Assembly (NCBI RefSeq): GCF_041435355.1
Contig: NZ_CP108442.1
Span: 1,488,001-1,552,000 of the forward strand
DNA: 64,000 bases
Source: Streptomyces sp. NBC_01276
GTDB lineage: Bacteria > Actinomycetota > Actinomycetes > Streptomycetales > Streptomycetaceae
Reading direction: 5' to 3'
A program made the translations under genes and the position numbers. This document shows positions 1 through 64,000 of this stretch, piece after piece (positions within the stretch are counted from its first letter, which is position 1; every line of letters begins with the position of its first letter). The notes under the pieces were generated by a model. The model saw nothing but the letters and a program-made list of their open reading frames with translations, did not search any database and was not told the origin of the DNA.

Positions 1-549
1 CTCCCAAGGGGAACGGCCCCGCTCGGGGTCGTACTCCGGGGAAGACTTCAGGGTGATCTCCAAACTGCCCTCGCGCCGGTTCGACAACGGGGTGGTCTCA
101 CCGCGCGCGTGGTGGGAATCCCGGTACGACGCGGGCCCGCCGCCATCCGGCGACGCGGGCCCGGAGCGCAGTCTGAACCTCGGGAATCCCAGCGCTTCGC
201 ACTCCACCGGCTTCGCGACACGGGCGAACCGCACCGCCGCAACCGCGGCGGCGGCCGGGCCGTCCGGGCCGGAGCCGTCCGCGAGGGCGATCAGCGCGAC
301 GTCCGCGTCGGAGTTCACCCAGACCGGCGCGCCCGGCACCTCCCGCGTACCGCCGTCCTCGGTGAGGAAGCGCACCTGCACCGTCGTCGCGCCGTCCACC
401 ACGTGCGCGGCCGTGAGCACCGTGTTCGCGGCCACCAGGTAGCCCGACCCCCGCCCGCCGGCGCCCGTGCCGTGCGTGGTGAGGACCTGGACGGCCCGCC
501 TCCGGTCGAGTCCGTCCGGCTCCGTCGCCCCGCCCACGAAGGCCCTCAC
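1..549 (-). CDS. Trypsin-like serine protease, N-terminal part (cut by window edge)
   Basis: The frame opens at a GTG that overlaps the stop of the upstream small gene (GTGA) and runs off the window after 183 codons. The translation has the chymotrypsin-fold start of a trypsin-like domain: GTGAGGRGSGYLV, then the catalytic histidine in VLTAAHVVDG (about residue 50) and the catalytic aspartate in SDADVALIAL. The serine region lies outside the window. No signal peptide is seen, so the protein is probably cytoplasmic. Such proteases next to a trypsin-co-occurring protein are known from actinobacterial conflict-type (VMAP-like) systems. That role is inference here because the C-terminal effector part is not visible. 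Confidence 0.72.
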   Translation of the reverse strand, partial: MRAFVGGATEPDGLDRRRAVQVLTTHGTGAGGRGSGYLVAANTVLTAAHVVDGATTVQVRFLTEDGGTREVPGAPVWVNSDADVALIALADGSGPDGPAAAAVAAVRFARVAKPVECEALGFPRFRLRSGPASPDGGGPASYRDSHHARGETTPLSNRREGSLEITLKSSPEYDPERGRSPWE

Positions 550-845
550 CGCTCGTGCGCGTCAGCGCTGCCGGAGATGAACGGCGTGGTGTCCACCCCC
601 ACCAAGGCCGGTCGCAACGCCAGTGAGACGCGCTGGGCCGAGGCGGCGCTCACCGCCGCCTCCGCACCGGACTCCACCACCCAGAACCGCACGTGCGCCC
701 CCGCCTGCCCGGACCGCTCCAGCGCGACCGTCAGCTCCAACTCGATCGGGCCCAGCTCGAAGCGCAGCGCCTCGCCCTCGGCATCGGCGATCGCCCGCCC
801 CAGCTCCTCCCGTAGGTCCCTGATCACACTCGCCAGCTCGATCAC
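546..845 (-). CDS. Trypsin-co-occurring small protein (trypco2-like)
   Basis: This is a 99-residue protein starting at GTG 845 with the sequence VIELASVIRDLREEL. It has an N-terminal helix, then beta-rich segments (LRFELGPIELELTVAL and HVRFWVVESG). The size and pattern fit the trypco2 family, found beside trypsin-like proteases in Streptomyces. It overlaps the protease start by four bases, so the two are translationally coupled. The open frame extends further upstream to 1037, but that part crosses into the divergent regulator gene and has no family similarity, so the GTG start was chosen. The molecular role of trypco domains is not established; a substrate or adaptor for the protease is the usual guess. 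Confidence 0.65.
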   Translation of the reverse strand: MIELASVIRDLREELGRAIADAEGEALRFELGPIELELTVALERSGQAGAHVRFWVVESGAEAAVSAASAQRVSLALRPALVGVDTTPFISGSADAHER

Positions 846-961
846 ACCGCGCCCCTCGCGCTCCCGGCTTCTCAGCCGTCGTCCGTCGCATCTCTGCAAC
901 CATGAGCGGACACGCTGCAAGGCAGATGAAATTCCGATGATGTGCGAAAGCGGGCTTGTCC

Positions 962-1864
962 ATGGACGGCGCACCTCCCGAGCAGCTCCGAATCGCGGTA
1001 CTCGGTCCCTTACGGGCGTGGCGGGGCGCGGTGCCACTGGATCTGGGGCCGGTCAAACGGCAGGCCGTGCTGGCGGCGTTGCTGCTCGGCAAAGGTGCCG
1101 TGCTGAGCCATGAGCAGCTGATGCGCGGAGTGTGGGGAACGGAGCCGCCCGCATCCGGTCACAAAGTGCTGGCCAGTCACGTCAACCCGCTGCGCCGGGC
1201 GCTCGACGCGGAGGGCACGCGGCATACGGAGTCGGTGATCCGCAGCGGAAAGGGCTGGTACCGCTTCGTCGTCGACGGGGTCCGGCTCGATGTGGCGGAT
1301 GTGACCGAACGGGCCGATGAGGCGCGGCGTACGAAGGAGTCCGGCGATCTGGCCGGGGCCGCCGACCGGTTGTCCGCGGCGCTCGCACTGTTCCGGGGCG
1401 AGCCCCTGACCGGCCTGCCGGGGTCGTTCGCGCAGGCCGAGCGGGAGCGGCTGTCGGAGCGCCGGCGAGGGCTCCGGCTGGAGAGGCTCACGTGCCTGCT
1501 CCTGCTGGGGCGGTTCGGTGAGGTCCTGGACGACCTCGGCGCCCTGTCCCCGTCCGACCGGTACGACGAGTCGCTGCTGGCGCTGCGGATGCGGGCCCTG
1601 TACGGCTGTGAGCGCCAGGCGGAAGCACTCAACGCCTACCAGGGCCTGCGCGTACGACTGAGGGACGAGCTCGGCGTCGGTCCGGGGGAAGAGCTCCGCC
1701 GGCTGTACGAGCGGTGCTGCGCCGCGACGACGAACTCCTGCTCGGTACGGGCGCCGAACGCTCCGCCGCACGTCCCGGCCGGCCCGGGACCCGCCGCGCC
1801 GTCAATGAACTGCCGGGCGACGCCGGCCGCCTCATCGGCCGGGAGGCCGCGCTCGCGCAACTGA
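962..1864 (+). CDS. SARP-type regulator, N-terminal DNA-binding and BTAD part (AfsR-like)
   Basis: The product begins with an OmpR-like winged helix (LRIAVLGPLRAW; AVLAALLL; HEQLMRGVWG) and continues into a bacterial transcriptional activation domain (about residues 95-245). This is the layout of Streptomyces antibiotic regulatory proteins. ATG 962 is preferred; a TTG six bases upstream is also possible. After LRRLYER the frame turns into low-complexity residues and stops at 1864. The expected continuation (VLRRDDELLLG) is in the -1 frame from 1714. This is therefore probably the front half of a single AfsR-like protein of about 964 residues, close to the length of AfsR. One G appears to be missing near 1713. 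Its target is unknown. Confidence 0.8.
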   Translation: MDGAPPEQLRIAVLGPLRAWRGAVPLDLGPVKRQAVLAALLLGKGAVLSHEQLMRGVWGTEPPASGHKVLASHVNPLRRALDAEGTRHTESVIRSGKGWYRFVVDGVRLDVADVTERADEARRTKESGDLAGAADRLSAALALFRGEPLTGLPGSFAQAERERLSERRRGLRLERLTCLLLLGRFGEVLDDLGALSPSDRYDESLLALRMRALYGCERQAEALNAYQGLRVRLRDELGVGPGEELRRLYERCCAATTNSCSVRAPNAPPHVPAGPGPAAPSMNCRATPAASSAGRPRSRN

Positions 1865-3855
1865 CCGGGCCTTCCGCGCCCGGATCCGTATCGATCGTGA
1901 CCGTGGACGGTACGGCCGGGGTCGGCAAGACCGCGCTCGTCGTACGCGCGGCCCGTGAGCTCAGCGACCGGTACCCGGACGGCAGCCTGTTCGTGGACCT
2001 GCGCGCGCACAGCACGCAGCGGCGCCAGTCCCCCGAGCAGGCGCTGCAGCGCCTGCTGCGTTCCCTGGGCGCGGCCAAGGGCGAGCTGCCGAGCGACCTC
2101 GAAGAACTCACCGCCGCCTGGCGCGCGGCGACCAGCGCGCTACGGCTGCTCCTCGTACTGGACGACGTCCTGGACGCCGACCAGGTGCGACCGCTGCTGC
2201 CCGCGGGCGCGGGAAGCAGGGTGCTGGTGGCCGGCCGCCGGCGGCTGGCCGAACTGGACGCCGACCGGCGCGTCACGTTGGAGCCGTTGACCGGCGGGGA
2301 CGCGGTGCTGCTGCTCACGCACCTCATCGGAGAGGAGCGCGCGAGCCACGAGCCGGAGGCTACGCGACAGCTCGTCGGACTGTGCGACGGTCTGCCGCTG
2401 GCGCTGCGCATCGCCGGGTCGCGGCTGCAGAGCCGCCACACCTGGACGGTGGAGCACCTGGTGGGCCGCATGGCGGGCGACGAGCGCCGGCTGGGCGAAC
2501 TGAGCATCGGCAACCGCAGCGTCGAGGCGGCCTTCCGGCTGTCGTACGACCAGCTCGCACCCGACCAGCGGCGCGGATTCCGTGCCCTGGGCCAGGCGCC
2601 GACGGTCGAGTTCGACGTGCTGACGCCCGCGGCCATGCTCGGCGGGTCGGCCGACGACACCGAGCAGATCCTGGAGAGCCTGGTCGACACGAGCCTTCTG
2701 CAACAGCCGCGTCCGGGCCGCTACCGGTTGCACGACCTGGTGCGCGTGCACGCCCGGCGCCTCGCGGAAGCCCTGCCCGACGAGGCCGCCGGCACGCGCA
2801 CGGCCGCCCTGCGCCTCTACCTGGACGCGGCCCGGGTCACCAGTGACTGGGGCCTCGCCACCGGTTTCCCCACCGGGCCCCGACCCGCCGGAGCACCGTT
2901 CACGCACTGGAAGGACGCGGAGGTCTGGCTGGACGCGGCCGGCGGGGAACTCCCCGACGTCGTCGGGCACGCCGTGGCCCTCGGCGAGATCGACCACGCG
3001 TGCTGGATCGCCGAGGCGCTGGTGGACTACTTCACACGGCAGGGCCGCTACCACGAGTGCCAGACCGCCCTCGACATCGCACTCGCGCGCGTGGACGAGG
3101 CCGCCGACCCGCGGATGGCCATCGCCCTGCGGAACTGCCTGGCCTTCACCGGCGTATACCAACGCCGGTACGCGCAGTCGCGGACCCTGTTCACCGAGGC
3201 GCTCCACCTCAGCCGGCGCAGCCGCGACCCGGCCGAAGAGACCCGTGCTCTCCTCGGGCTGGCATCCGTCGACCTGAGCGTGGGCGAGAGCGGGCGGGCG
3301 ATCGCCCGTGTCACCGAGGCGCTGGGCCTGTCCCGGCCGGTGGACAACGACTGGGTCGCCTCGATGGGGTTCGTCATCCATGGCCTCGCCCACCAGTTGG
3401 AGGGACGGCACGAGGAGGCGCTGGCCCGCTTCGCCGAGGCCCGTACCCACGCCGACCGGAGCGGCAGACCGCGCATGCTCGGCAGGGTCCTGAGCTTCGC
3501 CGCCGACGTGCACCTCCACCTCGGCCGGCACGCCGAGGCCGGGATCCTGCTCCGCCAGGCGGTCCAGCTGGTCGAGGAGGGCGGGGACGCGTTCCTCTGC
3601 GCGCGCGGCCTGACCCGGCTGGGCACGGCGGAGCAGGCCGAGGGGAACACGGACTCGGCAGTGGTCCTCCACCACCAGGCGCTCCACCGGCACCGGTTGC
3701 TGTCCCCGCTCACCGAACCCGGCTACGACTGGCTGGAGATGGACATCCGCTCGCGGCTGGGCCGGGCCTACGTGGCGACGGGCCGCATCGACGAGGCGCT
3801 CGGGCAGTTCCGGGCCGTGCTGGAGGTGCCGGGGCGCCCGGGCCCACCGCGCTGA
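1714..3855 (+). CDS. NB-ARC ATPase and TPR part of the AfsR-like regulator
   Basis: The frame opens at GTG 1714, inside the BTAD gene but in the -1 frame. It encodes a STAND/NB-ARC ATPase with a P-loop at about residues 66-73 (GTAGVGKT) and a Walker B-like LLLVLDDVLDA. The arginine/GLPLAL region (LCDGLPLALRIAG) and the winged-helix KLHDLVR-type element (YRLHDLVRVHARRLAE) follow. The C-terminal half is tetratricopeptide repeats (A-rich helices from about residue 420). Read together with the upstream BTAD gene this reproduces the AfsR order SARP-NB-ARC-TPR. Either the gene is really split, with GTG 1714 used as a restart, or the split is a sequence error or pseudogenising indel. No slippery heptamer for programmed frameshifting is seen. 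Confidence 0.8.
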   Translation: MLRRDDELLLGTGAERSAARPGRPGTRRAVNELPGDAGRLIGREAALAQLTGPSAPGSVSIVTVDGTAGVGKTALVVRAARELSDRYPDGSLFVDLRAHSTQRRQSPEQALQRLLRSLGAAKGELPSDLEELTAAWRAATSALRLLLVLDDVLDADQVRPLLPAGAGSRVLVAGRRRLAELDADRRVTLEPLTGGDAVLLLTHLIGEERASHEPEATRQLVGLCDGLPLALRIAGSRLQSRHTWTVEHLVGRMAGDERRLGELSIGNRSVEAAFRLSYDQLAPDQRRGFRALGQAPTVEFDVLTPAAMLGGSADDTEQILESLVDTSLLQQPRPGRYRLHDLVRVHARRLAEALPDEAAGTRTAALRLYLDAARVTSDWGLATGFPTGPRPAGAPFTHWKDAEVWLDAAGGELPDVVGHAVALGEIDHACWIAEALVDYFTRQGRYHECQTALDIALARVDEAADPRMAIALRNCLAFTGVYQRRYAQSRTLFTEALHLSRRSRDPAEETRALLGLASVDLSVGESGRAIARVTEALGLSRPVDNDWVASMGFVIHGLAHQLEGRHEEALARFAEARTHADRSGRPRMLGRVLSFAADVHLHLGRHAEAGILLRQAVQLVEEGGDAFLCARGLTRLGTAEQAEGNTDSAVVLHHQALHRHRLLSPLTEPGYDWLEMDIRSRLGRAYVATGRIDEALGQFRAVLEVPGRPGPPR

Positions 3856-4378
3856 CCGCGCGTCGGCGTCCGGGGAGAATGGCGCCGCGTCGGGGATTCC
3901 GCCGGGCCGCAATCGAATGGGGTCTGAAATGCGCCAGTGGCGGAAAATCGATCTGAAGAAACGCGGGATGCGGCGCAAGGGCGGCGTCCGCCGCCGGTGA
4001 GGCACTCCAGGGGTTCCGCCGGCGGGGCCTCGGGCCGATGTGAGGGATTGTCGCTCCTCTCGTGAAGAACTCCTTGACGGACCGGCAACGAAAGGGGTTG
4101 CCACCGGCGGACGGGGAGCCGAAAGGCCATGTCAACCCGCCGCCGCGACGGCCCGGTTGGGCGCACGCGGCGCCGCGGTGGGGGTCGGGGAGGCGCAGAT
4201 CCGGGTGATAGCATCCCGGCATCTGTGATCTTGATCAATATTTGACTCAGATGCTGATCTGCGATCGGCGGCTTGATCTCCGCGTAACCGCAGGTGAACC
4301 GTGCCGATCAGCCGTGTTGCGGGGCCTCGCGAGGTGTATCTGCAGCCGTCCGCATGCCATGCGCCGGGAAAGGTTTCC
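3856..4378. promoter_or_regulatory. 523-bp intergenic region ahead of the conservon
   Basis: No convincing gene was found. An imperfect inverted repeat (CCGGCAAC/GTTGCC) lies at 4082-4102. An AT-richer stretch at about 4221-4260 contains the palindrome TTGATCAA (4231-4238). This is the likely promoter and operator area for the rightward conservon. No regulator can be assigned. Confidence 0.35.
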
Positions 4379-5566
4379 ATGAATCGAGACGCACTTGTGT
4401 GGTGCTTGGTTGCAGTGGCGGCGATAGCCGTCGCCGCGGTCGCGGCACTCGTCGCCCGCAACCGAGCGCTGGGGGCGAAGAAGCGGCACACCGAGGCCGA
4501 ACTGAGGCAGGCGCTGCTCACGGCAGACGGCCACCTGCACTCCCTGCACGCCGACCTGCAGAGGTTCCGCAGCGAGCAGGACGCCACGCTCCGCGAAGCC
4601 AAGGAAGCGGCGGAGGAGAACACCAAGGCCGTTCTCAAGGGTGCCGCCAGGTTCCTGCAGAGCCTCGCGGCCGAGCAGACGACGCTTCTGGACGACATCC
4701 AGCGCAAGTACGGCGGACACGCCGTCCTCAGCGACCTGATGGACGTCAACCACGCCAACGCCCAGATGGCGCGCAAGGCCCAGGGCATCGCCGTCATGTG
4801 CGGCGCGCCGCTGGGCCGTCGCAACAGGCCCGCCAGCGTCTACGACGTGGTGCGCAGCGCCCAGGGCCAGATCCGCAACTTCCACCGGGTCGCCATCATG
4901 CAGCAGACCGGTCTCGCGCTGAAGGCGTCCGCGGTCGCGCCCGTCGCCCTCGCCGTGGCGGAGCTGCTCGACAACGCCGCGAGCTTCTCGCAGCACGACG
5001 CACCGATCGAGGTGACGTTCCAGCGCGTCCAGAACAACCTGTGCATCGTCATCGACGACGCCGGTGTCAGCATGAACGACGAGGACCGGCAGCGGGCGAC
5101 CATGCTGCTCTCCGGAGAGGTCGCCCCCCGCCTGTCGGAGCTCGGGACCCAGCCGAAGTTCGGTTTCCCGGTGATCGGCCTGATCGCACGTCAGTACGGT
5201 TTCAAGGTGGACGTCACCGGAGTCTCCCGATACGGCGGCGTCAGGGCCGTCGTCCTCTTGCCCGAGGAGCTGTGGACCATGGAGGAGATACCGCCCGCCC
5301 AGGAGGCTCCGGTCGCCAACATCCGGCGCGCCGCCGAGAGCCGGCCCCAGAGCCCGCCGTCGCGCACGATGCACGGTCTGCCCAAGCGCGGCGCACGCCA
5401 GGCGCCCATCGCGAGCGTTCCCGATCCCGACGCCGCCCCGCCGGCGCCGTGGCCCCCGGGAGAGCCGGGTCGCGCGTCCGGACGCGGTCTGGGCGCCTTC
5501 CAGCGCGGCACGCTCTCCGGCCGCAACCTTGACGCCACCTCGTTCGAAGGGCCCGAAGACGCATGA
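4379..5566 (+). CDS. cvnA: Conservon sensor protein CvnA-like (membrane histidine-kinase-like ATPase)
   Basis: The first gene of a conservon, an operon type that forms a membrane complex around a small GTPase in Streptomyces. ATG 4379 is preferred because it follows GGAAAGG and directly precedes a transmembrane helix (LVWCLVAVAAIAVAAVAALVA, about residues 7-27). A coiled-coil segment and an HATPase_c domain follow, with N-box ELLDNAASFSQHD (near residue 198) and G-boxes IDDAGVS and FGFPVIG. The canonical phospho-accepting histidine of the dimerisation helix is not evident, as in other CvnA proteins. The C-terminus (from about residue 300) is Pro/Ala/Arg-rich and probably disordered. The stop overlaps the next start (ATGA), indicating co-translation. 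Confidence 0.9.
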   Translation: MNRDALVWCLVAVAAIAVAAVAALVARNRALGAKKRHTEAELRQALLTADGHLHSLHADLQRFRSEQDATLREAKEAAEENTKAVLKGAARFLQSLAAEQTTLLDDIQRKYGGHAVLSDLMDVNHANAQMARKAQGIAVMCGAPLGRRNRPASVYDVVRSAQGQIRNFHRVAIMQQTGLALKASAVAPVALAVAELLDNAASFSQHDAPIEVTFQRVQNNLCIVIDDAGVSMNDEDRQRATMLLSGEVAPRLSELGTQPKFGFPVIGLIARQYGFKVDVTGVSRYGGVRAVVLLPEELWTMEEIPPAQEAPVANIRRAAESRPQSPPSRTMHGLPKRGARQAPIASVPDPDAAPPAPWPPGEPGRASGRGLGAFQRGTLSGRNLDATSFEGPEDA

Positions 5567-6405
5567 CCGCAGACCTGTCGTGGATGCTTGAGGACATCGT
5601 GCACAACGTGCCCCGCGCACGGCACGCCGTCCTGCTGTCCGCGGACGGCCTCCCTCGCGGCGCTACGGAAGGCCTGGCCGAGAAGGATGTACGCACGATC
5701 TCGGCCGCCATGGCCGGGATGCAGTCGCTCAGCCGGGCGACGGCCCACTTCGCCGGACCGGACGAGGACCGGCAGTGGAACCAGACCATCATCGAGTTCT
5801 CGCACGGCTGGAGCTTCCTGATCGGGGCCGGGCAGGGCTCCTATCTGGCCGCCGCGGCCGCGCCCGACGTGGACATGCAGCAGATCTCCTTCCGCATGCA
5901 CCGCCTCGTCGCCCGGCTGGGCAACAACCTCACCTCGCCCCCGAGGGTGAGCGCCGAGGACGCCGCGGGTGCGCGCAGGAGCGCCCCCCGGCAGCAGGAC
6001 TCAGGCGACTCGGGGTTCGTCCTCGGCGAGCTCGACCGGGTGGTGTCCCGGGTCGAGGGGGCCCTGCACGCGGTGCTGCTGGGATCGGACGGCCTTCCCC
6101 GCGGCGCGACCGACGGGATGAGCCGCGACCTCGCGGACACGATCTCCGCGGCCATGACGGGCATCCACGCCTACAGCCGGGTGACCTCCCAGTTCGCAGG
6201 GGTCGTCGAGGACGCGGAATGGCGTCAGACGGTCATCGAGTTCCAGCACGGCTGGATCTTCCTGATGGCGGCCGGCCCCGATGCCCTCCTGGCCGCTGCC
6301 GCCGAACACGACTGTGACATTGAGGAGTTCACCATGCGTCTGCACGAGGTGGTTCCCAGACTGATCGCGGGGGCGACACCGGGGAAGGGAACAGGCCGTG
6401 CCTGA
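5563..6405 (+). CDS. cvnB: CvnB-like protein with two roadblock/LC7 domains in tandem
   Basis: The product has two roadblock/LC7 domains joined by a 30-residue charged linker. Domain 1 (about 5-120) has HAVLLSADGLPRGATEGL. Domain 2 (about 150-265) has HAVLLGSDGLPRGATDGM. Both end with the same EF(S/Q)HGW block. CvnB proteins are normally one domain of about 130-140 residues, acting as GAP-like partners of the CvnD GTPase and usually dimerising. Here the dimer may be built into one chain. The start overlaps cvnA by four bases and the end overlaps cvnC by eight. The family call is secure; the effect of the duplication is inference. Confidence 0.9.
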   Translation: MTADLSWMLEDIVHNVPRARHAVLLSADGLPRGATEGLAEKDVRTISAAMAGMQSLSRATAHFAGPDEDRQWNQTIIEFSHGWSFLIGAGQGSYLAAAAAPDVDMQQISFRMHRLVARLGNNLTSPPRVSAEDAAGARRSAPRQQDSGDSGFVLGELDRVVSRVEGALHAVLLGSDGLPRGATDGMSRDLADTISAAMTGIHAYSRVTSQFAGVVEDAEWRQTVIEFQHGWIFLMAAGPDALLAAAAEHDCDIEEFTMRLHEVVPRLIAGATPGKGTGRA

Positions 6406-6790
6406 CGGACCCGAACACGACGAAGATCTGGAACTTACGTCTCCGTTAGTCCCCCTCTTCGTGATCACGAACGGACGGGCGCTGCCCCCGGACCACGAGT
6501 ACGAGCACACGACGCTCGTGACGGCGGCGGCGGAGAGCGGACAGGTCACACCGCGCACGCTGTCCCCGGAAGCGGGGCAGGTCATGGACCTGGTCGCGAA
6601 CGGCTTCCTGTCCGTGGCCGAGGTGGCGGGGCACACGCACCTGCCCCTGGGTATCGTCCGCATCCTGCTGGCGCAGCTGGAGGAGGACGGTCTCATCCTC
6701 GCGAGGAGACCGATTCCGCGTGCCGAACGTGTCGACAGAGAACTGGTCAGCGCCGTGCTCGAGGGCCTGAAGAATCGATTCGGAGCATAG
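6398..6790 (+). CDS. cvnC: CvnC-like DUF742 protein
   Basis: This is a 130-residue DUF742 protein, the third conservon component. It carries the typical core SPLVPLFVITNGRALP and a winged-helix-like C-terminal half (VAEVAGHTHLPLGIVRILLAQLEEDGLI). In S. coelicolor such proteins belong to the CvnA-D complex; their precise action is not settled. GTG 6398 lies eight bases inside cvnB, and cvnD follows after three bases, so the operon is tightly coupled. Confidence 0.9.
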   Translation: MPDGPEHDEDLELTSPLVPLFVITNGRALPPDHEYEHTTLVTAAAESGQVTPRTLSPEAGQVMDLVANGFLSVAEVAGHTHLPLGIVRILLAQLEEDGLILARRPIPRAERVDRELVSAVLEGLKNRFGA

Positions 6791-6793
6791 CCC

Positions 6794-7354
6794 GTGTACC
6801 TGGATCCAGACGTCTCCCACGCGGTGAAGATCCTCATAGTGGGGCACTTCGGGGTCGGCAAGACCACCTGCATCGGCAGTCTCTCCGAGATCGAGCCGCT
6901 GCGGACCGAGGAGGAGATCACCGAGGCCAGCACGGGCTTCGATGACCTGTCGGGCACGCCCGGCAAGAAGACCACCACCGTCGCCATGGACTTCGGCCGG
7001 CTCACCCTGAGCGACACCCTGGTGCTCTACCTCTTCGGAACGCCCGGCCAGGAACGCTTCAAGGAGATGTGGGAGGAGCTCTCCCGCGGCGCTCTGGGCG
7101 CGCTGGTCCTGGTGGACCCGGAGCGACTGCACGAGTCCTTCCCCGTCCTGGACCTCGTCGAGCGTTTCGGCCTGACGTACGCCATCGCCGTGAACCACTT
7201 CGAGGGCACCACGGACTACCCGCTCGACGAGGTGCGCGAGGCCCTGAACCTCACCGCCGAGACCCCCGTCGTGAAGTGCGACGTACGGGACGAGAACTCC
7301 TCGGCGCAGGCCCTCATCACCCTCGCGAAACACCTCATGTCCCAACTCGGCTAG
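6794..7354 (+). CDS. cvnD: CvnD-like small GTPase
   Basis: A Ras-like ATP/GTP-binding protein of 186 residues. The P-loop is GHFGVGKTT (G17 to T25) and the switch II/G3 motif is FGTPGQERF. The specificity loop reads AVNHFEG instead of NKxD, typical of the Cvn/MglA-like group, so base specificity is relaxed or atypical. It starts at GTG 6794. In conservons this GTPase is the presumed output of the membrane complex and is released on nucleotide exchange. Confidence 0.9.
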   Translation: MYLDPDVSHAVKILIVGHFGVGKTTCIGSLSEIEPLRTEEEITEASTGFDDLSGTPGKKTTTVAMDFGRLTLSDTLVLYLFGTPGQERFKEMWEELSRGALGALVLVDPERLHESFPVLDLVERFGLTYAIAVNHFEGTTDYPLDEVREALNLTAETPVVKCDVRDENSSAQALITLAKHLMSQLG

Positions 7355-7364
7355 GAGCGCAGGA

Positions 7365-8744
7365 ATGCAACAGCCACGTGAACCGCAGGAGATACCCCCC
7401 GGCTGCCCCGCGCACGGGAACGTCCAGATGTACGGCCCCTCGTTCGGAGCCGACCCCGACAGCCACTACGCGCAGCTGCGTCCGTACGGCCCCAGTGCGC
7501 CCGTGGACATCGCCCCCGACGTCCCGGCCGAGCTCGTCACCAGCTACGACGCCGCGCTGTACGTCCTGCAGAACCCCGCCTCCTTCGTACGCGACTCCCG
7601 CCGCTGGAACGCGCTCAACGAGGGGCGCGTCCCGGCCGACAGCCCGGCACTGCCCATGATGGGCTACCGCCCCAACGCACTGTTCAGTGACGGTGCGGCC
7701 CACGCCCGGCTGCGCAGGGCCGTCACCGACAGTCTCGCCACGGTCAACGAGCACCAGCTCATCAGGCAGACGCAGCAGTCCGCCAACTACCTGATCAGCC
7801 AGTTCAGCACCGACATCCGCGGGCAGGCGGAGCTGATGGCCGAGTACGCCCAGCCGCTGCCCCTGCTGGTCTTCAGCGAGCTGTTCGGCTGCCCGCCCGA
7901 GATCGGCGACCGGGTGATCGCCGGGATCAGCGGCATCTTCGAGGGGACGCCCGGGGCCGACGAGGTGCTCGGCAGTGCGCTCACCGAGCTGATCGCCCTC
8001 AAGCGGCGTCGCCCGAGGGCCGACCTGACGACGCGCCTGATGGAGCACTCGGCCCAGCTGAGCGACGAGGAGGTGCTCCACCAGCTGGTCACCCTCCTCT
8101 CCGGTGGCACCGCGCCGCTGGCCGCGGCCATCGGCACCAGCAGCGCCCTGTACCTGGGTGAGGACTGGCAGATCGGCCTCCCGGTCGAGGACGCGGTCTC
8201 CCAGACCCTCTGGAACTACGCGCCGATCGCCAACTACGCGGCCCACTACCCGACTCACGACGTCGAGCTCGGCGACAGGCTGGTCCGGGCCAACGATCCG
8301 GTCCTGATCTCGTTCGCCGCGGCCAACACCGACCCGAAGCTGACCAGGCACCGCGAACAGCTCAGCGCCAAGGCGCACTTGGCGTTCGGGGCGGGCCCGC
8401 ACGCCTGCCCCGCCAAGGATCCGGCCTTCATGATCGCCGTGACCGCCGTCGAGACGCTGCTCAACCAGCTTCCCGACGTCGAGATGCGCGTCCCGTTCAA
8501 GGCGCTCACCTGGGCGCCGAGCCCGTGGATCCGCTCGCTGGTCACCCTCCCGATCCGGTTCACCCCGAGGGCCGCTCCCCCGGCTGCCGAGTCGGCCGGA
8601 TCGAACGCCGTCCAAACGTCGCAGCAGCAGGCGGCCGCATCCTCCCCCTCCAACGCAGGCCCCTCGCGTACGAGCGCCGGCGCCGCGCCGCAGCCCAAGG
8701 GCGGCCTGTTCAGCCGCTTCCTGGCGTGGACCAAGGGCGGGTGA
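7365..8744 (+). CDS. Cytochrome P450, CYP157-like conservon P450 lacking ExxR
   Basis: A 459-residue P450 with the haem-ligand loop AFGAGPHACPAKDPA (Cys348). The K-helix, where ExxR is expected, reads SQTLWNYAPIANYA, so both the Glu and Arg are missing. The CYP157 family is known to lack ExxR, and CYP157 genes sit in Streptomyces conservons, which fits this position directly after cvnD (10-base gap, ATG 7365). The I-helix has SGGTAPLAAAIGT rather than the usual acid-Thr pair. The C-terminal 60 residues are Pro/Ala/Ser-rich and unlike other P450s. Substrate unknown; catalytic competence is open. Confidence 0.88.
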   Translation: MQQPREPQEIPPGCPAHGNVQMYGPSFGADPDSHYAQLRPYGPSAPVDIAPDVPAELVTSYDAALYVLQNPASFVRDSRRWNALNEGRVPADSPALPMMGYRPNALFSDGAAHARLRRAVTDSLATVNEHQLIRQTQQSANYLISQFSTDIRGQAELMAEYAQPLPLLVFSELFGCPPEIGDRVIAGISGIFEGTPGADEVLGSALTELIALKRRRPRADLTTRLMEHSAQLSDEEVLHQLVTLLSGGTAPLAAAIGTSSALYLGEDWQIGLPVEDAVSQTLWNYAPIANYAAHYPTHDVELGDRLVRANDPVLISFAAANTDPKLTRHREQLSAKAHLAFGAGPHACPAKDPAFMIAVTAVETLLNQLPDVEMRVPFKALTWAPSPWIRSLVTLPIRFTPRAAPPAAESAGSNAVQTSQQQAAASSPSNAGPSRTSAGAAPQPKGGLFSRFLAWTKGG

Positions 8745-8768
8745 ATCGAGTGTGATTCTAGTAACGTC

Positions 8769-8780
8769 CTGAGTACTCAG
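8769..8780. promoter_or_regulatory. 12-bp perfect palindrome between the two P450 genes
   Basis: The palindrome CTGAGTACTCAG lies in the 104-base gap between the P450 genes, in a comparatively AT-rich stretch ending in TCTTTAACG. It may be an operator for separate control of the second P450. No regulator is recognised. Confidence 0.3.
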
Positions 8781-8848
8781 TGGTAGTGGAGTCTTTAACG
8801 ATCATGTGGGTATGCATGGCGGCTGGTTCTCAGAAAGGAGCCGCCATC

Positions 8849-10096
8849 ATGGGCGTTGCCGCAAGTCCGTCGTACGACCGCCGGGCGTCCGCCTCCCTCT
8901 TCTCCCGTCTGCGGACGGCCAGAGGGCAGGCCGACCCCTTCCCGATATACGCCGAACTCCTCTCGCGGGGCGAAGTGGTGCCCGCACCCTGGGGCGGCTC
9001 GGCGGTCACCGGCTTCGCCGCCTGCGACCAGGTTCTGCGCAGCAGGCAATGGCTGGAGCCCGACAGGGGATGGCGGGAGCGCCAGGGGCCGGGCACCCGC
9101 TGGAACGCGCCCAGCTCGCGCGAGATGAGCAACACGCTCGCCGCGCTCAACACCCCGGACCACACCAGGGTGCGACGGGCGGCGGGCACGTTCGACCGGG
9201 GCAGCGTGGAGCGCATCGGCCGCAACGTGCAGCGGACCGCGGACCAGCTCCTCGACGCGTTCACGGAGCGAATACGCACCGGCGAGGCGGACATCTCGGC
9301 GCTCGTCTGCGAGGAGCTGCCCGTGGCCACCATAGGTGACTGGCTGGGTCTGCCACGAGCCGACTGGCCCCGACTACGGGAGTTGACGCACGATCAGGTC
9401 TTCACCCAGGAGCTGCTGCCCTCGGCCAGCCAGCTGGCGTTGTCCGACGCGGCCACGGCCGAACTCCGCACCTATTTCATGGAGCTGGTGCGTGACCGGC
9501 GCTCCCACCCCGGCGACGACCCCGTCACCCGGTGGATCCGGACGTGGGACGCGATCGAGCCCGACCGGGACGAGGCCGACGAGGCGGTCTACTTCCTGGT
9601 GCTGTTCGTCCTGCTGGCCGCCCTGGAAACCACCGCGACCCTCCTCTCGACGATGACGCTGCGGCTCGTCGAGAGCCCGGAACGCTGGGACATGGTCGCC
9701 GACAACCCGGACCTCGTGCCCGGGTTCGTGGAGGAGACGCTCCGCTACGACCCGCCCACCCACGTGATCAGCAGGGTCGCCTCGCAGGACTGCGTGCTGG
9801 GGGGCGTCGAGATCCGCCGCGACGAGATGGTCCACCTCATGGTCGGGGCCGCGCACCGGGACCCGGCCAGGCACGGCGACCCGGACCGGTTCGACCCCGA
9901 GCGCACGCCCGGCCACCTCGCGTTCAGCGGCGGCATCCACTACTGCCTCGGCGCGCCGCTGGCCCGCCTCGAAGCCCAGACCCTCCTCCGCCAGCTGATC
10001 CGGCGCCTTCCCCGCCTCACCCTCGTACGCCCCCCGTCGATGGCGCCCCGCGTGGCGTTCCGGCGCCTGCTGAACCTGGACGTGGCCGTCGCATGA
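8849..10096 (+). CDS. Cytochrome P450 (CYP154-like position, canonical motifs)
   Basis: ATG 8849 follows an AAAGGAG ribosome site at 8834-8840; upstream in-frame starts have none. The product has all expected P450 marks: oxygen-binding I-helix LLAALETTAT, K-helix EETLR, and haem loop FSGGIHYCLGAP with Cys366. A second, canonical P450 after a CYP157 is the common conservon arrangement in Streptomyces (usually CYP154). The stop overlaps the crotonase start (ATGA), linking the two enzymes. It probably hydroxylates a small hydrophobic substrate; the substrate is unknown. Electron-transfer partners are not encoded nearby. Confidence 0.88.
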   Translation: MGVAASPSYDRRASASLFSRLRTARGQADPFPIYAELLSRGEVVPAPWGGSAVTGFAACDQVLRSRQWLEPDRGWRERQGPGTRWNAPSSREMSNTLAALNTPDHTRVRRAAGTFDRGSVERIGRNVQRTADQLLDAFTERIRTGEADISALVCEELPVATIGDWLGLPRADWPRLRELTHDQVFTQELLPSASQLALSDAATAELRTYFMELVRDRRSHPGDDPVTRWIRTWDAIEPDRDEADEAVYFLVLFVLLAALETTATLLSTMTLRLVESPERWDMVADNPDLVPGFVEETLRYDPPTHVISRVASQDCVLGGVEIRRDEMVHLMVGAAHRDPARHGDPDRFDPERTPGHLAFSGGIHYCLGAPLARLEAQTLLRQLIRRLPRLTLVRPPSMAPRVAFRRLLNLDVAVA

Positions 10097-10866
10097 CCGA
10101 ATCCACCCGCACCCGGACCGTGCCCAAGGCGATCACCGCCGAGCAGGACGGCCCCGTACTGCGCGTCCGCCTCAACCCCTGGGGGCAGGAGGACACGTTG
10201 GACTCCGCGGTCCTGGACGACCTCATCACCCTGCTGGACGACCTCCACGAGAGACCCGACGTACGGATCCTGACGCTGTCGTCCATGGGTACGGACTTCT
10301 GCCTGGGTGCCGACCGCGACGAGTACCGGGAGGCACTGGCCGCCGATCCGTCCGGAGCGGGCCTGCGGCGCATCGCCGACAAGGCGCACCGGCTGTGCCA
10401 GGCGCTGGAGAACACTCACGCGGTCACCATCGCCCGCCTGCACGGGCGGGTCATCGGCGCGGGTCTCGCCCTCGCCTCCTTCTGCGATCTGCGCGCCGGT
10501 GCCGACACCAGCCGCTTCCGGATGCCGGAGGTCGGCATAGGGCTGCCGCCGGCGTGGGGCGGGGCGATGGGGCGCCTGGTCTCCGAGGTGGGCGCCTCCC
10601 GGATCCGCGAGCTCATGCTCACCTGCGACGTCTTCGACGCCGACACGGCCCACCGGCTCGGTCTGCTCCACCGGACCGCCCCGCTCGACCGGCTGGACAA
10701 GGTCATCGATGCCTGGACCGGGCCCCTCGCCCGGCGCTCGCCCGAAGCGCTCGTCCTGACCAAGCGGATGCTGGCCGGCTACGCGCGGGCGGACAGGACG
10801 GCGGACGTCTCCCTCCTCGACTCCCATCTCCTGGCGGCCTCGCTCCACCAGCCGCCGACGTGCTGA
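10093..10866 (+). CDS. Enoyl-CoA hydratase/isomerase (crotonase) family protein
   Basis: A 257-residue crotonase-fold protein. The start ATG 10093 overlaps the P450 stop. Oxyanion-hole segments are seen at FCLGADRDEY and RLHGRVIGAGLALASFCDL. The second catalytic-glutamate region reads MPEVGIGLPPAWGG, so one acidic residue is kept at the family position. The family acts on acyl-CoA thioesters (hydration, isomerisation or hydrolysis). It ends the conservon transcription unit and converges with the next gene. The combination with two P450s suggests tailoring of a fatty or terpenoid acid, but this is inference. Confidence 0.82.
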   Translation: MTESTRTRTVPKAITAEQDGPVLRVRLNPWGQEDTLDSAVLDDLITLLDDLHERPDVRILTLSSMGTDFCLGADRDEYREALAADPSGAGLRRIADKAHRLCQALENTHAVTIARLHGRVIGAGLALASFCDLRAGADTSRFRMPEVGIGLPPAWGGAMGRLVSEVGASRIRELMLTCDVFDADTAHRLGLLHRTAPLDRLDKVIDAWTGPLARRSPEALVLTKRMLAGYARADRTADVSLLDSHLLAASLHQPPTC

Positions 10867-10923
10867 TCCCCGGGGCCGCGGACCGCCGGGCCGGCTCACC
10901 GGTCGGGGTGGGAGGGGAGCCGC

Positions 10924-12207
10924 TCAGGAGTCCGGGTGTGGGCGCTGCGTGGTCGGCGTGGATGCCCGGCGGTGTCTGATGTTGACCGCCGCGGCCCTGG
11001 CCAGTGCCACGGGGTTCAGGAAGCGCGGCGGGCCGATCAGGCGGGAGGCGAACAGGTACATGTGCCGCGCCATCGACGCGTCGCGCGCCGCCGCCGAGAA
11101 GACCAGCCGCTCCCCGGGGTTGAACGGGCGGGCCTTGGCGAAGTCGACCGCCAGGCCCTGGTGGCCGCGCAGCCGGCGGCGGTGGGTGCGGGCGTACGCC
11201 GCGAGGGACCTGTCGAGGTCGCCGCGGCCGGCCGCGGCCGGCGCCACCGCCCGCGCCAGCCAGTGCGCGGACTGCAGGGCCCAACCGCAGCCCACGCCCC
11301 ACAGGGGATCCCCGGTCAGGGCGGCGTCGCCGATCAGGGCGATGCCCGGTGCGGTCGGATCCCGGGTGACGAGGGGGTAGTCGACCGTACCGATGATCTT
11401 GGTGATGCGTTCGGCGGAGTCGATGGGCGGCGCCTCGGGCAGGGCGCGGACGAACTCGAAGAAGCTGCCCTCCAGGTCTTCCCGGAAGGCCGGCAGTCGC
11501 CTCTTGTCCGGGAGCACCGCGAGAACCGTCACCCCGTCGTCGTTCGGGAACGCGTAGGCCATGTCGGGTTCGAGGAACCAGGTCTGACCGATCCCGCCGT
11601 GCAGCGGAAGGCCGCGGAAGTGGGCGAGGTAACCGAAACGCCCGTTCTCGTGCAGCCGGGTGGGCACCTCCGCGAGCTTCGCCACCGCCGAGTCCTTGCC
11701 GTCGGCGCCGACCACCAGTCGGGCCCGGAGCTCCCGTTCACCCTGTGGTGTCGACGCGCGCACGCCCACGGTCCGCCCGGCTTCCCGGAGCAGCCCGGTC
11801 ACCCGGTGACCGGGGAGCAGGTCGACGCCGGGGGTCTGCGCCGCGCGGGATCTGATCAGCGGGTCGAGGACGCTGCGCCGGATGTTGTACGCGTACGGGA
11901 GCTCGGGGCCGCCCGGCGCGGCCTTCGGTTCGATCCACCCCCAACGGGTGCACCAGCGCGCCTCGTTGCGGACGGCCCCCGCCTCTTCGAGAGCGGGAAC
12001 GAGGCCGAGTTCGTCCAGCACCGGATAGGCGTTGGCCGTGATCGAGTGGGTGCACAGCACCTTGTACGCCGCGGGGTCCGAGCGGCGTTCCAGGAGTGCG
12101 ACGCGGACGCCGCGTCGGGCGAGCAGGATCGCCGCGGCGGAGCCGGCCGGGCCGGCTCCGCTGATGACGACGTCGTAGCCGTCTCCCGCGCTCTCAGGGT
12201 TGGTCAT
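10924..12207 (-). CDS. FAD-dependent oxidoreductase (geranylgeranyl-reductase/halogenase-like fold)
   Basis: The product is a 427-residue class A flavoprotein. The N-terminal Rossmann motif is VVISGAGPAGSAAAILLARR (dinucleotide-binding GxGxxG). The mid-protein motif is RLVVGADGKDS, and the second FAD motif is IALIGDAALTGDPLWGVGCG (GD..P). Length and motifs fit FAD-dependent monooxygenases, halogenases and prenyl reductases. The halogenase signature WxWxIP is not present. It is the distal gene of the left-going arm, after the MFS exporter (58-base gap), and probably oxidises the pathway product. Substrate unknown. Confidence 0.82.
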   Translation of the reverse strand: MTNPESAGDGYDVVISGAGPAGSAAAILLARRGVRVALLERRSDPAAYKVLCTHSITANAYPVLDELGLVPALEEAGAVRNEARWCTRWGWIEPKAAPGGPELPYAYNIRRSVLDPLIRSRAAQTPGVDLLPGHRVTGLLREAGRTVGVRASTPQGERELRARLVVGADGKDSAVAKLAEVPTRLHENGRFGYLAHFRGLPLHGGIGQTWFLEPDMAYAFPNDDGVTVLAVLPDKRRLPAFREDLEGSFFEFVRALPEAPPIDSAERITKIIGTVDYPLVTRDPTAPGIALIGDAALTGDPLWGVGCGWALQSAHWLARAVAPAAAGRGDLDRSLAAYARTHRRRLRGHQGLAVDFAKARPFNPGERLVFSAAARDASMARHMYLFASRLIGPPRFLNPVALARAAAVNIRHRRASTPTTQRPHPDS

Positions 12208-12265
12208 GCGCTGATCGCCCCCTCCGGGTGGTGCAGTGCTCCTGCTGTCAGGAACATGACCAACT

Positions 12266-13522
12266 CTAGGCGGACTGCGGTTTCTCCGGTGCTCGTTCCA
12301 GTGCGCGGATCGCGGGGACGCTCAGCATCACGCCGATGCACACGACGCCCACGGCCGAGGAGAACAGCAGCACCCGGTCCGCTCCGAAGGCGGCCGCCGC
12401 CGGGCCGGCCAGGGCGCGGCCCACGGGGATGACCATGATGGAGCCGGCCACGTCATAGGCCGAGACGCGGCTCAGGACGGCCAGCGGGATGTGGGACTGC
12501 ACGCTCGTCGCCCACATCACGCCCCAGAACGCGAACCCGCAGCCCGCCACGGCCCCGGTCAGCGCCGTCACGGTGAAGGACCAGCCCAGGGCGGGCGCGA
12601 GGGGGTTGAGGGCGAAGAAGAACATCGCGCAGGCCCCCGCGACGAGGGGGCGGCGGGGCCGGACCCGCATGCCGAGCAGGCCGCCGACGATCGTCCCGGC
12701 GCCGTCGGCCGAGGCGATCCAGCCGTATCCCCCGGCGCCGTGCTGTTCGGTGAGCAGCGTCGCGCCCAGCGGGAGGGCCGGGCCGAAGACGAAGAGGCCG
12801 TACACCGCCCATACGGAGATGACCCCCCACAGCCAGGAGCGGGACCGGAACTCGTGCCATCCGGCGGCCAGTCGGTGCCACATCGGATCGTCGCTCTCGT
12901 CCCGGGCGGCGCCGAGCCCGCGCAGCGGCGCCAGGCCCAGGGCGCTGAGCGCGTACGCCGCCGCGATGACCACGAAGGATCCCGCCACGTTCCAGTAGGC
13001 CACGAGGAGACCGGCGACCCCGGGACCGAGCAGGGTGCAGATGGCCTCGGAGATCCGCAGGAGGGCGTTGGCCCGCTGGATGTCCTCGGCGACCCGGGGC
13101 ACCAGGCTCGCCAGGCCCGGCTGGAACATGGCGGTGGCGGCGCCGCTGAGGGCCAGCAGCGCCATGACGTGCCACAGCCGTACGTGGTCGCCGACCAGCA
13201 GCAGCGCGAGCGCGAGCATGACGACCGTGCGCACCACGTCCGCGCCGACCATCATCACCTGCGGGGTGAACCGGTCGGCGAGGACACCGCCGAACAGCAC
13301 GAGCAGGACGATCGGCGCCATCCACGCGGCCAGCGCGTAGCCGACGCCGGCCGCCCCGTATCCCGCCCCGAGCACGGCGGTCGTCAGCGACACCATCAGC
13401 ATGCCGTCGCCGAGCAGCGAGGTGCTGCGGGCGGTGAAGAACAGCCGGAAGCGACTCGACCGCCACGGGCTGGGCGGCGGGGTCTGCTGTTCCCGCCGCG
13501 CGGTTGCCTCATCCATCGTCAT
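12266..13522 (-). CDS. MFS transporter, probable product exporter
   Basis: A 418-residue protein with about twelve hydrophobic segments and the MFS pattern of the enterobactin-exporter-like (MFS_3) group: SRFRLFFTARSTSLLGDGM at the start and LADRFTPQVMMVGAD after helix 2. It starts at ATG 13522, one base after the stop of the condensation gene, so it is cotranscribed with the biosynthetic arm. Export of the locus product or self-resistance is the likely role (inference from context). Confidence 0.88.
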   Translation of the reverse strand: MTMDEATARREQQTPPPSPWRSSRFRLFFTARSTSLLGDGMLMVSLTTAVLGAGYGAAGVGYALAAWMAPIVLLVLFGGVLADRFTPQVMMVGADVVRTVVMLALALLLVGDHVRLWHVMALLALSGAATAMFQPGLASLVPRVAEDIQRANALLRISEAICTLLGPGVAGLLVAYWNVAGSFVVIAAAYALSALGLAPLRGLGAARDESDDPMWHRLAAGWHEFRSRSWLWGVISVWAVYGLFVFGPALPLGATLLTEQHGAGGYGWIASADGAGTIVGGLLGMRVRPRRPLVAGACAMFFFALNPLAPALGWSFTVTALTGAVAGCGFAFWGVMWATSVQSHIPLAVLSRVSAYDVAGSIMVIPVGRALAGPAAAAFGADRVLLFSSAVGVVCIGVMLSVPAIRALERAPEKPQSA

Positions 13523-13523
13523 G

Positions 13524-15281
13524 TCACATCGGCCGCTGCCGGCCGGTCCCTTCCCTGAGAATCTTCCGGTGGAGCCAGGCGCCGCTCCGGTCCGCCTCCG
13601 CCGGCGGGTGCCGGACGATCACGTACCGGCTCGGGGCCAGTACTCCGGGGCGGCCGGGAAGCGCGTCCATCAGCGCGGTGTGGGCCTGCGCCGGGGTGAG
13701 CGGGGTGTCGCCCGCGGCGATGTACGCCGTCAGGGCGCTCTCCGCCGGCGCGCTCCCGGCCGGGGCGTCCGCGGTGACGTGTACGGGGAGGCCGTCGAGG
13801 GCGCGGCTCAGCGTCGCGGCCACGAGCGGCGGCGAGGTCCAGGAGCCGTCCACCCGGAGCCAGTGGGGTCCGCGTTCCACCGGCCGGACCCCCGTCGCCC
13901 CGGTGAGCGACGCGAGCGGCACGTCCCGCGTGGCGGCGGCCTCCAGGAGCCGTACCAGACCGGTGAGGAGCCCCTCGGCCTCCTCGGGCCCGAACAGCGC
14001 CGGGTCGGCCCACATGCCGAGGTGCAGCAGCGGATCGGTCGCGTGGACGAAGGCGAGGACGCGGGTCGGCAGGACCTGCTCCGGGCCCCAGGTCAGCTCC
14101 AGCTCCGGCCCGTACGGGTCCCGGCCCTCCGGCGGCCCGTCCGCGGTGAGGGATGCCACGGTGGCCGGGAGCGTGCTCACGTCGTTGAACACGACGTCGC
14201 GCGCGAACCGGCTGCCCCGCTCGAAGGTGGCCCTGCCGATCACCTCCCACAGGCCGAGCGCGTCGAACCGGCTGTGCCGGTAGGCGTTGAGGGCCGCTCC
14301 CCAGGCCTTCTTGAGGAGCACGTCGAAGGACGGCACCCGGACGTCGAGGGAGAGCAGGGCGTCCTGGGAGAGGGTGTTCACCGAGCGCGCGAGCCGGGGG
14401 TGGTACCGGTTGGAGGTCGGGGCGGCGACGACGCAGGCGTCCTGCCCGGCGCGGTGGGCGACGATCGCGCACCAGGCGGTCAGCAGCACGGTGGACGGCA
14501 GGGCGCCGGTGCGTTCGGCCACGCCGGCCAGCGCGCGGGCGGCCCGCCGCGACCGGAGGGTGAGCAGGGGCGTGCGCACCTCGGTGCCCTCCGCGCCCGG
14601 CTCCGCGAACATCGCCTGGGGTCCGGTGCGGATGATCCGCTCCCAGTGCCGCAGGGATGCCTCGGACCTGCGCAGACCGGCCGGGGTGGCCTCCTCCTCG
14701 GCGAGGCCGAGCGGGGTGAGCGAGGCGGGCGGGGCGAGCTCCTCGCCCGCGAGCAGGCCGAGCCATTCCTCCTTCAGGACCGCGAGGGCGCCGGCGTCGG
14801 TCAGGGCGTGGCTCGCCGCCATGGCCACGCACACCGGCGTGCCGGCGCGTGTCACCAGGGAGAGGCGGAGGGGGAAGTCCCGGTCCAGGCGGAAGCGTTC
14901 CTCGCGCGCCCGGCGGGCCAGCGACTCGGCGTACCCGAGGGGGCCCTCGGGGAGTTCCCCGTGGTCGAGGACGGTGACGGTGAACGATCCCCGGGACGCC
15001 ACGACCTGCTCGCGGGGCGCGCTGCCCGGGGCGTGCGGGAAGGTCGTGCGCAGGGCCTCGTGCCGTACGACGAGGGCGCGCAGGGCTTCGACCACCGAGT
15101 CCGTCCGGGTCCCCTCGGGAACCGGCCACACGTCGTGGATGTTGATGTGCGCGGGTTCGTCCCGCAGCATGCAGCGGATCATGTTGGCCTGCCCCATCGT
15201 GACGGGACCCCGGCGCTCCTCCCCGCCCGCGTACGTGACGGTGAGGACGTGCGTGCCGCCCGGCTGACGGGAGCGGCTCAT
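13524..15281 (-). CDS. Free-standing NRPS condensation-domain protein
   Basis: A protein of about 585 residues built as a condensation domain with a C-terminal extension. The active-site HHxxxDG region reads ASHALTDAG, keeping the second His and the Asp but replacing the first His by Ser and the Gly by Ala. Other landmarks are RHEALRTTF and FNDVSTLP. ATG 15281 is chosen because it forms an ATGA overlap with the upstream stop; an ATG nine bases earlier is possible. No adenylation or carrier domain is attached, so it must act on separate carriers. The carrier protein and amino acid:carrier ligase of the divergent arm are the natural partners. Amide or ester formation is inferred. Confidence 0.82.
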   Translation of the reverse strand: MSRSRQPGGTHVLTVTYAGGEERRGPVTMGQANMIRCMLRDEPAHINIHDVWPVPEGTRTDSVVEALRALVVRHEALRTTFPHAPGSAPREQVVASRGSFTVTVLDHGELPEGPLGYAESLARRAREERFRLDRDFPLRLSLVTRAGTPVCVAMAASHALTDAGALAVLKEEWLGLLAGEELAPPASLTPLGLAEEEATPAGLRRSEASLRHWERIIRTGPQAMFAEPGAEGTEVRTPLLTLRSRRAARALAGVAERTGALPSTVLLTAWCAIVAHRAGQDACVVAAPTSNRYHPRLARSVNTLSQDALLSLDVRVPSFDVLLKKAWGAALNAYRHSRFDALGLWEVIGRATFERGSRFARDVVFNDVSTLPATVASLTADGPPEGRDPYGPELELTWGPEQVLPTRVLAFVHATDPLLHLGMWADPALFGPEEAEGLLTGLVRLLEAAATRDVPLASLTGATGVRPVERGPHWLRVDGSWTSPPLVAATLSRALDGLPVHVTADAPAGSAPAESALTAYIAAGDTPLTPAQAHTALMDALPGRPGVLAPSRYVIVRHPPAEADRSGAWLHRKILREGTGRQRPM

Positions 15282-16615
15282 GCGGTGCATCGCGCGGACT
15301 CCGGGTGCGTCGGGCCGGGGCGGCCCTGCGCCCGGCTCGCGCGGGTCAGGTCCTCCCAGGCGTCGGTCAGGACGGCGAAGTCCTCCATGTCCTGCCGGGC
15401 GTCGTCGAGGAGCCGTGCGCGGCGGGCGGTGAGCGCTTCCGCGGCCGTGGCGTAGCGGCCGCCCAGGGTCCGGTACGAGCGGTCGAGGACGTCGAGCCGT
15501 CGTGCGCCCTCCTCGGGGGCGACGCGGGCGCCGTCCCTGAGGAAGCCCGCGACGGCGGCGGTGCGGACGTGGCCGTCGGGGTCGAGCAGCGCGTCACCGG
15601 CCCGCTTCGTGGCGGCGTACACGGCGTCGAGGTGCGGGCCGGAGAGCAGGAACTTGACGAAGCGCAGCTGGTAGGCGAGGAAGCCGGCGTCGGAACGGCG
15701 CTCCCCGGTGTGGAAGTTGACGATGTGCCGGTTGTGGAGGACTCCCGGCAGTCGTGCGTCGTGGACCAGGTGGAGGAGGAAGTAGTCGCTGCCGATGGTG
15801 TCGGTGGCCGGCGGCAGGGGCACCCGGCCGTAGACCTCGCGGTCGAGGGCGATGTTGCACATGTCGACGCGCATGGGGCTGACGCTGGTGAGGGTGGTGA
15901 GGTCGCCGGTGAACGCGGCGGTCCCGGCGCCCCGGAAGGACTCCGCGATCAGGTTCCTGCGCCAGATCTCGGGGTGGCCGGCGGGAACCGAGAGGCCCAC
16001 CACCTCCTCGTAGACGGACGGGTCGAGGCGGCGGATCTCCTCCACGTCCACGGACATCTCGCCGACGAAGGAACCGCCGACCAGGGCCACCGGCCGGTCC
16101 GCGCAGGCGGGGTCGAGCCTGCTCCGGGTGACCAGGGCGGACACGTCGGCGGCGGGCCGCCCGAGGGACGTCAGCTCGTGGTGGAGGGGGAAGACCGGCT
16201 CTCCGTCCAGGTACTGGTAGCGGCTGTCCGAGTCCCGGCGGTGGACCGAGGTGCAGCCCAGGGCCTCCGCGATCAGGAAGGCGCGGTTGGTACAGGCTCC
16301 GTAGGAGACGCGGGACGGCAGCATCAGTTCCAGCAGCCGTTCGGGCGCGGCGGCTCCGGACCGGGTGACCACCGCGTCCAGGAAGGCCCGTTGGGCGTCC
16401 TCGTCGAGGTGGTGCACGACCACGCCGGGGACCGCGGGCAGGGCCGCGACCGTCTCCCGGTGCCCGGCGAGTGCCGGGGCGTCGCAGGAGTCGAGGACGA
16501 GGAGGTGCACCTCGGCGCCGAAACGGCGGGCGCCGTACGCGGCCTCCTCGGCCACGGCCCTGATCGTCGCCGCGCAGGGCCGGTTGGTGGGAAGGGTCAG
16601 GCAGACACGGCGCAC
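15278..16615 (-). CDS. Glycosyltransferase-like protein of unknown function (DUF6271-like)
   Basis: A 445-residue protein beginning with VCLTLPTNRPCAATIRAVAEE, similar to the opening beta-alpha unit of GT-A nucleotide-sugar transferases. An acidic metal-site-like motif (HRRDSDSRYQ) lies near residue 140. I believe it matches a family of uncharacterised actinobacterial proteins (DUF6271), but the number is from memory. It starts at GTG 16615, overlapping the dioxygenase gene by 19 bases, and its stop overlaps the condensation gene. The genes of this arm must therefore be translated together. Sugar or amino-acid transfer is possible; function is not established. Confidence 0.55.
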   Translation of the reverse strand: MRRVCLTLPTNRPCAATIRAVAEEAAYGARRFGAEVHLLVLDSCDAPALAGHRETVAALPAVPGVVVHHLDEDAQRAFLDAVVTRSGAAAPERLLELMLPSRVSYGACTNRAFLIAEALGCTSVHRRDSDSRYQYLDGEPVFPLHHELTSLGRPAADVSALVTRSRLDPACADRPVALVGGSFVGEMSVDVEEIRRLDPSVYEEVVGLSVPAGHPEIWRRNLIAESFRGAGTAAFTGDLTTLTSVSPMRVDMCNIALDREVYGRVPLPPATDTIGSDYFLLHLVHDARLPGVLHNRHIVNFHTGERRSDAGFLAYQLRFVKFLLSGPHLDAVYAATKRAGDALLDPDGHVRTAAVAGFLRDGARVAPEEGARRLDVLDRSYRTLGGRYATAAEALTARRARLLDDARQDMEDFAVLTDAWEDLTRASRAQGRPGPTHPESARCTA

Positions 16616-17679
16616 GCCGGCTCCCCGCTCCGGTCGGTGCGGGCGGCGGTGCCCGTCTCCTTCCAGGACGTGAGCCCGAGCAGCCGGCTGCCGAGCTCGT
16701 TCAGGGTGGCCGTGGGGTACCGCTCGGACTCGTGCAGCACGGGGTCGCCGACCAGGGTGCGGTTCCAGCGCGGGGTCCGCAGGTGCCGCCAGGAGTCGAC
16801 GCGGGAGCGCCTCAGCCGCTCGTGTTCCTCAAGGGCCGGCATCATCGACAGGTACTGGACCGCCCGCACCTGGTCCCGGGAGGTGTTGCGCGCCACGCCA
16901 TGGGCGAGCAGGCCGTTCCAGATCAGCAGGTCTCCGGGGTGCAGGTCGGGGCGGACGACGGGGTACTCCGCCGGGTCGGCGCCGGGGCGCAGGGGGTCCC
17001 GGTCGGCCGGCCGGCCGGCCTTCCACTCGTCGAACCGCCGGAAGAGCTCCGGACTGCACTGGAAGCCGCCCGATTCCGGCCGGGTGTCGTTGAGCGCGAT
17101 GATCCCCTGGACGCGCTGCGGCGGAACACCGAGCGTGGTGTCGATGTCCCAGTGCAGTTCGATGTCGAAGCCGCGGTCCGTGGGCTCGATCAGGGCGCGG
17201 TCGCGGTTCCCGACGTTGGGCGGGTTGAGGTTGAGCCGGTCCTGGGTGACCCAGAGTTCCTCGCAGTCCCACACGTCGACGAAGGCGTCGTAGACGCGCT
17301 GGGCCTGCCGGTTGTCCCACAGGAGCTGGTGGTGGTAGGCCTCCACGAAGCCGTACACGTGCAGTTGCCGGTCCAGGTCGGAGCGGAACGGCCGGTCCTC
17401 GTACCAGCTGTCCGGCCGGTCCGGGTCGAGGCCCTGGAATTCCCAGGTGAAGTCGAGGAGGCGCCGCGCCGCTTGCGCCGGGACCGCCTCGCGGACGATG
17501 ACGTAGCCGTACGTCTGCCAGTGGGCGAAGTCCTCGTCCGACAGCACCCGCAGCGGTCTCGACTTCTTCAGCTCCCGCAGGGTGGTCTGGGCCAGGTAGG
17601 ACTCGCCGTCCGCGCTGAAGTACGGCAGGTCCGAGGCCGCCCGGTGGAGACGGGGGCGGCGGGGAGCGGGTGTCGTCAT
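16597..17679 (-). CDS. Fe(II)/2-oxoglutarate dioxygenase, PhyH family
   Basis: A 360-residue phytanoyl-CoA-dioxygenase-like protein. The iron triad is visible as HWDID (H and D of HxD) and a distal His in LLAHGVARNTSRDQVRAVQY, followed by the arginine that binds 2-oxoglutarate. ATG 17679 has a strong GGAGGG ribosome site. It is the first gene of the left-going arm. PhyH enzymes in NRPS-type loci commonly hydroxylate free or carrier-bound amino acids. The aminoacyl-carrier protein encoded across the divergent promoter is a plausible substrate (inference). Confidence 0.87.
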   Translation of the reverse strand: MTTPAPRRPRLHRAASDLPYFSADGESYLAQTTLRELKKSRPLRVLSDEDFAHWQTYGYVIVREAVPAQAARRLLDFTWEFQGLDPDRPDSWYEDRPFRSDLDRQLHVYGFVEAYHHQLLWDNRQAQRVYDAFVDVWDCEELWVTQDRLNLNPPNVGNRDRALIEPTDRGFDIELHWDIDTTLGVPPQRVQGIIALNDTRPESGGFQCSPELFRRFDEWKAGRPADRDPLRPGADPAEYPVVRPDLHPGDLLIWNGLLAHGVARNTSRDQVRAVQYLSMMPALEEHERLRRSRVDSWRHLRTPRWNRTLVGDPVLHESERYPTATLNELGSRLLGLTSWKETGTAARTDRSGEPACAVSA

Positions 17680-17894
17680 GCGGTCCCTCCAGAAAGGGAG
17701 TCGGGGCGGCGGTTCGGCTCGTCGGCGGGCGCGGCCGCGCCGGCGGGTGCGAAGGGGGGAGGAGAGCGGTGACGCGCGCTCCTCCTCGGCCGGAGGACAG
17801 CGCGGGGCGGCCCTCGGCGCGGGCCGGTGGCGGACGGCACGGACGGGTGGTCACGCCGTGGCGCGGGTGCGTGGACCGTGCCGTTCGGCGGAAT

Positions 17895-17906
17895 TGGTTT
17901 AGACCA
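17895..17906. promoter_or_regulatory. DasR-like palindrome 1
   Basis: TGGTTTAGACCA is one base off the DasR (GntR family) core TGGTCTAGACCA. It lies 216 bases upstream of the PhyH start and 93 bases from a second copy. DasR controls N-acetylglucosamine use and some antibiotic genes in Streptomyces. Another GntR-type regulator could use the same core. Confidence 0.5.
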
Positions 17907-17987
17907 TAACCGCTGCCAAGTGGCATCTCAAGAGACGGAGTTGCGCCGAAACGGAGCCTGGGGCTCCACTCGACCGTCCGCCAGGTT

Positions 17988-17999
17988 TGGTCTAGACAA
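17988..17999. promoter_or_regulatory. DasR-like palindrome 2
   Basis: TGGTCTAGACAA is also one base off the DasR core and lies 245 bases upstream of the carrier-ligase gene. Two copies in one divergent promoter region make chance less likely. Confidence 0.5.
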
Positions 18000-18243
18000 T
18001 AGCCGCACGGGCGGCTTAGTGTCCTGATGCGCAGTCCGCCCCTAATCGGACATTCGACTTCTTCGCCGCTGCGCACCCGTCGCGCTCAACGCCGACCGTG
18101 CGCGCGGACCTCGACCACACCCGTCCGCGCCCCGGTGGAAGCGCGTCGGCGCCACCGCGCAGAAGCCTTGGCGCGATCGGCGCGCCCATCCGTACGGCCG
18201 GCCCCGTCCGACTGTTCACCCACGCCCAGAGGAAGCGGTTCCC

Positions 18244-19101
18244 ATGAGCACACCCAGCACCACGGCCCTGCCGGACGGCGGCCTGAAGAGCCCAGGTGCG
18301 GGCCTGATCACGCTGGATCCGGTCCGGACCGCCCTCCTGCGCGGACTGGACGACCTGCTCACGGGGCTGGCCGCACGGCTGTGCGCCCCCGAGGTCGTCG
18401 GTCCGCCGCTGCTGTCCGTGGAGGGGCTGGCCCGGCTCGACTTCTTCCGCAACTTCCCCCACCTCGGCGTCTCCGCCGCGCGATTCGCCCCGGACGCGCT
18501 CGACGGGCTCGCCGCCGGCGAGGCGCCGGGAGAGCTGCCGCTGCGGCCGACCGGCTACCTCCTGCCGTCCGCCACCTGCTACGGGCTGCTGCTCTCCCTG
18601 GAGGGCGGGGACGTGGGCGAGGAAGGCCTGCGCCTCTCCGCCGCCGGCCGTTGCTTCCGCAATGAGACCCACTACGACGGGCTGCGGCGCCTGTGGGGCT
18701 TCCACATGCGGGAGGTGCTCTACCTCGGCACCCAACAGGGCGCGGTCGAGCACCTGGAACAGGGCGCCGGCTTCATCCTGGAGGCCGCCGCGCGCCTCGG
18801 ACTGGAACTGGACAGGGCCGTCGCCGACGACCCGTTCTACGACAAGGGGGGCGCCCGGGCCCGGCTGATGGCCCTGGACCCCGTCAAGCACGAGTTCTCC
18901 GCCCCCGACGGCACGGCCATCGCCTCCGTGAACCGGCACCGCAACTTCTTCGGCGAGCGGCTGGACATCCGCGCGGGCTCCGCCGGCCCGGCGTACAGCG
19001 CCTGCGTCGCCTTCGGCCTCGAACGCTGGGTCCACGCGATGGTCCTCGCCCACGGCACCCCCGAACGGGCCCTGGACCGGCTCCGCGACGCCGCCCTCTG
19101 A
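18244..19101 (+). CDS. Seryl-tRNA-synthetase-like amino acid:carrier-protein ligase
   Basis: This 285-residue protein is a class II aminoacyl-tRNA-synthetase catalytic core without a tRNA-binding arm. Motif 2 reads CFRNETHYDGLRRLWGFHMRE (R139, E141) and motif 3 FGLERW. Three residues match the zinc site known in atypical seryl-tRNA synthetases and the amino acid:carrier-protein ligases: Cys112, Glu157 and Cys254. Such proteins (for example Bradyrhizobium Bll0957) activate Gly or Ala and load it on a phosphopantetheine carrier rather than tRNA. A carrier gene follows directly, supporting that role. The amino acid used cannot be told from sequence here. A similar gene lies at 62983-63843. Confidence 0.85.
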   Translation: MSTPSTTALPDGGLKSPGAGLITLDPVRTALLRGLDDLLTGLAARLCAPEVVGPPLLSVEGLARLDFFRNFPHLGVSAARFAPDALDGLAAGEAPGELPLRPTGYLLPSATCYGLLLSLEGGDVGEEGLRLSAAGRCFRNETHYDGLRRLWGFHMREVLYLGTQQGAVEHLEQGAGFILEAAARLGLELDRAVADDPFYDKGGARARLMALDPVKHEFSAPDGTAIASVNRHRNFFGERLDIRAGSAGPAYSACVAFGLERWVHAMVLAHGTPERALDRLRDAAL

Positions 19102-19170
19102 GGCGGCCCTCTGAGGCTGCCCGCCCCACCCTCACGTCACCGCAACAGCAGCAAGGAGCGACTCTCCCCC

Positions 19171-19401
19171 ATGGACCGCATCGCCACGTGGCTTCACGAG
19201 AAGAACCCCGGCCTCGACGGCCCCATCGGCACCGACGAGGACCTCATCGAGGCACGTCTCATCGACTCCATGGACTTCCTGGAGTTCGTCGACCTCCTGG
19301 AGGAGCTCTCCGGCGCCACCATCGACCTCCAGGAGGTCACCATCGACGACTTCCGCACCCTCGACAGCGTCCAGAAGCGCTTCCTGAGCGCGTGCCCCTG
19401 A
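19171..19401 (+). CDS. Carrier protein, partner of the amino acid ligase
   Basis: A 76-residue acyl-carrier-type protein. The phosphopantetheine serine is Ser33 in LIDSMDFLEFVDLL, at the start of helix 2 as in all carrier proteins. ATG 19171 has an AAGGAG ribosome site. It is placed between the amino acid:carrier ligase and the PPTase gene, which it overlaps by ten bases. The trio is a self-contained loading system: PPTase activates the carrier and the ligase adds an amino acid. The condensation and PhyH proteins of the other arm are the likely users (inference). Confidence 0.88.
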   Translation: MDRIATWLHEKNPGLDGPIGTDEDLIEARLIDSMDFLEFVDLLEELSGATIDLQEVTIDDFRTLDSVQKRFLSACP

Positions 19402-20015
19402 CCGACGGCGCGGCGCGGGGCCGGGACACGGGCATCGCGGTGGTGGCGACCACCCGGGAGGTCCTGGCCCGCCCCGGGCTCCACGAGGGCCTGCTCGCGC
19501 CCTGGGAACGGCGGCGGCTCGCCGGGATACGGGTGCCGGGCCGCCGTGACGACGTACTGGCGGCGCGGCTCCTCGTCCGGCTGTGCGTCGCCCGTCACAC
19601 GGGCCTGTCCCTGCACGAGTCGGCCCCGGCGCAGAGGTGCCCCGGGTGCGGACGGCACGGCCACGGGCGCCCGTACCTGCGCGGCCGTCCCGGGCTGGGG
19701 CTGAGCATGAGCCACGCGGACGGTCTGGTCGCGGCGGCCGTCGGTCCGGGCGCCGTCGGCATCGACGTCGAGCCCTCGACGCGCCGCCCCGGCCCGCTGC
19801 GCGTGCTCCGCCGCCTGCTGCCCGAGGCGGACCTCCGCGAGGCCGGCGCCGGGCCGGATCCCGGCCCGGCGCTGCTCCGGCTGTGGGTCCGCGCGGAAGC
19901 CTCGCTCAAGGCGGGGCGGGACGGTCTGCGGCTCGTCGAGTGGTCGGACCGTGAACGGGGGGCCGTCGCGGCCGTGGCCTGCGCGGCCCCCGTCACGGTC
20001 CTGTCGACCGGATGA
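19392..20015 (+). CDS. 4'-phosphopantetheinyl transferase, Sfp type
   Basis: A 207-residue Sfp-type PPTase starting at GTG 19392 within the carrier gene. It shows the magnesium-site motif GIDVEPSTRR and the second motif LWVRAEASLKAGRDGL (variant of WxxKEA). A Cys/His element, RCPGCGRHGHGRPYL, is common in this group. It transfers the phosphopantetheine arm from CoA to a carrier serine, most simply to the protein encoded just upstream. It ends one base from a convergent gene. Confidence 0.86.
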   Translation: MPLTDGAARGRDTGIAVVATTREVLARPGLHEGLLAPWERRRLAGIRVPGRRDDVLAARLLVRLCVARHTGLSLHESAPAQRCPGCGRHGHGRPYLRGRPGLGLSMSHADGLVAAAVGPGAVGIDVEPSTRRPGPLRVLRRLLPEADLREAGAGPDPGPALLRLWVRAEASLKAGRDGLRLVEWSDRERGAVAAVACAAPVTVLSTG

Positions 20016-20016
20016 G

Positions 20017-20472
20017 TCAGGCGGTGCGGGCGGCATGGGCCGCGTCCGCCTCGTGGTGGACGCCCGTGAGGAGGGCCCAGACGACGAGGAGGTTCACGGC
20101 GATCAGCACCATGGCCCACCACGGGTAGTACGGCAGCCACAGGAAGTTGGCGATCGCTCCCAGGCCGGCGACGGTGACGCCGAAGTAGCGGGCCCACAGG
20201 GCCCCTCGGAGCACGGCGACGCCCGCGAAGAGGAGCAGGGCACCGAGGATGATGTGCACCCACCCCCAGCCCACCAGGCTGAACTCGAACACGTAGTGGC
20301 GGGTCGCGACGAACACCGGGTCCCTGGAGGCGGCGGAGATGCCTTCGAGCAGCGCCATCACGCCGCCGAAGATCATCAGGGCTGCGGCCACCTGGGTGCG
20401 GCCGGACGTGGGCGCGTGCCAGGGCTGGGGGTGTTCGTGGCCCGCGCGGGCTCTGCTGGCGTCACTGGCCAT
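20017..20472 (-). CDS. Small integral membrane protein (DUF7144-like)
   Basis: A 151-residue protein with four transmembrane helices (VAAALMIFGGVMALLEGI; WGWVHIILGALLLFAGVAVL; YFGVTVAGLGAIANFLWL; WWAMVLIAVNLLVVWALL). ATG 20472 is preferred to the ATG twelve bases upstream because GGAGG lies five to six bases before it. Similar short proteins are common in Streptomyces and have no known function; the family number is from memory. It is probably not part of the neighbouring biosynthetic genes. Confidence 0.75.
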   Translation of the reverse strand: MASDASRARAGHEHPQPWHAPTSGRTQVAAALMIFGGVMALLEGISAASRDPVFVATRHYVFEFSLVGWGWVHIILGALLLFAGVAVLRGALWARYFGVTVAGLGAIANFLWLPYYPWWAMVLIAVNLLVVWALLTGVHHEADAAHAARTA

Positions 20473-20590
20473 GTCGGCCTCCATGGGTTGCGGAGCCGGT
20501 CCGGCGTACCGCGACCGGCGGAATTCCCCGTTTCAGCCTGGCACGGCGGACCCGCATCGGCACTCCGGGCGCCCCGGCACCCGCCCGTGG

Positions 20591-21970
20591 CTACGCCGAG
20601 GCCGGATGCGGGGGGTAGGGCGGGCGGGCCGGGGTGACGGGGGGCGCCGGGAGGGGCGGGAGCGCGGGGGTGTGGAGCCAGGCGGTGAGGAGGTCGTCCA
20701 GGGGCTCGGTGGCGTAGCGGGCCACGTGGGCGGTGAACACGGCGGTGGTGACCACCCCGTGGCGGTGCACGCCCGCCCAGTCGCGGAGCATGCGGAAGAA
20801 CGCGGTGTCGCCCAGGGCGCAGCGGATCGCATGGACGGTCAGCCCCCCGCGCTGGTAGAGGCGGTCGTCGAACATCAGCTTGCGGCCCGGGTCGGCCAGG
20901 CGCAGGTCCTGTGGCTGAGCGGAGAGCAGCCGGTGGGCGGTGGCGGCGAGGTCGTGCGCGGGGCGGCCGCCGGAACGCTCCGACCAGAGCCATTCCGCGT
21001 ACTTCGCGAGGCCCTCGTTGAGCCAGATGTGCCGCCAGTCGGCGATGGTGACGCTGTTGCCGAACCACTGGTGCGCGAGTTCGTGCGCGATGAGGCGCTC
21101 CGACCCGCGGGCGCCGTCGACGTGGTTGGCGCCGAAGAGGGAGAGGCCCTGGGCCTCGACGGGGACGTCGAGTTCCTCGTCGGCGATGACGACGGCGTAC
21201 TCGCCGAAGGGGTAGGGCCCGAAGAGTTCCTCGAAGAGGCGCATCATGGCGGGCTGCCGGGCGAAGTCGCGGGAGAACCGCGGCAGCAGGTGTGCCGGTA
21301 CGTGGGCGGTCTGCGCGACGCCTTCGAGACCGGGGTCGCCGAGCAGCACCGTCTGGTAGAGGCCGATGGAGAGGCCGACCAGGTAGCTGGAGGTCGGTGC
21401 CGGCTGCTCGTAGACCCAGGTGGTGGTGCTCGCCCGGGTGGTCCGGGTCAGCAGGCGGCCGCCCGCCACGACGGTGTAGGCGGAGGGCGTGTTGACGGAG
21501 ATGTGGTACGAGGCCTTGTCGGCGGGCCGGTCGTTGCACGGGTACCAGGAGGGCGCGCCGACGGGCTGGCTGGCCACGAGCGCGCCGTCGGTCAGTTCCT
21601 CCCAGCCGAGGCCGCCCCAGGGGCTGCGCACGGGCTTGGGGTTGCCCGCCCAGTGCACCTCCACGGTGAAGGCGGCGCCGGCGGGCAGGGGCTTGGCGGG
21701 CCGTATGCGCAGCTTGCCGCCCCGGTGGGCGTAGTGCGGGACGCGGCCGTCGACCAGGACGCGGCCCACCTTGAACTCGGCCAGGTTCAGGGCGAACTCG
21801 GCGAGCGGGGCCCGGCCGGCGATCGCGCTGATCCGGGCCGTCCCGGACAGCCGGTTGGGGCCGGGACGGTACTCCAGAGCGAGTTCGTACCGGTGCACGC
21901 GGTAACGGGGGTCGCCGTTGGCCGGAAAGTACGGGTCCGACGCCGCTGTCTTCTGGCCGCTGAGGTTCAT
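20591..21970 (-). CDS. M1-family zinc aminopeptidase beside the Pls-like NRPS
   Basis: A 459-residue gluzincin with the zinc motif HELAHQWFGN and the downstream glutamate in WLNEGLAKYAEWL (HExxH-x18-E). The exopeptidase-type substrate loop appears as EAQGLSLFGAN instead of GAMEN. It lacks the large C-terminal ARM-repeat domain of full-length aminopeptidase N. ATG 21970 was chosen as the first start after the NRPS gene, 50 bases away on the same strand. Producers of epsilon-poly-lysine are described as having zinc aminopeptidases that degrade the polymer. A similar degrading or trimming role on the neighbour's product is inferred. Confidence 0.83.
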   Translation of the reverse strand: MNLSGQKTAASDPYFPANGDPRYRVHRYELALEYRPGPNRLSGTARISAIAGRAPLAEFALNLAEFKVGRVLVDGRVPHYAHRGGKLRIRPAKPLPAGAAFTVEVHWAGNPKPVRSPWGGLGWEELTDGALVASQPVGAPSWYPCNDRPADKASYHISVNTPSAYTVVAGGRLLTRTTRASTTTWVYEQPAPTSSYLVGLSIGLYQTVLLGDPGLEGVAQTAHVPAHLLPRFSRDFARQPAMMRLFEELFGPYPFGEYAVVIADEELDVPVEAQGLSLFGANHVDGARGSERLIAHELAHQWFGNSVTIADWRHIWLNEGLAKYAEWLWSERSGGRPAHDLAATAHRLLSAQPQDLRLADPGRKLMFDDRLYQRGGLTVHAIRCALGDTAFFRMLRDWAGVHRHGVVTTAVFTAHVARYATEPLDDLLTAWLHTPALPPLPAPPVTPARPPYPPHPASA

Positions 21971-22020
21971 GGCCGTCCCTGCTCCCTGCGGTGTGCCGCT
22001 GTGCCGCTGTGCCCGGCCGT

Positions 22021-25000
22021 TCAGGACCGCCACGCCTCGATCGGATTGCCCAGCCACCGGGTGTCGGCGGGGACGGATTCCCCGGCCATCACGAGCGAGG
22101 CGGGTCCCAGTGTGCTCCGGGCCCCGACCGTGCTCCCGGGCAGGACGATGCCGCCCGGGCCCAGGGTGGCGCCCTCGCGGAGGACCACAGTATCCGTCCT
22201 CAAGATCCGGTCGTGGAAGAGGTGTGTCTGCAGGACGCAGCCCCGGTTCACGGTGACTCCGTCGCCGAGGACCACCAGGTCCGTCTCCGGCAGCCAGTAG
22301 CTCTCGCACCACACTCCGCGCCCGATCCGCGCCCCCAGGCCGCGCAGCCACAGGGACAGCAGCGGGGTGCCGGGCACCGATCCGACGAGCCAGGGCACGG
22401 CCAGGACCTCGACGAAGGTGTCGGCCAGTTCGTTGCGCCAGACGAAGCCGCTCCACAGGGGGTGCTCGCCGGTGCGGTGGCGGCCCACCAGCAGCCATTT
22501 GGCCGCGACGGAGACCGCGCAGGCGGCTGCTCCGGCGGCGAGCAGGACGGCGCCGGACAGCAGCGCGGCCTGCCGGAGCCCGGGGCCCGGGGCCGTGATC
22601 AGGGCACAGAGCGCGGCCGCGGTCAGCACGGCCAGCGCGGCCGAGCAGAACACGGGGACGAGCCGGCACAGCTCGACCAGGCCGCGCGCCCACAGCAGGC
22701 GGGTGGGCGGGTCGTAGGTGCGGCTGTCGTCGGCGCCCGCGGCGGACCGCGGCAGCCTGACCGGCGGCAGGCCCAGGTAGGAGCTGCCCTTCTTGGCCTT
22801 CTTCGGGGTGGCGGACAGGACGCCGACGAGTCCGTCGTCGGGGACGCTGCGCCCCGGCGCGGTCATCCCGGAGTTGCCGAGGAAGGCCCGGCGGCCGATC
22901 TCGGAGTGTCCGACGCGCATCCAGCCCCCGCCCAGCTCGTAGGGGGCGGTCAGGGTGTCGTCCGCGAGGAAGGCGCCCTCGCCGACGGTGGTCAGGCTGG
23001 GCAGGGCGAGCACGGTCGAGACCTCGGCGCCGCGGCCGATCTTCATGCCGAGGAGCCGCAGCCACACCGGTGTGATCAGCCCGGCGTACAGGGGGAAGAG
23101 CGTCTCGCGGGCCAGGTCCATCAGCTGGGTGACGGTCCAGGCCTGCCAGCCGGTGCGGCTGTGCGTGGGGTGGGTGCCCCTGCGCAGTCCGAGGCTGAGC
23201 AGGCGTACGGAGACCAGCAGCAGCAGCGCGTACGCGAACCCGAAGGCGAGTGCCCCGGGAACCACGGCGAGCAGGGCCCCGCGCAGCGCCTGCGCGAACC
23301 CGGCGTCGGCGGGCACGAACCGGCTCGCCACGAGCAGGGCGGGCAGGGCGGCGAGCACGGGCAGGGCCGTGAGGCCGAAGCCGGCCGCCCCGTAGGCGGC
23401 CCGCCAGAGCAGCCCGCGCGGCGGGCGTTCCTTGGGCCAGTTCCGCTTGGCCCGGCCGAGCTTGACGGCGGGCGCCCCGGCCCAGCGCTGCCCGGTCGGG
23501 ATCTGCCCGGCCACGGCGGAGCCGGGCGCCACCTCGGCCCGCTTGCCGACCCGCGCGCCGGGGAACAGCATGCTGCGGGTGCCGACCACCGCGCCGGCAC
23601 CGACCTTGACCGGGCCGATCTCCAGCCGGTCCCCGTCCAGCCAGTGCCCGCAGAGGTCCACCTCGGATTCCACGGCGCAGCCGCGGCCGAGCTTGAGCAT
23701 GCCCGTCACCGGCGGCAGCGAGTGCAGGTCCACCTCGGGGCCGACCTTGGCGCCGAGCGCCCGCGCGTAGCGCTCCAGCCAGGAACCGGTGAGCGAGGTG
23801 GCGCCGGCGCATTCGGCCAGCCGCTCGGCCGTCCACAGCCTCAGGTGCACGCTTCCGCCGCGCGGGTACCGCCCGGCCTTCACCCCGCGCAGCAGCAGCC
23901 GCGCCCCGCCGGCCGCGATCGCGAGGCGCCCCGGCGGGCTGAAGAGCAGGGCCGCACCGGCGGCGACGAGCCACCACGAGGCGGCCGGCGCCCACGGATA
24001 GGGCCCGAAGTGGTGCAGTACGTTGCCCAGGGCCAGCAGCGCCACCGTCCAGCGGGCTCCGACCAGGGTGAACAGGGGGAGCAGCAGGAGCGCCTGCACC
24101 GCCTTGGCCCGCCGCGGCACGGGCGCGATGGTGCGGATGGCGTCGTCGTCCCGTACGGACTTCTCCAGGCGCCGGGCCAGCTTGCGCAGGACGGGCTGCT
24201 GGTAGATGTCGAGGACGGCCGCTCTGGGGTAGCGGGTGCGCAGGCGGGTGGTGAGCTGCGCCGCGGCGAGGCTGTTGCCGCCGATCGCGAAGAAGTCGTC
24301 GGCCGCGCCGGTGACGGCCACCCCGAGGGTCTCGCTCCACTGTTCGGCGAGCCAGGCCTCGGTGCCGTACAGCTGCTCCGCCGGCCCGGTGGTCTCCAGC
24401 TCGGGCAGCGGCCAGGGCAGGGCGTCGCGGTCGACCTTGCCGGAGGTGCGGGTCGGCAGTTCGGTGACGGGCGCGAGCAGGGGGACGAGCGCGGCGGGCA
24501 GTTCGGCGCGCAGCCGGGTGACGGCCGCCGCGTGGTCCCAGCCGTCCTGGGTGACGAGGTAGCCGACGAGCAGCTGGTTGCCGCTGCGCGCGGTACGGAC
24601 GGCCGCCGCGGCGCCGGCGACCCCGGGCAGGGCCTGGAGGGCGGCGTCGACCTCGCCGAGTTCGATGCGGCGGCCGCCGAGTTTGATCTGCTCGTCGGCG
24701 CGGCCGAGGAAGACCAGCCCTTCCGGTTCGGCGCGGACGAGGTCGCCGCTGCGGTAGGCGCGCTGCCAGCCGAGGGATTCCAGCGGGGCGTACTTCTCGG
24801 CGTCCTTCTCGGGGTCGAGGTAGCGGGCGAGCCCGACGCCGCCGATGACGAGCTGGCCGCTGCCGCCCATGGGCACCGGTTCACCGGCCCCGTCGACGAC
24901 GGCCAGCTCCCAGCCGGCGAGAGGAAGGCCGATTCTGATCGGTTCCTCGCCGGTCAGGAGCGCGGCGCAGGCGACGACGGTGGCCTCGGTGGGGCCGTAG

Positions 25001-25986
25001 GTGTTCCAGACCTCGCGGCCCTCGGTGACCAGGCGCTGGGTCAGTTCGGGCGGGCAGGCCTCGCCGCCGAAGATCAGCAGCCGGACCTCGTCGAGGGTCT
25101 CCGGCTCCCAGAGGGCGGCCAGGGTCGGCACGGTGGAGACCACGGTGATCTCCTGCTCCACCAGCCAGGGGCCGAGGTCGGCGCCGCTGCGCACCTGGGA
25201 GCGGGGTACGGGGACGAGGCAGGCTCCGTAGCGCCAGGCGAGCCACATCTCCTCGCAGGAGGCGTCGAAGGCCACGGAGAGTCCGGCCATGACGCGGTCG
25301 CCGGGGCCGATCGGTTCGTCGGTGAGGAACAGGGCGGCTTCGGCGTCGACGAAGGCGGCGGCGCTGCGGTGGCTGACGGCGACGCCCTTGGGCCGGCCGG
25401 TGGAGCCGGAGGTGAAGATGATCCAGGCGTCGTGCTCGGGTCCGGGCCGTGCGGCCGGTGCGCGGACGCCGGCGCCGCCGGGGGTTCCGACGGGGTCGAT
25501 GCGGCCTCCGGCGCCCAGTACGGCCCGTACGCCGGCTTCGCCGAAGACCAGCTCGGCGCGTTCGTCGGGGTCCTCGGCGTCGACCGGCACGTAGGCGGCG
25601 CCCGCGGCGAGGACGGCGAGGATGCCCGCGTACAGCTCGGTGGTGCCCGAGGGCACGCGTACGCCGACCCGGTCGCCGAGGCCCACTCCGGCCGCGTCCA
25701 GGGCGCGCCGGCGGCGTTCCACCTCGGCGGCGAGGGCCCGGTAGGTCAGACGGGTGGTTCCGTCGTCGAGGGCGAGCTCGTCGGGGTGGGCCCGGACGGA
25801 GGCCTCGAAGACGTCGACGAGGGTGCGGACCGGGGCCGCGGGGCCCGCGGTGAACCGGGCGGACTTCCCGGGCTCCTCGTACGGGTGCCCGTCCGTGTTC
25901 CCGTCCGTACGCCCGCCGGTACGCCCGTCCGTGTGCCCGTCGTCGTCGAGCAGGGTGACTTCACCGTGCTCCGGTGTGGCTGTCAT
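22021..25986 (-). CDS. Pls-like membrane NRPS (adenylation, thiolation, tandem beta-helix domains)
   Basis: A protein of about 1,320 residues. An adenylation domain comes first: [53 protein letters not shown] thiolation domain follows with its serine in [11 protein letters not shown]. The C-terminal 750 residues alternate six or so transmembrane helices with three left-handed beta-helix blocks (for example [20 protein letters not shown]). This is the architecture of epsilon-poly-lysine synthetase Pls, where the tandem soluble domains join lysines through the epsilon amine. No thioesterase is present. ATG 25986 is preferred over an upstream TTG. The product could be a poly-amino acid or an isopeptide; the substrate is undetermined. 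Confidence 0.86.
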
Positions 25987-26167
25987 GGGCCCTCGCGTCT
26001 CGTTCCCGGAAACGTCCGGGTCGCCGGACGGAGCCCGGGTTCGCCCGGGTTGTTCCGGTCCAGCGCCAAACAACCCGCCAGTCTAGTGCGGCATCAAGGA
26101 TTTTCTCGTTGAAGCCTGTGGCGTGGCCGGGAAGGAGACACCGGGAGAGACCGTCCGGAGCGCCGTC

Positions 26168-26212
26168 CGGACGCGGTCGGACGCGGTCGTGCGCGGTCGG
26201 ACGCGGCCGGGC
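26168..26212. repeat. GC-rich decamer tandem repeat
   Basis: Four to five imperfect copies of a GGACGCGGTC-type decamer lie between the Pls-like gene and the csoR 3' end. No coding use is visible. It may be a replication-slippage product or part of a weak terminator. Confidence 0.6.
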
Positions 26213-26219
26213 GCCGGAT

Positions 26220-26501
26220 TCAGACGCGCACCATGCGCGAGACGGCGCGCGAGGCCTCCGTGACCTTGTCGCGGGCGGCGTCCCCGCCTTCCGCGACGGC
26301 GTCGGCGACGCAGGAGTGGAGGTGGTCTTCGAGCATGGCGAGCCCGAAGGACTGCAGGGCCTTGGTGGTGGCGCTCACCTGGGTGAGCACGTCGACGCAG
26401 TACGTCTCCTCCTCGACCATGCGCTGGAGGCCGCGTACCTGGCCCTCGATGCGGCGCAGCCGCTTGAGGACCTCGTCCTTGTGTCCGCTGTACCCCTGCA
26501 C
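26220..26501 (-). CDS. csoR: CsoR-type copper-sensing repressor (copy 1)
   Basis: A 93-residue all-helical DUF156 repressor starting at GTG 26501. The Cu(I) ligands of CsoR are present: Cys in YCVDVLTQ and the His and Cys of HLHSCV. CsoR binds GC-rich operators with TACCCC/GGGGTA half sites and lets go on binding Cu(I). An operator-like sequence lies just upstream (26513-26527), suggesting autoregulation. The gene is transcribed leftward, away from the His-rich secreted protein and the copZ-copA operon. Confidence 0.9.
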   Translation of the reverse strand: MQGYSGHKDEVLKRLRRIEGQVRGLQRMVEEETYCVDVLTQVSATTKALQSFGLAMLEDHLHSCVADAVAEGGDAARDKVTEASRAVSRMVRV

Positions 26502-26512
26502 GGCGGTTCCTT

Positions 26513-26527
26513 CCCTGGGGGGTATCC
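26513..26527. promoter_or_regulatory. CsoR-like operator at the csoR copy 1 promoter
   Basis: CCCTGGGGGGTATCC resembles the three better sites near copZ. It lies about 12 bases upstream of the csoR start, where binding would block transcription or translation initiation. Confidence 0.5.
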
Positions 26528-26620
26528 ATGCAACGACGGCCGGCGGCTTCGTGTTCCGCCGGGCGGTCCGGACCCGCGGCGCCCCGGGCCCGCGACGGTA
26601 GCGGGCCGGGGCGGGCGCGG

Positions 26621-27595
26621 TCAGTGGGAGTGCCCGTCCGACTGCTCGGGGGCGGCCGGGGCGGCGGGGGCGGCCGGGGACGCGGGCGGTTCGGCGGGGG
26701 ACGCGGGCGCGGCGCCCGCCCGGACGGTGAAGGCCGCGGTGCGGACCTTGCCCTGGTGCTGGAAGTCCAGGAAGAGCCGGTAGGTCCCGCTGCTCGGCGC
26801 GGTGGCGGTGAAGGAGACGTCGGGGCCGGGCCCGCCCTCGTTGGGGTGGACGTGGAGGTAGGCCAGGTCCCCGTCGCGCAGGGCGACCAGGTGTCCGTAG
26901 GCCCCGAGGTACGGCTCCAGGTCGGTGACCGGCCTGCCGTCCTTGCTGACGGTCAGCCTGAGCTCGCCGGCCTTGCCGGGGTCGAGGTCGCCGGCCAGGG
27001 CGACCCGGTAGCCGTCCACCTCCGCCGTCCTCTCCGCCGGGGGCAGCGCCTCGGGGGTGTAGGCGCCCGCGACCGACAGGTCCGCGCCGAGGGTGACGCC
27101 CCCGGCGCCCTCGGCGGCGGGGGTGAAGTCGGCGAAGGCCTTGTACGCGCCCGCCGCCGGGAGGTCGACGGGGGTCGACCAGGTGCCGTCGGCGGCCCTC
27201 ACCGGGTGGAGGTGGCGGTAGACGGTGAGGTCGCGCGAGGCGACGATGAAGTGCAGTTCCTTGCCGTGCTCGGTCTTGAAGGCGGTGACGGGGCGGCCCG
27301 CGGCGTCCTTGACGGAGAACCGCAGCTCACCCTGCCCCGACGTCCTGCGCGGGGATTCCAGGCTCAGCGTGTAGCCGCCCTCGGAGACCTGGAGCCCGCC
27401 GGCCGCCGGGCCCTTGCCGGGCTTCTCGTGCTCCGCGTGTCCGGCGGCTCCCCCGCCGGCCGGCGCCGCGTGGGCGGCGTGCCCGGCAGCGGCCGGCGCG
27501 CCCACGGGGCCCACGCCCACGCCGACCCCGTACGCGGTCCCGAAGGTCGCTGCTAGCGCGGCGGCGAAGACGCCGATCCTCACTCCGGTGTTCAT
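26621..27595 (-). CDS. His-rich secreted or membrane-anchored copper-locus protein
   Basis: A 324-residue protein. The N-terminus is a signal peptide or uncleaved anchor (VFAAALAATFGTAYGVGVGV) followed by a His/Ala/Gly-rich linker (GHAAHAAP, GHAEHEKPG). Two beta-rich immunoglobulin-like halves follow, each with a similar histidine-containing core (YRHLHPV and AYLHVHPNEGG). The C-terminus is Ala/Pro-rich and ends DGHSH. The histidines suggest metal binding outside the membrane. Its start faces copZ across a promoter region with CsoR-type sites, so it is probably copper-induced. No enzyme family is recognised. Confidence 0.75.
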   Translation of the reverse strand: MNTGVRIGVFAAALAATFGTAYGVGVGVGPVGAPAAAGHAAHAAPAGGGAAGHAEHEKPGKGPAAGGLQVSEGGYTLSLESPRRTSGQGELRFSVKDAAGRPVTAFKTEHGKELHFIVASRDLTVYRHLHPVRAADGTWSTPVDLPAAGAYKAFADFTPAAEGAGGVTLGADLSVAGAYTPEALPPAERTAEVDGYRVALAGDLDPGKAGELRLTVSKDGRPVTDLEPYLGAYGHLVALRDGDLAYLHVHPNEGGPGPDVSFTATAPSSGTYRLFLDFQHQGKVRTAAFTVRAGAAPASPAEPPASPAAPAAPAAPEQSDGHSH

Positions 27596-27657
27596 GGCTG
27601 CTCTCCCGTACGAGGTAGACGACGTAAGGCCGCATCCAGCGGTTTCATGACCTCACC

Positions 27658-27675
27658 ATACCCCTGGGGGGTACC
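27658..27675. promoter_or_regulatory. CsoR-like operator A
   Basis: ATACCCCTGGGGGGTACC is a near-perfect CsoR-type inverted repeat (TACCCC...GGGGTA). It lies 63 bases upstream of the secreted-protein start and is well placed to control that leftward gene. Confidence 0.75.
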
Positions 27676-27704
27676 AAGTCAAGCCGGGCCGACGCTTGCG
27701 CCGG

Positions 27705-27721
27705 ATACCACTGGGGGGTAT
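27705..27721. promoter_or_regulatory. CsoR-like operator B
   Basis: ATACCACTGGGGGGTAT is the second of three closely spaced repeats in the divergent copper promoter, 60 bases before the copZ start. Confidence 0.72.
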
Positions 27722-27740
27722 ACCTGAGAGCAGAAACCGG

Positions 27741-27757
27741 ATACCCCCAGTGGGTAT
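27741..27757. promoter_or_regulatory. CsoR-like operator C
   Basis: ATACCCCCAGTGGGTAT lies 24 bases upstream of the copZ start and just before its AAGGAG ribosome site. Repressor binding here would block copZ-copA transcription. Confidence 0.75.
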
Positions 27758-27780
27758 CCGAACGGATCAAGGAGAAACGT

Positions 27781-28062
27781 ATGTCTTCCTGCTGCACCCC
27801 TGACGGCAGCTGCGGTACCGGCACCACCACCGTCACGGCCGTCGTCGACAGCACCGCGACCGCCTACCGCGTGTCCGGCATGAGCTGCGGCCACTGCAGG
27901 ACCGCCATCACCGCCTCCGTCGGCGCCCTCGAAGGGGTCGTCTCCGTGGACGTGGACGTGGACGGCGGCCTGGTCACCGTGACGACGGCGGGCGCCCCCG
28001 ACGACGCCGCGATCGGCGCCGCGATCGACGACGCCGGCTACGAGCTGACCGGCCGGGCCTGA
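27781..28062 (+). CDS. copZ: Copper chaperone CopZ
   Basis: A 93-residue protein with one heavy-metal-associated domain and the Cu(I) site MSCGHC. An N-terminal extension carries extra cysteines (SSCCTPDGSCG) that may bind more copper. ATG 27781 has AAGGAG seven bases upstream. CopZ hands Cu(I) to the CopA pump encoded 96 bases downstream and can also deliver it to CsoR. Three CsoR-type operators precede the gene. Confidence 0.92.
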   Translation: MSSCCTPDGSCGTGTTTVTAVVDSTATAYRVSGMSCGHCRTAITASVGALEGVVSVDVDVDGGLVTVTTAGAPDDAAIGAAIDDAGYELTGRA

Positions 28063-28158
28063 CACACCGCCCGGCCCCGACCCACCGGCCGCCGGGGCCC
28101 CGTCCGTACACCACCGGGCCCCGGCCCCCACCCCGCGCTCGAACGAGGAGCAGCCCTC

Positions 28159-30417
28159 ATGACCACCATCACTCCCGGCGCCGCCCAGGTCGAGCTCGCC
28201 ATCGGCGGCATGACCTGTGCCTCCTGCGCGGCCCGCATCGAGAAGAAGCTCAACCGCATGGACGGCGTCGAGGCCACCGTCAACTACGCGACCGAGAAGG
28301 CCAGGGTCACCTTCGACGCCGACGTCTCCGTCGCGGACCTGATCGCCACGGTCGAGGCCACCGGCTACACCGCCAAGGAGCCGGCCCCCGTCCGCGCCCA
28401 GGGCCCGTCCGGCGCCGGGGAGGAGCCGGAGGAGGCCGACGAACTGCGCCCCCTGCGCCAGCGGCTGACCGCCGCCGTCGCCCTGGCCGTGCCGGTCATC
28501 GCGATGGCCATGGTCCCGGCCCTGCAGATCGACTACTGGCAGTGGCTGTCGCTGACCCTGGCCGCCCCCGTCGTCACCTACGCCGCCTGGCCCTTCCACC
28601 GTGCCGCCTGGACCAACGCCCGGCACGGCGCGGCCACCATGGACACGCTGATCTCGGTGGGCACGACTGCCGCCTTCCTCTGGTCGCTGTGGGCCCTGTT
28701 CTTCGGCACCGCGGGCACGCCCGGCATGACCCACGCCTTCGAGTTCACCATCGCCCGCAGCGACGGCGCCGGGAACATCTACCTGGAGGCCGCCGCCGGC
28801 GTCACCGCCTTCATCCTCGCCGGCCGGTACTTCGAGGCCCGCTCCAAGCGCAAGGCCGGCGCGGCCCTCAAGGCGCTGCTCGAACTGGGCGCCAAGGAGG
28901 TCACGGTGCTCCGCGACGGCCACGAGGTCACCGTGCCGACGGCCGAACTCCAGGCCGGCATGCGCTTCCTGGTCCGCCCCGGCGAGAAGATCGCCACCGA
29001 CGGCACCGTGGTCGAGGGCTCCTCCGCCGTGGACGCCTCCATGCTCACCGGCGAGTCCGTCCCGGTCGAGGTCTCCGTCGGGGACTCCGTCACCGGTGCC
29101 ACCCTCAACGCGGGCGGCCGCCTGGTCGTCGAGGCCACCCGGGTCGGCGCCGACACCCAACTGGCGCGGATGGCCAAGATGGTGGAGGACGCGCAGAACG
29201 GCAAGGCCGCCGCGCAGCGCCTCGCCGACAAGATCTCCGCCGTGTTCGTCCCGGTCGTGATCGGCCTCGCCCTGGCCACCCTCGGCTTCTGGCTCGGCAC
29301 CGGTTCCGGCCTCGCGGCCTCCTTCACCGCCGCCGTCGCCGTACTGATCATCGCCTGCCCCTGCGCCCTGGGCCTGGCCACCCCCACCGCCCTGATGGTC
29401 GGCACCGGCCGCGGCGCCCAGCTCGGCATCCTGATCAAGGGACCCGAGATCCTGGAGACCACGCGCAAGGTCGACACCATCGTGCTCGACAAGACCGGCA
29501 CCGTCACCACCGGCCGGATGACCCTGCTCGCCGTGCACACCGCGGAGGGCGTCGCCGAGAACGACGTGCTGCGCCTGGCGGGCGCGCTGGAGCACTCCTC
29601 CGAGCACCCGATCGCCCAGGCCGTCGCGACCGGCGCGGCCGCCCGGGTCGGCTCCCTGCCCACCCCCGAGGACTTCGCCAACATCCCCGGCCTCGGCGTC
29701 CAGGGCGTCGTCGACGGGCACGCGGTCCTGGTGGGCCGCGAGAAGCTGCTCGCCGAGTGGGCGATGGCGCTGCCCCCTCACCTGGAGCACGCCAAGGCCG
29801 CGGCGGAGGGCGCCGGGCGCACCGCCATCGCGGTGGCCTGGGACGGTGAGGCGCGGGCGGTCCTGGAGGTCGCGGACGCCGTCAAGGACACCAGCGCCGA
29901 GGCGATCCGCCGGCTGCGCGCCCTGGGCCTCACCCCGATCCTGCTGACCGGCGACAACAAGGCCGTCGCGGAGTCCGTCGCGGCCGAGGTCGGCATCGAC
30001 GAGGTCATCGCCGAGGTCATGCCGCAGGACAAGGTCGACGTCGTGAAGCGGCTGCAGTCCGAGGGCCGCAGCGTCGCGATGGTGGGCGACGGCGTCAACG
30101 ACGCGGCCGCGCTCGCCCAGGCCGACCTGGGCCTGGCCATGGGCACCGGCACCGACGCCGCCATCGAGGCCGGCGACCTGACCCTCGTACGGGGTGACCT
30201 GCGGGCCGCGGCCGACGCGATCCGGCTCGCCCGCAAGACGCTCGGCACCATCCGCTCGAACCTGTTCTGGGCCTTCGCCTACAACGTGGCCGCCCTGCCG
30301 CTCGCCGCGGCCGGACTGCTCAACCCGATGATCGCCGGAGCGGCCATGGCCTTCTCCTCGGTCTTCGTCGTCGGCAACAGCCTGCGTCTGCGCGGCTTCC
30401 GGGCCGCCGCCAACTGA
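28159..30417 (+). CDS. copA: Copper-exporting P1B-type ATPase CopA
   Basis: A complete 752-residue P1B-1 ATPase. It has an N-terminal metal domain with GMTCASC (Cys20, Cys23) and the transmembrane metal site CPC (Cys400-Pro-Cys402). The phosphorylation motif is DKTGTVT (Asp444), with SEHPIAQ in the nucleotide domain and [10 protein letters not shown] in the P domain. Eight membrane helices are expected. It pumps Cu(I) out of the cytoplasm. The last 45 bases of this gene reappear in a rearranged copy at about 44420-44463. Confidence 0.95.
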
Positions 30418-30426
30418 GGAGCTCCC

Positions 30427-30708
30427 GTGGCCGGTTACGAACCACACAAGGAAGACGTCATCAGACGCCTGCGGCGGATCGAGGGCCAGGTCCGCGGCGT
30501 GCAGCGGATGGTCGCAGAGGACGTCTACTGCATCGACGTGCTCACCCAGGTGTCCGCCGTCAACGCCGCGCTCCAGTCCTGTGCCGTGACCCTGCTCGAC
30601 GAACACCTGGGCTCGTGCGTCACCGAGGCCATCGCCGAGGGCGGGGACGCGGCGAAGGCCAAGGTGGGCGAGGCCACCCGGGCCATCGCCCGGCTGATCC
30701 GCGCATAA
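30427..30708 (+). CDS. csoR: CsoR-type copper-sensing repressor (copy 2)
   Basis: A second 93-residue CsoR, starting at GTG 30427 nine bases after copA with AGGAG overlapping the copA stop. Metal ligands are YCIDVLTQ and EHLGSCV, and there is an extra cysteine in LQSCAV. Being last in the copZ-copA operon gives negative feedback. The two CsoR copies are similar but clearly diverged. The last 138 bases of this gene are duplicated without indels at 44467-44604. Confidence 0.92.
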   Translation: MAGYEPHKEDVIRRLRRIEGQVRGVQRMVAEDVYCIDVLTQVSAVNAALQSCAVTLLDEHLGSCVTEAIAEGGDAAKAKVGEATRAIARLIRA

Positions 30709-30721
30709 ACCCGGCCGGTGC

Positions 30722-30771
30722 GCCGACCGCCCCTCCACACACGGCAGTTCGTGGAGGGGCGGTCGGCTTTT
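30722..30771 (+). terminator. Strong intrinsic terminator of the copper operon
   Basis: A perfect 17-bp stem (arms 30722-30738 and 30751-30767) with a 12-base loop is followed by TTTT, 13 bases after the csoR stop. A second copy of the stem is found at 44618-44663. Confidence 0.92.
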
Positions 30772-30813
30772 CCGTGCCCGCCCGGGGCCCGCGTAGCGGA
30801 CCCAACCCGGCTG

Positions 30814-30865
30814 CCCGACCACCCGAATTGCCCGCCATTCTGGGCCCGTGCGGGCTCAGGACCGG
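30814..30865. repeat. Duplicate of the GNAT-gene upstream region (left copy)
   Basis: These 52 bases match 46122-46173 at 49 of 52 positions. The right copy is the promoter area of the GNAT gene at 46196. Here it sits directly after the copper terminator with no gene attached, showing that this edge of the island is a recombination junction. Confidence 0.8.
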
Positions 30866-30931
30866 CATCAGGGGCGTTTCAAAGTCCCGTTGATCACGCG
30901 AGTCTGCAGGCCACAGCAGCGCGAGGGGGCT

Positions 30932-31105
30932 GGGCTAGGGGGTGTCTGACGGATATCCGCGGCGTCGCGACGCCCGGCACGCACTCTCGCCGCACCGACC
31001 GAAAGCCCAAGTACGTCCAGTACGCGGGCTTCCGGTCGGCACGCCGAGAGCACGCACCGGACGCCGCTCCTTCCCCACGGACATCCGTCAGACACCCCCT
31101 AGCCC
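30932..31105. mobile_element. MITE-like element with 28-bp inverted ends
   Basis: A 174-bp element. The terminal inverted repeats (30932-30959 and 31078-31105) agree at 27 of 28 positions and begin GGGCTAGGGGGTGTCTGACG. The interior is also largely self-complementary, so the whole element can fold as one long hairpin. It has no coding capacity. Elements with GGGTGTCTGACGGA ends are familiar as IS termini in Streptomyces (from memory). It marks the left edge of the inserted region. Confidence 0.82.
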
Positions 31106-31191
31106 ATCACGAACGCAACGAAACTCCGGTTGCACGGGGCGACCTTGCCAAGTCGCCCTGGACCAACGGAGTTTCGAGCTGCCGCCGGTCC

Positions 31192-31626
31192 GCCACCGCC
31201 TGCCTCGTCAAGTCACCCGCTCTGGATGGCGTGGCGGGACTCTCGCTGATGGAGCGGCTGCGGGTGCTGCCCGATCCGCGTCGACGGCGCGGTGTGCGTC
31301 ACCCGTTCGTGACAGTGCTGCTGCTTGCCGCGCCGGCGGTGGTCGCCGGCGCGCGCTCGTACGCGGCGATCGGCCAGTGGGCCGCGAGCGCACCGCAGCA
31401 CGCCCTGACCCGCCTCGGTGCCCGCACGGTCGGCGTGTTCGGGGTGTGTGTCGCACCGAGTGCCGCCACGATTCGACGGGGCGGCAACCTGGTCTGTCCC
31501 GGTGGCCTGGCCGACCTGACCGGCGCCGATCCCGGCGGCGCCAACTCGGTGGCCGTGGACGGCAAGGCCGCCCGCGGCTCCCGGCACGGCCAGACGCCCG
31601 CCGCCCACCTCCTTGCCCGCCTGACC
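31192..31626 (+). pseudogene. ISAs1-family transposase remnant
   Basis: Translation gives the N-terminal DDE_Tnp_1-associated region of ISAs1 transposases: LMERLRVLPDPRRRRGVRHP, AGARSYAAIGQWAA, and the start of the catalytic domain SVAVDGKAARGSR. The protein then loses similarity after HLLARLTG and the remaining two-thirds of a transposase is absent. The SEATIRR-type segment is damaged (CVAPSAATIRRGGN). It is a dead fragment, probably left by earlier rearrangement. Confidence 0.78.
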
Positions 31627-31665
31627 GGCGCTCTCACAAGATCACGGGGCTTCGCAACGGCCCTG
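31622..31665. repeat. Left copy of 44-bp direct repeat flanking the island
   Basis: It matches 44330-44373 at about 36 of 44 positions; the shared core includes TCACGGG and ends ACGGCCCTG. The two copies bracket 12.7 kb that contain the whole peptide/radical SAM gene set, suggesting recombination between scattered repeats. Confidence 0.7.
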
Positions 31666-31801
31666 CCCTGCCCTCGACCCTGCCCGTTCGGACATTGTTC
31701 GCTCAAGGACCAGGGTGGTTGCATTTGAACCCGGTTGAACAGTCAGGTAACAACTGTTCCACCGGAATCCATTTCAGAGCTAGAAACCGGAGGAATTTCT
31801 C

Positions 31802-31870
31802 ATGGTTCGTCACCACGCCGTCAGCCTGCGCCCTCGCCTCGACAAGATCCGGGTGCGCGCCGGTAAGTGA
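31802..31870 (+). CDS. 22-residue peptide gene at the head of the island operon (candidate precursor or leader peptide)
   Basis: ATG 31802 follows a near-ideal ribosome site (GGAGG at 31789-31793, eight-base spacing). The peptide begins MVRHHAVS, contains LRPRLDK, and ends IRVRAGK. It is basic (six Arg, two Lys, two His), with one Ser, one Asp and no Cys, Thr, Trp or Tyr. A 14-bp hairpin follows the stop by six bases, a layout often seen between RiPP precursors and their enzymes. An M16 peptidase and a radical SAM enzyme are encoded downstream. Alternatively it may be a regulatory leader ORF: short RHH..RxRL..RV peptides precede some actinobacterial sulfur genes, although those usually end in cysteine. 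Confidence 0.6.
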   Translation: MVRHHAVSLRPRLDKIRVRAGK

Positions 31871-31876
31871 TTGACC

Positions 31877-31909
31877 GGTGTGCCGCGGGTCCCGTACCCG
31901 CGGCACACC
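31877..31909 (+). terminator. Perfect hairpin after the peptide gene (attenuator-type)
   Basis: 14-bp perfect arms (31877-31890 and 31896-31909) enclose a CCCGT loop. No T-run follows, so it is more likely a partial terminator or mRNA stabiliser that sets a high peptide-to-enzyme ratio than a full stop. Confidence 0.72.
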
Positions 31910-31976
31910 GTCCCCAACTCGTACTGCCGGAAGTCGGAACATCGCGGCGTGAAATCGCGCCGGTAATTCAGGAGAA

Positions 31977-33218
31977 GTGGATCCGTACATGAGAGTCACT
32001 GAGGAAGGCCACGGCGTTCCGGTCCTGATCGGGGCTGATTCAGCGCGGCGTACGACGTCCCTCTGCTTCTCCATCGCGTTCGGCGGGCGGCACGACTCGC
32101 CGGAGGGCTCGGGCGCGGCCCACCTGATGGAGCACTTGCTGATGTCCGCTCCGCTGGACGGTGGCGCCTCGCTGGCCGAGCGCATCGAAGGCCTCGGCGG
32201 TGAATGCAATGCTTCCACCGGGCCCGAATCTCTCCTGTTCTTTGCCCAGGTGATGAACGAGGATGCCTGTGCCGTTGCGCAGTGGATGACGCAGGCGGTA
32301 CTCCATCCGGAAATCGACGACAAGATATTCGATTCCGAGCGCCGCGTCGTGCTTACGGAATTGGCCGCCGCAGCAGCCGACCCGAGTGACATCGTCCAGG
32401 AGAGGTTCCTCGCCGAGCTCTTCCGGGGGCACCCCCTTTCGCAGCCTTCCGGTGGCACCGAGGAGAGCGTCCGGGAATTGTCCCTGAACATTGTCGAGGA
32501 GTCGCACCGGAGGGCGACGACGACACGCCCCATGGCCTTCTCCGCAGTCGGCGGAATAGATCCGGAAGCTCTTCGCGCCACGCTCGGCAACTCGGCGCTG
32601 GCCTCGGCCGCGGTCGCACCACTGACGTCCGGCGGCCCAGTGGTCGAACCGCCTGCGCTGCCCCTCGTTTCGCAGCGGACCGACCCGTCCTGGCCCGACG
32701 AGTTCTGCTGGCTGGTTGCCGGCGGACGGGCCCCGCGGCTCGCGGACCGGGAGCGGTTCGCCTCCGTCGTGCTGGGCCATCTCCTCGGTTCGAGTGCCGC
32801 CTCCCCGCTCTACCAGCGGCTCCGCGGGGAGAACGCCCTCGCCTACATGTTCCGTTCCTGGTCCCGCAGCTACAGCGACACGGGCGCCTGGCGCTTCCTC
32901 GCCGGCGCCGAACCCGAGAACGCCCCGCGCGTCCTGGAGGAATTCCGCAGCGCCCTGTCCGAGGTCGCGAACAAGGGGCCGCTGGAGAGGTCGCTGGCCG
33001 CGGCCCGCCGGCTGGCGGTGATGGAGGCCGTGCGGGAGGCGGAGGACCCGCTGGAGCACGCGATCACCCTGGCGAACCAGCGTTGCGCGCTGCCCGGGCC
33101 GTGGGATCCGGAGCAGCACATCCAGGCGGTGCTGGCGACGACCGGCGAGGAGGTCGCCGCAGCCGCGGCCCGGCTCTCCGACGAACTCCTGGTCGTGGCA
33201 AGCCCGGAGGGAGCATGA
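31977..33218 (+). CDS. M16-family (insulinase/pitrilysin-type) metallopeptidase
   Basis: A 413-residue single-unit M16 peptidase. The inverted zinc motif HLMEH is at residues 49-53 and the distal zinc glutamate is likely Glu128 in RRVVLTELAA, so the site is complete. Length equals the bacterial processing-peptidase subunit. Start choice is open: GTG 31977 lies very close to GGAG, while ATG 31989 lies about 14 bases from it. M16 peptidases trim or release peptides in PQQ and sactipeptide-type pathways. Following the 22-residue peptide gene, leader cleavage or peptide turnover is the natural inference. No inactive partner M16 subunit is encoded nearby. Confidence 0.87.
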   Translation: MDPYMRVTEEGHGVPVLIGADSARRTTSLCFSIAFGGRHDSPEGSGAAHLMEHLLMSAPLDGGASLAERIEGLGGECNASTGPESLLFFAQVMNEDACAVAQWMTQAVLHPEIDDKIFDSERRVVLTELAAAAADPSDIVQERFLAELFRGHPLSQPSGGTEESVRELSLNIVEESHRRATTTRPMAFSAVGGIDPEALRATLGNSALASAAVAPLTSGGPVVEPPALPLVSQRTDPSWPDEFCWLVAGGRAPRLADRERFASVVLGHLLGSSAASPLYQRLRGENALAYMFRSWSRSYSDTGAWRFLAGAEPENAPRVLEEFRSALSEVANKGPLERSLAAARRLAVMEAVREAEDPLEHAITLANQRCALPGPWDPEQHIQAVLATTGEEVAAAAARLSDELLVVASPEGA

Positions 33219-34024
33219 CCTCCTTCGCTGTCGCACCTGCCTTCCTCGACGCCGTCGGCCCGGCCGGGATGCTGCTGCGGGTCCAGGGGCAGGACTGTGT
33301 CGCCGGTTCGTACCACGATCCGGTCGCCGACGAGACCCGCTGCCTCGTCGAGTACGCGGACCAGGCGCTCCTGGCCGACCTCTCTCCGCTCCTGCCGGTG
33401 CTCCGAGCACGGTACCCGGAGTGCACGAGCCTGCTGGTGCGCGTCCTGCCGGGGGGCGAGGTCGACGCGAGGCTGAGCCCGTTCCTCACCTACGTGCGGT
33501 ATGCGGCCGAGCCGGACGGGCCGGCGGCTGACGTGGCGGAGCCAACGATTCTGCGGGTGACCGAAGTCGACGACGACTGCGCCCCCCTGGTCGAGGAGTG
33601 GATGGCGCGGGCGATCAGTGACGGAGCGTCGGTCCAAGGGGGGCGGCCCGATCCTTCCGTGGCACTGGACGCGGCCCGCACGCTACTGGCCGGTGCGGAG
33701 CGCACCTCGTTCGTCGCCTGGCTGGACGGGGTGGCGATCGGCCACGCCACGGTGCGCCGCGACGGCTACGACGACCCCAGCGATACCGAGTTCCTTGAGC
33801 TCATCGACATCCTCGTCGATTCCGACGCGCACCGGTCGGCCGCCACCCGAGCACTGGTGCGGGCCTGTGCGGAACTGGCCGGGACGACCGGCCTCCCGCT
33901 GGTCGGCCACGTCAGTCACCCGCTCCCCGGCACCGGAGCGGACAGCGGAGCGCGGATCGTCGCCGGGCTGGTGAGCCAGGGTTGGCAGCCGGCCTTCGGC
34001 TACCGGCACCTATCGCTCGCCTGA
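33215..34024 (+). CDS. GNAT-like acetyltransferase with an unusual N-terminal half
   Basis: A 269-residue protein; ATG 33215 overlaps the peptidase stop (ATGA). The C-terminal half looks like a GNAT fold: FVAWLDGVAIGHATVRRDGY (beta4), ELIDILVDSDAHRSAATRALV (acetyl-CoA-binding region) and GWQPAFGYRHLSL at the end. The canonical Q/RxxGxG/A loop is replaced by SDAHRSAA, so acetyl-CoA binding is uncertain. The first 110 residues match nothing I recognise. It may acylate the peptide or its N-terminus (inference from position). Confidence 0.55.
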   Translation: MTSFAVAPAFLDAVGPAGMLLRVQGQDCVAGSYHDPVADETRCLVEYADQALLADLSPLLPVLRARYPECTSLLVRVLPGGEVDARLSPFLTYVRYAAEPDGPAADVAEPTILRVTEVDDDCAPLVEEWMARAISDGASVQGGRPDPSVALDAARTLLAGAERTSFVAWLDGVAIGHATVRRDGYDDPSDTEFLELIDILVDSDAHRSAATRALVRACAELAGTTGLPLVGHVSHPLPGTGADSGARIVAGLVSQGWQPAFGYRHLSLA

Positions 34025-34128
34025 GTTCAACGCCGCGGCCGACCAGGCCGTCCGAGCCGTGCCCCCCATGAAGCCCTGTCACATCCGAAGCTCCGTCATG
34101 CCTGATGCCACGTCACGAAGGGACGCGC

Positions 34129-35292
34129 ATGTCCGACTCTCCCCCCGCGTCGCCGCCGCCGCTCACCTTGGACCTGCTCTACACGGCGCTCGGCATGGAT
34201 CCGCAGGAGCCGCTCCGTGACCTGGTCCGGGCCGCCCGTACCCAGCGCGGCCACCTGGCCCCGCTGGTCCTCTCCGTTGCCACCGGGCAGGGCGAGGCGT
34301 TGGGCAGCGGGTCGTCGGACGAACTGCGCCGGATGCGGGTACGGACGGACGACTACCGCACCCTCGCCGCCCAGCTGACGGCCGCCGTTCCCGGAGCCCG
34401 CGTCCTCAAGGGGCCGGCGCTGGCACAGCACTACCCGCCCGCGGTCCTGCGCCCCAGCGGCGACCTCGACGTCTACCTGCCGGGCGAGTCCGCCCTGTGG
34501 CACGCCGTGCACGAGGTCTTCCGCACCCGGCCGGTGAACGACGTCGACATCACGCTCATCGGCCAGGGCGCCGGAGCGCACTGGGTCGTCGTACTGCGAT
34601 GGTCCGCGGAGGACCCGGTCCTCGACCCCGACCACCGTGTCGAACTGGTGACCTTCGCCTACCCCGAGCGCGCCGGGGCCGCGCCGATGCGGGTGCGACC
34701 CCCGCAGGACCAGGTCACCTCCGATCTGCTGGCGATCGCCGACGAGCGATTCGACCGCCCCTTCACCGTCAAGGACGTCCTCGACCTGGCCTTCACGCTC
34801 GACAGCCCGCACTGCCCGCCCCCGGAAGCACTGGTCTCGGCAGCGGACGCCTACCGGCTGGCTCCGGAACTGCTCCTGCTGAGCCAGGCGCTGCGCAGCG
34901 CCGTGGAGTTGACCAGTCCGCGGAACGAACTGCTGCTGCCGCTGCTCACCGACGCCGCCGCGCGCGAGGAGGCCGCACGCGAGGAGGCCCTGCGCAATGC
35001 CCAGCCCGCGCAAACCGCCGCCACGCCAACAGCCACAGCACAGACCGAGCCGAGCGCGCGACAGTGCCTGGAGGACGGTCGGCCGCTGTACGGCCTGCGG
35101 CTGAACCCGGACTTGGCCCCGCGAGACGGCGACGCAGTACAGCTCCGCCTCCTCGGCGACGACGTCCTGCTGCGCTGCCCCGTCGGGGACTTCCTCCTGG
35201 TGGCCTCGGAGCTGGTCGACCCCGGTACCTACGAGGCGGCGCTCGAAGCGCTCGCGGCGGAGGAGAACAACCAGGCGGTGGCACGGGCATGA
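34129..35292 (+). CDS. Nucleotidyltransferase-like protein (NTP_transf_5-like)
   Basis: The 387-residue product starts at ATG 34129 after AAGGGA. It contains RVLKGPALAQHY followed by RPSGDLDVYLP, the GDxD-type acidic pair of the minimal nucleotidyltransferase fold. The third acidic residue may lie in VNDVDITLIG or RVELVTF. This resembles the uncharacterised nucleotidyltransferase family seen near some RiPP and polysaccharide loci. The C-terminal part (from about 270) includes an Ala/Thr/Gln-rich linker and a small beta-rich domain. It might transfer a nucleotide to the peptide or another small molecule; no direct evidence. Confidence 0.6.
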   Translation: MSDSPPASPPPLTLDLLYTALGMDPQEPLRDLVRAARTQRGHLAPLVLSVATGQGEALGSGSSDELRRMRVRTDDYRTLAAQLTAAVPGARVLKGPALAQHYPPAVLRPSGDLDVYLPGESALWHAVHEVFRTRPVNDVDITLIGQGAGAHWVVVLRWSAEDPVLDPDHRVELVTFAYPERAGAAPMRVRPPQDQVTSDLLAIADERFDRPFTVKDVLDLAFTLDSPHCPPPEALVSAADAYRLAPELLLLSQALRSAVELTSPRNELLLPLLTDAAAREEAAREEALRNAQPAQTAATPTATAQTEPSARQCLEDGRPLYGLRLNPDLAPRDGDAVQLRLLGDDVLLRCPVGDFLLVASELVDPGTYEAALEALAAEENNQAVARA

Positions 35293-36239
35293 GCGCGGAC
35301 ATGCTTCAGGTCGAAGCCCTCACCCGCCGCTTCCGCAACCGCAAGGGCAACGAGGTCACCGCGCTCGACGGGGTCACCCTGCACGCACGGGAAGGAGAAG
35401 TCGTCGGTCTCCTTGGGCCCAACGGTGCCGGAAAGACGACGCTCTCACGGATCCTGACGACACTGCTGCTCCCCACCGGTGGCATCGCCCGGGTCGACGG
35501 CCTCGACGTGGTCCACGACGCACGTCAGGTGCGGGAACGCATCGGGCTGGTGCTCGGTGGCGAGCGGGGTCTGTACAATCGACTGACTGCCCGTCAGAAT
35601 CTGCGCTACTGGGGCGCGATGCAGGGACTGCCGGGAAAGGCCTGCCGCAGCCGCGCCGACCAGCTGCTGGAGCGGCTGGGCCTGAGTGCGCGTGCTGACG
35701 ACCAGATACAGACGTACTCGCGCGGCATGGTCCAGCGCGTCCACCTGGCCAGAGCCCTGCTCCGCAGCCCCCGCCTGCTGATCATGGACGAGCCGACCAG
35801 CGGCATGGACCCGCATGCCGCGCAGGGCTTCCGCGGACTCGTCGAAGAGCTCCGTGACAGTGGTTCGACCATCCTGCTCGCCACCCATGACATGCAGGAG
35901 GCGCAGTCCCTCTGCTCGCGGATCGCCCTGATCGACCACGGCCGGATCCTGCAGGAGGGGACAACCGAGGACCTCCTCCGCGCCATCGGTACAGGCCGCA
36001 CCGTGACAGCCGCCGGCGTCGCGGCGCAGCTCGCCCTGAGCATTGCAGCGATCGCCGGAGTGAGCGTCCAGGAGTCGACGCCGGACGGGCTGTTGACCCT
36101 TCGGGCCGACGGCGACGGCGCGATCGCCGCGGTGCTCCAGGCCCTCACCGCCGCCGGTGTCCACGAGCTGTCAGTGGCCGCACCCTCCCTGACCGAGGTT
36201 TACCGCACCATCATCGAGGACCGGGAGTTCGCCCTCTGA
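35289..36239 (+). CDS. ABC transporter ATP-binding protein (exporter, DrrA type)
   Basis: A 316-residue ABC ATPase with Walker A GPNGAGKTT, signature YSRGMVQRVHLARALL, Walker B LLIMDEPTSGMDP and switch histidine ATHDM. The C-terminal 80-residue extension is typical of DrrA/NatA-type exporters. ATG 35289 overlaps the upstream stop by four bases, and its own stop overlaps the first permease (TGATG). With the two permeases it probably exports the island product and gives self-protection. Confidence 0.92.
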   Translation: MSADMLQVEALTRRFRNRKGNEVTALDGVTLHAREGEVVGLLGPNGAGKTTLSRILTTLLLPTGGIARVDGLDVVHDARQVRERIGLVLGGERGLYNRLTARQNLRYWGAMQGLPGKACRSRADQLLERLGLSARADDQIQTYSRGMVQRVHLARALLRSPRLLIMDEPTSGMDPHAAQGFRGLVEELRDSGSTILLATHDMQEAQSLCSRIALIDHGRILQEGTTEDLLRAIGTGRTVTAAGVAAQLALSIAAIAGVSVQESTPDGLLTLRADGDGAIAAVLQALTAAGVHELSVAAPSLTEVYRTIIEDREFAL

Positions 36240-36994
36240 TGACTGCCTTCGTGCAACTGCAGTGGCTGCTCCTGATCCGCTCTCCGCGCCTTCTGGCCAC
36301 GCTGGTCATCGTCCCGTTCTACTCGGTCGTCTTCTTCACCACCCTGCACGGGTACGGGGCGCCCGGACTGTCGGCCACCGTGGCTCTCACCGCGTTCGTC
36401 ATGAGCATGTGGTCGCAGGCCATGTTCGTCGCGGCGGAGGTCGTGGACGATGACCGCTGGGACGGCACCCTGGAGCCGGCCCTGCTCACCCCGGACGCCT
36501 ACGTGCGCGCGCTGACGGTCAGGGTCTGCACGACCACCGCGCTGAGCCTGCCGGTGCTGGTCGAAGTGATCGCGATCGGCCGGATCGGCTTCGGTTTCGC
36601 GCTCCCCGTCCACCGGCCGCTCCTGGCGCTGACGGCCTCCCTGCTACTGGTCGTCGGCACCGCCGGCTTCGCGCTGATGGTCAGCGCGTTGATGATCCTC
36701 ATGCCTGGTGGGCGCAACCTGCGGAACGCCCTGACCTACCCGTTCTACATCCTCGGCGGGCTGATCCTGCCGGCGGCCGCGCTGCCGGTACCGGTCCGAC
36801 AACTCACCCAGCTGTTCTTCCTCTCGTACGGCGCGCAGCTGCTGCGCGCGGCGATGGCCGGATCCTCCGGGAGCCACTGGAAGGACCTCTCGCTCCTGCT
36901 GCTCCTGACCGTCCTGCAGCTGGTCGCGGGAGCGGCCCTGCTGCGCCGCGCGCTGTCGCGAGCCCGTCACGGGGAGGCCCGACTCTATGCGTAA
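36239..36994 (+). CDS. ABC-2-type permease 1
   Basis: A 251-residue membrane protein with about six helices (LATLVIVPFYSVVFFTTL; LLALTASLLLVVGTAGFALM; LLLLLTVLQLVAGAALL). The ABC-2 fold is indicated by the WDGTLEPALLTP coupling segment and the PFYILGGLILPAAALP stretch. The start overlaps the ATPase stop by one base, and the end overlaps the next permease by eight. Half of a heteromeric exporter. Confidence 0.85.
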   Translation: MTAFVQLQWLLLIRSPRLLATLVIVPFYSVVFFTTLHGYGAPGLSATVALTAFVMSMWSQAMFVAAEVVDDDRWDGTLEPALLTPDAYVRALTVRVCTTTALSLPVLVEVIAIGRIGFGFALPVHRPLLALTASLLLVVGTAGFALMVSALMILMPGGRNLRNALTYPFYILGGLILPAAALPVPVRQLTQLFFLSYGAQLLRAAMAGSSGSHWKDLSLLLLLTVLQLVAGAALLRRALSRARHGEARLYA

Positions 36995-37778
36995 GGCCGA
37001 AGCGCTGATCCGTCAGATCGGCTACGGGCTGCTGAGCAGCTATCAGGACTACCGGGCTCTCTACACCTGGCGCTCCTGGCTGTTCGGCTGGCTGGCGCGG
37101 CTGCTCTGCCAGGTGCTGTTCTTCTCCATGGTTGGCTGGGCGATCGGCTCGGCCGACACCCAGCGGTACATGGCGCTGGGCAATGCGGTGGTCCTGGGGC
37201 CCCTCGGCGCCTTCGGAGTGGTCTCCTCCAGTGTCGGCGAACGCCGTGGCGGCACCTTGCAGTTTCTGCTGCTCAGCCGCAACGGACCGTTCCCCGTGCT
37301 GCTGGCGCGCGGGCTCTACTGGGCCGCCGACGGCATCGTCACCTCCTGCATCGCCCTGTTCGTCCTGCGCTGGCTGGCGGACGTCGAAGTGAGCCCGCCC
37401 GTGCTGCTGGTCTGCTTCCTCCTCCAGGTACTGATCACCCTGAGCGGCTACAGCCTCGCGCTGGCACTGGCGGGGATCAGCCTCCGCTGGCCGGAGAGCC
37501 GGATGTACCTGACGGCCGGTACGACAATCCTGCTGATGACGCTCGCCGGGGTGAACACCCCACTCCCGCGTGGCGGAGTCGTCGGAGCGATCGCCTCCGT
37601 AGTGCCTGCCGCACACGGCCTCCAGGCGATCCGTGCGCTCGTCGCCCATGGCACGGTCCCGGCAGGCGAGGTGTTCGCGGAATTCGCAGTGCTCCTCCTC
37701 TGGGGAGCGGTGGGCTACTTGGCGCTCACCGGATCCCTTCGTCATCAGGTCCGTACCGGAACGCTCAACCTCCGCTGA
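36987..37778 (+). CDS. ABC-2-type permease 2
   Basis: A 263-residue membrane protein with about six helices. It carries the ABC-2 coupling segment ERRGGTLQFLLLSRNGPF near residue 85, matching the corresponding part of permease 1, and a final helix FAVLLLWGAVGYLALTGSL. It is the second half of the exporter, followed by an 84-base gap with short CACGGCAGCCCC repeats before the kinase-like gene. Confidence 0.85.
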   Translation: MRKAEALIRQIGYGLLSSYQDYRALYTWRSWLFGWLARLLCQVLFFSMVGWAIGSADTQRYMALGNAVVLGPLGAFGVVSSSVGERRGGTLQFLLLSRNGPFPVLLARGLYWAADGIVTSCIALFVLRWLADVEVSPPVLLVCFLLQVLITLSGYSLALALAGISLRWPESRMYLTAGTTILLMTLAGVNTPLPRGGVVGAIASVVPAAHGLQAIRALVAHGTVPAGEVFAEFAVLLLWGAVGYLALTGSLRHQVRTGTLNLR

Positions 37779-37862
37779 AGGCGCGCTGCAGCCACGCGGC
37801 AGCCCCCACGGCAGCCCCCGTTCCGGAACCGTCCGACCGTCCCCACCACGGAGAACCACCCC

Positions 37863-38642
37863 ATGAGCAGAGCGAACGTCTTGAGCCTGGTCGGCCCACC
37901 GGGGTCGGGGAAGTCCACCCAGGCGGCGCGTCTGGTCGTCGCCCTGGGCCGGTCCCGGGGAACCCCGGTGCTGTGCGCCTCGGTCCCTGCACTACTACGC
38001 GGCGACCCTGCGCTGCACGAGCGGTTGACCCGGCAGGAGGCGGCCCAGGTGGCCGCCGTACGCCGCGCCGCGCACGAGTCCGCCGACCGGGGTGCGCTGA
38101 TGCCCACGGAACTCGACGAGGTCCTGGTCGAGTTGGTGGCCAGGGCGGCCGCCGACGGGCCGGTGGTGCTGGACAGCGTGCCGCGGGGACGGCAACAGGC
38201 GCGCATCCTGCTCGCCGGCGCCGTGCCGCTTGCCGAGCTGATAGTCCTTCACCTCCAGCTTCCAGGGGACGTCCTGGCGGCCTCCCTGGAGCGCCAGATC
38301 ACCCGGGCTGCCTCCCGAGGGGAGTGGCCTCCCACGCAGCGGCAGCTCTCCCGGATGGCGGGCAAGGCGGGCGTCTATACCGACGAGACCCTCCCCGGCC
38401 TGGCCGAACTCGCCCGAGCCGGCGTCGACATGGCCCGGTTCGATGCTTCCGGCCCTGCCGACCTGGTCGCCGAGGAGATACACGCCCACCTGGTCCACCG
38501 GGGAGCCCTGCCGGCGTTCGCCGCCTCCGCTGCCGTCACCGGTGCCGTCATCCCCGCCGCCACCACCACTTCCACTCCCGCCCTCACCGCCGCCCTTGCC
38601 GGCGTCGACACGGGGCAGCCGGAGGCCGGACCGTGCAGCTGA
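37863..38642 (+). CDS. P-loop nucleotide kinase-like protein (adenylate/thymidylate kinase fold)
   Basis: The 259-residue product opens with LSLVGPPGSGKSTQAARLV, the P-loop typical of adenylate kinases. A central VVLDSVPRGRQQAR matches the adenylate-kinase GFPRxxxQA segment, with Ser-Val replacing Gly-Phe. The LID region (ITRAASRGEWPPTQ) is short. A low-complexity Ala/Thr/Ser tail (from about 210) is unlike any kinase. It probably phosphorylates a nucleotide or nucleotide-like compound. ATG 37863; the end overlaps the next gene by ten bases. Confidence 0.72.
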   Translation: MSRANVLSLVGPPGSGKSTQAARLVVALGRSRGTPVLCASVPALLRGDPALHERLTRQEAAQVAAVRRAAHESADRGALMPTELDEVLVELVARAAADGPVVLDSVPRGRQQARILLAGAVPLAELIVLHLQLPGDVLAASLERQITRAASRGEWPPTQRQLSRMAGKAGVYTDETLPGLAELARAGVDMARFDASGPADLVAEEIHAHLVHRGALPAFAASAAVTGAVIPAATTTSTPALTAALAGVDTGQPEAGPCS

Positions 38643-39235
38643 TCCTCGCCCGACACGGACGCACCGAGTCCAACGCGCTCCACCGCTTCCCCCTCTCCCC
38701 CGCCGTACCGCTGGACCGGACCGGCATCGAGCAAGCCCGGTGCACCGGGCGGCAGATCGCCGACTCCGGGTTCCACCCGACCGCCATCCACGCCAGTGAC
38801 GCGGAACGGACCCTGCAGACCGCCCGCCTCCTCCGTGATCTGATCGCCCCGGAGCTGCCGGTCACCCCGCAGCCAGGCCTGCGGGAGCTGGACTGGGGCC
38901 TGCTGCGCGGCCGTTCCACGCTCTCCGGCCCCTCGGGCGACGCCGAGTACACCCGCTGGCAGCAGGACCCGCTGCGCAGGCTCCCCGGCGGGGAGAGCCT
39001 GGCCGACGTACAGGCCCGGGCAACCCCCCTGCTGGAGCGACTGATTGCGGACGGCCGCCCGGCACTCGTGGTCTCGCACGCGGTCACCCTCACCGTCCTA
39101 ACCGCCTGGCTGCGAGGTTGGGACCTCATCGAGACATGGCAGTCCCACCGGGCCCATCTCCCGACGGGCGGATACCGCCGGCTCGAACTCACCGGCCCCC
39201 CGGGCCTGCCCCACCCCCTACCCGTGTCGCAATGA
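38633..39235 (+). CDS. Histidine phosphatase superfamily protein
   Basis: A 200-residue phosphoglycerate-mutase-like phosphatase starting at GTG 38633. The catalytic motif is LILARHGRTESNA, with the nucleophilic His; the acid is in LRELDWGLLRG; the second catalytic His is in ALVVSHAVTLTVL. Such enzymes remove phosphate from sugars, nucleotides or cofactors (compare CobC). Its overlap with the kinase-like gene suggests the two act on the same compound in sequence (inference). Confidence 0.86.
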   Translation: MQLILARHGRTESNALHRFPLSPAVPLDRTGIEQARCTGRQIADSGFHPTAIHASDAERTLQTARLLRDLIAPELPVTPQPGLRELDWGLLRGRSTLSGPSGDAEYTRWQQDPLRRLPGGESLADVQARATPLLERLIADGRPALVVSHAVTLTVLTAWLRGWDLIETWQSHRAHLPTGGYRRLELTGPPGLPHPLPVSQ

Positions 39236-39249
39236 CAGGAGCAACCCCC

Positions 39250-40185
39250 ATGGCCTATCCATCGCTGTCCCCCCTGGTTGAACAAGGTCTGCTGGACGAG
39301 ATCCTGGACAACCTGGGCTTCATCCACGCGAATGACCACTGCCGCCGCAACTGCACGCACTGCCCGGCCTTCGGCGACACCTCACCCGTGCAGATGACCC
39401 CGTTCGCGACCCTGACCCGGCTGGTCCGGGACGTCGGCGAAGCCTTCCGGGACCGGGGCATCTCCCCCAAGCGCAGCATCGTCTCCTGGCGGATCAGCGA
39501 CCCGCTCGACTACCACGTCAGGGACGGCGAGACCACGCGGAACACCTTCGACGTCGCCCGGATCTGGCGTGAACACCTGGGGCAGGGACTCTACCTGGTG
39601 ACCAACGGCAGCGAGGGAAAGCGCTTCGCCCGGACCGCGCTGCGCCAGATCGCCGCCCGGCCCGACGTGCTCTCACAGGCCAAACTGACCATCACTCCCT
39701 GCGACCAGGGCTGGGGCAGCGAGCGTTACCTGCAGAACATCGCCGATGACATCTCGGTGCTCGCGCCGCTGTGGGACCTGGGCTCGACGCGGATGGAGGA
39801 CCCCGACGGCCTGCGCTTCCGGATCAATCTGAAGTCGACGGCGGACCGGCGCGAGGAGGCACTGGAATTCATGGCCCGGGCCATGGACTTGGCCGGTCTG
39901 GACGCCGGCGCGGCGCAGAAGGCGTTGGCCGATCCGCGCCGCATCTCGGCGAAGGACATCTACGACCTCGGCTCGTACGTCGGCGACAGCCCCGTGGTGA
40001 ACGCGATCAGCATCAAGGGCGAGGGCGGCAAGCGCTTCAAGGACACCGCGCAGACCCGCTCCCACCACCAGTACGGCATCTACCCTGACGGGGCCGTCCG
40101 CGTCATTGACATGTACGAGTTCAAGGTCTACGAGGCGACCGGGGAGGGCGGCGCCCCGCTCCGGGTCGACCTGCGCGCCGCCTGA
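39250..40185 (+). CDS. Radical SAM enzyme
   Basis: A 311-residue protein with the 4Fe-4S motif CRRNCTHC (Cys31, Cys35, Cys38; CxxxCxxC). ATG 39250 follows AGGAG by eight bases. After the cluster motif the sequence is barrel-like (SWRISDPLDYH, LTITPCDQGWG, FRINLKST). There is no SPASM-type cysteine-rich C-terminus and no clear N-terminal peptide-binding (RRE) domain. This makes it smaller than most RiPP radical SAM enzymes. The reaction is unknown; it may act on the peptide, a nucleotide or a sugar. Confidence 0.83.
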   Translation: MAYPSLSPLVEQGLLDEILDNLGFIHANDHCRRNCTHCPAFGDTSPVQMTPFATLTRLVRDVGEAFRDRGISPKRSIVSWRISDPLDYHVRDGETTRNTFDVARIWREHLGQGLYLVTNGSEGKRFARTALRQIAARPDVLSQAKLTITPCDQGWGSERYLQNIADDISVLAPLWDLGSTRMEDPDGLRFRINLKSTADRREEALEFMARAMDLAGLDAGAAQKALADPRRISAKDIYDLGSYVGDSPVVNAISIKGEGGKRFKDTAQTRSHHQYGIYPDGAVRVIDMYEFKVYEATGEGGAPLRVDLRAA

Positions 40186-40276
40186 CCCGCTGTCCGACCC
40201 TGGGTCTGACCTACTGTCCGACTCAAGGTATGAGTCGCCGTCATGGCAGCCGGAAGCATCAAGGAACAGGAATCAA

Positions 40277-42316
40277 GTGAACGACATCCGAGTCGTCCCG
40301 CTGTACCGGGCCGACGAGCATCCCGTGCTGCTGACCGGCGCGAAGGCGCAGGCCCTGGCACGTCTGCACCGCGCCGGCTTCCGGGTCCCGGACGGCGTCT
40401 GCGTGACCTCGGCCTGGTTCCAGGACGTCATGTCCCGTACCGGGATCGGCGACACCGTCGAGCAGAACCTGCGGGATCTGAGCGCCGTCCCCACCGGTAC
40501 CGGCCGCGCGCTGGAACTCATCCGACGGGCCGTCATCCAGTCGCCGTGGCCGGCGGACCTGGTCGAGGAGGCAAGCGCCGCGGCGCAGTCGCTCCTCGAC
40601 CAGGGGCCCGTCATGGTGCGCTCGTCCGTACCCGTCGAGGACGGCGCAGGGCAGTCCTATGCCGGAGTGTTCCACTCCGAGGGGCCACTGCACACGGTGC
40701 CGGAGGTACTGTCCTCACTCGCCCGCTGCTGGGCGGCGCTGTACTCGGCCCGCTGCTACTCCTACTCGCGCGGCCAATTGCCGCAGGAGTACGCCGCGTT
40801 CCTGCAGACCTGGGTGCAGCCGCAGGCACACGGTGTGCTGTTCACCAAGGACCTGTTCACGAGCGACGGCGGCCCGGTCACCGACTTCGCGTGGGGCAGT
40901 GCGACCGACTCCACCTCGGGCGAGGGTCCGACGAACCGGCTCCTCCTGTCGGACGAGGCCGCGCTGCCCGACGGTCTGCCGGATGCTCTGCCCGACGGTC
41001 TGCGCGAGGAGTTGCTCTCGCTGGCCAAGCGCAGCGAACAGCTCTTCGGTCTGCCGCTCGACGTGGAGTGGGTGTGGAACGAGGGCCTGTTGCACACGCT
41101 CCAGGCCCGACCCATCACCCACGGCCGGACGCCCGCCAAGGTGACCGGCGGCTGGTGGCCGGATTCCGACGTCAGCGGCCTGTACGACGTCGACCTCGGC
41201 AACTGTCGCGCCCGTTTCGAGGGCGCGCTGCAGAAGCACATCTGGCTGCGCAGGCAGTGTGCGGCCGTCGGCGTGGAGACCTACCGCGAGGCGTACATCG
41301 TCTACGGGGAGCAGGACGTCCGCCGGCTCGCCGACGACCTGGCCGGCTACCTGCGCACCGAGTTCGTCCAGATCAACTGGGGTGGCCGCGGCACCGGAAC
41401 CGTCGCGAAGCTGGCCGACCTGGCCGACCACCTGCTGCGCGGACGCGAGCGCAACGCCCTGTCCGACCCCGCGTTCAGCGCCGCGCACATCGGCGAGATC
41501 GTCCCCGCGGAGGCCTCCGGCTTCTCCGCACTGCTCGGCGACGGAACCGTCATCGTCGAGGCTTTCCCCGCCGGCCTGCCCGGCATCAAGGAAGGCGGCC
41601 TCGTCCCGTCGGTCTTCACCATCGCCCCCGGCGGACCCATCGTCCGCGTGAACATCGCGGAATTCAGCCGTCGTTGTCACATCGAGCCCGGTGAGGGCTG
41701 GTGGTGGCGCCCCGAGGACACCGCCCCATACACCTTCGACCGTGCCGACGGCGAGGTCCTCGACATCGCCCGGATCACCCGCGACCTGTGCGGCGCCCTG
41801 GGCGAGGCCCGGCTGGAGTGGTACACCGCCGACGGCCGGGCGATGATCCGCGACGTCAGCCTTGAGGGCCGCGGTCTGGAGGCGCGCACGGCCGATGTCG
41901 GGAGGGTCATCTCCACCGGGATCGCCGCGGGCACGGTGCTCGCCCTGCCGGACCTCTCCGAACTCGACGAAGCGGCACGGGCATTGGAAGTCAGTGTGGT
42001 CGGCTTCGGCATGGACAACCCCGCAGTGCTGTCGGACGACCGCATCACCGCCGCCGTCGATGCCATCCGGCAGAAGAACGGTGTGATCGTCGTCGCCGAG
42101 TACCCCTCAGCCGGGCTCATCCCCCTGGTGGACCTCGCCTCGGGCTTCGTCTTCGAACGCGGCAATCTGCTCTGCCACACGGCCATCGTGCTGCGCGAGC
42201 GCGGCGTGCCGGCGATCGTGGCACCCGGCGCCGGGAAGTGGCTGCGTGACGGCATGAAGGTCGAGCTCTCCCCAGCGGGCCTGGCCGTCCTCGACCCCGA
42301 GGACCGGACTTGCTGA
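40277..42316 (+). CDS. PEP-synthase-like phosphotransferase (ATP-grasp plus phosphohistidine domain)
   Basis: A protein of 679 residues starting at GTG 40277. The N-terminal ATP-binding part shows VMVRSSVPVEDGAGQSYAGVF, matching the PEP synthase/pyruvate phosphate dikinase nucleotide domain. The C-terminal swivelling domain keeps the phosphohistidine in RGNLLCHTAIVLRERGVPAI. The PEP/pyruvate TIM barrel is absent; the middle (about 290-560) is different. The layout therefore resembles rifampin-phosphotransferase-type enzymes that pass the beta-phosphate of ATP to a small molecule. Phosphorylation of the island product or an intermediate is inferred. Confidence 0.8.
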   Translation: MNDIRVVPLYRADEHPVLLTGAKAQALARLHRAGFRVPDGVCVTSAWFQDVMSRTGIGDTVEQNLRDLSAVPTGTGRALELIRRAVIQSPWPADLVEEASAAAQSLLDQGPVMVRSSVPVEDGAGQSYAGVFHSEGPLHTVPEVLSSLARCWAALYSARCYSYSRGQLPQEYAAFLQTWVQPQAHGVLFTKDLFTSDGGPVTDFAWGSATDSTSGEGPTNRLLLSDEAALPDGLPDALPDGLREELLSLAKRSEQLFGLPLDVEWVWNEGLLHTLQARPITHGRTPAKVTGGWWPDSDVSGLYDVDLGNCRARFEGALQKHIWLRRQCAAVGVETYREAYIVYGEQDVRRLADDLAGYLRTEFVQINWGGRGTGTVAKLADLADHLLRGRERNALSDPAFSAAHIGEIVPAEASGFSALLGDGTVIVEAFPAGLPGIKEGGLVPSVFTIAPGGPIVRVNIAEFSRRCHIEPGEGWWWRPEDTAPYTFDRADGEVLDIARITRDLCGALGEARLEWYTADGRAMIRDVSLEGRGLEARTADVGRVISTGIAAGTVLALPDLSELDEAARALEVSVVGFGMDNPAVLSDDRITAAVDAIRQKNGVIVVAEYPSAGLIPLVDLASGFVFERGNLLCHTAIVLRERGVPAIVAPGAGKWLRDGMKVELSPAGLAVLDPEDRTC

Positions 42317-42329
42317 AGGGCGAGCACCG

Positions 42330-43817
42330 GTGAACGCGCTACAGGTCGGCCTGTGTCCCCTCGACCTCACCGACGAACGGCACGTGCGGCGCCTTCTCTG
42401 CGACGACTCCCGGGGAAGCGCGGCAGGCAGTCGGCTGCTGACCCGCCCGGACTTCGTGCCGGACGGCTTCACCGTCGCCGAGCGGATGACGGGGCAGGTC
42501 CTGCTGCACCCCTCTGAGCGCGCGTTCGACCCCTGGCTTTCCCGGCTGATCGCGGACAAGCTGGCCCGGATCGCCGCCCCGGCAGGGCGCAGCGCCGTCA
42601 CTGACCCGGCGGTTGCCGCGTTCTGCCGGGACCAGACGCTTCGACTGCTGGACCACACCTGGGAGGAATCGCCCGCGACACGATCCGCGAGCGACTCTCC
42701 GGCCAACTCGCTGAGCAACCAGGAACTGCCGTCCGTAGTGGACCGGGTGATCGCCCACTGCGTGCTCGGTGATGTCCGCGCGCCGGTCGCCACCCACCTG
42801 CGGTACGCCGATCGCGGGGTGAGCGTCGCCGTGGCGCTCGCCCCGCTCGTCCTGGAGCGGTGCGGAACCGACCTGTCGCGCCTGCTGCGGTACAGCCTGG
42901 CGGCCGGCCTGCTCGGGGCGGAGCAGAAAGCACGTGCGCCCGGCCCGGGCGCGCGCCTGCCCATCGACGCGTCGGCCACTCCCGTGGCCACCGCGCGGAA
43001 GCTGTGGCCCAGGTACCGGGCGCTGGCCGAACGGCCCCTCCAGGTGGACCACTGGGCGGAGTTCGCGAGCGAGGTACTCGACGGTCCGAGACGGCTTGTG
43101 TGGTTCTTCGACGACTGCGCCGAGACGGTGATCGACCTCCTCCTGCTCACCCGCTTGAAGGAAGCCAACCCCCAGCTGGAAATCACCATGGTGCCCAAGT
43201 CCCTGCCCTGCTACACGGACGCCGACACCGGCCTGCTGCTCCGGCTGCTCGCCACTCCCAGCCTGCAGGCGCTGGGCGTAGGAGGGGCGCTGCAGGCCTC
43301 GGACGTCTGCCGCTTCGGCCCGACCATGGCCACGGCCAACCTGCGCAAGCTCTCCCCCGAACTGGCCGGGCAACTGGACGCGGCGGACTGCGTCTTCGTG
43401 AAGGGCACCAACATCCACGAGATGTTCCAGGGCGGGATCGACAGGCCGATGTACACCGGGTTCGTCCTGGTGAGCGAGTTCAACGAGAGTGCGATGGGGG
43501 TGGACGCCTCGTCCGCCCCCCTCTTCCTCGTCCACTCCGGGCCCGGCGAGTACGCCCACTGGGGCTTCGAAGGACGCGAATCCCGTACCGTCCGGTACTC
43601 GGACCAGCGCCTCGTCCGGCTTTGCTGGAGTACCTTGACGGACCATCAGTTCAGAAAGAACTGCGACGACCCCGCCGTACTGCGCGAGGAGCTACGCCGG
43701 CTGGACTCCCTCACCGAACGCGTGCTGCCCAGGACCCGCCCCGCACTCGACGGCGAAAAGGCACTCGTCCACCAGGCACTGCGGCGCGTCACCGGCAGCG
43801 CCCCGCGAATCCCGTGA
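42330..43817 (+). CDS. DUF89/ARMT1-like damage-control phosphatase homologue
   Basis: The product is 495 residues (GTG 42330). Around residue 258 it reads VWFFDDCAETVIDLLLL, similar to the DNAGE-type metal site of DUF89 phosphatases. Further on ADCVFVKGTNIHEMFQGG resembles the second DUF89 metal/phosphate motif (D..SKGQ.N.E). These enzymes hydrolyse phosphate esters on damaged metabolites. The N-terminal 200 residues are helical and unassigned. The assignment rests on two motifs and is moderate. It overlaps the MazG-like gene by four bases. Confidence 0.6.
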   Translation: MNALQVGLCPLDLTDERHVRRLLCDDSRGSAAGSRLLTRPDFVPDGFTVAERMTGQVLLHPSERAFDPWLSRLIADKLARIAAPAGRSAVTDPAVAAFCRDQTLRLLDHTWEESPATRSASDSPANSLSNQELPSVVDRVIAHCVLGDVRAPVATHLRYADRGVSVAVALAPLVLERCGTDLSRLLRYSLAAGLLGAEQKARAPGPGARLPIDASATPVATARKLWPRYRALAERPLQVDHWAEFASEVLDGPRRLVWFFDDCAETVIDLLLLTRLKEANPQLEITMVPKSLPCYTDADTGLLLRLLATPSLQALGVGGALQASDVCRFGPTMATANLRKLSPELAGQLDAADCVFVKGTNIHEMFQGGIDRPMYTGFVLVSEFNESAMGVDASSAPLFLVHSGPGEYAHWGFEGRESRTVRYSDQRLVRLCWSTLTDHQFRKNCDDPAVLREELRRLDSLTERVLPRTRPALDGEKALVHQALRRVTGSAPRIP

Positions 43818-44233
43818 CCGACACCAGTGGAGCAGACGTGCACGACCCCCGAAACGACCTGCACGACCCCCGAAACGACCTGCACGATTCCCGGAACGAC
43901 CTGCACCATTCCCGGAACGACTGGCTCGACGACCTGGCGGCCCTGACCGCCGGAGCCGTCGAACGCTTCCCGCGCCACAACGACGCCTTCCACCTGGTCT
44001 CCCGCCTGGCCGAAGAGGCCGGTGAACTGGCCCAACAGGTCAACCACATGGAGGGCATGGGCCGCAAACGCGAAGCCCACGGCGAGCCTGACCCCGACCA
44101 CCTCACCAAGGAGGTCCTCGACGTTGTCCGCTGCGCCGTCGCCATTGCCGCCCACTACGGCTGCCTGGCCAACCTCCGCACCCTCACGTCGGCGAAGCTG
44201 GACTCCTATCGCCGCGAAGGGTGGGCGCGCTGA
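43814..44233 (+). CDS. MazG-like nucleotide pyrophosphohydrolase
   Basis: A 139-residue protein starting at GTG 43814 (GTGA overlap). The all-alpha NTP pyrophosphatase core is SRLAEEAGELAQQVNHMEG followed by KEVLDVVRCAVAIAAHY (EExxE...ExxD metal motifs). The N-terminus holds four tandem heptapeptides of the type HDPRNDL, which are not part of the fold. Members hydrolyse NTPs to NMP and pyrophosphate. It closes the island operon and adds to the concentration of nucleotide and phosphate enzymes. Confidence 0.8.
   Translation: MTDTSGADVHDPRNDLHDPRNDLHDSRNDLHHSRNDWLDDLAALTAGAVERFPRHNDAFHLVSRLAEEAGELAQQVNHMEGMGRKREAHGEPDPDHLTKEVLDVVRCAVAIAAHYGCLANLRTLTSAKLDSYRREGWAR
43841..43924 (+). repeat. Four 21-bp tandem repeats inside the MazG-like gene
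   Basis: Units at 43841, 43862, 43883 and 43904 encode HDPRNDL, HDPRNDL, HDSRNDL and HHSRNDW. The first two are identical at base level, so the expansion is recent. Confidence 0.9.
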
Positions 44234-44329
44234 CCGTCGGTCCTCCGCCTGACCGCTCATCGCCGTGCCGTCAGTGCCGGTCCGCGGAATCGCTCCCTGG
44301 CCCTGGCAGCGTTCAGGCCGAATCGGTCC

Positions 44330-44373
44330 TGACCAGCACGCTCACGAGGTCACGGGACTTTGCGACGGCCCTG
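44330..44373. repeat. Right copy of 44-bp direct repeat flanking the island
   Basis: Partner of 31622-31665, with about eight mismatches. It immediately follows the island operon and precedes the rearranged chromosomal fragments, so it marks the right limit of the inserted segment. Confidence 0.7.
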
Positions 44374-44376
44374 GTT

Positions 44377-44463
44377 CCGGTACGGCGAGATCGGGCGGGC
44401 TCCCCGTCGCCGGCCAGGCGGCAACAGCCTGCGGCTGCGCGGCTTCCGGGCCGCCGCAACTGA
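44377..44463. other. Rearrangement scar made of GNAT-gene and copA fragments
   Basis: Three pieces are joined end to end. 44377-44390 matches 46170-46183 (GNAT leader). 44391-44417 is identical to 46439-46465 (inside the GNAT gene). About 44420-44463 matches the last 45 bases of copA (30373-30417) with one substitution and one deleted base. The pieces are non-functional and show repeated short-homology recombination. Confidence 0.85.
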
Positions 44464-44466
44464 TGG

Positions 44467-44604
44467 CTCCAGTCCTGTGCCGTGACCCTGCTCGACGGGC
44501 ACCTGGGCTCCTGCGCCACCGAGGCCATCGCCGAGGGCGGGGACGCGGCGAAGGCCAAGGTGGACGAGGCCATCCGGGCCGTCGCCCGGCTGATCCGCGC
44601 ATAA
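44467..44604 (+). pseudogene. Truncated csoR, 3' half duplicate
   Basis: 138 bases match 30571-30708 without indels and translate as the C-terminal half of CsoR (LQSCAVTLLDGHLGSC to the stop). The start and DNA-binding half are missing, so it cannot be a working repressor. Confidence 0.9.
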
Positions 44605-44617
44605 ACCCGGCCGGTAC

Positions 44618-44663
44618 GCCGACCGCCCCTCCACACGAAGCGGTTCGTGGAGGGGCGGTCGGC
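44618..44663 (+). terminator. Second copy of the copper-operon terminator
   Basis: The same 17-bp stem as at 30722-30767 (arms 44618-44634 and 44647-44663), followed by CTTT. It should insulate blaI from island transcription. Confidence 0.88.
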
Positions 44664-44765
44664 CTTTCCGTGCCCGCCCGGGGCCCGCGTACCGGGCCGG
44701 GGTATGCCACCGGTGCCGGGGCGGCCCGTACGATGAGCCGCTCGCGAGGGGGAAGGCGGAAAGCG

Positions 44766-45161
44766 ATGCGCGTACGCCGGCTGGGAGAGCTGGAGGCCGA
44801 GATCATGGACCGGGTGTGGCTGTGGGAACGGCCCGTCTCCGTCCGCGAGGTCGTCGACGACATAAACCGGCGCCGCAAGGTCGCCTACACCACCGTGATG
44901 ACCGTGGCCGACATCCTGTACCGCAAGGGCTGGCTGAGCCGCGAGAAGTCCGGCCGCGCCTGGATGTACGAGGCCGTGCGCAGCCGTGAGGAGTACACCG
45001 CGGCGCTCATGCAGGACGCGCTCGGCGACAGCCAGGACCGCAAGGCCGCGCTGCTGCGGTTCGTCGAGGTCATGTCCCACGAGGACGTGGAGGCGCTGGA
45101 CGAGGCCCTGCGCGCGGCCCGTCCCGGCCGGCCCGCCGGCGAGCCGGGGGGCGGCCGGTGA
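44766..45161 (+). CDS. BlaI/MecI/CopY-family repressor
   Basis: A 131-residue winged-helix repressor: LGELEAEIMDRVWLWERPVS at the start and VAYTTVMTVADILYRKGWLS (recognition helix and wing). The C-terminal dimerisation part follows. It overlaps the M56 peptidase gene (GTGA), the standard pair in which the membrane protease relieves BlaI repression. ATG 44766. The inducing signal is unknown; actinobacterial pairs respond to beta-lactams, copper or energy stress depending on the member. Confidence 0.9.
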   Translation: MRVRRLGELEAEIMDRVWLWERPVSVREVVDDINRRRKVAYTTVMTVADILYRKGWLSREKSGRAWMYEAVRSREEYTAALMQDALGDSQDRKAALLRFVEVMSHEDVEALDEALRAARPGRPAGEPGGGR

Positions 45162-46066
45162 ACCACCACGTCCTGCCGCCCCTCGGACTGGCCCTGATCA
45201 CCGGCCTGGTCCTCCCGTGGATGCTGGTCCGCGCCCACTGGGCGCAGCAGGTGCCACGGCTGGGACTGGCCGTGTGGATGCTGTGCGGTGCGGCCTTCGC
45301 GCTCTCCGTGGCGGTCCTCCCGGCGCAGTTGCTGCTCCCCGAGGAGACCAGTCACCGCCTCGTCGACGTGGTCCTGACGCTGCACCCGCCCTCCCCGGAC
45401 CGGCTGGCGGCCGCCACGGGCCGCGAGTGCCTCGCCGCGGCGGCGGCTTTCGCCGTCCTGGCACTGCCCGGAGCCGCCTTCGTACGGGAGGTCGTGCGGG
45501 CACGGCGCGCCCGCGGCCGGCACGCCGAACTGCTGCGGCTGGTCGGCCGCTACGACGCCCGGCTGGGCGCGACCGTACTGGACGACGCGCGCCCCGCGGT
45601 GTACTGCCTGCCGGGGCGCTCGCGCCGGGTCGTGGTCTCCTCCGGGGCGGTGGCGGTCCTGACGGAACAGGAGCTGGCCGCGGCCCTCGCACACGAGCGG
45701 GCCCACATCGGCGGCCGGCACCATCTGCTGGTCGCCGCGGCCGGGGCGTACTCGGCGGTGTTCGGCAGGGTCCCGCTGGCCCGGATCGGCGGGCAGGCCG
45801 TACCGCTGCTGCTGGAGATGGCGGCCGACGACCGGGCGCTGCACGGCTGTTCCCGTGACGCGCTGGCCACGGCGCTGTACGCGCTCGCGGCGGGGCGCGC
45901 GCCGCGCAGGGCGTTCGCCGCGGGCGGGCCGTCGGCGGCGGTGCGGATGCGGCGCATCCTGGCTCCCCGGCACGCGGGGCATCCGGTGCTGCGGGGGCTG
46001 CTCGCGGTGGCCACGGCGGTGGCGGCCATCGCCCCGGCGGTCGTCGCCTGTTGCTGGACGGGCTGA
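45158..46066 (+). CDS. M56-family membrane metallopeptidase (BlaR1-like)
   Basis: A 302-residue membrane protein with four helices and the zinc motif ALAHERAHIGGRHH (HExxH) near residue 187. It lacks the C-terminal penicillin sensor of classical BlaR1, as usual in Streptomyces. It starts at GTG 45158 inside blaI. It probably cleaves the BlaI partner on a membrane signal. Confidence 0.9.
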   Translation: MNHHVLPPLGLALITGLVLPWMLVRAHWAQQVPRLGLAVWMLCGAAFALSVAVLPAQLLLPEETSHRLVDVVLTLHPPSPDRLAAATGRECLAAAAAFAVLALPGAAFVREVVRARRARGRHAELLRLVGRYDARLGATVLDDARPAVYCLPGRSRRVVVSSGAVAVLTEQELAAALAHERAHIGGRHHLLVAAAGAYSAVFGRVPLARIGGQAVPLLLEMAADDRALHGCSRDALATALYALAAGRAPRRAFAAGGPSAAVRMRRILAPRHAGHPVLRGLLAVATAVAAIAPAVVACCWTG

Positions 46067-46121
46067 TAGCGCGACACCAACCCGGCTATTTACTAAGCCA
46101 ATTCGTAGATTTCCCCTCGCT

Positions 46122-46173
46122 CCCGACCACTCGAATTGCCCGCTATTCTGGGCGCGTGCGGGCTCAGGACCGG
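46122..46173. repeat. GNAT-gene upstream region (right copy of a 52-bp duplicate)
   Basis: 49 of 52 bases match 30814-30865. It lies directly before the GNAT start and includes an AT-rich patch (GAATTGCCCGCTATTC) that may be the promoter. Confidence 0.75.
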
Positions 46174-46195
46174 TACGGCGAGAGGTGCGGAACAA

Positions 46196-46675
46196 ATGCT
46201 GCTGGCTGACGTGCGGACGGCAGCGCCCGGCGACGCGACGGCGATTTCACGGCTCCTCGCCGAAGCGATTCGCACCGCCTACGCCGAGATCCTGGGAGAA
46301 ATCCGCGTCGGCCGGCTGGTGTCGGACCATTGCGCACTGCCCCGTATTCGCGCGGAAATTGAAATTCCCGGCGGGGCGCCCGGCTGGCTCGGCTGGCTGG
46401 TCGCCACCGACGCGGACGGACGCGTGGTGGGGGCGGTCTCGGGCGGGCTCCCCGTCGCCGGCCAGGGTGAGATCTACGCCCTGTGCGCGGATCCTGCGCG
46501 GCTGCGGCAGGGGATCGGCACGGCCCTGCTGGCGGGCGCCACCGAGCGGATGCGGGAGCACGGGGCGGCCGCCCAGCGGATCGGCCTGCCCGCCGAACGG
46601 GCCCCGGCCCTGCCGTTCTTCAACCACCACGGCTTCACCCCGCTCACACCGGTCAGGCTCGGCCGCACCCTCTGA
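46196..46675 (+). CDS. GNAT-family N-acetyltransferase
   Basis: A 159-residue GNAT protein starting at ATG 46196. The acetyl-CoA loop is DPARLRQGIGTALLAGATER (RxxGIG) and the end is FFNHHGFTPLTPV. The substrate is unknown. Fragments of this gene and of its leader occur at 44377-44417 and 30814-30865. Confidence 0.85.
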   Translation: MLLADVRTAAPGDATAISRLLAEAIRTAYAEILGEIRVGRLVSDHCALPRIRAEIEIPGGAPGWLGWLVATDADGRVVGAVSGGLPVAGQGEIYALCADPARLRQGIGTALLAGATERMREHGAAAQRIGLPAERAPALPFFNHHGFTPLTPVRLGRTL

Positions 46676-46991
46676 CGGCCGCCGGGCCCCGCCGCAGCCG
46701 GCCCGCGGACGCCGCTCCCGGCTCCCCGCTCCCCGCTCCCCGCTCCCCGCTCCGCCGACGCTCGCGGCTCCGCCCCCGTTCCGCCCCGCCGACGCCCCCG
46801 GTCGCCCTCCGACGCCTCCCGGCCGCGCGCCCGGGTTCGTGGCAGATCCACGCCATCGCGTGTTCACGCAGCCCCTCGCTCTGGCCCAAGTCCCTTGCCA
46901 CGGGAAAGGATTCCACCAGCGGCGCGCGGTACCCGACGGCACGGGAGACCCGCCCACGGAGCGTCGGAGCGAGCGAGCCCCTGGAGGAGCG
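46676..46991. repeat. 316-bp intergenic region with GCTCCCC heptamer repeats
   Basis: About 46710-46755 holds four to five tandem copies of a CCCCGCT-type heptamer. The rest carries no convincing gene or promoter signature. The methyltransferase ribosome site (GGAGGAG, 46983-46989) closes the region. Confidence 0.6.
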
Positions 46992-47894
46992 ATGCACACA
47001 ACGAGCGGCACTTCCCTGTCCGTCAGGCCGGTCCCGCCCGCCGCGCCCGCCGCCCTCGCGCCGGTCCTGCCGTCGGCGCGCGCGACCACCCACCCGGCCG
47101 CGCTCACGGGCACCCCGGGGGACTTCCCGCCCGGCCTGGAATCGGTCGCGCCGGCCGACGAGGACGCGGGCTGGCTGCACGACGCGCTGCTCGGCCCGCA
47201 CAGCGCGGACGTCGTCGGATACCTGCGCCTCGCGCGGGACTGCGGCGGCCCGGTCCTGGACCTGGGTTCCGGCGCCGGAAGGCTGGCGGTGCCGCTGGCC
47301 CGCCAGGGGTTCTCCGTCGAGGCCGTGGACCGGGACCCCGCCTGCCTGGAGCGGCTGCGGACCTGGGGCGCGCGGATCGGGCCGCAGGTGTCGCGGCTGC
47401 TGGTCACCACCCGGGCCGAACTGGCGGAGCTGAGGCTGCGGCGCAGGTACCGGCTGGCCCTGCTGGCCGGGACGATGGTCTCGGCCGTGGCCCCCGACGC
47501 CCGCCCCGGGCTGCTGCGCGAGATCGCCGCGCACCTGGAGCCGGGCGGCGTGCTCGCCCTCGACTACACGGCGCACCGGATGCGGGACCTGGCGCGGGAG
47601 CCCCGGCGCGCGTACGCGTTCCAGGTGCCCCGGTTCGACGGGATCGAGGAGTGGGCGGCGGCCCGGCAGGTCTTCGACCTGGACGGCATGAGCGAGCACG
47701 TCACCTACCACTGCGTGCGCACGGGCAAGCTGAGTACGGAGCGGACGGTGCTCAGCACCCGCAAGTGGATCGTCGAGCCGGAGCGGCTCGACGCCGAACT
47801 GCGTGCGGCGGGGCTGCGCGTGGAGCGCAGTCGGCGCCACCGCCTCGACGAGCGGACCGAGAGCGTCCTCCTCGTCTGCCGCGCCGACCGCTGA
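46992..47894 (+). CDS. Class I SAM-dependent methyltransferase
   Basis: A 300-residue methyltransferase; ATG 46992 has GGAGGAG two bases upstream. Motif I is VLDLGSGAGRLAVPLARQG and the acidic end of strand 2 is VEAVDRD. Motif II is LALLAGTMVS, followed by LEPGGVLALDYTA. The N-terminal 70 residues are Ala/Pro-rich. The substrate is unknown. It lies 8 kb from a SAM-regeneration operon, and might belong with it functionally (weak inference). Confidence 0.85.
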   Translation: MHTTSGTSLSVRPVPPAAPAALAPVLPSARATTHPAALTGTPGDFPPGLESVAPADEDAGWLHDALLGPHSADVVGYLRLARDCGGPVLDLGSGAGRLAVPLARQGFSVEAVDRDPACLERLRTWGARIGPQVSRLLVTTRAELAELRLRRRYRLALLAGTMVSAVAPDARPGLLREIAAHLEPGGVLALDYTAHRMRDLAREPRRAYAFQVPRFDGIEEWAAARQVFDLDGMSEHVTYHCVRTGKLSTERTVLSTRKWIVEPERLDAELRAAGLRVERSRRHRLDERTESVLLVCRADR

Positions 47895-48018
47895 GCGCTC
47901 GGCTCCGGCACCGACTCGGGCACCGGCTCCGGCACCGGCACCACCGCGGTCCCGCTCCGCTCCCCCGCCGCCCGCTCCACGGGGACCGGCAAGAGGTACG
48001 ATGCCCCCAAAGGTTTGA

Positions 48019-48489
48019 GTGGACCAGATGGCGGATGGTGGCGGAGTGAGGGCTGTCGTGGAGGAGCCGACCGGCCGCGAGGCGGTGATCCAGCGCCTCC
48101 GCGACGTGGGCCTGCGCGTCACGGGACCGCGCCTCGAAGTGCTCCAGGTCCTGGCGGCGGGCGGCCACATGGACGTCGAGTCGATCACGGCCGCCGCCCG
48201 CGAGCGGCTCGGGACGCTGACCAGCCAGGCCGTCTACGAGATGCTGCGCCACTTCCTGGAGACCGGTCTGGCGACGAAGTTCGACCGTCCCGCGCTGCCC
48301 GCCGTCTTCGAGATCGCGGGCCCGCCCCATCAGCACGCGCTCTGCGTGCGCTGCGGCCGGGTGGAGAACGTCGCGGCGGAGGTGCCGGAGCCGGCCGACG
48401 CCTCGCTCCGCTCCTGGCGGATGGGCGAGGGCGCGGAGATCATCTTCAAGGGGCTGTGCCCCGACTGCCTTCGGGCGCAAGAGGACTAG
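48019..48489 (+). CDS. Fur-family metalloregulator
   Basis: A 156-residue Fur-type protein: N-terminal winged helix (LRDVGLRVTGPRLEVLQVLA; TSQAVYEMLRHFLETGL), regulatory-metal region HQHALCVRCGRVE and structural CxxC pairs (CVRC, CPDC). The sequence is closest in style to the FurA/CatR group, which pair with catalases; no catalase gene is next to it. The start could be GTG 48019, ATG 48028 or GTG 48046; the first was kept. Confidence 0.87.
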   Translation: MDQMADGGGVRAVVEEPTGREAVIQRLRDVGLRVTGPRLEVLQVLAAGGHMDVESITAAARERLGTLTSQAVYEMLRHFLETGLATKFDRPALPAVFEIAGPPHQHALCVRCGRVENVAAEVPEPADASLRSWRMGEGAEIIFKGLCPDCLRAQED

Positions 48490-48625
48490 ACCCCTTCTCG
48501 CCCCGGACGTGCGGGAGTTGGGCCCGCGAGCCCGTTCCGCACCGGCCGCGCGGGAGCCCCGCGGGAGCCGGGCGGCGACCCTTCCGGAGCCATCGGGCGC
48601 GGAGGCGCGCACTCCAGAGGGCTAT

Positions 48626-48641
48626 TGTGACCCCCGTCACA
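48626..48641. promoter_or_regulatory. CRP-type binding site
   Basis: TGTGACCCCCGTCACA is a perfect TGTGA-N6-TCACA palindrome 85 bases upstream of the LuxR-type regulator. Streptomyces Crp recognises GTGA-N6-TCAC, so cAMP-Crp control is likely. Confidence 0.75.
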
Positions 48642-48726
48642 TCCGAAACACGGGGGCGCGGGCCCTCCCCCCGGCATGTGCCAAAGTGTGACTGTCGATT
48701 CGTAAGAAGAGGGGGTCGCTTTCGCG

Positions 48727-49779
48727 ATGGCAACGGGCGACGGCAGGGACGGCATCCAGTCCGCCGACAGGGTGCTGGCGCTCTATCAGGAGCTGCGCCT
48801 GCGCGGGGTGTCCAACCTCCACGAGGTCTTCCGGGAACTCGGCCTGGAGCCCGAGGAGTCCGAGAAGTGGCGCGCGGAGCTCGCTTCCCTCGGCCTGATC
48901 GTACCGACGGGCACCACCCACGCCACCCGCGACGACCTCCAGTCGGGCGCCTGGGAGCCGGGGCCCGACGCGGTCGCCGTCGTCGATCCGGAGATCGCCC
49001 TGCTGCGGATGCTCCAGGGCGAGCGCGAGCGGCTGCGGGAGCACCTGGACGAGTCCGACCGCGCGTACAGCGCGCTGGAGACCCTGGTCGGACGGTTCCT
49101 GCGCCCCGGATCGCTGAACGGTTCGGAGGTCGAGGTGGAGATCCTCGACGACTACGGGCGGATCCAGCAGGTGCTGGAGGACATCACGGACGTCATCCGG
49201 CACGATCTGACGTCCATGCACGTGACGGCCCTGGTCCGGGAGGTCGCGGACCGGGTGCTCAGCCGCGACCGCCGGCAGATCGACAACGGGGTGCGCATCC
49301 GCGCCATCTACCACCAGCGGATCACCACCTCCCCGGAGGCGGTGGAGATGCTCCGCCGCCGCGTCGAGGCCGGTGTCGAGATCAGGCTGTCGCCCGCCGT
49401 CCCGATGAACATGATCATCGCGGACCAGCAGTTCGCCGTGCTGCCCGTACACCCCGACGACCGCGCGGCCGGCGCGATCCTGGCCCGCGGCCCGGCCCTC
49501 GTCCGTTCCTACCTGGCGCTGTACGAGCACTGTTGGCACGCCGCGACCCCGTACGGCGACGACGTCGCACCGGAACTCGGCGGCGACGGGCTGTCCGAAC
49601 AGCAGCGGGCCGCGCTGAAGATGCTCGCCTCCGGCATGAAGGACGAGAAGGTCGCCCGCACGCTGGGAGTTTCCCTGAGGACGGTGAGCCGCATGCTGTC
49701 CGAGCTGATGCAGGAAATGGGGGCGTCGAGCCGCTTCGAGGCCGGCGTGCGCGCGCAGCGGCTCGGCTGGCTCGACTGA
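48727..49779 (+). CDS. TrmB/LuxR-type transcriptional regulator
   Basis: A 350-residue regulator with an N-terminal TrmB-like winged helix (about 15-70; YQELRLRGVSNLHEVFRELG) and a phospholipase-D-like middle domain (about 110-275) with the VRIRAIYHQRI segment. It ends in a LuxR helix-turn-helix (LSEQQRAALKMLASGMKDEKVARTLGVSLRTVSRML). This architecture is common in actinobacteria near secondary-metabolite or peptide genes. ATG 48727. A small convergent peptide gene follows. Confidence 0.85.
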   Translation: MATGDGRDGIQSADRVLALYQELRLRGVSNLHEVFRELGLEPEESEKWRAELASLGLIVPTGTTHATRDDLQSGAWEPGPDAVAVVDPEIALLRMLQGERERLREHLDESDRAYSALETLVGRFLRPGSLNGSEVEVEILDDYGRIQQVLEDITDVIRHDLTSMHVTALVREVADRVLSRDRRQIDNGVRIRAIYHQRITTSPEAVEMLRRRVEAGVEIRLSPAVPMNMIIADQQFAVLPVHPDDRAAGAILARGPALVRSYLALYEHCWHAATPYGDDVAPELGGDGLSEQQRAALKMLASGMKDEKVARTLGVSLRTVSRMLSELMQEMGASSRFEAGVRAQRLGWLD

Positions 49780-50256
49780 CCCGAAATACCGGCGCAATAC
49801 TCCGGGGGCCGGAGAACGGGGCCAGAGCAGGGGGCCGGAGAAGAACGGAGCCGCGGGCCGCCGGGCCGGGGAACGGAAAAGGCCCCGCGGCCGCCCGGGG
49901 GCGATCACGAGGCTTTGCCGCGCGGCGGTTCCGTCAGTCCCAGCCGTTGCCGTCGGGCCGGACCGCCGACACGGCGGTGACGGCGGCGGTACAGAGCGGA
50001 CGGACGGGGGCCGCGGGGCGGGCGCCTGCGGGCGTTCCGGTGGCGTGCGCAGCGAACATGATTTCCTCCAGGAATTCAGAACGTCAATTCCGTCTCCGGG
50101 GATCCGTGCCGCCGGTATTCCTTCGAAGACATCTCCATTGTCCTACGGAATCCACGGCCGGTTCGGATTCCTGTAGCGCCTCTGAGGCGGATCTGAAGTC
50201 CATCGCCCGCCATTCCGGGCGGAGTTCATACAGATGTTACGCCTGCATACCTTTGG
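49780..50256. promoter_or_regulatory. 477-bp interval containing the small peptide gene and its promoter
   Basis: Apart from the leftward small ORF at 49934-50059, nothing coding is seen. The interval 50060-50256 is less GC-rich than its surroundings and is the probable promoter of the small ORF. Confidence 0.45.
49934..50059 (-). CDS. 41-residue peptide gene convergent with the LuxR-type regulator
   Basis: ATG 50059 follows a strong GGAGGAAATC ribosome site. The peptide begins MFAAHATG, has an Ala/Val/Pro/Arg-rich middle with a single Cys, and ends DGNGWD. No signal peptide is certain. The good ribosome site and distinctive C-terminus suggest a real gene. A signal peptide or small regulator linked to the neighbouring regulator is possible; no family is recognised. 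Confidence 0.5.
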   Translation of the reverse strand: MFAAHATGTPAGARPAAPVRPLCTAAVTAVSAVRPDGNGWD

Positions 50257-51591
50257 TCACCCCAAAAGAGCTGTTAGGGTGGGCTTCCGGCCTTCTCGGC
50301 CCTCCAGGTGAGAGGCGCCGGCGAGGCAGGAGCGTGCCGTCGCTCCTGCCTCACCCGTATCCGGCCCCGTACGCTCCTCGCGCAGCACGTCCCGGTACAC
50401 CTCCAGGGTCCGCGCCGCCGCGGCCCGCCAGCTCATCGCCCGCGCGTGCCGGACCGCCGCCTCCCCCATCGCGGCGCCCGCCCGCGGGTGCTCGGCGAAC
50501 CAGCGCAGCCAACGGGCGTACTCGACGGAGTCGTTGCCGTGCACCAGCACGCCCGTCACCCGGTCCCGCACGGCGGTCGGGAGTCCGCCGACCGCCGAGG
50601 CAAGGACCGGGGTCCCGCACGCCTGGGCCTCCAGCGCGACCAGCCCGAACGACTCGCTGCGGGAGGGCACCAGCAGGACGTCCGCCGCCCGGTACCAGTC
50701 GGCCAACTCGGCCTGCGGGACGGGCGGGTGGTGGCGCAGGACGTCCGACACCCGCAGCTCCCGCGCCAGTTCCCAGGCGTCACCGAGCGGCCCGGCGCCC
50801 GAGTTCCCGCCCACCACCGGGACGATGGTCCGCTCGCGCAGCCCCGGCGCGTCCCCCAGCAGCCGGGCGATCGCGCGCACCATCACGTCGGGGCCCTTGA
50901 GGGGCTGGATGCGGCCCGCGTACAGGGGGACGAACGCGTCGGCGGGCAGACCGAGCCGGGCCCGCGCCGCGGCCCGGCCCCGGCCGGGGCCGAACGTGCG
51001 CAGGTCGACGCCCGGCCGGACGATCTCGGTGCGGCGGGCCTCCGCCCCGTACAACTCCCGCAGGGCCCGCGCCTCCTCGCCCGTGTTCGCGATCAGCCGG
51101 TCGGCGGAGCCGACCACCTGGTGCTCGCCGCGCACGCGCAGCTCCGGCTCGGGGGTGTCGCCCTCGGCGAGGGCCGCGTTCTTGACCCGGGCCAGGGTGT
51201 GGGCGGTGTGCACGAGCGGGATCCGCCAGCCGGCGGCGGCGATGCGGCCCGCCTGGCCGGACAGCCAGTAGTGCGAGTGGATCAGGTCGTAGCGCCGCCG
51301 CTCCTTGAGCAGCGCCAGCGAGAACGGCACCACGAGGGCGGGCATGTCCTCCTTGGCCAGGGCCGCGCGCGGACCCGCCTCCAGGTGGCGCACGCCGACG
51401 CCGGGCGCGAGGGTGTCGCGCGGCGGGCGGGCCTCGCCCCGGCAGCGGGTGAACAGGTCCACCTCGACGCCCTGTTCGGCGAGGGCGCGGGAGAGCTGGA
51501 CCATGTAGACGTTCATGCCGCCCGCGTCCCCGGTGCCGGGCTGGTGCAGCGGCGAGGTGTGGACGCTGAGCATGGCGACGCGCAAGGACAC
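50257..51591 (-). CDS. MshA-like GT4 glycosyltransferase
   Basis: A 444-residue retaining GT4 enzyme. The N-terminal half has TSPLHQPGTGDAGGMNVYMV, closely matching MshA (UDP-GlcNAc to inositol-phosphate, first step of mycothiol synthesis). The C-terminal half has YAGRIQPLKGPDVM and the nucleotide-sugar site SRSESFGLVALEAQACGTPV. The last 50 residues are not conserved. Since the neighbours are a MetRS-like protein and a PIG-L deacetylase rather than the usual housekeeping genes, this is probably a specialised MshA paralogue. Acceptor unproven. Confidence 0.8.
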   Translation of the reverse strand: MSLRVAMLSVHTSPLHQPGTGDAGGMNVYMVQLSRALAEQGVEVDLFTRCRGEARPPRDTLAPGVGVRHLEAGPRAALAKEDMPALVVPFSLALLKERRRYDLIHSHYWLSGQAGRIAAAGWRIPLVHTAHTLARVKNAALAEGDTPEPELRVRGEHQVVGSADRLIANTGEEARALRELYGAEARRTEIVRPGVDLRTFGPGRGRAAARARLGLPADAFVPLYAGRIQPLKGPDVMVRAIARLLGDAPGLRERTIVPVVGGNSGAGPLGDAWELARELRVSDVLRHHPPVPQAELADWYRAADVLLVPSRSESFGLVALEAQACGTPVLASAVGGLPTAVRDRVTGVLVHGNDSVEYARWLRWFAEHPRAGAAMGEAAVRHARAMSWRAAAARTLEVYRDVLREERTGPDTGEAGATARSCLAGASHLEGREGRKPTLTALLG

Positions 51592-51741
51592 GTGGGGCTC
51601 CTACGGGGAAGGGCCACGTACGCCCGGCACCGCCGGGCGACCGGCGCGCGGTCACGCGGCGAAGGAGGGTTTCTGTCGTCGTGCAGTCGTACGGTGCCGG
51701 GCGCTCGCCCCGGACCGGGAGGCCGGCCCGGAGCCGGCCGG

Positions 51742-53316
51742 TCAGAAGCCGAACACCGGCCCCGAGGGCGGGGCCAGCCGGGTGCCCGGCGCGGGCGGGG
51801 CGAGCACCTCGGCCCGGACCGGGCCTCCGGGTTCCGCGCGCAGGGCCGCGGCGAGCCGGTCGGCACCCTCCGGCATCACCGGGCGGGCCCAGGCGCCGAG
51901 GGCGCGGGCCACGGCCAACTGGGCCGCGAGCACCGGCAGGTGCCGGCCGCCGGCGGTGGGGCGGTGCGCCTCGTGCGCGTTGACGTGGCCGAAGTCGGAC
52001 ACCGACCGCACCATCTCGTCGAGCAGCGCGACCGCCCTGCGGGGGTCGAAGGACTCCGGCGAGTACGCCTCGCGCAGGTCTTCCAGCCCGCGCAGCAGCC
52101 TGCGCTCCAGCACCTCCCAGCCGGTACCGCCGGGCAGCGCCTCGGGTACCCGTCCCGAGCTCTGCTCGCGCACGGCGGCGAACAGCCGGGACAGCCAGCT
52201 GTTCCAGCTCTCGTCGAGCTCGCGGCGGGCGGCGGCGAGCCGGTCCGGTTCGAAGGCGGTGCGGCGGCCCAGCGGCCGGGCCTGGAGCACGTGCCGGCGC
52301 AGGGTGTCCGACCCGTACTCGGTGATCAGGTCCAGCGCCCAGGCCTTCTGGCCGGTGCCCCAGACCAGCGCCTCGTCCTCGATGACGTACGCCTCGTTCA
52401 CGCAGAAGCGCTGCGGCAGCTTCTCACCCCGGGCGAACAGCAGGACCGGCAGGAGGACGGCGTGGCAGAAGGCGTGGCCGAAGCCGCAGAAGTGGATGGC
52501 CCGCTCGGGCAGCGGGCGCTCGCCGTGGCCGAAGAGGTGCATCGCGGCGGCCTCGAAGCAGCCGTCGATGCGGTGTTCGGGGAAGCCGTCCACGGGGACG
52601 GGCAGCCCCCACTCGGCGGGGTGGGCCACCGCGATGTCCGGCAGTCCGTCCTCGACGAGCGACTCGCACAGCGCGGCCAGGCGCGGCGGCAGCCCGGTGG
52701 CGGCCCAGTACTCGGCGAGGGCCTCGCGGTGCGGCTCCAGCGGGATGTAGAGGCGGCGGCAGCGTCTGGGCACGGCCGGGGTGCCGCACTGGGCGCAGTG
52801 CGGCCCCAGCAGGTCCCCGCCGTCGTTGGGGCGGGCGCACTCGTGGCACATGCCGCCGTCGCTGACGGCCGCGCAGTGCGGGCAGGAGCCGGTGACGTGC
52901 GCTCCGTGGAGGAAGCGCCCACAGGGTTCGCAGTAGGGCGTCAGGCGGGTGCGGGCGGCGATGACGCCGTCCGCGTACAGCCGCCGGAAGAGGTCGCCCA
53001 GCCAGCGCGCGTAGCCCCGGTCCTGGCGCGGGCGGACGATGTGGTCGAACTCGACGCCCGAGCGCAGCCAGTCCGCCGTGATCGCGGCGCGGTACCCCTC
53101 GGCCACCTCCTCCGGCTTGCGCCCCGCGCGGAGCGCCCGGACGTGGACGGAGCTGGTGTGATCGGCGGTACCGGTGGTGAACAGGACGGGTTCGCCCTCG
53201 GCCCTGAGGTACCGGGACAGCACGTCCGCCGCGACGTACGGTCCGGCGAGGTGGCCGACGTGAAGTTCGCCGTGGGTGGCCGGCGGGGTCGCGGTGATCC
53301 AGACGGGGGTGCTCAT
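51742..53316 (-). CDS. Methionyl-tRNA-synthetase-like protein lacking KMSKS
   Basis: A 524-residue class I synthetase fold. The HIGH motif appears as HGELHVGHLAGPY, and the MetRS zinc knuckles are present (YCEPCG, CPHC, CHEC, CAQC). Where KMSKS is expected the sequence reads VWGTGQKAWALDLITEYG, so the loop that stabilises the adenylate transition state is degenerate. A reduced anticodon-domain-like tail follows. ATG 53316 has AAGGAGG. It is therefore unlikely to be the housekeeping enzyme. MetRS-like proteins occur in hydrazine-forming systems, and MshC is a CysRS-like ligase; an amino acid ligase role fits this locus (inference). Confidence 0.78.
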   Translation of the reverse strand: MSTPVWITATPPATHGELHVGHLAGPYVAADVLSRYLRAEGEPVLFTTGTADHTSSVHVRALRAGRKPEEVAEGYRAAITADWLRSGVEFDHIVRPRQDRGYARWLGDLFRRLYADGVIAARTRLTPYCEPCGRFLHGAHVTGSCPHCAAVSDGGMCHECARPNDGGDLLGPHCAQCGTPAVPRRCRRLYIPLEPHREALAEYWAATGLPPRLAALCESLVEDGLPDIAVAHPAEWGLPVPVDGFPEHRIDGCFEAAAMHLFGHGERPLPERAIHFCGFGHAFCHAVLLPVLLFARGEKLPQRFCVNEAYVIEDEALVWGTGQKAWALDLITEYGSDTLRRHVLQARPLGRRTAFEPDRLAAARRELDESWNSWLSRLFAAVREQSSGRVPEALPGGTGWEVLERRLLRGLEDLREAYSPESFDPRRAVALLDEMVRSVSDFGHVNAHEAHRPTAGGRHLPVLAAQLAVARALGAWARPVMPEGADRLAAALRAEPGGPVRAEVLAPPAPGTRLAPPSGPVFGF

Positions 53317-53629
53317 GGGACCTCCTTGACGCTGTGGAGCGAAGTACGCAGCGAGGCTCGGAACGGAAGGGGGCGCGGACCTCCTCGCTCCGCACGGCGC
53401 GCACGGGGGCGGCGGGAGCGGAGGAGAGCGGGGTGCCCACCTCAGAGTGACAGAGAAACGAACCGTGCGGTCTGGTATGGGCTTGCGCGTTCACGCCGTT
53501 GCGCGGACACGCCAGTCGGACGGCCCGGCGGACGGCGCGGCGGACCGGTGTTGGCGTACTCGCGACATGACGCCTGTACGCCAAAGGGGCCGCCTTGCGG
53601 CCCACGGCCGCGCCCAACAGGCTGACCTC
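53317..53629. promoter_or_regulatory. Divergent intergenic region between the MetRS-like and PIG-L genes
   Basis: 313 bases with the promoters of both genes. In-frame codons upstream of the PIG-L start (from 53447) are open but unlike the family and lack a ribosome site. No clear operator was seen. Confidence 0.4.
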
Positions 53630-54373
53630 ATGGAACACTTCGCGACCGATCGCATAGACCGCAGCGCCCCCGAATCCCTGCTGGTCGTGGCCGCGCACCC
53701 GGACGACATCGAGTTCTGCGTGAGCGGGACGGTCATGCGGTGGATCGCGCAGGGCACCACCCGCGTCACGTACTGCATCGTCACGGACGGCGGCGCCGGC
53801 GGGTACGACGAACAGCTCCCCCGCCAGGCCATGGGCGACCTGCGTCGCGCCGAGCAGGTGCACTCGGCCAAGCGCAGCGGCGTCGACGACGTCCGCTTCC
53901 TCGGCTACCCCGACAGCTACGTGGAGGCCGGCGTGGAGCTGCGCCGCGACCTGTGCCGGGTGATCCGGCAGGTCCGCCCGCAGCGTGCCGTCATCCCGAG
54001 CCCGGAGATCAACTGGTCCCGCATCGCCGACCTGCACCCCGACCACCGGGCGGTGGGCGACGCCGCGCTGCGGGCGATCTACCCGGAGGCGCGCAATCCG
54101 TTCGCGCACCCGTCGCTCCTCAAGGAGGAGGGCCTGGAACCGTGGATCGTGCCGGAGCTGTGGCTGATGACGGGCCCGACGCCCAATCAGTACATCGACG
54201 TCACGCCCGTCTTCGACCGCAAGGTGGAGGCCCTGCGCATCCACACCTCGCAGACCGCGCACTTCGACGACCTCGCGGGACTGCTGCGGGAATGGCTGGG
54301 CGAGCACGCGCGGGCGGCGGGGCTGCCCCCGGGCCGGATGGCCGAGGCCTTCCAGGTCGTGCGGATCGACTGA
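53630..54373 (+). CDS. PIG-L-type deacetylase (MshB/LmbE-like)
   Basis: A 247-residue LmbE-fold zinc deacetylase. The zinc motif is VVAAHPDDIEF (His, Asp-Asp) and the second zinc His lies in DLHPDHRAVG. ATG 53630 gives the normal family start. Members include MshB (GlcNAc-inositol deacetylase), the mycothiol amidase Mca, and LmbE of lincomycin synthesis. Together with the MshA-like glycosyltransferase across the promoter it can supply a deacetylated amino sugar conjugate. It ends at a strong bidirectional hairpin. Confidence 0.88.
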   Translation: MEHFATDRIDRSAPESLLVVAAHPDDIEFCVSGTVMRWIAQGTTRVTYCIVTDGGAGGYDEQLPRQAMGDLRRAEQVHSAKRSGVDDVRFLGYPDSYVEAGVELRRDLCRVIRQVRPQRAVIPSPEINWSRIADLHPDHRAVGDAALRAIYPEARNPFAHPSLLKEEGLEPWIVPELWLMTGPTPNQYIDVTPVFDRKVEALRIHTSQTAHFDDLAGLLREWLGEHARAAGLPPGRMAEAFQVVRID

Positions 54374-54406
54374 GTCCCGCCCCCACCGGGTCGGTGGGGG
54401 CGGGAC
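54374..54406. terminator. Bidirectional terminator hairpin
   Basis: Perfect 14-bp arms (54374-54387 and 54393-54406) around GGGTC lie between convergent genes, directly after the PIG-L stop. Confidence 0.85.
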
Positions 54407-54422
54407 CTGTCGGTGCGGGCGG

Positions 54423-55088
54423 TCACCGGTAGATGAGCAGCTCCGGCTCGGTCGCGCCCGTCAGCGCGTAGCGCGTCGCGACCAGCGGACGGCCCGAGTA
54501 GAGGCGGATCAGCGTCGTCGCGTCGCCCACGAAGCGCGCGGCCGGACGGCCGGGCACCTCACCGCCGAGGACGAGCGGCCCCGTGTGGCCGTCGACGGCC
54601 GCGATCAGCCGGGGCGTGTCCCGCCTGCGGCTGGCGGTACGGAGCAGGGGCAGGGCGAGGGAGAGGCTGTGCCCGCCGTACGCCCCCGGTTCCCCGAACG
54701 CGTCCCGTACGTCGCCCGCGTGGATCCACTCCCCCAGGGCCACCGTGTCCAGCGTGCCGTCGCCCGCGGCGATGGCCGGGCCGGCTTCCGTGAGCCCGCG
54801 TTCCAGCTCGTCCACGATCCTGGCCACCGGCCAGTCCGCCCGCTCGGCCACGTCGGCGGCGTTGGCGGCGGGGAGGAAGACTCCCTCCTCCAGCCGGCCC
54901 TCCACGATGCGTACGAGGGCGGCCGCGCAGTGGGCCAGGACGTCCCGGACCGTCCACCCCGGGCAGGCGGTCCGCAGCCCGTACGCGGCTTCCGGCGCGC
55001 GGCGCAGGAGCGGGACCAGCGCGTCCCGTTCGGTGCGCAGCAGCAGGTCCGGCAGCCAGGGGTCGCGCACGTCGTCGTCGGTGTCCAC
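54423..55088 (-). CDS. Mycothiol-dependent maleylpyruvate isomerase/DinB-like protein
   Basis: A 221-residue protein of the MDMPI-N/DinB group. It starts with LLLRTERDALVPLLRR, has the metal-helix CPGWTVRDVLAHCAAALVRI and the second site LGEWIHAGDVRDAF. The His positions are kept, but the usual Glu of ExxxH is shifted by one. Relatives use mycothiol as a cofactor or transfer it (LmbV in lincomycin synthesis). Five bases after ahcY it is the last gene of the left-going SAM-cycle operon, tying thiol chemistry to that operon. Confidence 0.75.
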   Translation of the reverse strand: MDTDDDVRDPWLPDLLLRTERDALVPLLRRAPEAAYGLRTACPGWTVRDVLAHCAAALVRIVEGRLEEGVFLPAANAADVAERADWPVARIVDELERGLTEAGPAIAAGDGTLDTVALGEWIHAGDVRDAFGEPGAYGGHSLSLALPLLRTASRRRDTPRLIAAVDGHTGPLVLGGEVPGRPAARFVGDATTLIRLYSGRPLVATRYALTGATEPELLIYR

Positions 55089-55093
55089 GGCGC

Positions 55094-56500
<1,407 letters not shown>

Positions 56501-56535
56501 GCGGTGTGCTCCTTGAAGGTGTCCGGCATCGGAGG

Positions 56536-59500
56536 TCATCTGCGGCCTCCCGCGTTGAAGTAGTTGGCGTCGGGGTGGTGGACGACCAGAGCATCCGTGG
56601 ACTGCTCGGGGTCGAGCTGGAACTCCTCCGAGAGGTGGACACCGATCCGCTCCGGCCGGAGCAGCTCGGCGATCTTCGCCCGGTCGGCGAGTTCGGGGCA
56701 GGCCGGGTAGCCCAGCGAGTAGCGGCAGCCCTGGTATTCCGTGCGGAACATCCCCTCGACGGAGGCGGGATCGCCGCCGTCGATGCCCATTTCGGCGCGG
56801 ACGCGGGCGTGCCAGTACTCGGCCAGGGCCTCCGCGAGCTGGACGGAGAGGCCGTGCAGCTCCATGTAGTCGCGATAGGCGTCGGCGGCGAACAGGCGGG
56901 CCGTCTCCCGGCCGATGCGGCTGCCCACGGTCACCACCTGGAGGGCGACCACGTCGACCTCTCCGGAGTCCTCGGGGCGGAAGAAGTCCGCGAGGCACAG
57001 GCGGCGGCCGCGGCGCTGGCGCGGGAAGGTGAACCGGCTCCGCTCGCCGCCGTCCTCGTCGAGGACGATCAGGTCGTCGCCCTTGGAGACGCAGGGGAAG
57101 TAGCCGTAGACCACGGCCGCTTCCAGGAGCCGGTCCGTGTGCAGGCGGTCCAGCCAGCCGCGCAGTCGGGGACGGCCCTCGGCCGCGATCGACTCGGGCG
57201 ACTTGAGGCCCCACTGCCCCTTGAAGAGCGCCTGCTCGTCGAGCCAGTCCGCGTACTCCTTGAGCTGGATCCCCCTGACGACCCTGGTGCCGAGGAAGGG
57301 CGGCTCGGGCACCGGGTGGTCGACGGACACGTCGGAGCGGCCGGCCGGTTCGGGTTCCCGTACGTCGAGTACGGCGCTGCGCCGGGCCACCCGGCGCTGC
57401 TTGAGGGGCGGGAGGCTGGCGCCGGGGACGCCGCGCTTCACGCCCATGAGGGCGTCCATGAGGCGCAGGCCTTCGAAGGCGTCGCGGGCGTAGCGGACTT
57501 CGCCTTCGTAGATTTCGTGGAGGTCCTGTTCGACGTAGGCGCGGGTGAGGGCGGCGCCGCCGAGGATGACGGGGTAGTCGGCGGCCAGCTTGCGCTGGTT
57601 GAGCTCTTCCAGGTTCTCCTTCATGATCACGGTCGACTTGACCAGGAGACCCGACATGCCGATGACGTCGGCCTTGTGTTCCTGGGCGGCTTCCAGGATC
57701 GCGGAGACCGGCTGCTTGATCCCGATGTTGACGACGTTGTAGCCGTTGTTGGTCAGGATGATGTCGACGAGGTTCTTGCCGATGTCGTGGACGTCTCCGC
57801 GCACGGTGGCGAGCACGATCGTGCCCTTGCCCTCGTCATCGGTCTTCTCCATGTGCGGCTCCAGATAGGCCACCGCCGTCTTCATCACCTCGGCCGACTG
57901 CAGGACGAACGGCAGCTGCATCTGACCGGAACCGAACAGCTCACCGACGACCTTCATACCCTCCAGAAGGGTGTCGTTGACGATGTCCAGCGCCGGCCTG
58001 CTCTCCAGCGCCTCGTCCAGGTCCCGCTCCAGGCCGTTCTTCTCCCCGTCGATAATGCGGCGCTGGAGCCGCTCGTCGAGCGGGAGCGCGAGGAGCTCCT
58101 CGGCGCGGCCGGCCTTGAGGGACTTGGTGTTGACGCCCTCGAAGAGGGCCATCAGCTTCTGGAGGGGGTCGTAGTCCTCGGTGCGGCGGTCGTGGATCAG
58201 GTCGAGGGCGGTGGTGACCTGCTCCTCGTCGAAACGGGCGATCGGCAGGATCTTCGACGCGTGCACGATCGCCGAGTCCAGACCGGCCTTCACACACTCG
58301 TCCAGGAACACCGAGTTCAGCAGCACACGGGCCGCCGGATTCAGACCGAAGGAGATGTTCGACAGACCGAGGGTGGTCTGCACGTCCGGATGACGGCGCT
58401 TGAGCTCACGGATCGACTCGATCGTCGCGATCCCGTCCTTGCGGGACTCCTCCTGACCCGTGCAGATCGTGAACGTGAGGGTGTCGATGAGGATGTCCGA
58501 CTCACGGATCCCCCAGTTCGACGTCAGATCCGCGATCAGACGCTCCGCGATCGCCACCTTGTGCCCGACCGTACGGGCCTGACCCTCCTCGTCGATCGTC
58601 AAAGCGATCAGCGCGGCACCGTGCTCTTGGGCCAGCCGGGTCACCTTCGCGAAGCGGGAATCGGGACCGTCACCGTCCTCATAGTTCACGGAGTTGATGA
58701 CCGCACGCCCGCCCAGCTTCTCCAGACCCGCCCGGATCACCGGAACCTCGGTCGAGTCCAGCACGATCGGCAGCGTGGAAGCCGTCGCGAAGCGGCCGGC
58801 CAGCTCCTCCATGTCCGCGACACCGTCACGGCCCACGTAGTCCACGCACAGGTCCAGCATGTGCGCGCCCTCACGGATCTGGTCCCGGGCCATCTCCACA
58901 CAGTCGTCCCAGCGGGCCTCCAGCATCGCCTCACGGAACTTCTTCGACCCGTTCGCGTTCGTCCGCTCACCGATCGCCATGTACGCCGTGTCCTGCCGGA
59001 ACGGCACCGTCTGGTACAGCGACGCCGCGCCGGGCTCCGGCCGGGGTTCACGGACGGCCGGGCTCAGGTCACGGACCCGCTCCACCACCTGCCGCAGGTG
59101 CTCCGGCGTCGTACCGCAGCAGCCGCCGACCAGCGAGAGCCCGTACTCACGGACGAAGGTCTCCTGCGCATCCGCCAGCTCCGATGCCGACAGTGGATAG
59201 TGCGCCCCCTCCTTCGTCAGGACGGGCAGACCCGCGTTCGGCATGCACGACAGCGGGATACGGGCGTGGCGCGCCAGATAGCGCAGGTGCTCGCTCATCT
59301 CGGCGGGGCCGGTGGCGCAGTTCAGGCCGATCATGTCGATGCCCAGCGGCTCCAGAGCCGTCAGCGCCGCACCGATCTCCGAACCCAGCAGCATCGTGCC
59401 GGTCGCTTCCACCGTCACCTGCACGATCAGGGGCAGGTCCCCCGCGCCGCACCAGTCCAGGGCCCGGCGGGCGCCGATGACGGCCGCCTTGGTCTGGAGC

Positions 59501-59991
59501 AGGTCCTGGGTGGTCTCCACCAGGAGGGCGTCCGCGCCGCCGCGGATCAGGCCCTCCGCGTTCTGCTGGTAGGCCTCGCGCAGGGGCTCGTACCCCACGT
59601 GTCCGAGGGTGGGCAGCTTGGTGCCGGGGCCCATGGAACCCAGTACCCATCGGGGCCGGCCGTCCCGCGCCGTGAAGGCGTCCGCCGACTCGCGGGCGAT
59701 CCGGGCGCCGGCCTCGGAGAGTTCGTAGACCTGCTCCTCGACGCCGTATTCGGCGAGGGCCGCCAGGTTCGTGCCGAAGGTGTTGGTCTCGACGCAGTCC
59801 ACGCCCACCGCGAAGTACGCGTCGTGCACGGACCGGACGATGTCCGGGCGCGTGAGGTTGAGGATCTCGTTGCAGCCCTCCAGCCCCAGGAAGTCGTCCA
59901 ACGTGGGGTCGGCGGCCTGCAGCATGGTGCCCATGGCGCCGTCCGCGACGACCACGCGGGTCGCGAGCTCCGCGCGCAGTGAACGTCTCAT
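56536..59991 (-). CDS. metH: Cobalamin-dependent methionine synthase
   Basis: A complete 1,151-residue MetH. The homocysteine domain has zinc ligands in GLNCATGP and [10 protein letters not shown], and the pterin domain has [11 protein letters not shown]. The B12 domain has the axial histidine in GDVHDIGKN, and the SAM-dependent activation domain ends the protein ([12 protein letters not shown]). ATG 59991 overlaps the adenosine kinase stop (ATGA). It remethylates homocysteine with methyl-tetrahydrofolate. Placement in a SAM-cycle operon suggests a dedicated or co-opted copy rather than a stand-alone housekeeping gene. Confidence 0.96.
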
Positions 59992-60971
59992 CGCAGCCTC
60001 CTCAGGTGCGCGGCCAGTTCCGTCGCGCTCGCCGGGCCGTAGGCGGATCGCAGTCCGGCGAGCAGGGATTCCCGGGACAGGTGGTACTCCTGGGTACCGG
60101 TGTGGCCGAGTACGGTCGCGGCGATGGCGCAGCCCAGCTGGGCCGCGTACCGCTCGGGGACGCCCCACGCCGTACCGGCGAGGAAGCCGGCCCGGAACGC
60201 GTCGCCGACGCCGGTGGGGTCGACGACCTCCGGTACCGGCACGGCGGGTACGGTCAGCGGCTCGCGGTCGGCGGCCCGGATCCGTACGCCGGCTTCGCCG
60301 TGGGTGGTGATCCAGGAGCCGACCCGGCCCAGGACCTCGTCCTCGGTGAAGCCGGAGCGCTCGCACAGCAGGGCGGACTCGTACTCGTTGGTGAACAGCC
60401 GGTGCGCGCCGTCGATGAGATCCCGCACCTCCTCCCGGGTCAGCCGGGCCAGCTGCTGCGAGGGGTCGGAGGCGAAGGGGACGCCCAGGGCACGGCAGGC
60501 GTGGGTGTGGCGGAGCATGGCCTCGGGGTCGTCCGGTGAGATCAGCACCAGGTCGGGGCGGCCGCCGCGGGCGACGACCTCGCGGAGGTCGATCTCACGG
60601 GCCTCGGCCATGGCGCCCGCGTAGAAGGTGGCGATCTGGTTCTGGTCGGCGTCCGTGGTGCAGACGAACCGGGCGGTGTGGCGGGTGTCGCTCACGCGGA
60701 CGGAGCCGGTGTCCACGCCGTGGTCCTTCAGCCACACCCGGTACGGTTCGAAGTCCGCGCCCACGGCGCCCACCAGCAGGGGGTGCAGTCCCAGCACGCC
60801 CAGGCCGAACGCGATGTTCGCCGCCACTCCGCCCCGCCGCACTTCCAGTCCGTCGGCGAGGAACGACAGGGAGACCCGGTCCAGCCGGTCCGCCAGCAGC
60901 TGTTCGGCGAACCGGCCGGGGAAGGTCAGCAGGTGATCGGTCGCGATGGATCCCGTGACAGCGATGCGCAT
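59988..60971 (-). CDS. PfkB-family kinase, probable adenosine kinase
   Basis: A 327-residue ribokinase-fold enzyme with GGVAANIAFGLGVLG near the N-terminus and the catalytic anion-hole motif DPTGVGDAFRAG. The sequence style and its place between metK and metH/ahcY fit actinobacterial adenosine kinase. It would remove adenosine and so pull SAH hydrolysis forward. One base separates it from metK. Confidence 0.88.
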   Translation of the reverse strand: MRIAVTGSIATDHLLTFPGRFAEQLLADRLDRVSLSFLADGLEVRRGGVAANIAFGLGVLGLHPLLVGAVGADFEPYRVWLKDHGVDTGSVRVSDTRHTARFVCTTDADQNQIATFYAGAMAEAREIDLREVVARGGRPDLVLISPDDPEAMLRHTHACRALGVPFASDPSQQLARLTREEVRDLIDGAHRLFTNEYESALLCERSGFTEDEVLGRVGSWITTHGEAGVRIRAADREPLTVPAVPVPEVVDPTGVGDAFRAGFLAGTAWGVPERYAAQLGCAIAATVLGHTGTQEYHLSRESLLAGLRSAYGPASATELAAHLRRLR

Positions 60972-60972
60972 G

Positions 60973-62192
<1,220 letters not shown>

Positions 62193-62196
<4 letters not shown>

Positions 62197-62981
62197 GCCT
62201 GCCCCACCTTGGCCGTGAAGAAGTGGGTCTCGATGGCGGCGAAGGTGCGGATCTCGTCGACCTCCAGGGTCTCCATCTGGATGGACCGTCCGCTGTGCTG
62301 TTCCAGCAGGAAGACGAACTCGACGAAGGACAGCGAGTCGATGAGCCGGTTCTCGATGAGGTCCAGGTCGGGAGCGATGTCGTCGAGCTCCTCGTGGCGG
62401 GCGAGGAGCCAGTTCTTCATGAACTGCAGACCGTCGGACATGGTGTCTCTCCTTGGGGTGCCGTGTGTGGTGGGGGTGCCGGCCGCGGTTCCGGAGTCGT
62501 GGGCGACGGCCGGAACGGGCGGAGCGGGTGGAACGGGTGGAGCAGGTGCTTGCGGCGGGCCGGGCTCCAGCACCGGGGTGGCGACCGCGACCGCGTAGTC
62601 CACGTCGTGGCTGATGGTCACGGTGACCGCGGCGATGCCGGACTCGGCGGCCATCGCCGCCGCCGGGCCGCCGAGTTCCACGAGCGGCCAGCCGCCCTCG
62701 GAGCGGTGCACGACGATGTCCAGCCAGGGCAGGAACGCGGCCCGGACACGGAGGGTCTTGAACGCCGCCTCCTTGGCGGCGATCCGCCCGCACAGGCCCA
62801 GGACGTCGAGCCTGGCGGAGGTGCGGCAGTCGGCGAGTTCGCCGGGGGTGAGCATGCGCCGGAAGAAGTCCTCGCCGTAGAGGGTGAGGAGCCGGCGGAC
62901 ACGGGTGACGGACACGATGTCCATGCCGAGGTTCGCCCAGCCCGGGCCGCCCGCCGGCGGGGCGACGGGTCGGGTCTGCAC
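62193..62981 (-). CDS. AcpS-type PPTase fused in frame to a carrier protein
   Basis: A 262-residue open frame starting at GTG 62981. Residues 20-137 are a holo-ACP-synthase-type PPTase ([14 protein letters not shown] with Asp21; [13 protein letters not shown] with Glu71). A 40-residue Pro/Ala-rich linker follows. Residues 181-262 are a carrier protein with the phosphopantetheine serine Ser216 in [10 protein letters not shown]. The carrier part has its own ATG (62441) and a strong AAGGAG site, so both the fusion and the free carrier could be made. The arrangement lets the transferase activate its own carrier. The adjacent ligase gene should load it. Confidence 0.85.
62439..62455 (-). promoter_or_regulatory. 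Internal ribosome site and ATG of the carrier domain
   Basis: AAGGAGAG followed by ATG 62441 sits inside the AcpS-ACP frame, at the exact boundary between linker and carrier. The quality of the site argues for independent carrier translation. Confidence 0.65.
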
Positions 62982-62982
62982 G

Positions 62983-63843
62983 TCAGATCGCCGGCCCGGC
63001 CGCGTTCGCCTTCAGGACCGCGGCGGTCGCCGCGCCCCAGCTGCCGTGGCGTCGGGTGAGCGCGGACAGCCAGCGCTCCAGGCCGAAGGCGACGCAGCTG
63101 GTGAAAGCCGGTCCCGCGCCGGAGGCGAGGGGGATGTCGCACCGGTCGCCGAAGAAGTTGCGGTGGGTGTTGACGGAGGCGATCGCGAGGTCCTCGTACA
63201 GGAACTCGTGCTTGACCGGGGTCAGGCGTTGCAGGACGGCCTTGGAGCTGCCCTTGTCGAAGAACGGGTCGCAGGCGGCCTCGCGGCGCAGCGGCAGGTC
63301 GAGGGCCTCGGCGAAGGAGTTGATCCGGGTGGTGAAGGAGGCCAGGTGTGCCTCGGCGTGTTCCCGGGTGCCGATGGCGACGATCTCCCGCATCCGGAAG
63401 CCGAGCTGGCGGCGCAGGCCTTCGTAGCGCTCCTCCTTGCGGAAGCACCAGCCGACCACGGTGACGAGTTCGTCGTCGTCGGCCGGGCGCCCCTGGTGGT
63501 CGATGTAGACGGCGTAGCAGGACGCCGAGGGGAGTCCGAGGGCCGCGGGCTCCAGCGCTTCGCAGGGGAAGCAGCCGGTGTCGGTACAGAACTCGCTGCT
63601 CCCGCGGACGTCCAGGTTCAGCGGGGCGGCGACGACGGCCTGGTGGGGAAAGTTGTCGTAGTAGTCGAGCCGGGCCAGGTCCGCGGCGGGCAGCAGCGGG
63701 GGCATGGTCATCGGCCGGGCGCCCGCGCTCACGCCCCAGTGCTCGAAGGTGTCGTCGAGCAGTCTCAGCAGGGCGGTTCCTTCGGGGCCGAGGGACGGCA
63801 GGCCCTTGGTGTCACCGGGGCTCGCGGTGGTCGTGATGGTCAT
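62983..63843 (-). CDS. Second seryl-tRNA-synthetase-like amino acid:carrier-protein ligase
   Basis: A 286-residue paralogue of the protein at 18244-19101. Zinc ligands Cys109, Glu153 and Cys250, motif 2 CFRKEERYEGLRRQLGFRMRE and motif 3 FGLERW are conserved, and no tRNA-binding arm is present. An insertion near residue 86 adds a Cys cluster (CTDTGCFPC). It lies one base upstream of the AcpS-ACP gene, so ligase and carrier are coexpressed. The amino acid is not predictable by eye; known relatives use Gly or Ala. Confidence 0.85.
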   Translation of the reverse strand: MTITTTASPGDTKGLPSLGPEGTALLRLLDDTFEHWGVSAGARPMTMPPLLPAADLARLDYYDNFPHQAVVAAPLNLDVRGSSEFCTDTGCFPCEALEPAALGLPSASCYAVYIDHQGRPADDDELVTVVGWCFRKEERYEGLRRQLGFRMREIVAIGTREHAEAHLASFTTRINSFAEALDLPLRREAACDPFFDKGSSKAVLQRLTPVKHEFLYEDLAIASVNTHRNFFGDRCDIPLASGAGPAFTSCVAFGLERWLSALTRRHGSWGAATAAVLKANAAGPAI

Positions 63844-63877
63844 GGGGGGGTCACCTCTCGGACGGCGGTCGGCCCTC

Positions 63878-64000
63878 TCAGACGACGGGCAGGGTGTCGT
63901 CCGTGAAGATCCCGGTCTTCAGGAAGAAGCCGAGGGGCTTGCGGATGGTCTTGCGCTCGAAGGGGCGGCGGCGTTCGTCGGCGACCAGCGCGTTGCGCAG
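63878..64000 (-). CDS. C-terminal end of an unidentified protein (cut by window edge)
   Basis: The last 40 residues of a leftward gene, ending KTGIFTDDTLPVV, with its stop 34 bases before the ligase start. It is the next upstream member of the SAM-cycle operon. Too little is present to assign a family. Confidence 0.6.
   Translation of the reverse strand: MRNALVADERRRPFERKTIRKPLGFFLKTGIFTDDTLPVV

Follow-up and report, generated by a model that had tools for sequence, protein, structure and literature searches.

In the 64,000-nucleotide stretch of Streptomyces DNA analysed here (the window), a 22-residue peptide is encoded at the head of a long operon, and we estimate a probability of roughly two in three that it serves as the ribosomally made precursor of a family of RiPP-type natural products. 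Its constant partners are an M16 peptidase, a GNAT acetyltransferase-like protein, a nucleotidyltransferase (NT5) and an exporter. The peptide-centred cluster family has apparently gone undescribed so far, as a search of the literature at the level of the articles found no description of an LRPRLDK peptide–M16–GNAT–NT5 family.

The operon consists of the peptide ORF followed by twelve rightward genes, the last ending at 44233; all features given here are on the forward strand. A ribosome-binding site, GGAGGA (31789..31794), lies 7 bases before the ATG of the precursor-like peptide MVRHHAVSLRPRLDKIRVRAGK (31802..31870, 22 codons), and RNA folding places a hairpin without a T-run right behind its stop (31873..31912). 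The genes mostly overlap or nearly touch, the remaining gaps being 106 (peptide to M16), 104, 84 and 91 nt. The sequence-only reading had described this layout, a tiny peptide ORF with an ideal ribosome site followed by twelve mostly overlapping genes, and was correct in this, with the GNAT missing from the enzymes it listed. The operon is bracketed by two copies of a 233-bp direct repeat (30570..30802 and 44466..44698) that are 94% identical.

Six of the twelve genes form the core. The M16 peptidase (31977..33218; PF00675 and PF05193) has an intact HxxEH, a catalytic-type motif present in 8/8 aligned members. The GNAT-like protein (33215..34024) was assigned by PF00583 (25.5 bits against 20.7) and by alignment; two PDB sequence matches to its profile (E 0.06 and 0.08) are too weak for use. 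NT5 (34129..35292) matches Pfam NTP_transf_5 (PF14907) weakly, at 28.2 bits for a cut-off of 31.2, and its catalytic-type residues D112 and D114 are invariant in the alignment. Its AF2 model has a MenT/ANT fold by fold match and ends in four strands and one long helix. An RRE hidden in this C-terminus, suspected by eye, was judged unlikely, the modelled region looking unlike an RRE. The exporter comprises a DrrA-like ABC transporter ATPase (35289..36239; PF00005, with TIGR01188 below its cut-off) and two ABC-2 permeases (36239..36994 and 36987..37778; both PF01061).

The other six genes form a cassette: an adenylate-kinase-like P-loop kinase (37863..38642; NCBIfam adenylate kinase, E 1.6e-10, below cut-off), a histidine phosphatase (38633..39235; PF00300, E 2.6e-35), a radical SAM protein (39250..40185), a PEP-synthase-like ATP-grasp/phosphohistidine enzyme of the PPDK_N/PEP-utilizer type (40277..42316; PF01326 and PF00391), an ARMT1/DUF89 damage-control-phosphatase-like protein (42330..43817; PF01937, 43.4 bits against 25, with 12 relatives) and a MazG-like pyrophosphohydrolase (43838..44233, alternative start 43814; PF03819, 17.9 bits for a cut-off of 22). 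The radical SAM protein has no Pfam or NCBIfam match. Its CxRxCxHC motif, of catalytic type, is kept in 19/19 aligned relatives, and the predicted model gives a confident radical-SAM fold by fold match. The sole PDB sequence match, DcsG (E 0.12), is too weak for use, and the fold neighbours EpeE, SuiB, SkfB, viperin, BtrN and BlsE differ by no more than about 2 Z units, so that a peptide and a nucleotide substrate are not told apart. Searches for radical SAM relatives gave none in plasmids, none among 24 stretches of viral contigs that fit a pattern and none in 341 genomes of a further family (f17); across the window's own family (394 genomes) and class (296 genomes) only its own genome matched. 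One relative of the DUF89 protein (P0056) found only its own match in 61 relatives and none in 70 genomes of one genus (g14).

The peptide was compared across 17 loci, namely the window, three whole-operon relatives, eight loci from an exact-motif search of 199 Streptomyces genomes (198 besides the window's own) and five loci found with a motif-free GNAT-profile search in 45 genomes of another genus. Eight of the 17 came from the motif itself, and LRPRLDK is therefore fixed there by design; a reversed-pattern control gave many matches as well, and one of nine foreign motif matches (G711) was discarded as chance. The peptide is conserved in all 16 further loci, one copy being cut by a contig end. 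Among the 16 full peptides H, P, R, L and K are invariant, with synonymous changes at the P, R and L codons, and in the three independent operon relatives LRPRLDK is kept immediately 5' of the M16 gene. Relative to these three, the peptide, M16 and GNAT are the most divergent products of the window operon (34-45%, against 58-85% for the others). Cysteine and tyrosine are absent from the alignment of 16 peptides. The C-termini vary (K, R, N, A or T), and the ends vary without pattern except in a group of loci with a JmjC gene. Nearly the whole peptide is conserved and hence no leader/core boundary is evident; moreover, no residue is tracked by the presence of the cassette.

Whether the peptide belongs with the enzymes was checked at eight loci found without using it, three via radical SAM or DUF89 and five via GNAT. 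All eight have the peptide, one copy being cut where the contig ends. Among the 501 genes called in the contexts, by comparison, an ATG ORF of 18-26 codons with its own ribosome site lies no more than 260 nt upstream in 18 cases, peptide genes ahead of M16 included. The earlier proposal that the peptide belongs with the enzymes thus stands; enzyme sets lacking a peptide, and a peptide left unconserved beside its enzymes, were both looked for and not found. The peptide lies directly 5' of an M16 gene in 16/17 loci, one M16 being truncated, and the full six-gene core is present in 14/17. Near the peptide, one locus has only M16 and GNAT (G750) and another only the truncated M16 (G797). 

The cassette, by contrast with this core, is present in only 4/17 loci and was rejected as the defining set. 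With tblastn none of its six enzymes was found around the eight loci located by motif (E 1e-5, covering about 20 kb on each side where the contig allows) or at the five located by GNAT (E 1e-4). Loci other than the window carry YcaO-TfuA, JmjC, other radical SAMs, kinases, MurA-like enzymes or glycosyltransferases. Of the parts listed by the sequence-only reading, the peptide, M16, nucleotidyltransferase and exporter are constant; the radical SAM, PEP-synthase-like, kinase, phosphatase, DUF89 and MazG proteins are accessory. JmjC_2 occurs in exactly the four loci with a HASI-LRPRLDK peptide and in none of the 12 other full-peptide loci, an association (0.0005) that carries no phylogenetic correction and was noticed after the fact. 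At G049, YcaO and TfuA genes are divergent from the peptide gene. HprK-like kinases are found at G750, G782, G171 and G173, where the peptide contains serine in 4/4 cases, yet four other serine-containing peptides have no such kinase. Paralogues of aminoacyl-tRNA synthetases occur at two loci, a MetRS-like gene at G048 and a second ProRS gene at G049.

Judged from sequence, the family would be RiPP-like in the broad sense, a short conserved precursor gene being tied to enzymes with a candidate maturing peptidase beside it, and the exporter together with SARP-type regulators suggests secondary metabolism. We infer that the peptide is translated and is a substrate; which residue is altered, what GNAT and the nucleotidyltransferase do and in which order the steps run are likewise presumed. 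In such a pathway M16 would trim the peptide, the nucleotidyltransferase and GNAT may target either the peptide or the product once released, for modification, capping or self-protection, and the three-gene ABC system would export the product. The variable enzymes would give each cluster its own chemistry, the window cassette, judged by its families, perhaps handling a phosphorylated and possibly nucleotide-like group, and the hairpin behind the peptide, which has a counterpart in 17/17 loci, could let it be made in excess. A phosphoryl or nucleotidyl peptide conjugate, as the sequence-only reading proposed, is a putative product, with the phosphatase and MazG as candidate immunity proteins. 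In a more specific form, possible but at rather long odds, the products would be ribosomal peptide conjugates in which a phosphorylated small molecule particular to each cluster (a nucleotide or sugar-phosphate analogue) is coupled to LRPRLDK by the nucleotidyltransferase, giving Trojan-horse peptidyl (nucleo)phosphates. Some members would target an aminoacyl-tRNA synthetase, with the G048 MetRS-like protein and the second ProRS of G049 protective, and the window's group would be altered by the radical SAM protein and phosphorylated by the PEP-synthase-like enzyme.

A nearly constant peptide beside chemistry enzymes that change completely between loci is easier to square with a carrier than with a classical core, which varies. 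The peptide might then be a scaffold carrying a small molecule built by the accessory enzymes and freed by M16, with little or no peptide in the product, and pearlins and amino-group carrier proteins are comparable carriers. We consider this unlikely, since by Pfam and NCBIfam the window shows neither a ligase that would elongate the peptide nor a pearlin-type enzyme nor a carrier-like C-terminus, the C-termini differ and JmjC presence tracks the peptide's own sequence. The last point, with the YcaO-TfuA pair adjoining a peptide, also speaks against an unmodified or lightly processed Arg/Pro antimicrobial peptide that is cut by M16 and exported by the ABC system, the other enzymes belonging to unrelated small-molecule pathways. 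In favour of this reading, the peptide is basic, peptide and M16 are the most constant neighbours and the accessory genes change freely, but it leaves the constant GNAT and nucleotidyltransferase unexplained and is highly improbable.

The sequence-only reading had also allowed that the peptide is only a leader ORF. Its translation, stalled by a drug or a lack of some nutrient or other shortage, would then regulate the downstream genes through attenuation. The small ORF, its ideal ribosome site and the hairpin past its stop are consistent with this, as are R-P-R and L-D-K, which we take to resemble macrolide-arrest motifs. However, at G741 the peptide gene lies by itself, 6.4 kb away from M16, followed by a stem and T-run terminator of its own and with the next gene facing it, which argues against a leader; a stem with a T-run is found at G171 too. 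An attenuator ORF lies upstream of, and is co-transcribed with, the genes it controls, an arrangement absent at G741 and allowed by position elsewhere. The same peptide also precedes clusters with different gene orders, Rfam has no match to a known RNA element at 30500-44600, and the peptide is conserved as a protein and present in all eight loci found without it. A mere leader is thus quite improbable. A PQQ-like cofactor pathway, in which two peptide residues are cross-linked and then excised, is suggested by a PqqA-sized peptide in one operon with radical SAM and M16; it is barely credible, as the conserved Glu-Tyr pair is absent, the radical SAM is accessory (4/17 loci) and the exporter and SARP-type regulators point to secondary metabolism. 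An anti-phage defence system was also rejected, with 0/9 non-ABC window proteins matching PADLOC at E 0.001.

If the precursor reading is true, the family would be a RiPP-like class of modular build that can be searched for by its signature, an approximately 20-residue H-x3-LRPRL[DE]K peptide adjoining M16 and this GNAT. Such loci are not rare (8/198 other Streptomyces genomes by exact motif, 5/45 of another genus by GNAT profile), and gene callers easily miss ORFs this short. Because each cluster would combine this peptide with a chemistry of its own, a single working system could give access to many unseen metabolites and reveal how a ribosomal peptide combines with phosphate, nucleotide or sugar chemistry.

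None of the known RiPP classes compared fits, in agreement with the sequence-only reading; Lan, lasso, YcaO and PqqD/RRE proteins are unmatched in the window by Pfam. PQQ biosynthesis (PqqA, PqqE and PqqF) likewise unites a peptide of about 22 residues, a radical SAM protein and an M16 peptidase in one operon. The window family differs in having tyrosine in 0/16 peptides and in adding the nucleotidyltransferase, GNAT and exporter, and none of the 12 window proteins has a Pfam match to PqqD/RRE, which a divergent RRE could escape. Microcin C is a 7-mer with a fixed C-terminal Asn joined to a nucleotide, the peptide C-terminus being adenylated by a ThiF-type enzyme. The family shares the idea of a short ribosomal peptide plus a nucleotide, with GNAT and exporter, and the synthetase paralogues at two loci; unlike it, the peptides are not 7-mers and have differing C-termini, the window has no ThiF match by Pfam and the nucleotidyltransferase is of MenT/ANT fold. 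Pheganomycin joins a small molecule to a ribosomal peptide in Streptomyces, a candidate idea for the window family as well, through a peptide ligase that belongs to a different kind of ATP-grasp enzyme; we know of no M16-GNAT-NT5 core in that system. M16 peptidases mature class III and class V lanthipeptides (PMC10885120, PMC8068269, PMC7794033). In those actinobacterial or bacillar clusters, too, the M16 gene neighbours that of a ribosomal precursor, and class V clusters also have ABC transporters. In contrast, cysteine is found in 0/16 of our peptides and the window has no lanthipeptide synthase match (Pfam/NCBIfam). YcaO-TfuA makes thioamidated peptides (PMC6511847); the pair adjoins the peptide at G049, that locus only, and the window has no YcaO match by Pfam. 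In pseudomycoidin, a phosphorylated lasso peptide, a kinase and a nucleotidyltransferase homologue, PsmK and PsmN, act on a ribosomal peptide (PMC9266682). The window peptide does not look like a lasso precursor and is too short for one, Pfam matches no B (protease) or C (asparagine-synthase-like) protein in the window, and the kinase there belongs to the adenylate-kinase type; what the two systems have in common is a nucleotidyltransferase and a kinase near a ribosomal peptide, with HprK-like kinases at the four loci named above.

The window carries a 22-codon ORF with a good ribosome site ahead of twelve rightward genes, an arrangement proposed in the sequence-only reading and borne out by the window sequence and the gene annotation. 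The peptide ORF (31802-31870, + strand) is preceded by GGAGGA with a 7-base spacer and is followed on the same strand by genes for M16 (31977-33218), GNAT (33215-34024), the nucleotidyltransferase NT5 (34129-35292), an ABC ATPase (35289-36239), permease 1 (36239-36994) and permease 2 (36987-37778), and then by adenylate-kinase-like (37863-38642), histidine phosphatase (38633-39235), radical SAM (39250-40185), PEP-synthase-like (40277-42316), DUF89 (42330-43817) and MazG-like (43838-44233) genes.

Searching 199 genomes of the genus for DNA encoding the peptide motif LRPRLDK gave matches in 10, including the window's own; a reversed-pattern control also matched often, hence the pattern by itself is weak evidence. 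In eight of the nine foreign matches the motif falls in a short ORF that has a ribosome site and sits in a cluster with core genes. The match in genome G711 lies within a 957-aa ORF and was rejected as chance. An M16 gene, truncated in the case of G797, is immediately 3' of the peptide in seven of the eight motif-found loci; G741 has its M16 gene at a distance of 6.4 kb, on the opposite strand. As a motif-free test, a profile built from nine GNAT proteins was run against 45 of 70 genomes in another genus. It matched in five, and all five loci encode a peptide immediately 5' of M16, four of them full (MSRNHKVGLRPRLDKIKTGR, MVRNHKVGLRPRLDKVNVRAGK, MERNHKVSLRPRLEKITIKSGT and MTRNHVALVSPRLEKVITKKA) and the fifth partial at a contig end (...LDKAGQGK).

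We also looked for the complete operon. Streptomyces lavendulae subsp. lavendulae CCM 3239 shows 99.0% identity to window positions 31604-43879. The radical SAM protein, as query against genome contigs, recovered this near-identical locus together with S. flavofungini and Streptomyces sp. L-9-10, and a DUF89 query matched 2 of 392 Streptomyces-genus genomes, the window's own and G837. The S. flavofungini, L-9-10 and G837 loci are independent and keep all 12 genes in unchanged order, with the peptides MAKHASILRPRLDKVKPQDR, MAKHAALLRPRLDKVKPQGR and MAKHAAALRPRLDKVKPKDN immediately 5' of M16. Identity to the window is 45% for the peptide, 41-44% for M16 and 34-36% for GNAT, and 58-85% for the remaining genes; by sequence, peptide, M16 and GNAT have diverged together from their window counterparts. 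The seven motif-independent full peptides carry LRPRLDK (five), LRPRLEK (one) or VSPRLEK (one). H, P, R, L and K are invariant in 16/16 full peptides, with D in 14 and E in 2, and the codons at these fixed positions number three for P, three for R, two for L and one each for H and K.

With scoring restricted to candidates sharing most words, we found at least 12 relatives of DUF89 and at least 38 of the PEP-synthase part (13 with E <1e-40), in Streptomyces, Kitasatospora, Pilimelia and one Micromonospora. Several DUF89, PEP-synthase and radical SAM relatives are on equal-sized contigs, such as an 18,470-base Pilimelia contig. Of the radical SAM relatives with 39-55% identity (P0007-P0043), most come from metagenome contigs where DUF89 or PEP-synthase relatives were not retrieved; the radical SAM protein may also serve other pathways. 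Two Streptomyces proteins, P0045 and P0046, are fusions of a BTAD/SARP-type regulator with the final third of the radical SAM protein, as if the intervening cluster had been lost in those strains.

The operon is flanked by a 233-bp direct repeat (94% identity) at 30570-30802 and 44466-44698, the left copy taking in the terminal part of a metal-repressor-like gene (30427-30708), which gives the operon the look of an inserted segment. GC is 0.695-0.717 in 2-kb steps over 32000-43999 versus 0.72-0.755 in most flanking steps, and the operon was likely inserted recently at its present site. Directly 5' of the peptide (~31213-31728) is a remnant that by eye resembles an N-terminal IS transposase fragment. 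In its place, S. flavofungini, L-9-10 and G837 have a SARP-type regulator. A SARP-type regulator of S. flavofungini is strongly matched at seven more loci (L-9-10, G837, G048, G782, G797, G750 and G783).

The alternative, that the peptide is only a leader ORF for the genes behind it, is unlikely. Against it, a long stem with a T-run closes the G741 peptide gene, and the gene after that points back towards the peptide; the G171 peptide also has a stem and T-run. A hairpin lies 3' of the peptide in 17/17 loci, with a mean fold energy over 60 nt of -36.6 kcal/mol versus -22.4 after 508 called genes (p 3e-9), individual peptide hairpins being surpassed by 0.2 to 21% of control genes. The window hairpin has no T-run and is only a putative terminator.

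By simple gene calls, the six-gene core (M16, GNAT, NT5, ABC ATPase and both permeases) is complete in 14 of the 17 loci, namely the window, S. flavofungini, L-9-10, G837, G048, G737, G683, G741, G783 (GNAT and NT5 joined in a single 646-aa ORF), G782 (NT5 at the contig edge), G143, G049, G173 and G171. G207 has five core genes before its 5.2-kb contig ends, G750 only M16 and GNAT, and G797 only the truncated M16. Flanking genes, labelled by Pfam, are putative cluster members: aminotransferase III, HAD plus uridine-kinase-like and MetRS-like (G048); AdoHcyase, aminotransferase III and Cupin_5 (G741); B12-binding radical SAM (G783); thymidylate-kinase-like (G797); radical SAM, Acetyltransf_6, EPSP/MurA-like, aminotransferase and JmjC_2 (G750); JmjC_2, thymidylate-kinase-like, AICARFT and radical SAM (G683); thymidylate-kinase-like, NUDIX, tyrosine phosphatase and two glycosyltransferases (G143); EPSP/MurA-like, tyrosine phosphatase, FemAB-like and 2OG oxygenase (G171); YcaO, TfuA, GTP cyclohydrolase II, AMP-binding enzyme and ProRS (G049). 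HprK-like proteins were found by similarity in G750, G782, G171 and G173, the two checked with NCBIfam both falling below cut-off. Near the peptide, G750 and G171, of different genera, both have MurA/EPSP-like, aminotransferase, P-loop kinase, tyrosine phosphatase-like, HprK-like and acyltransferase genes, apparently a second recurring accessory cassette. The ProRS gene of G049 (L053:11078-12790; the genome has a second ProRS match) and the divergent MetRS-like gene of G048 (L026:2548-4119), each near the peptide, are possible self-resistance genes.

JmjC_2 is restricted to four loci, S. flavofungini, G683, G750 and G782, and these are precisely the ones whose peptide has HASI-LRPRLDK and the tail KPQ[DS]R; L-9-10 and G837 lack both JmjC_2 and a HASI-type peptide despite sharing the operon and high identity with S. 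flavofungini. The chance of this coincidence is 0.0005 (post hoc, ignoring kinship and leaving out the partial G207 peptide). HxxEH and further charged residues are kept in all eight aligned M16 proteins. These two patterns and the YcaO-TfuA genes of G049 argue for the peptide as a substrate; counting against it, no peptide residue tracks the presence of the window-type cassette.

The motif strings were absent from the main texts searched and no matching system was found there; a description of the peptide family may exist elsewhere, since supplements and most subscription papers were outside the search scope. In G049, genes for TfuA, YcaO and a 577-aa protein with no Pfam match (L053:12861-17028) are divergent from the LRPRLDK peptide, which is possibly a thioamidated or otherwise backbone-modified member.
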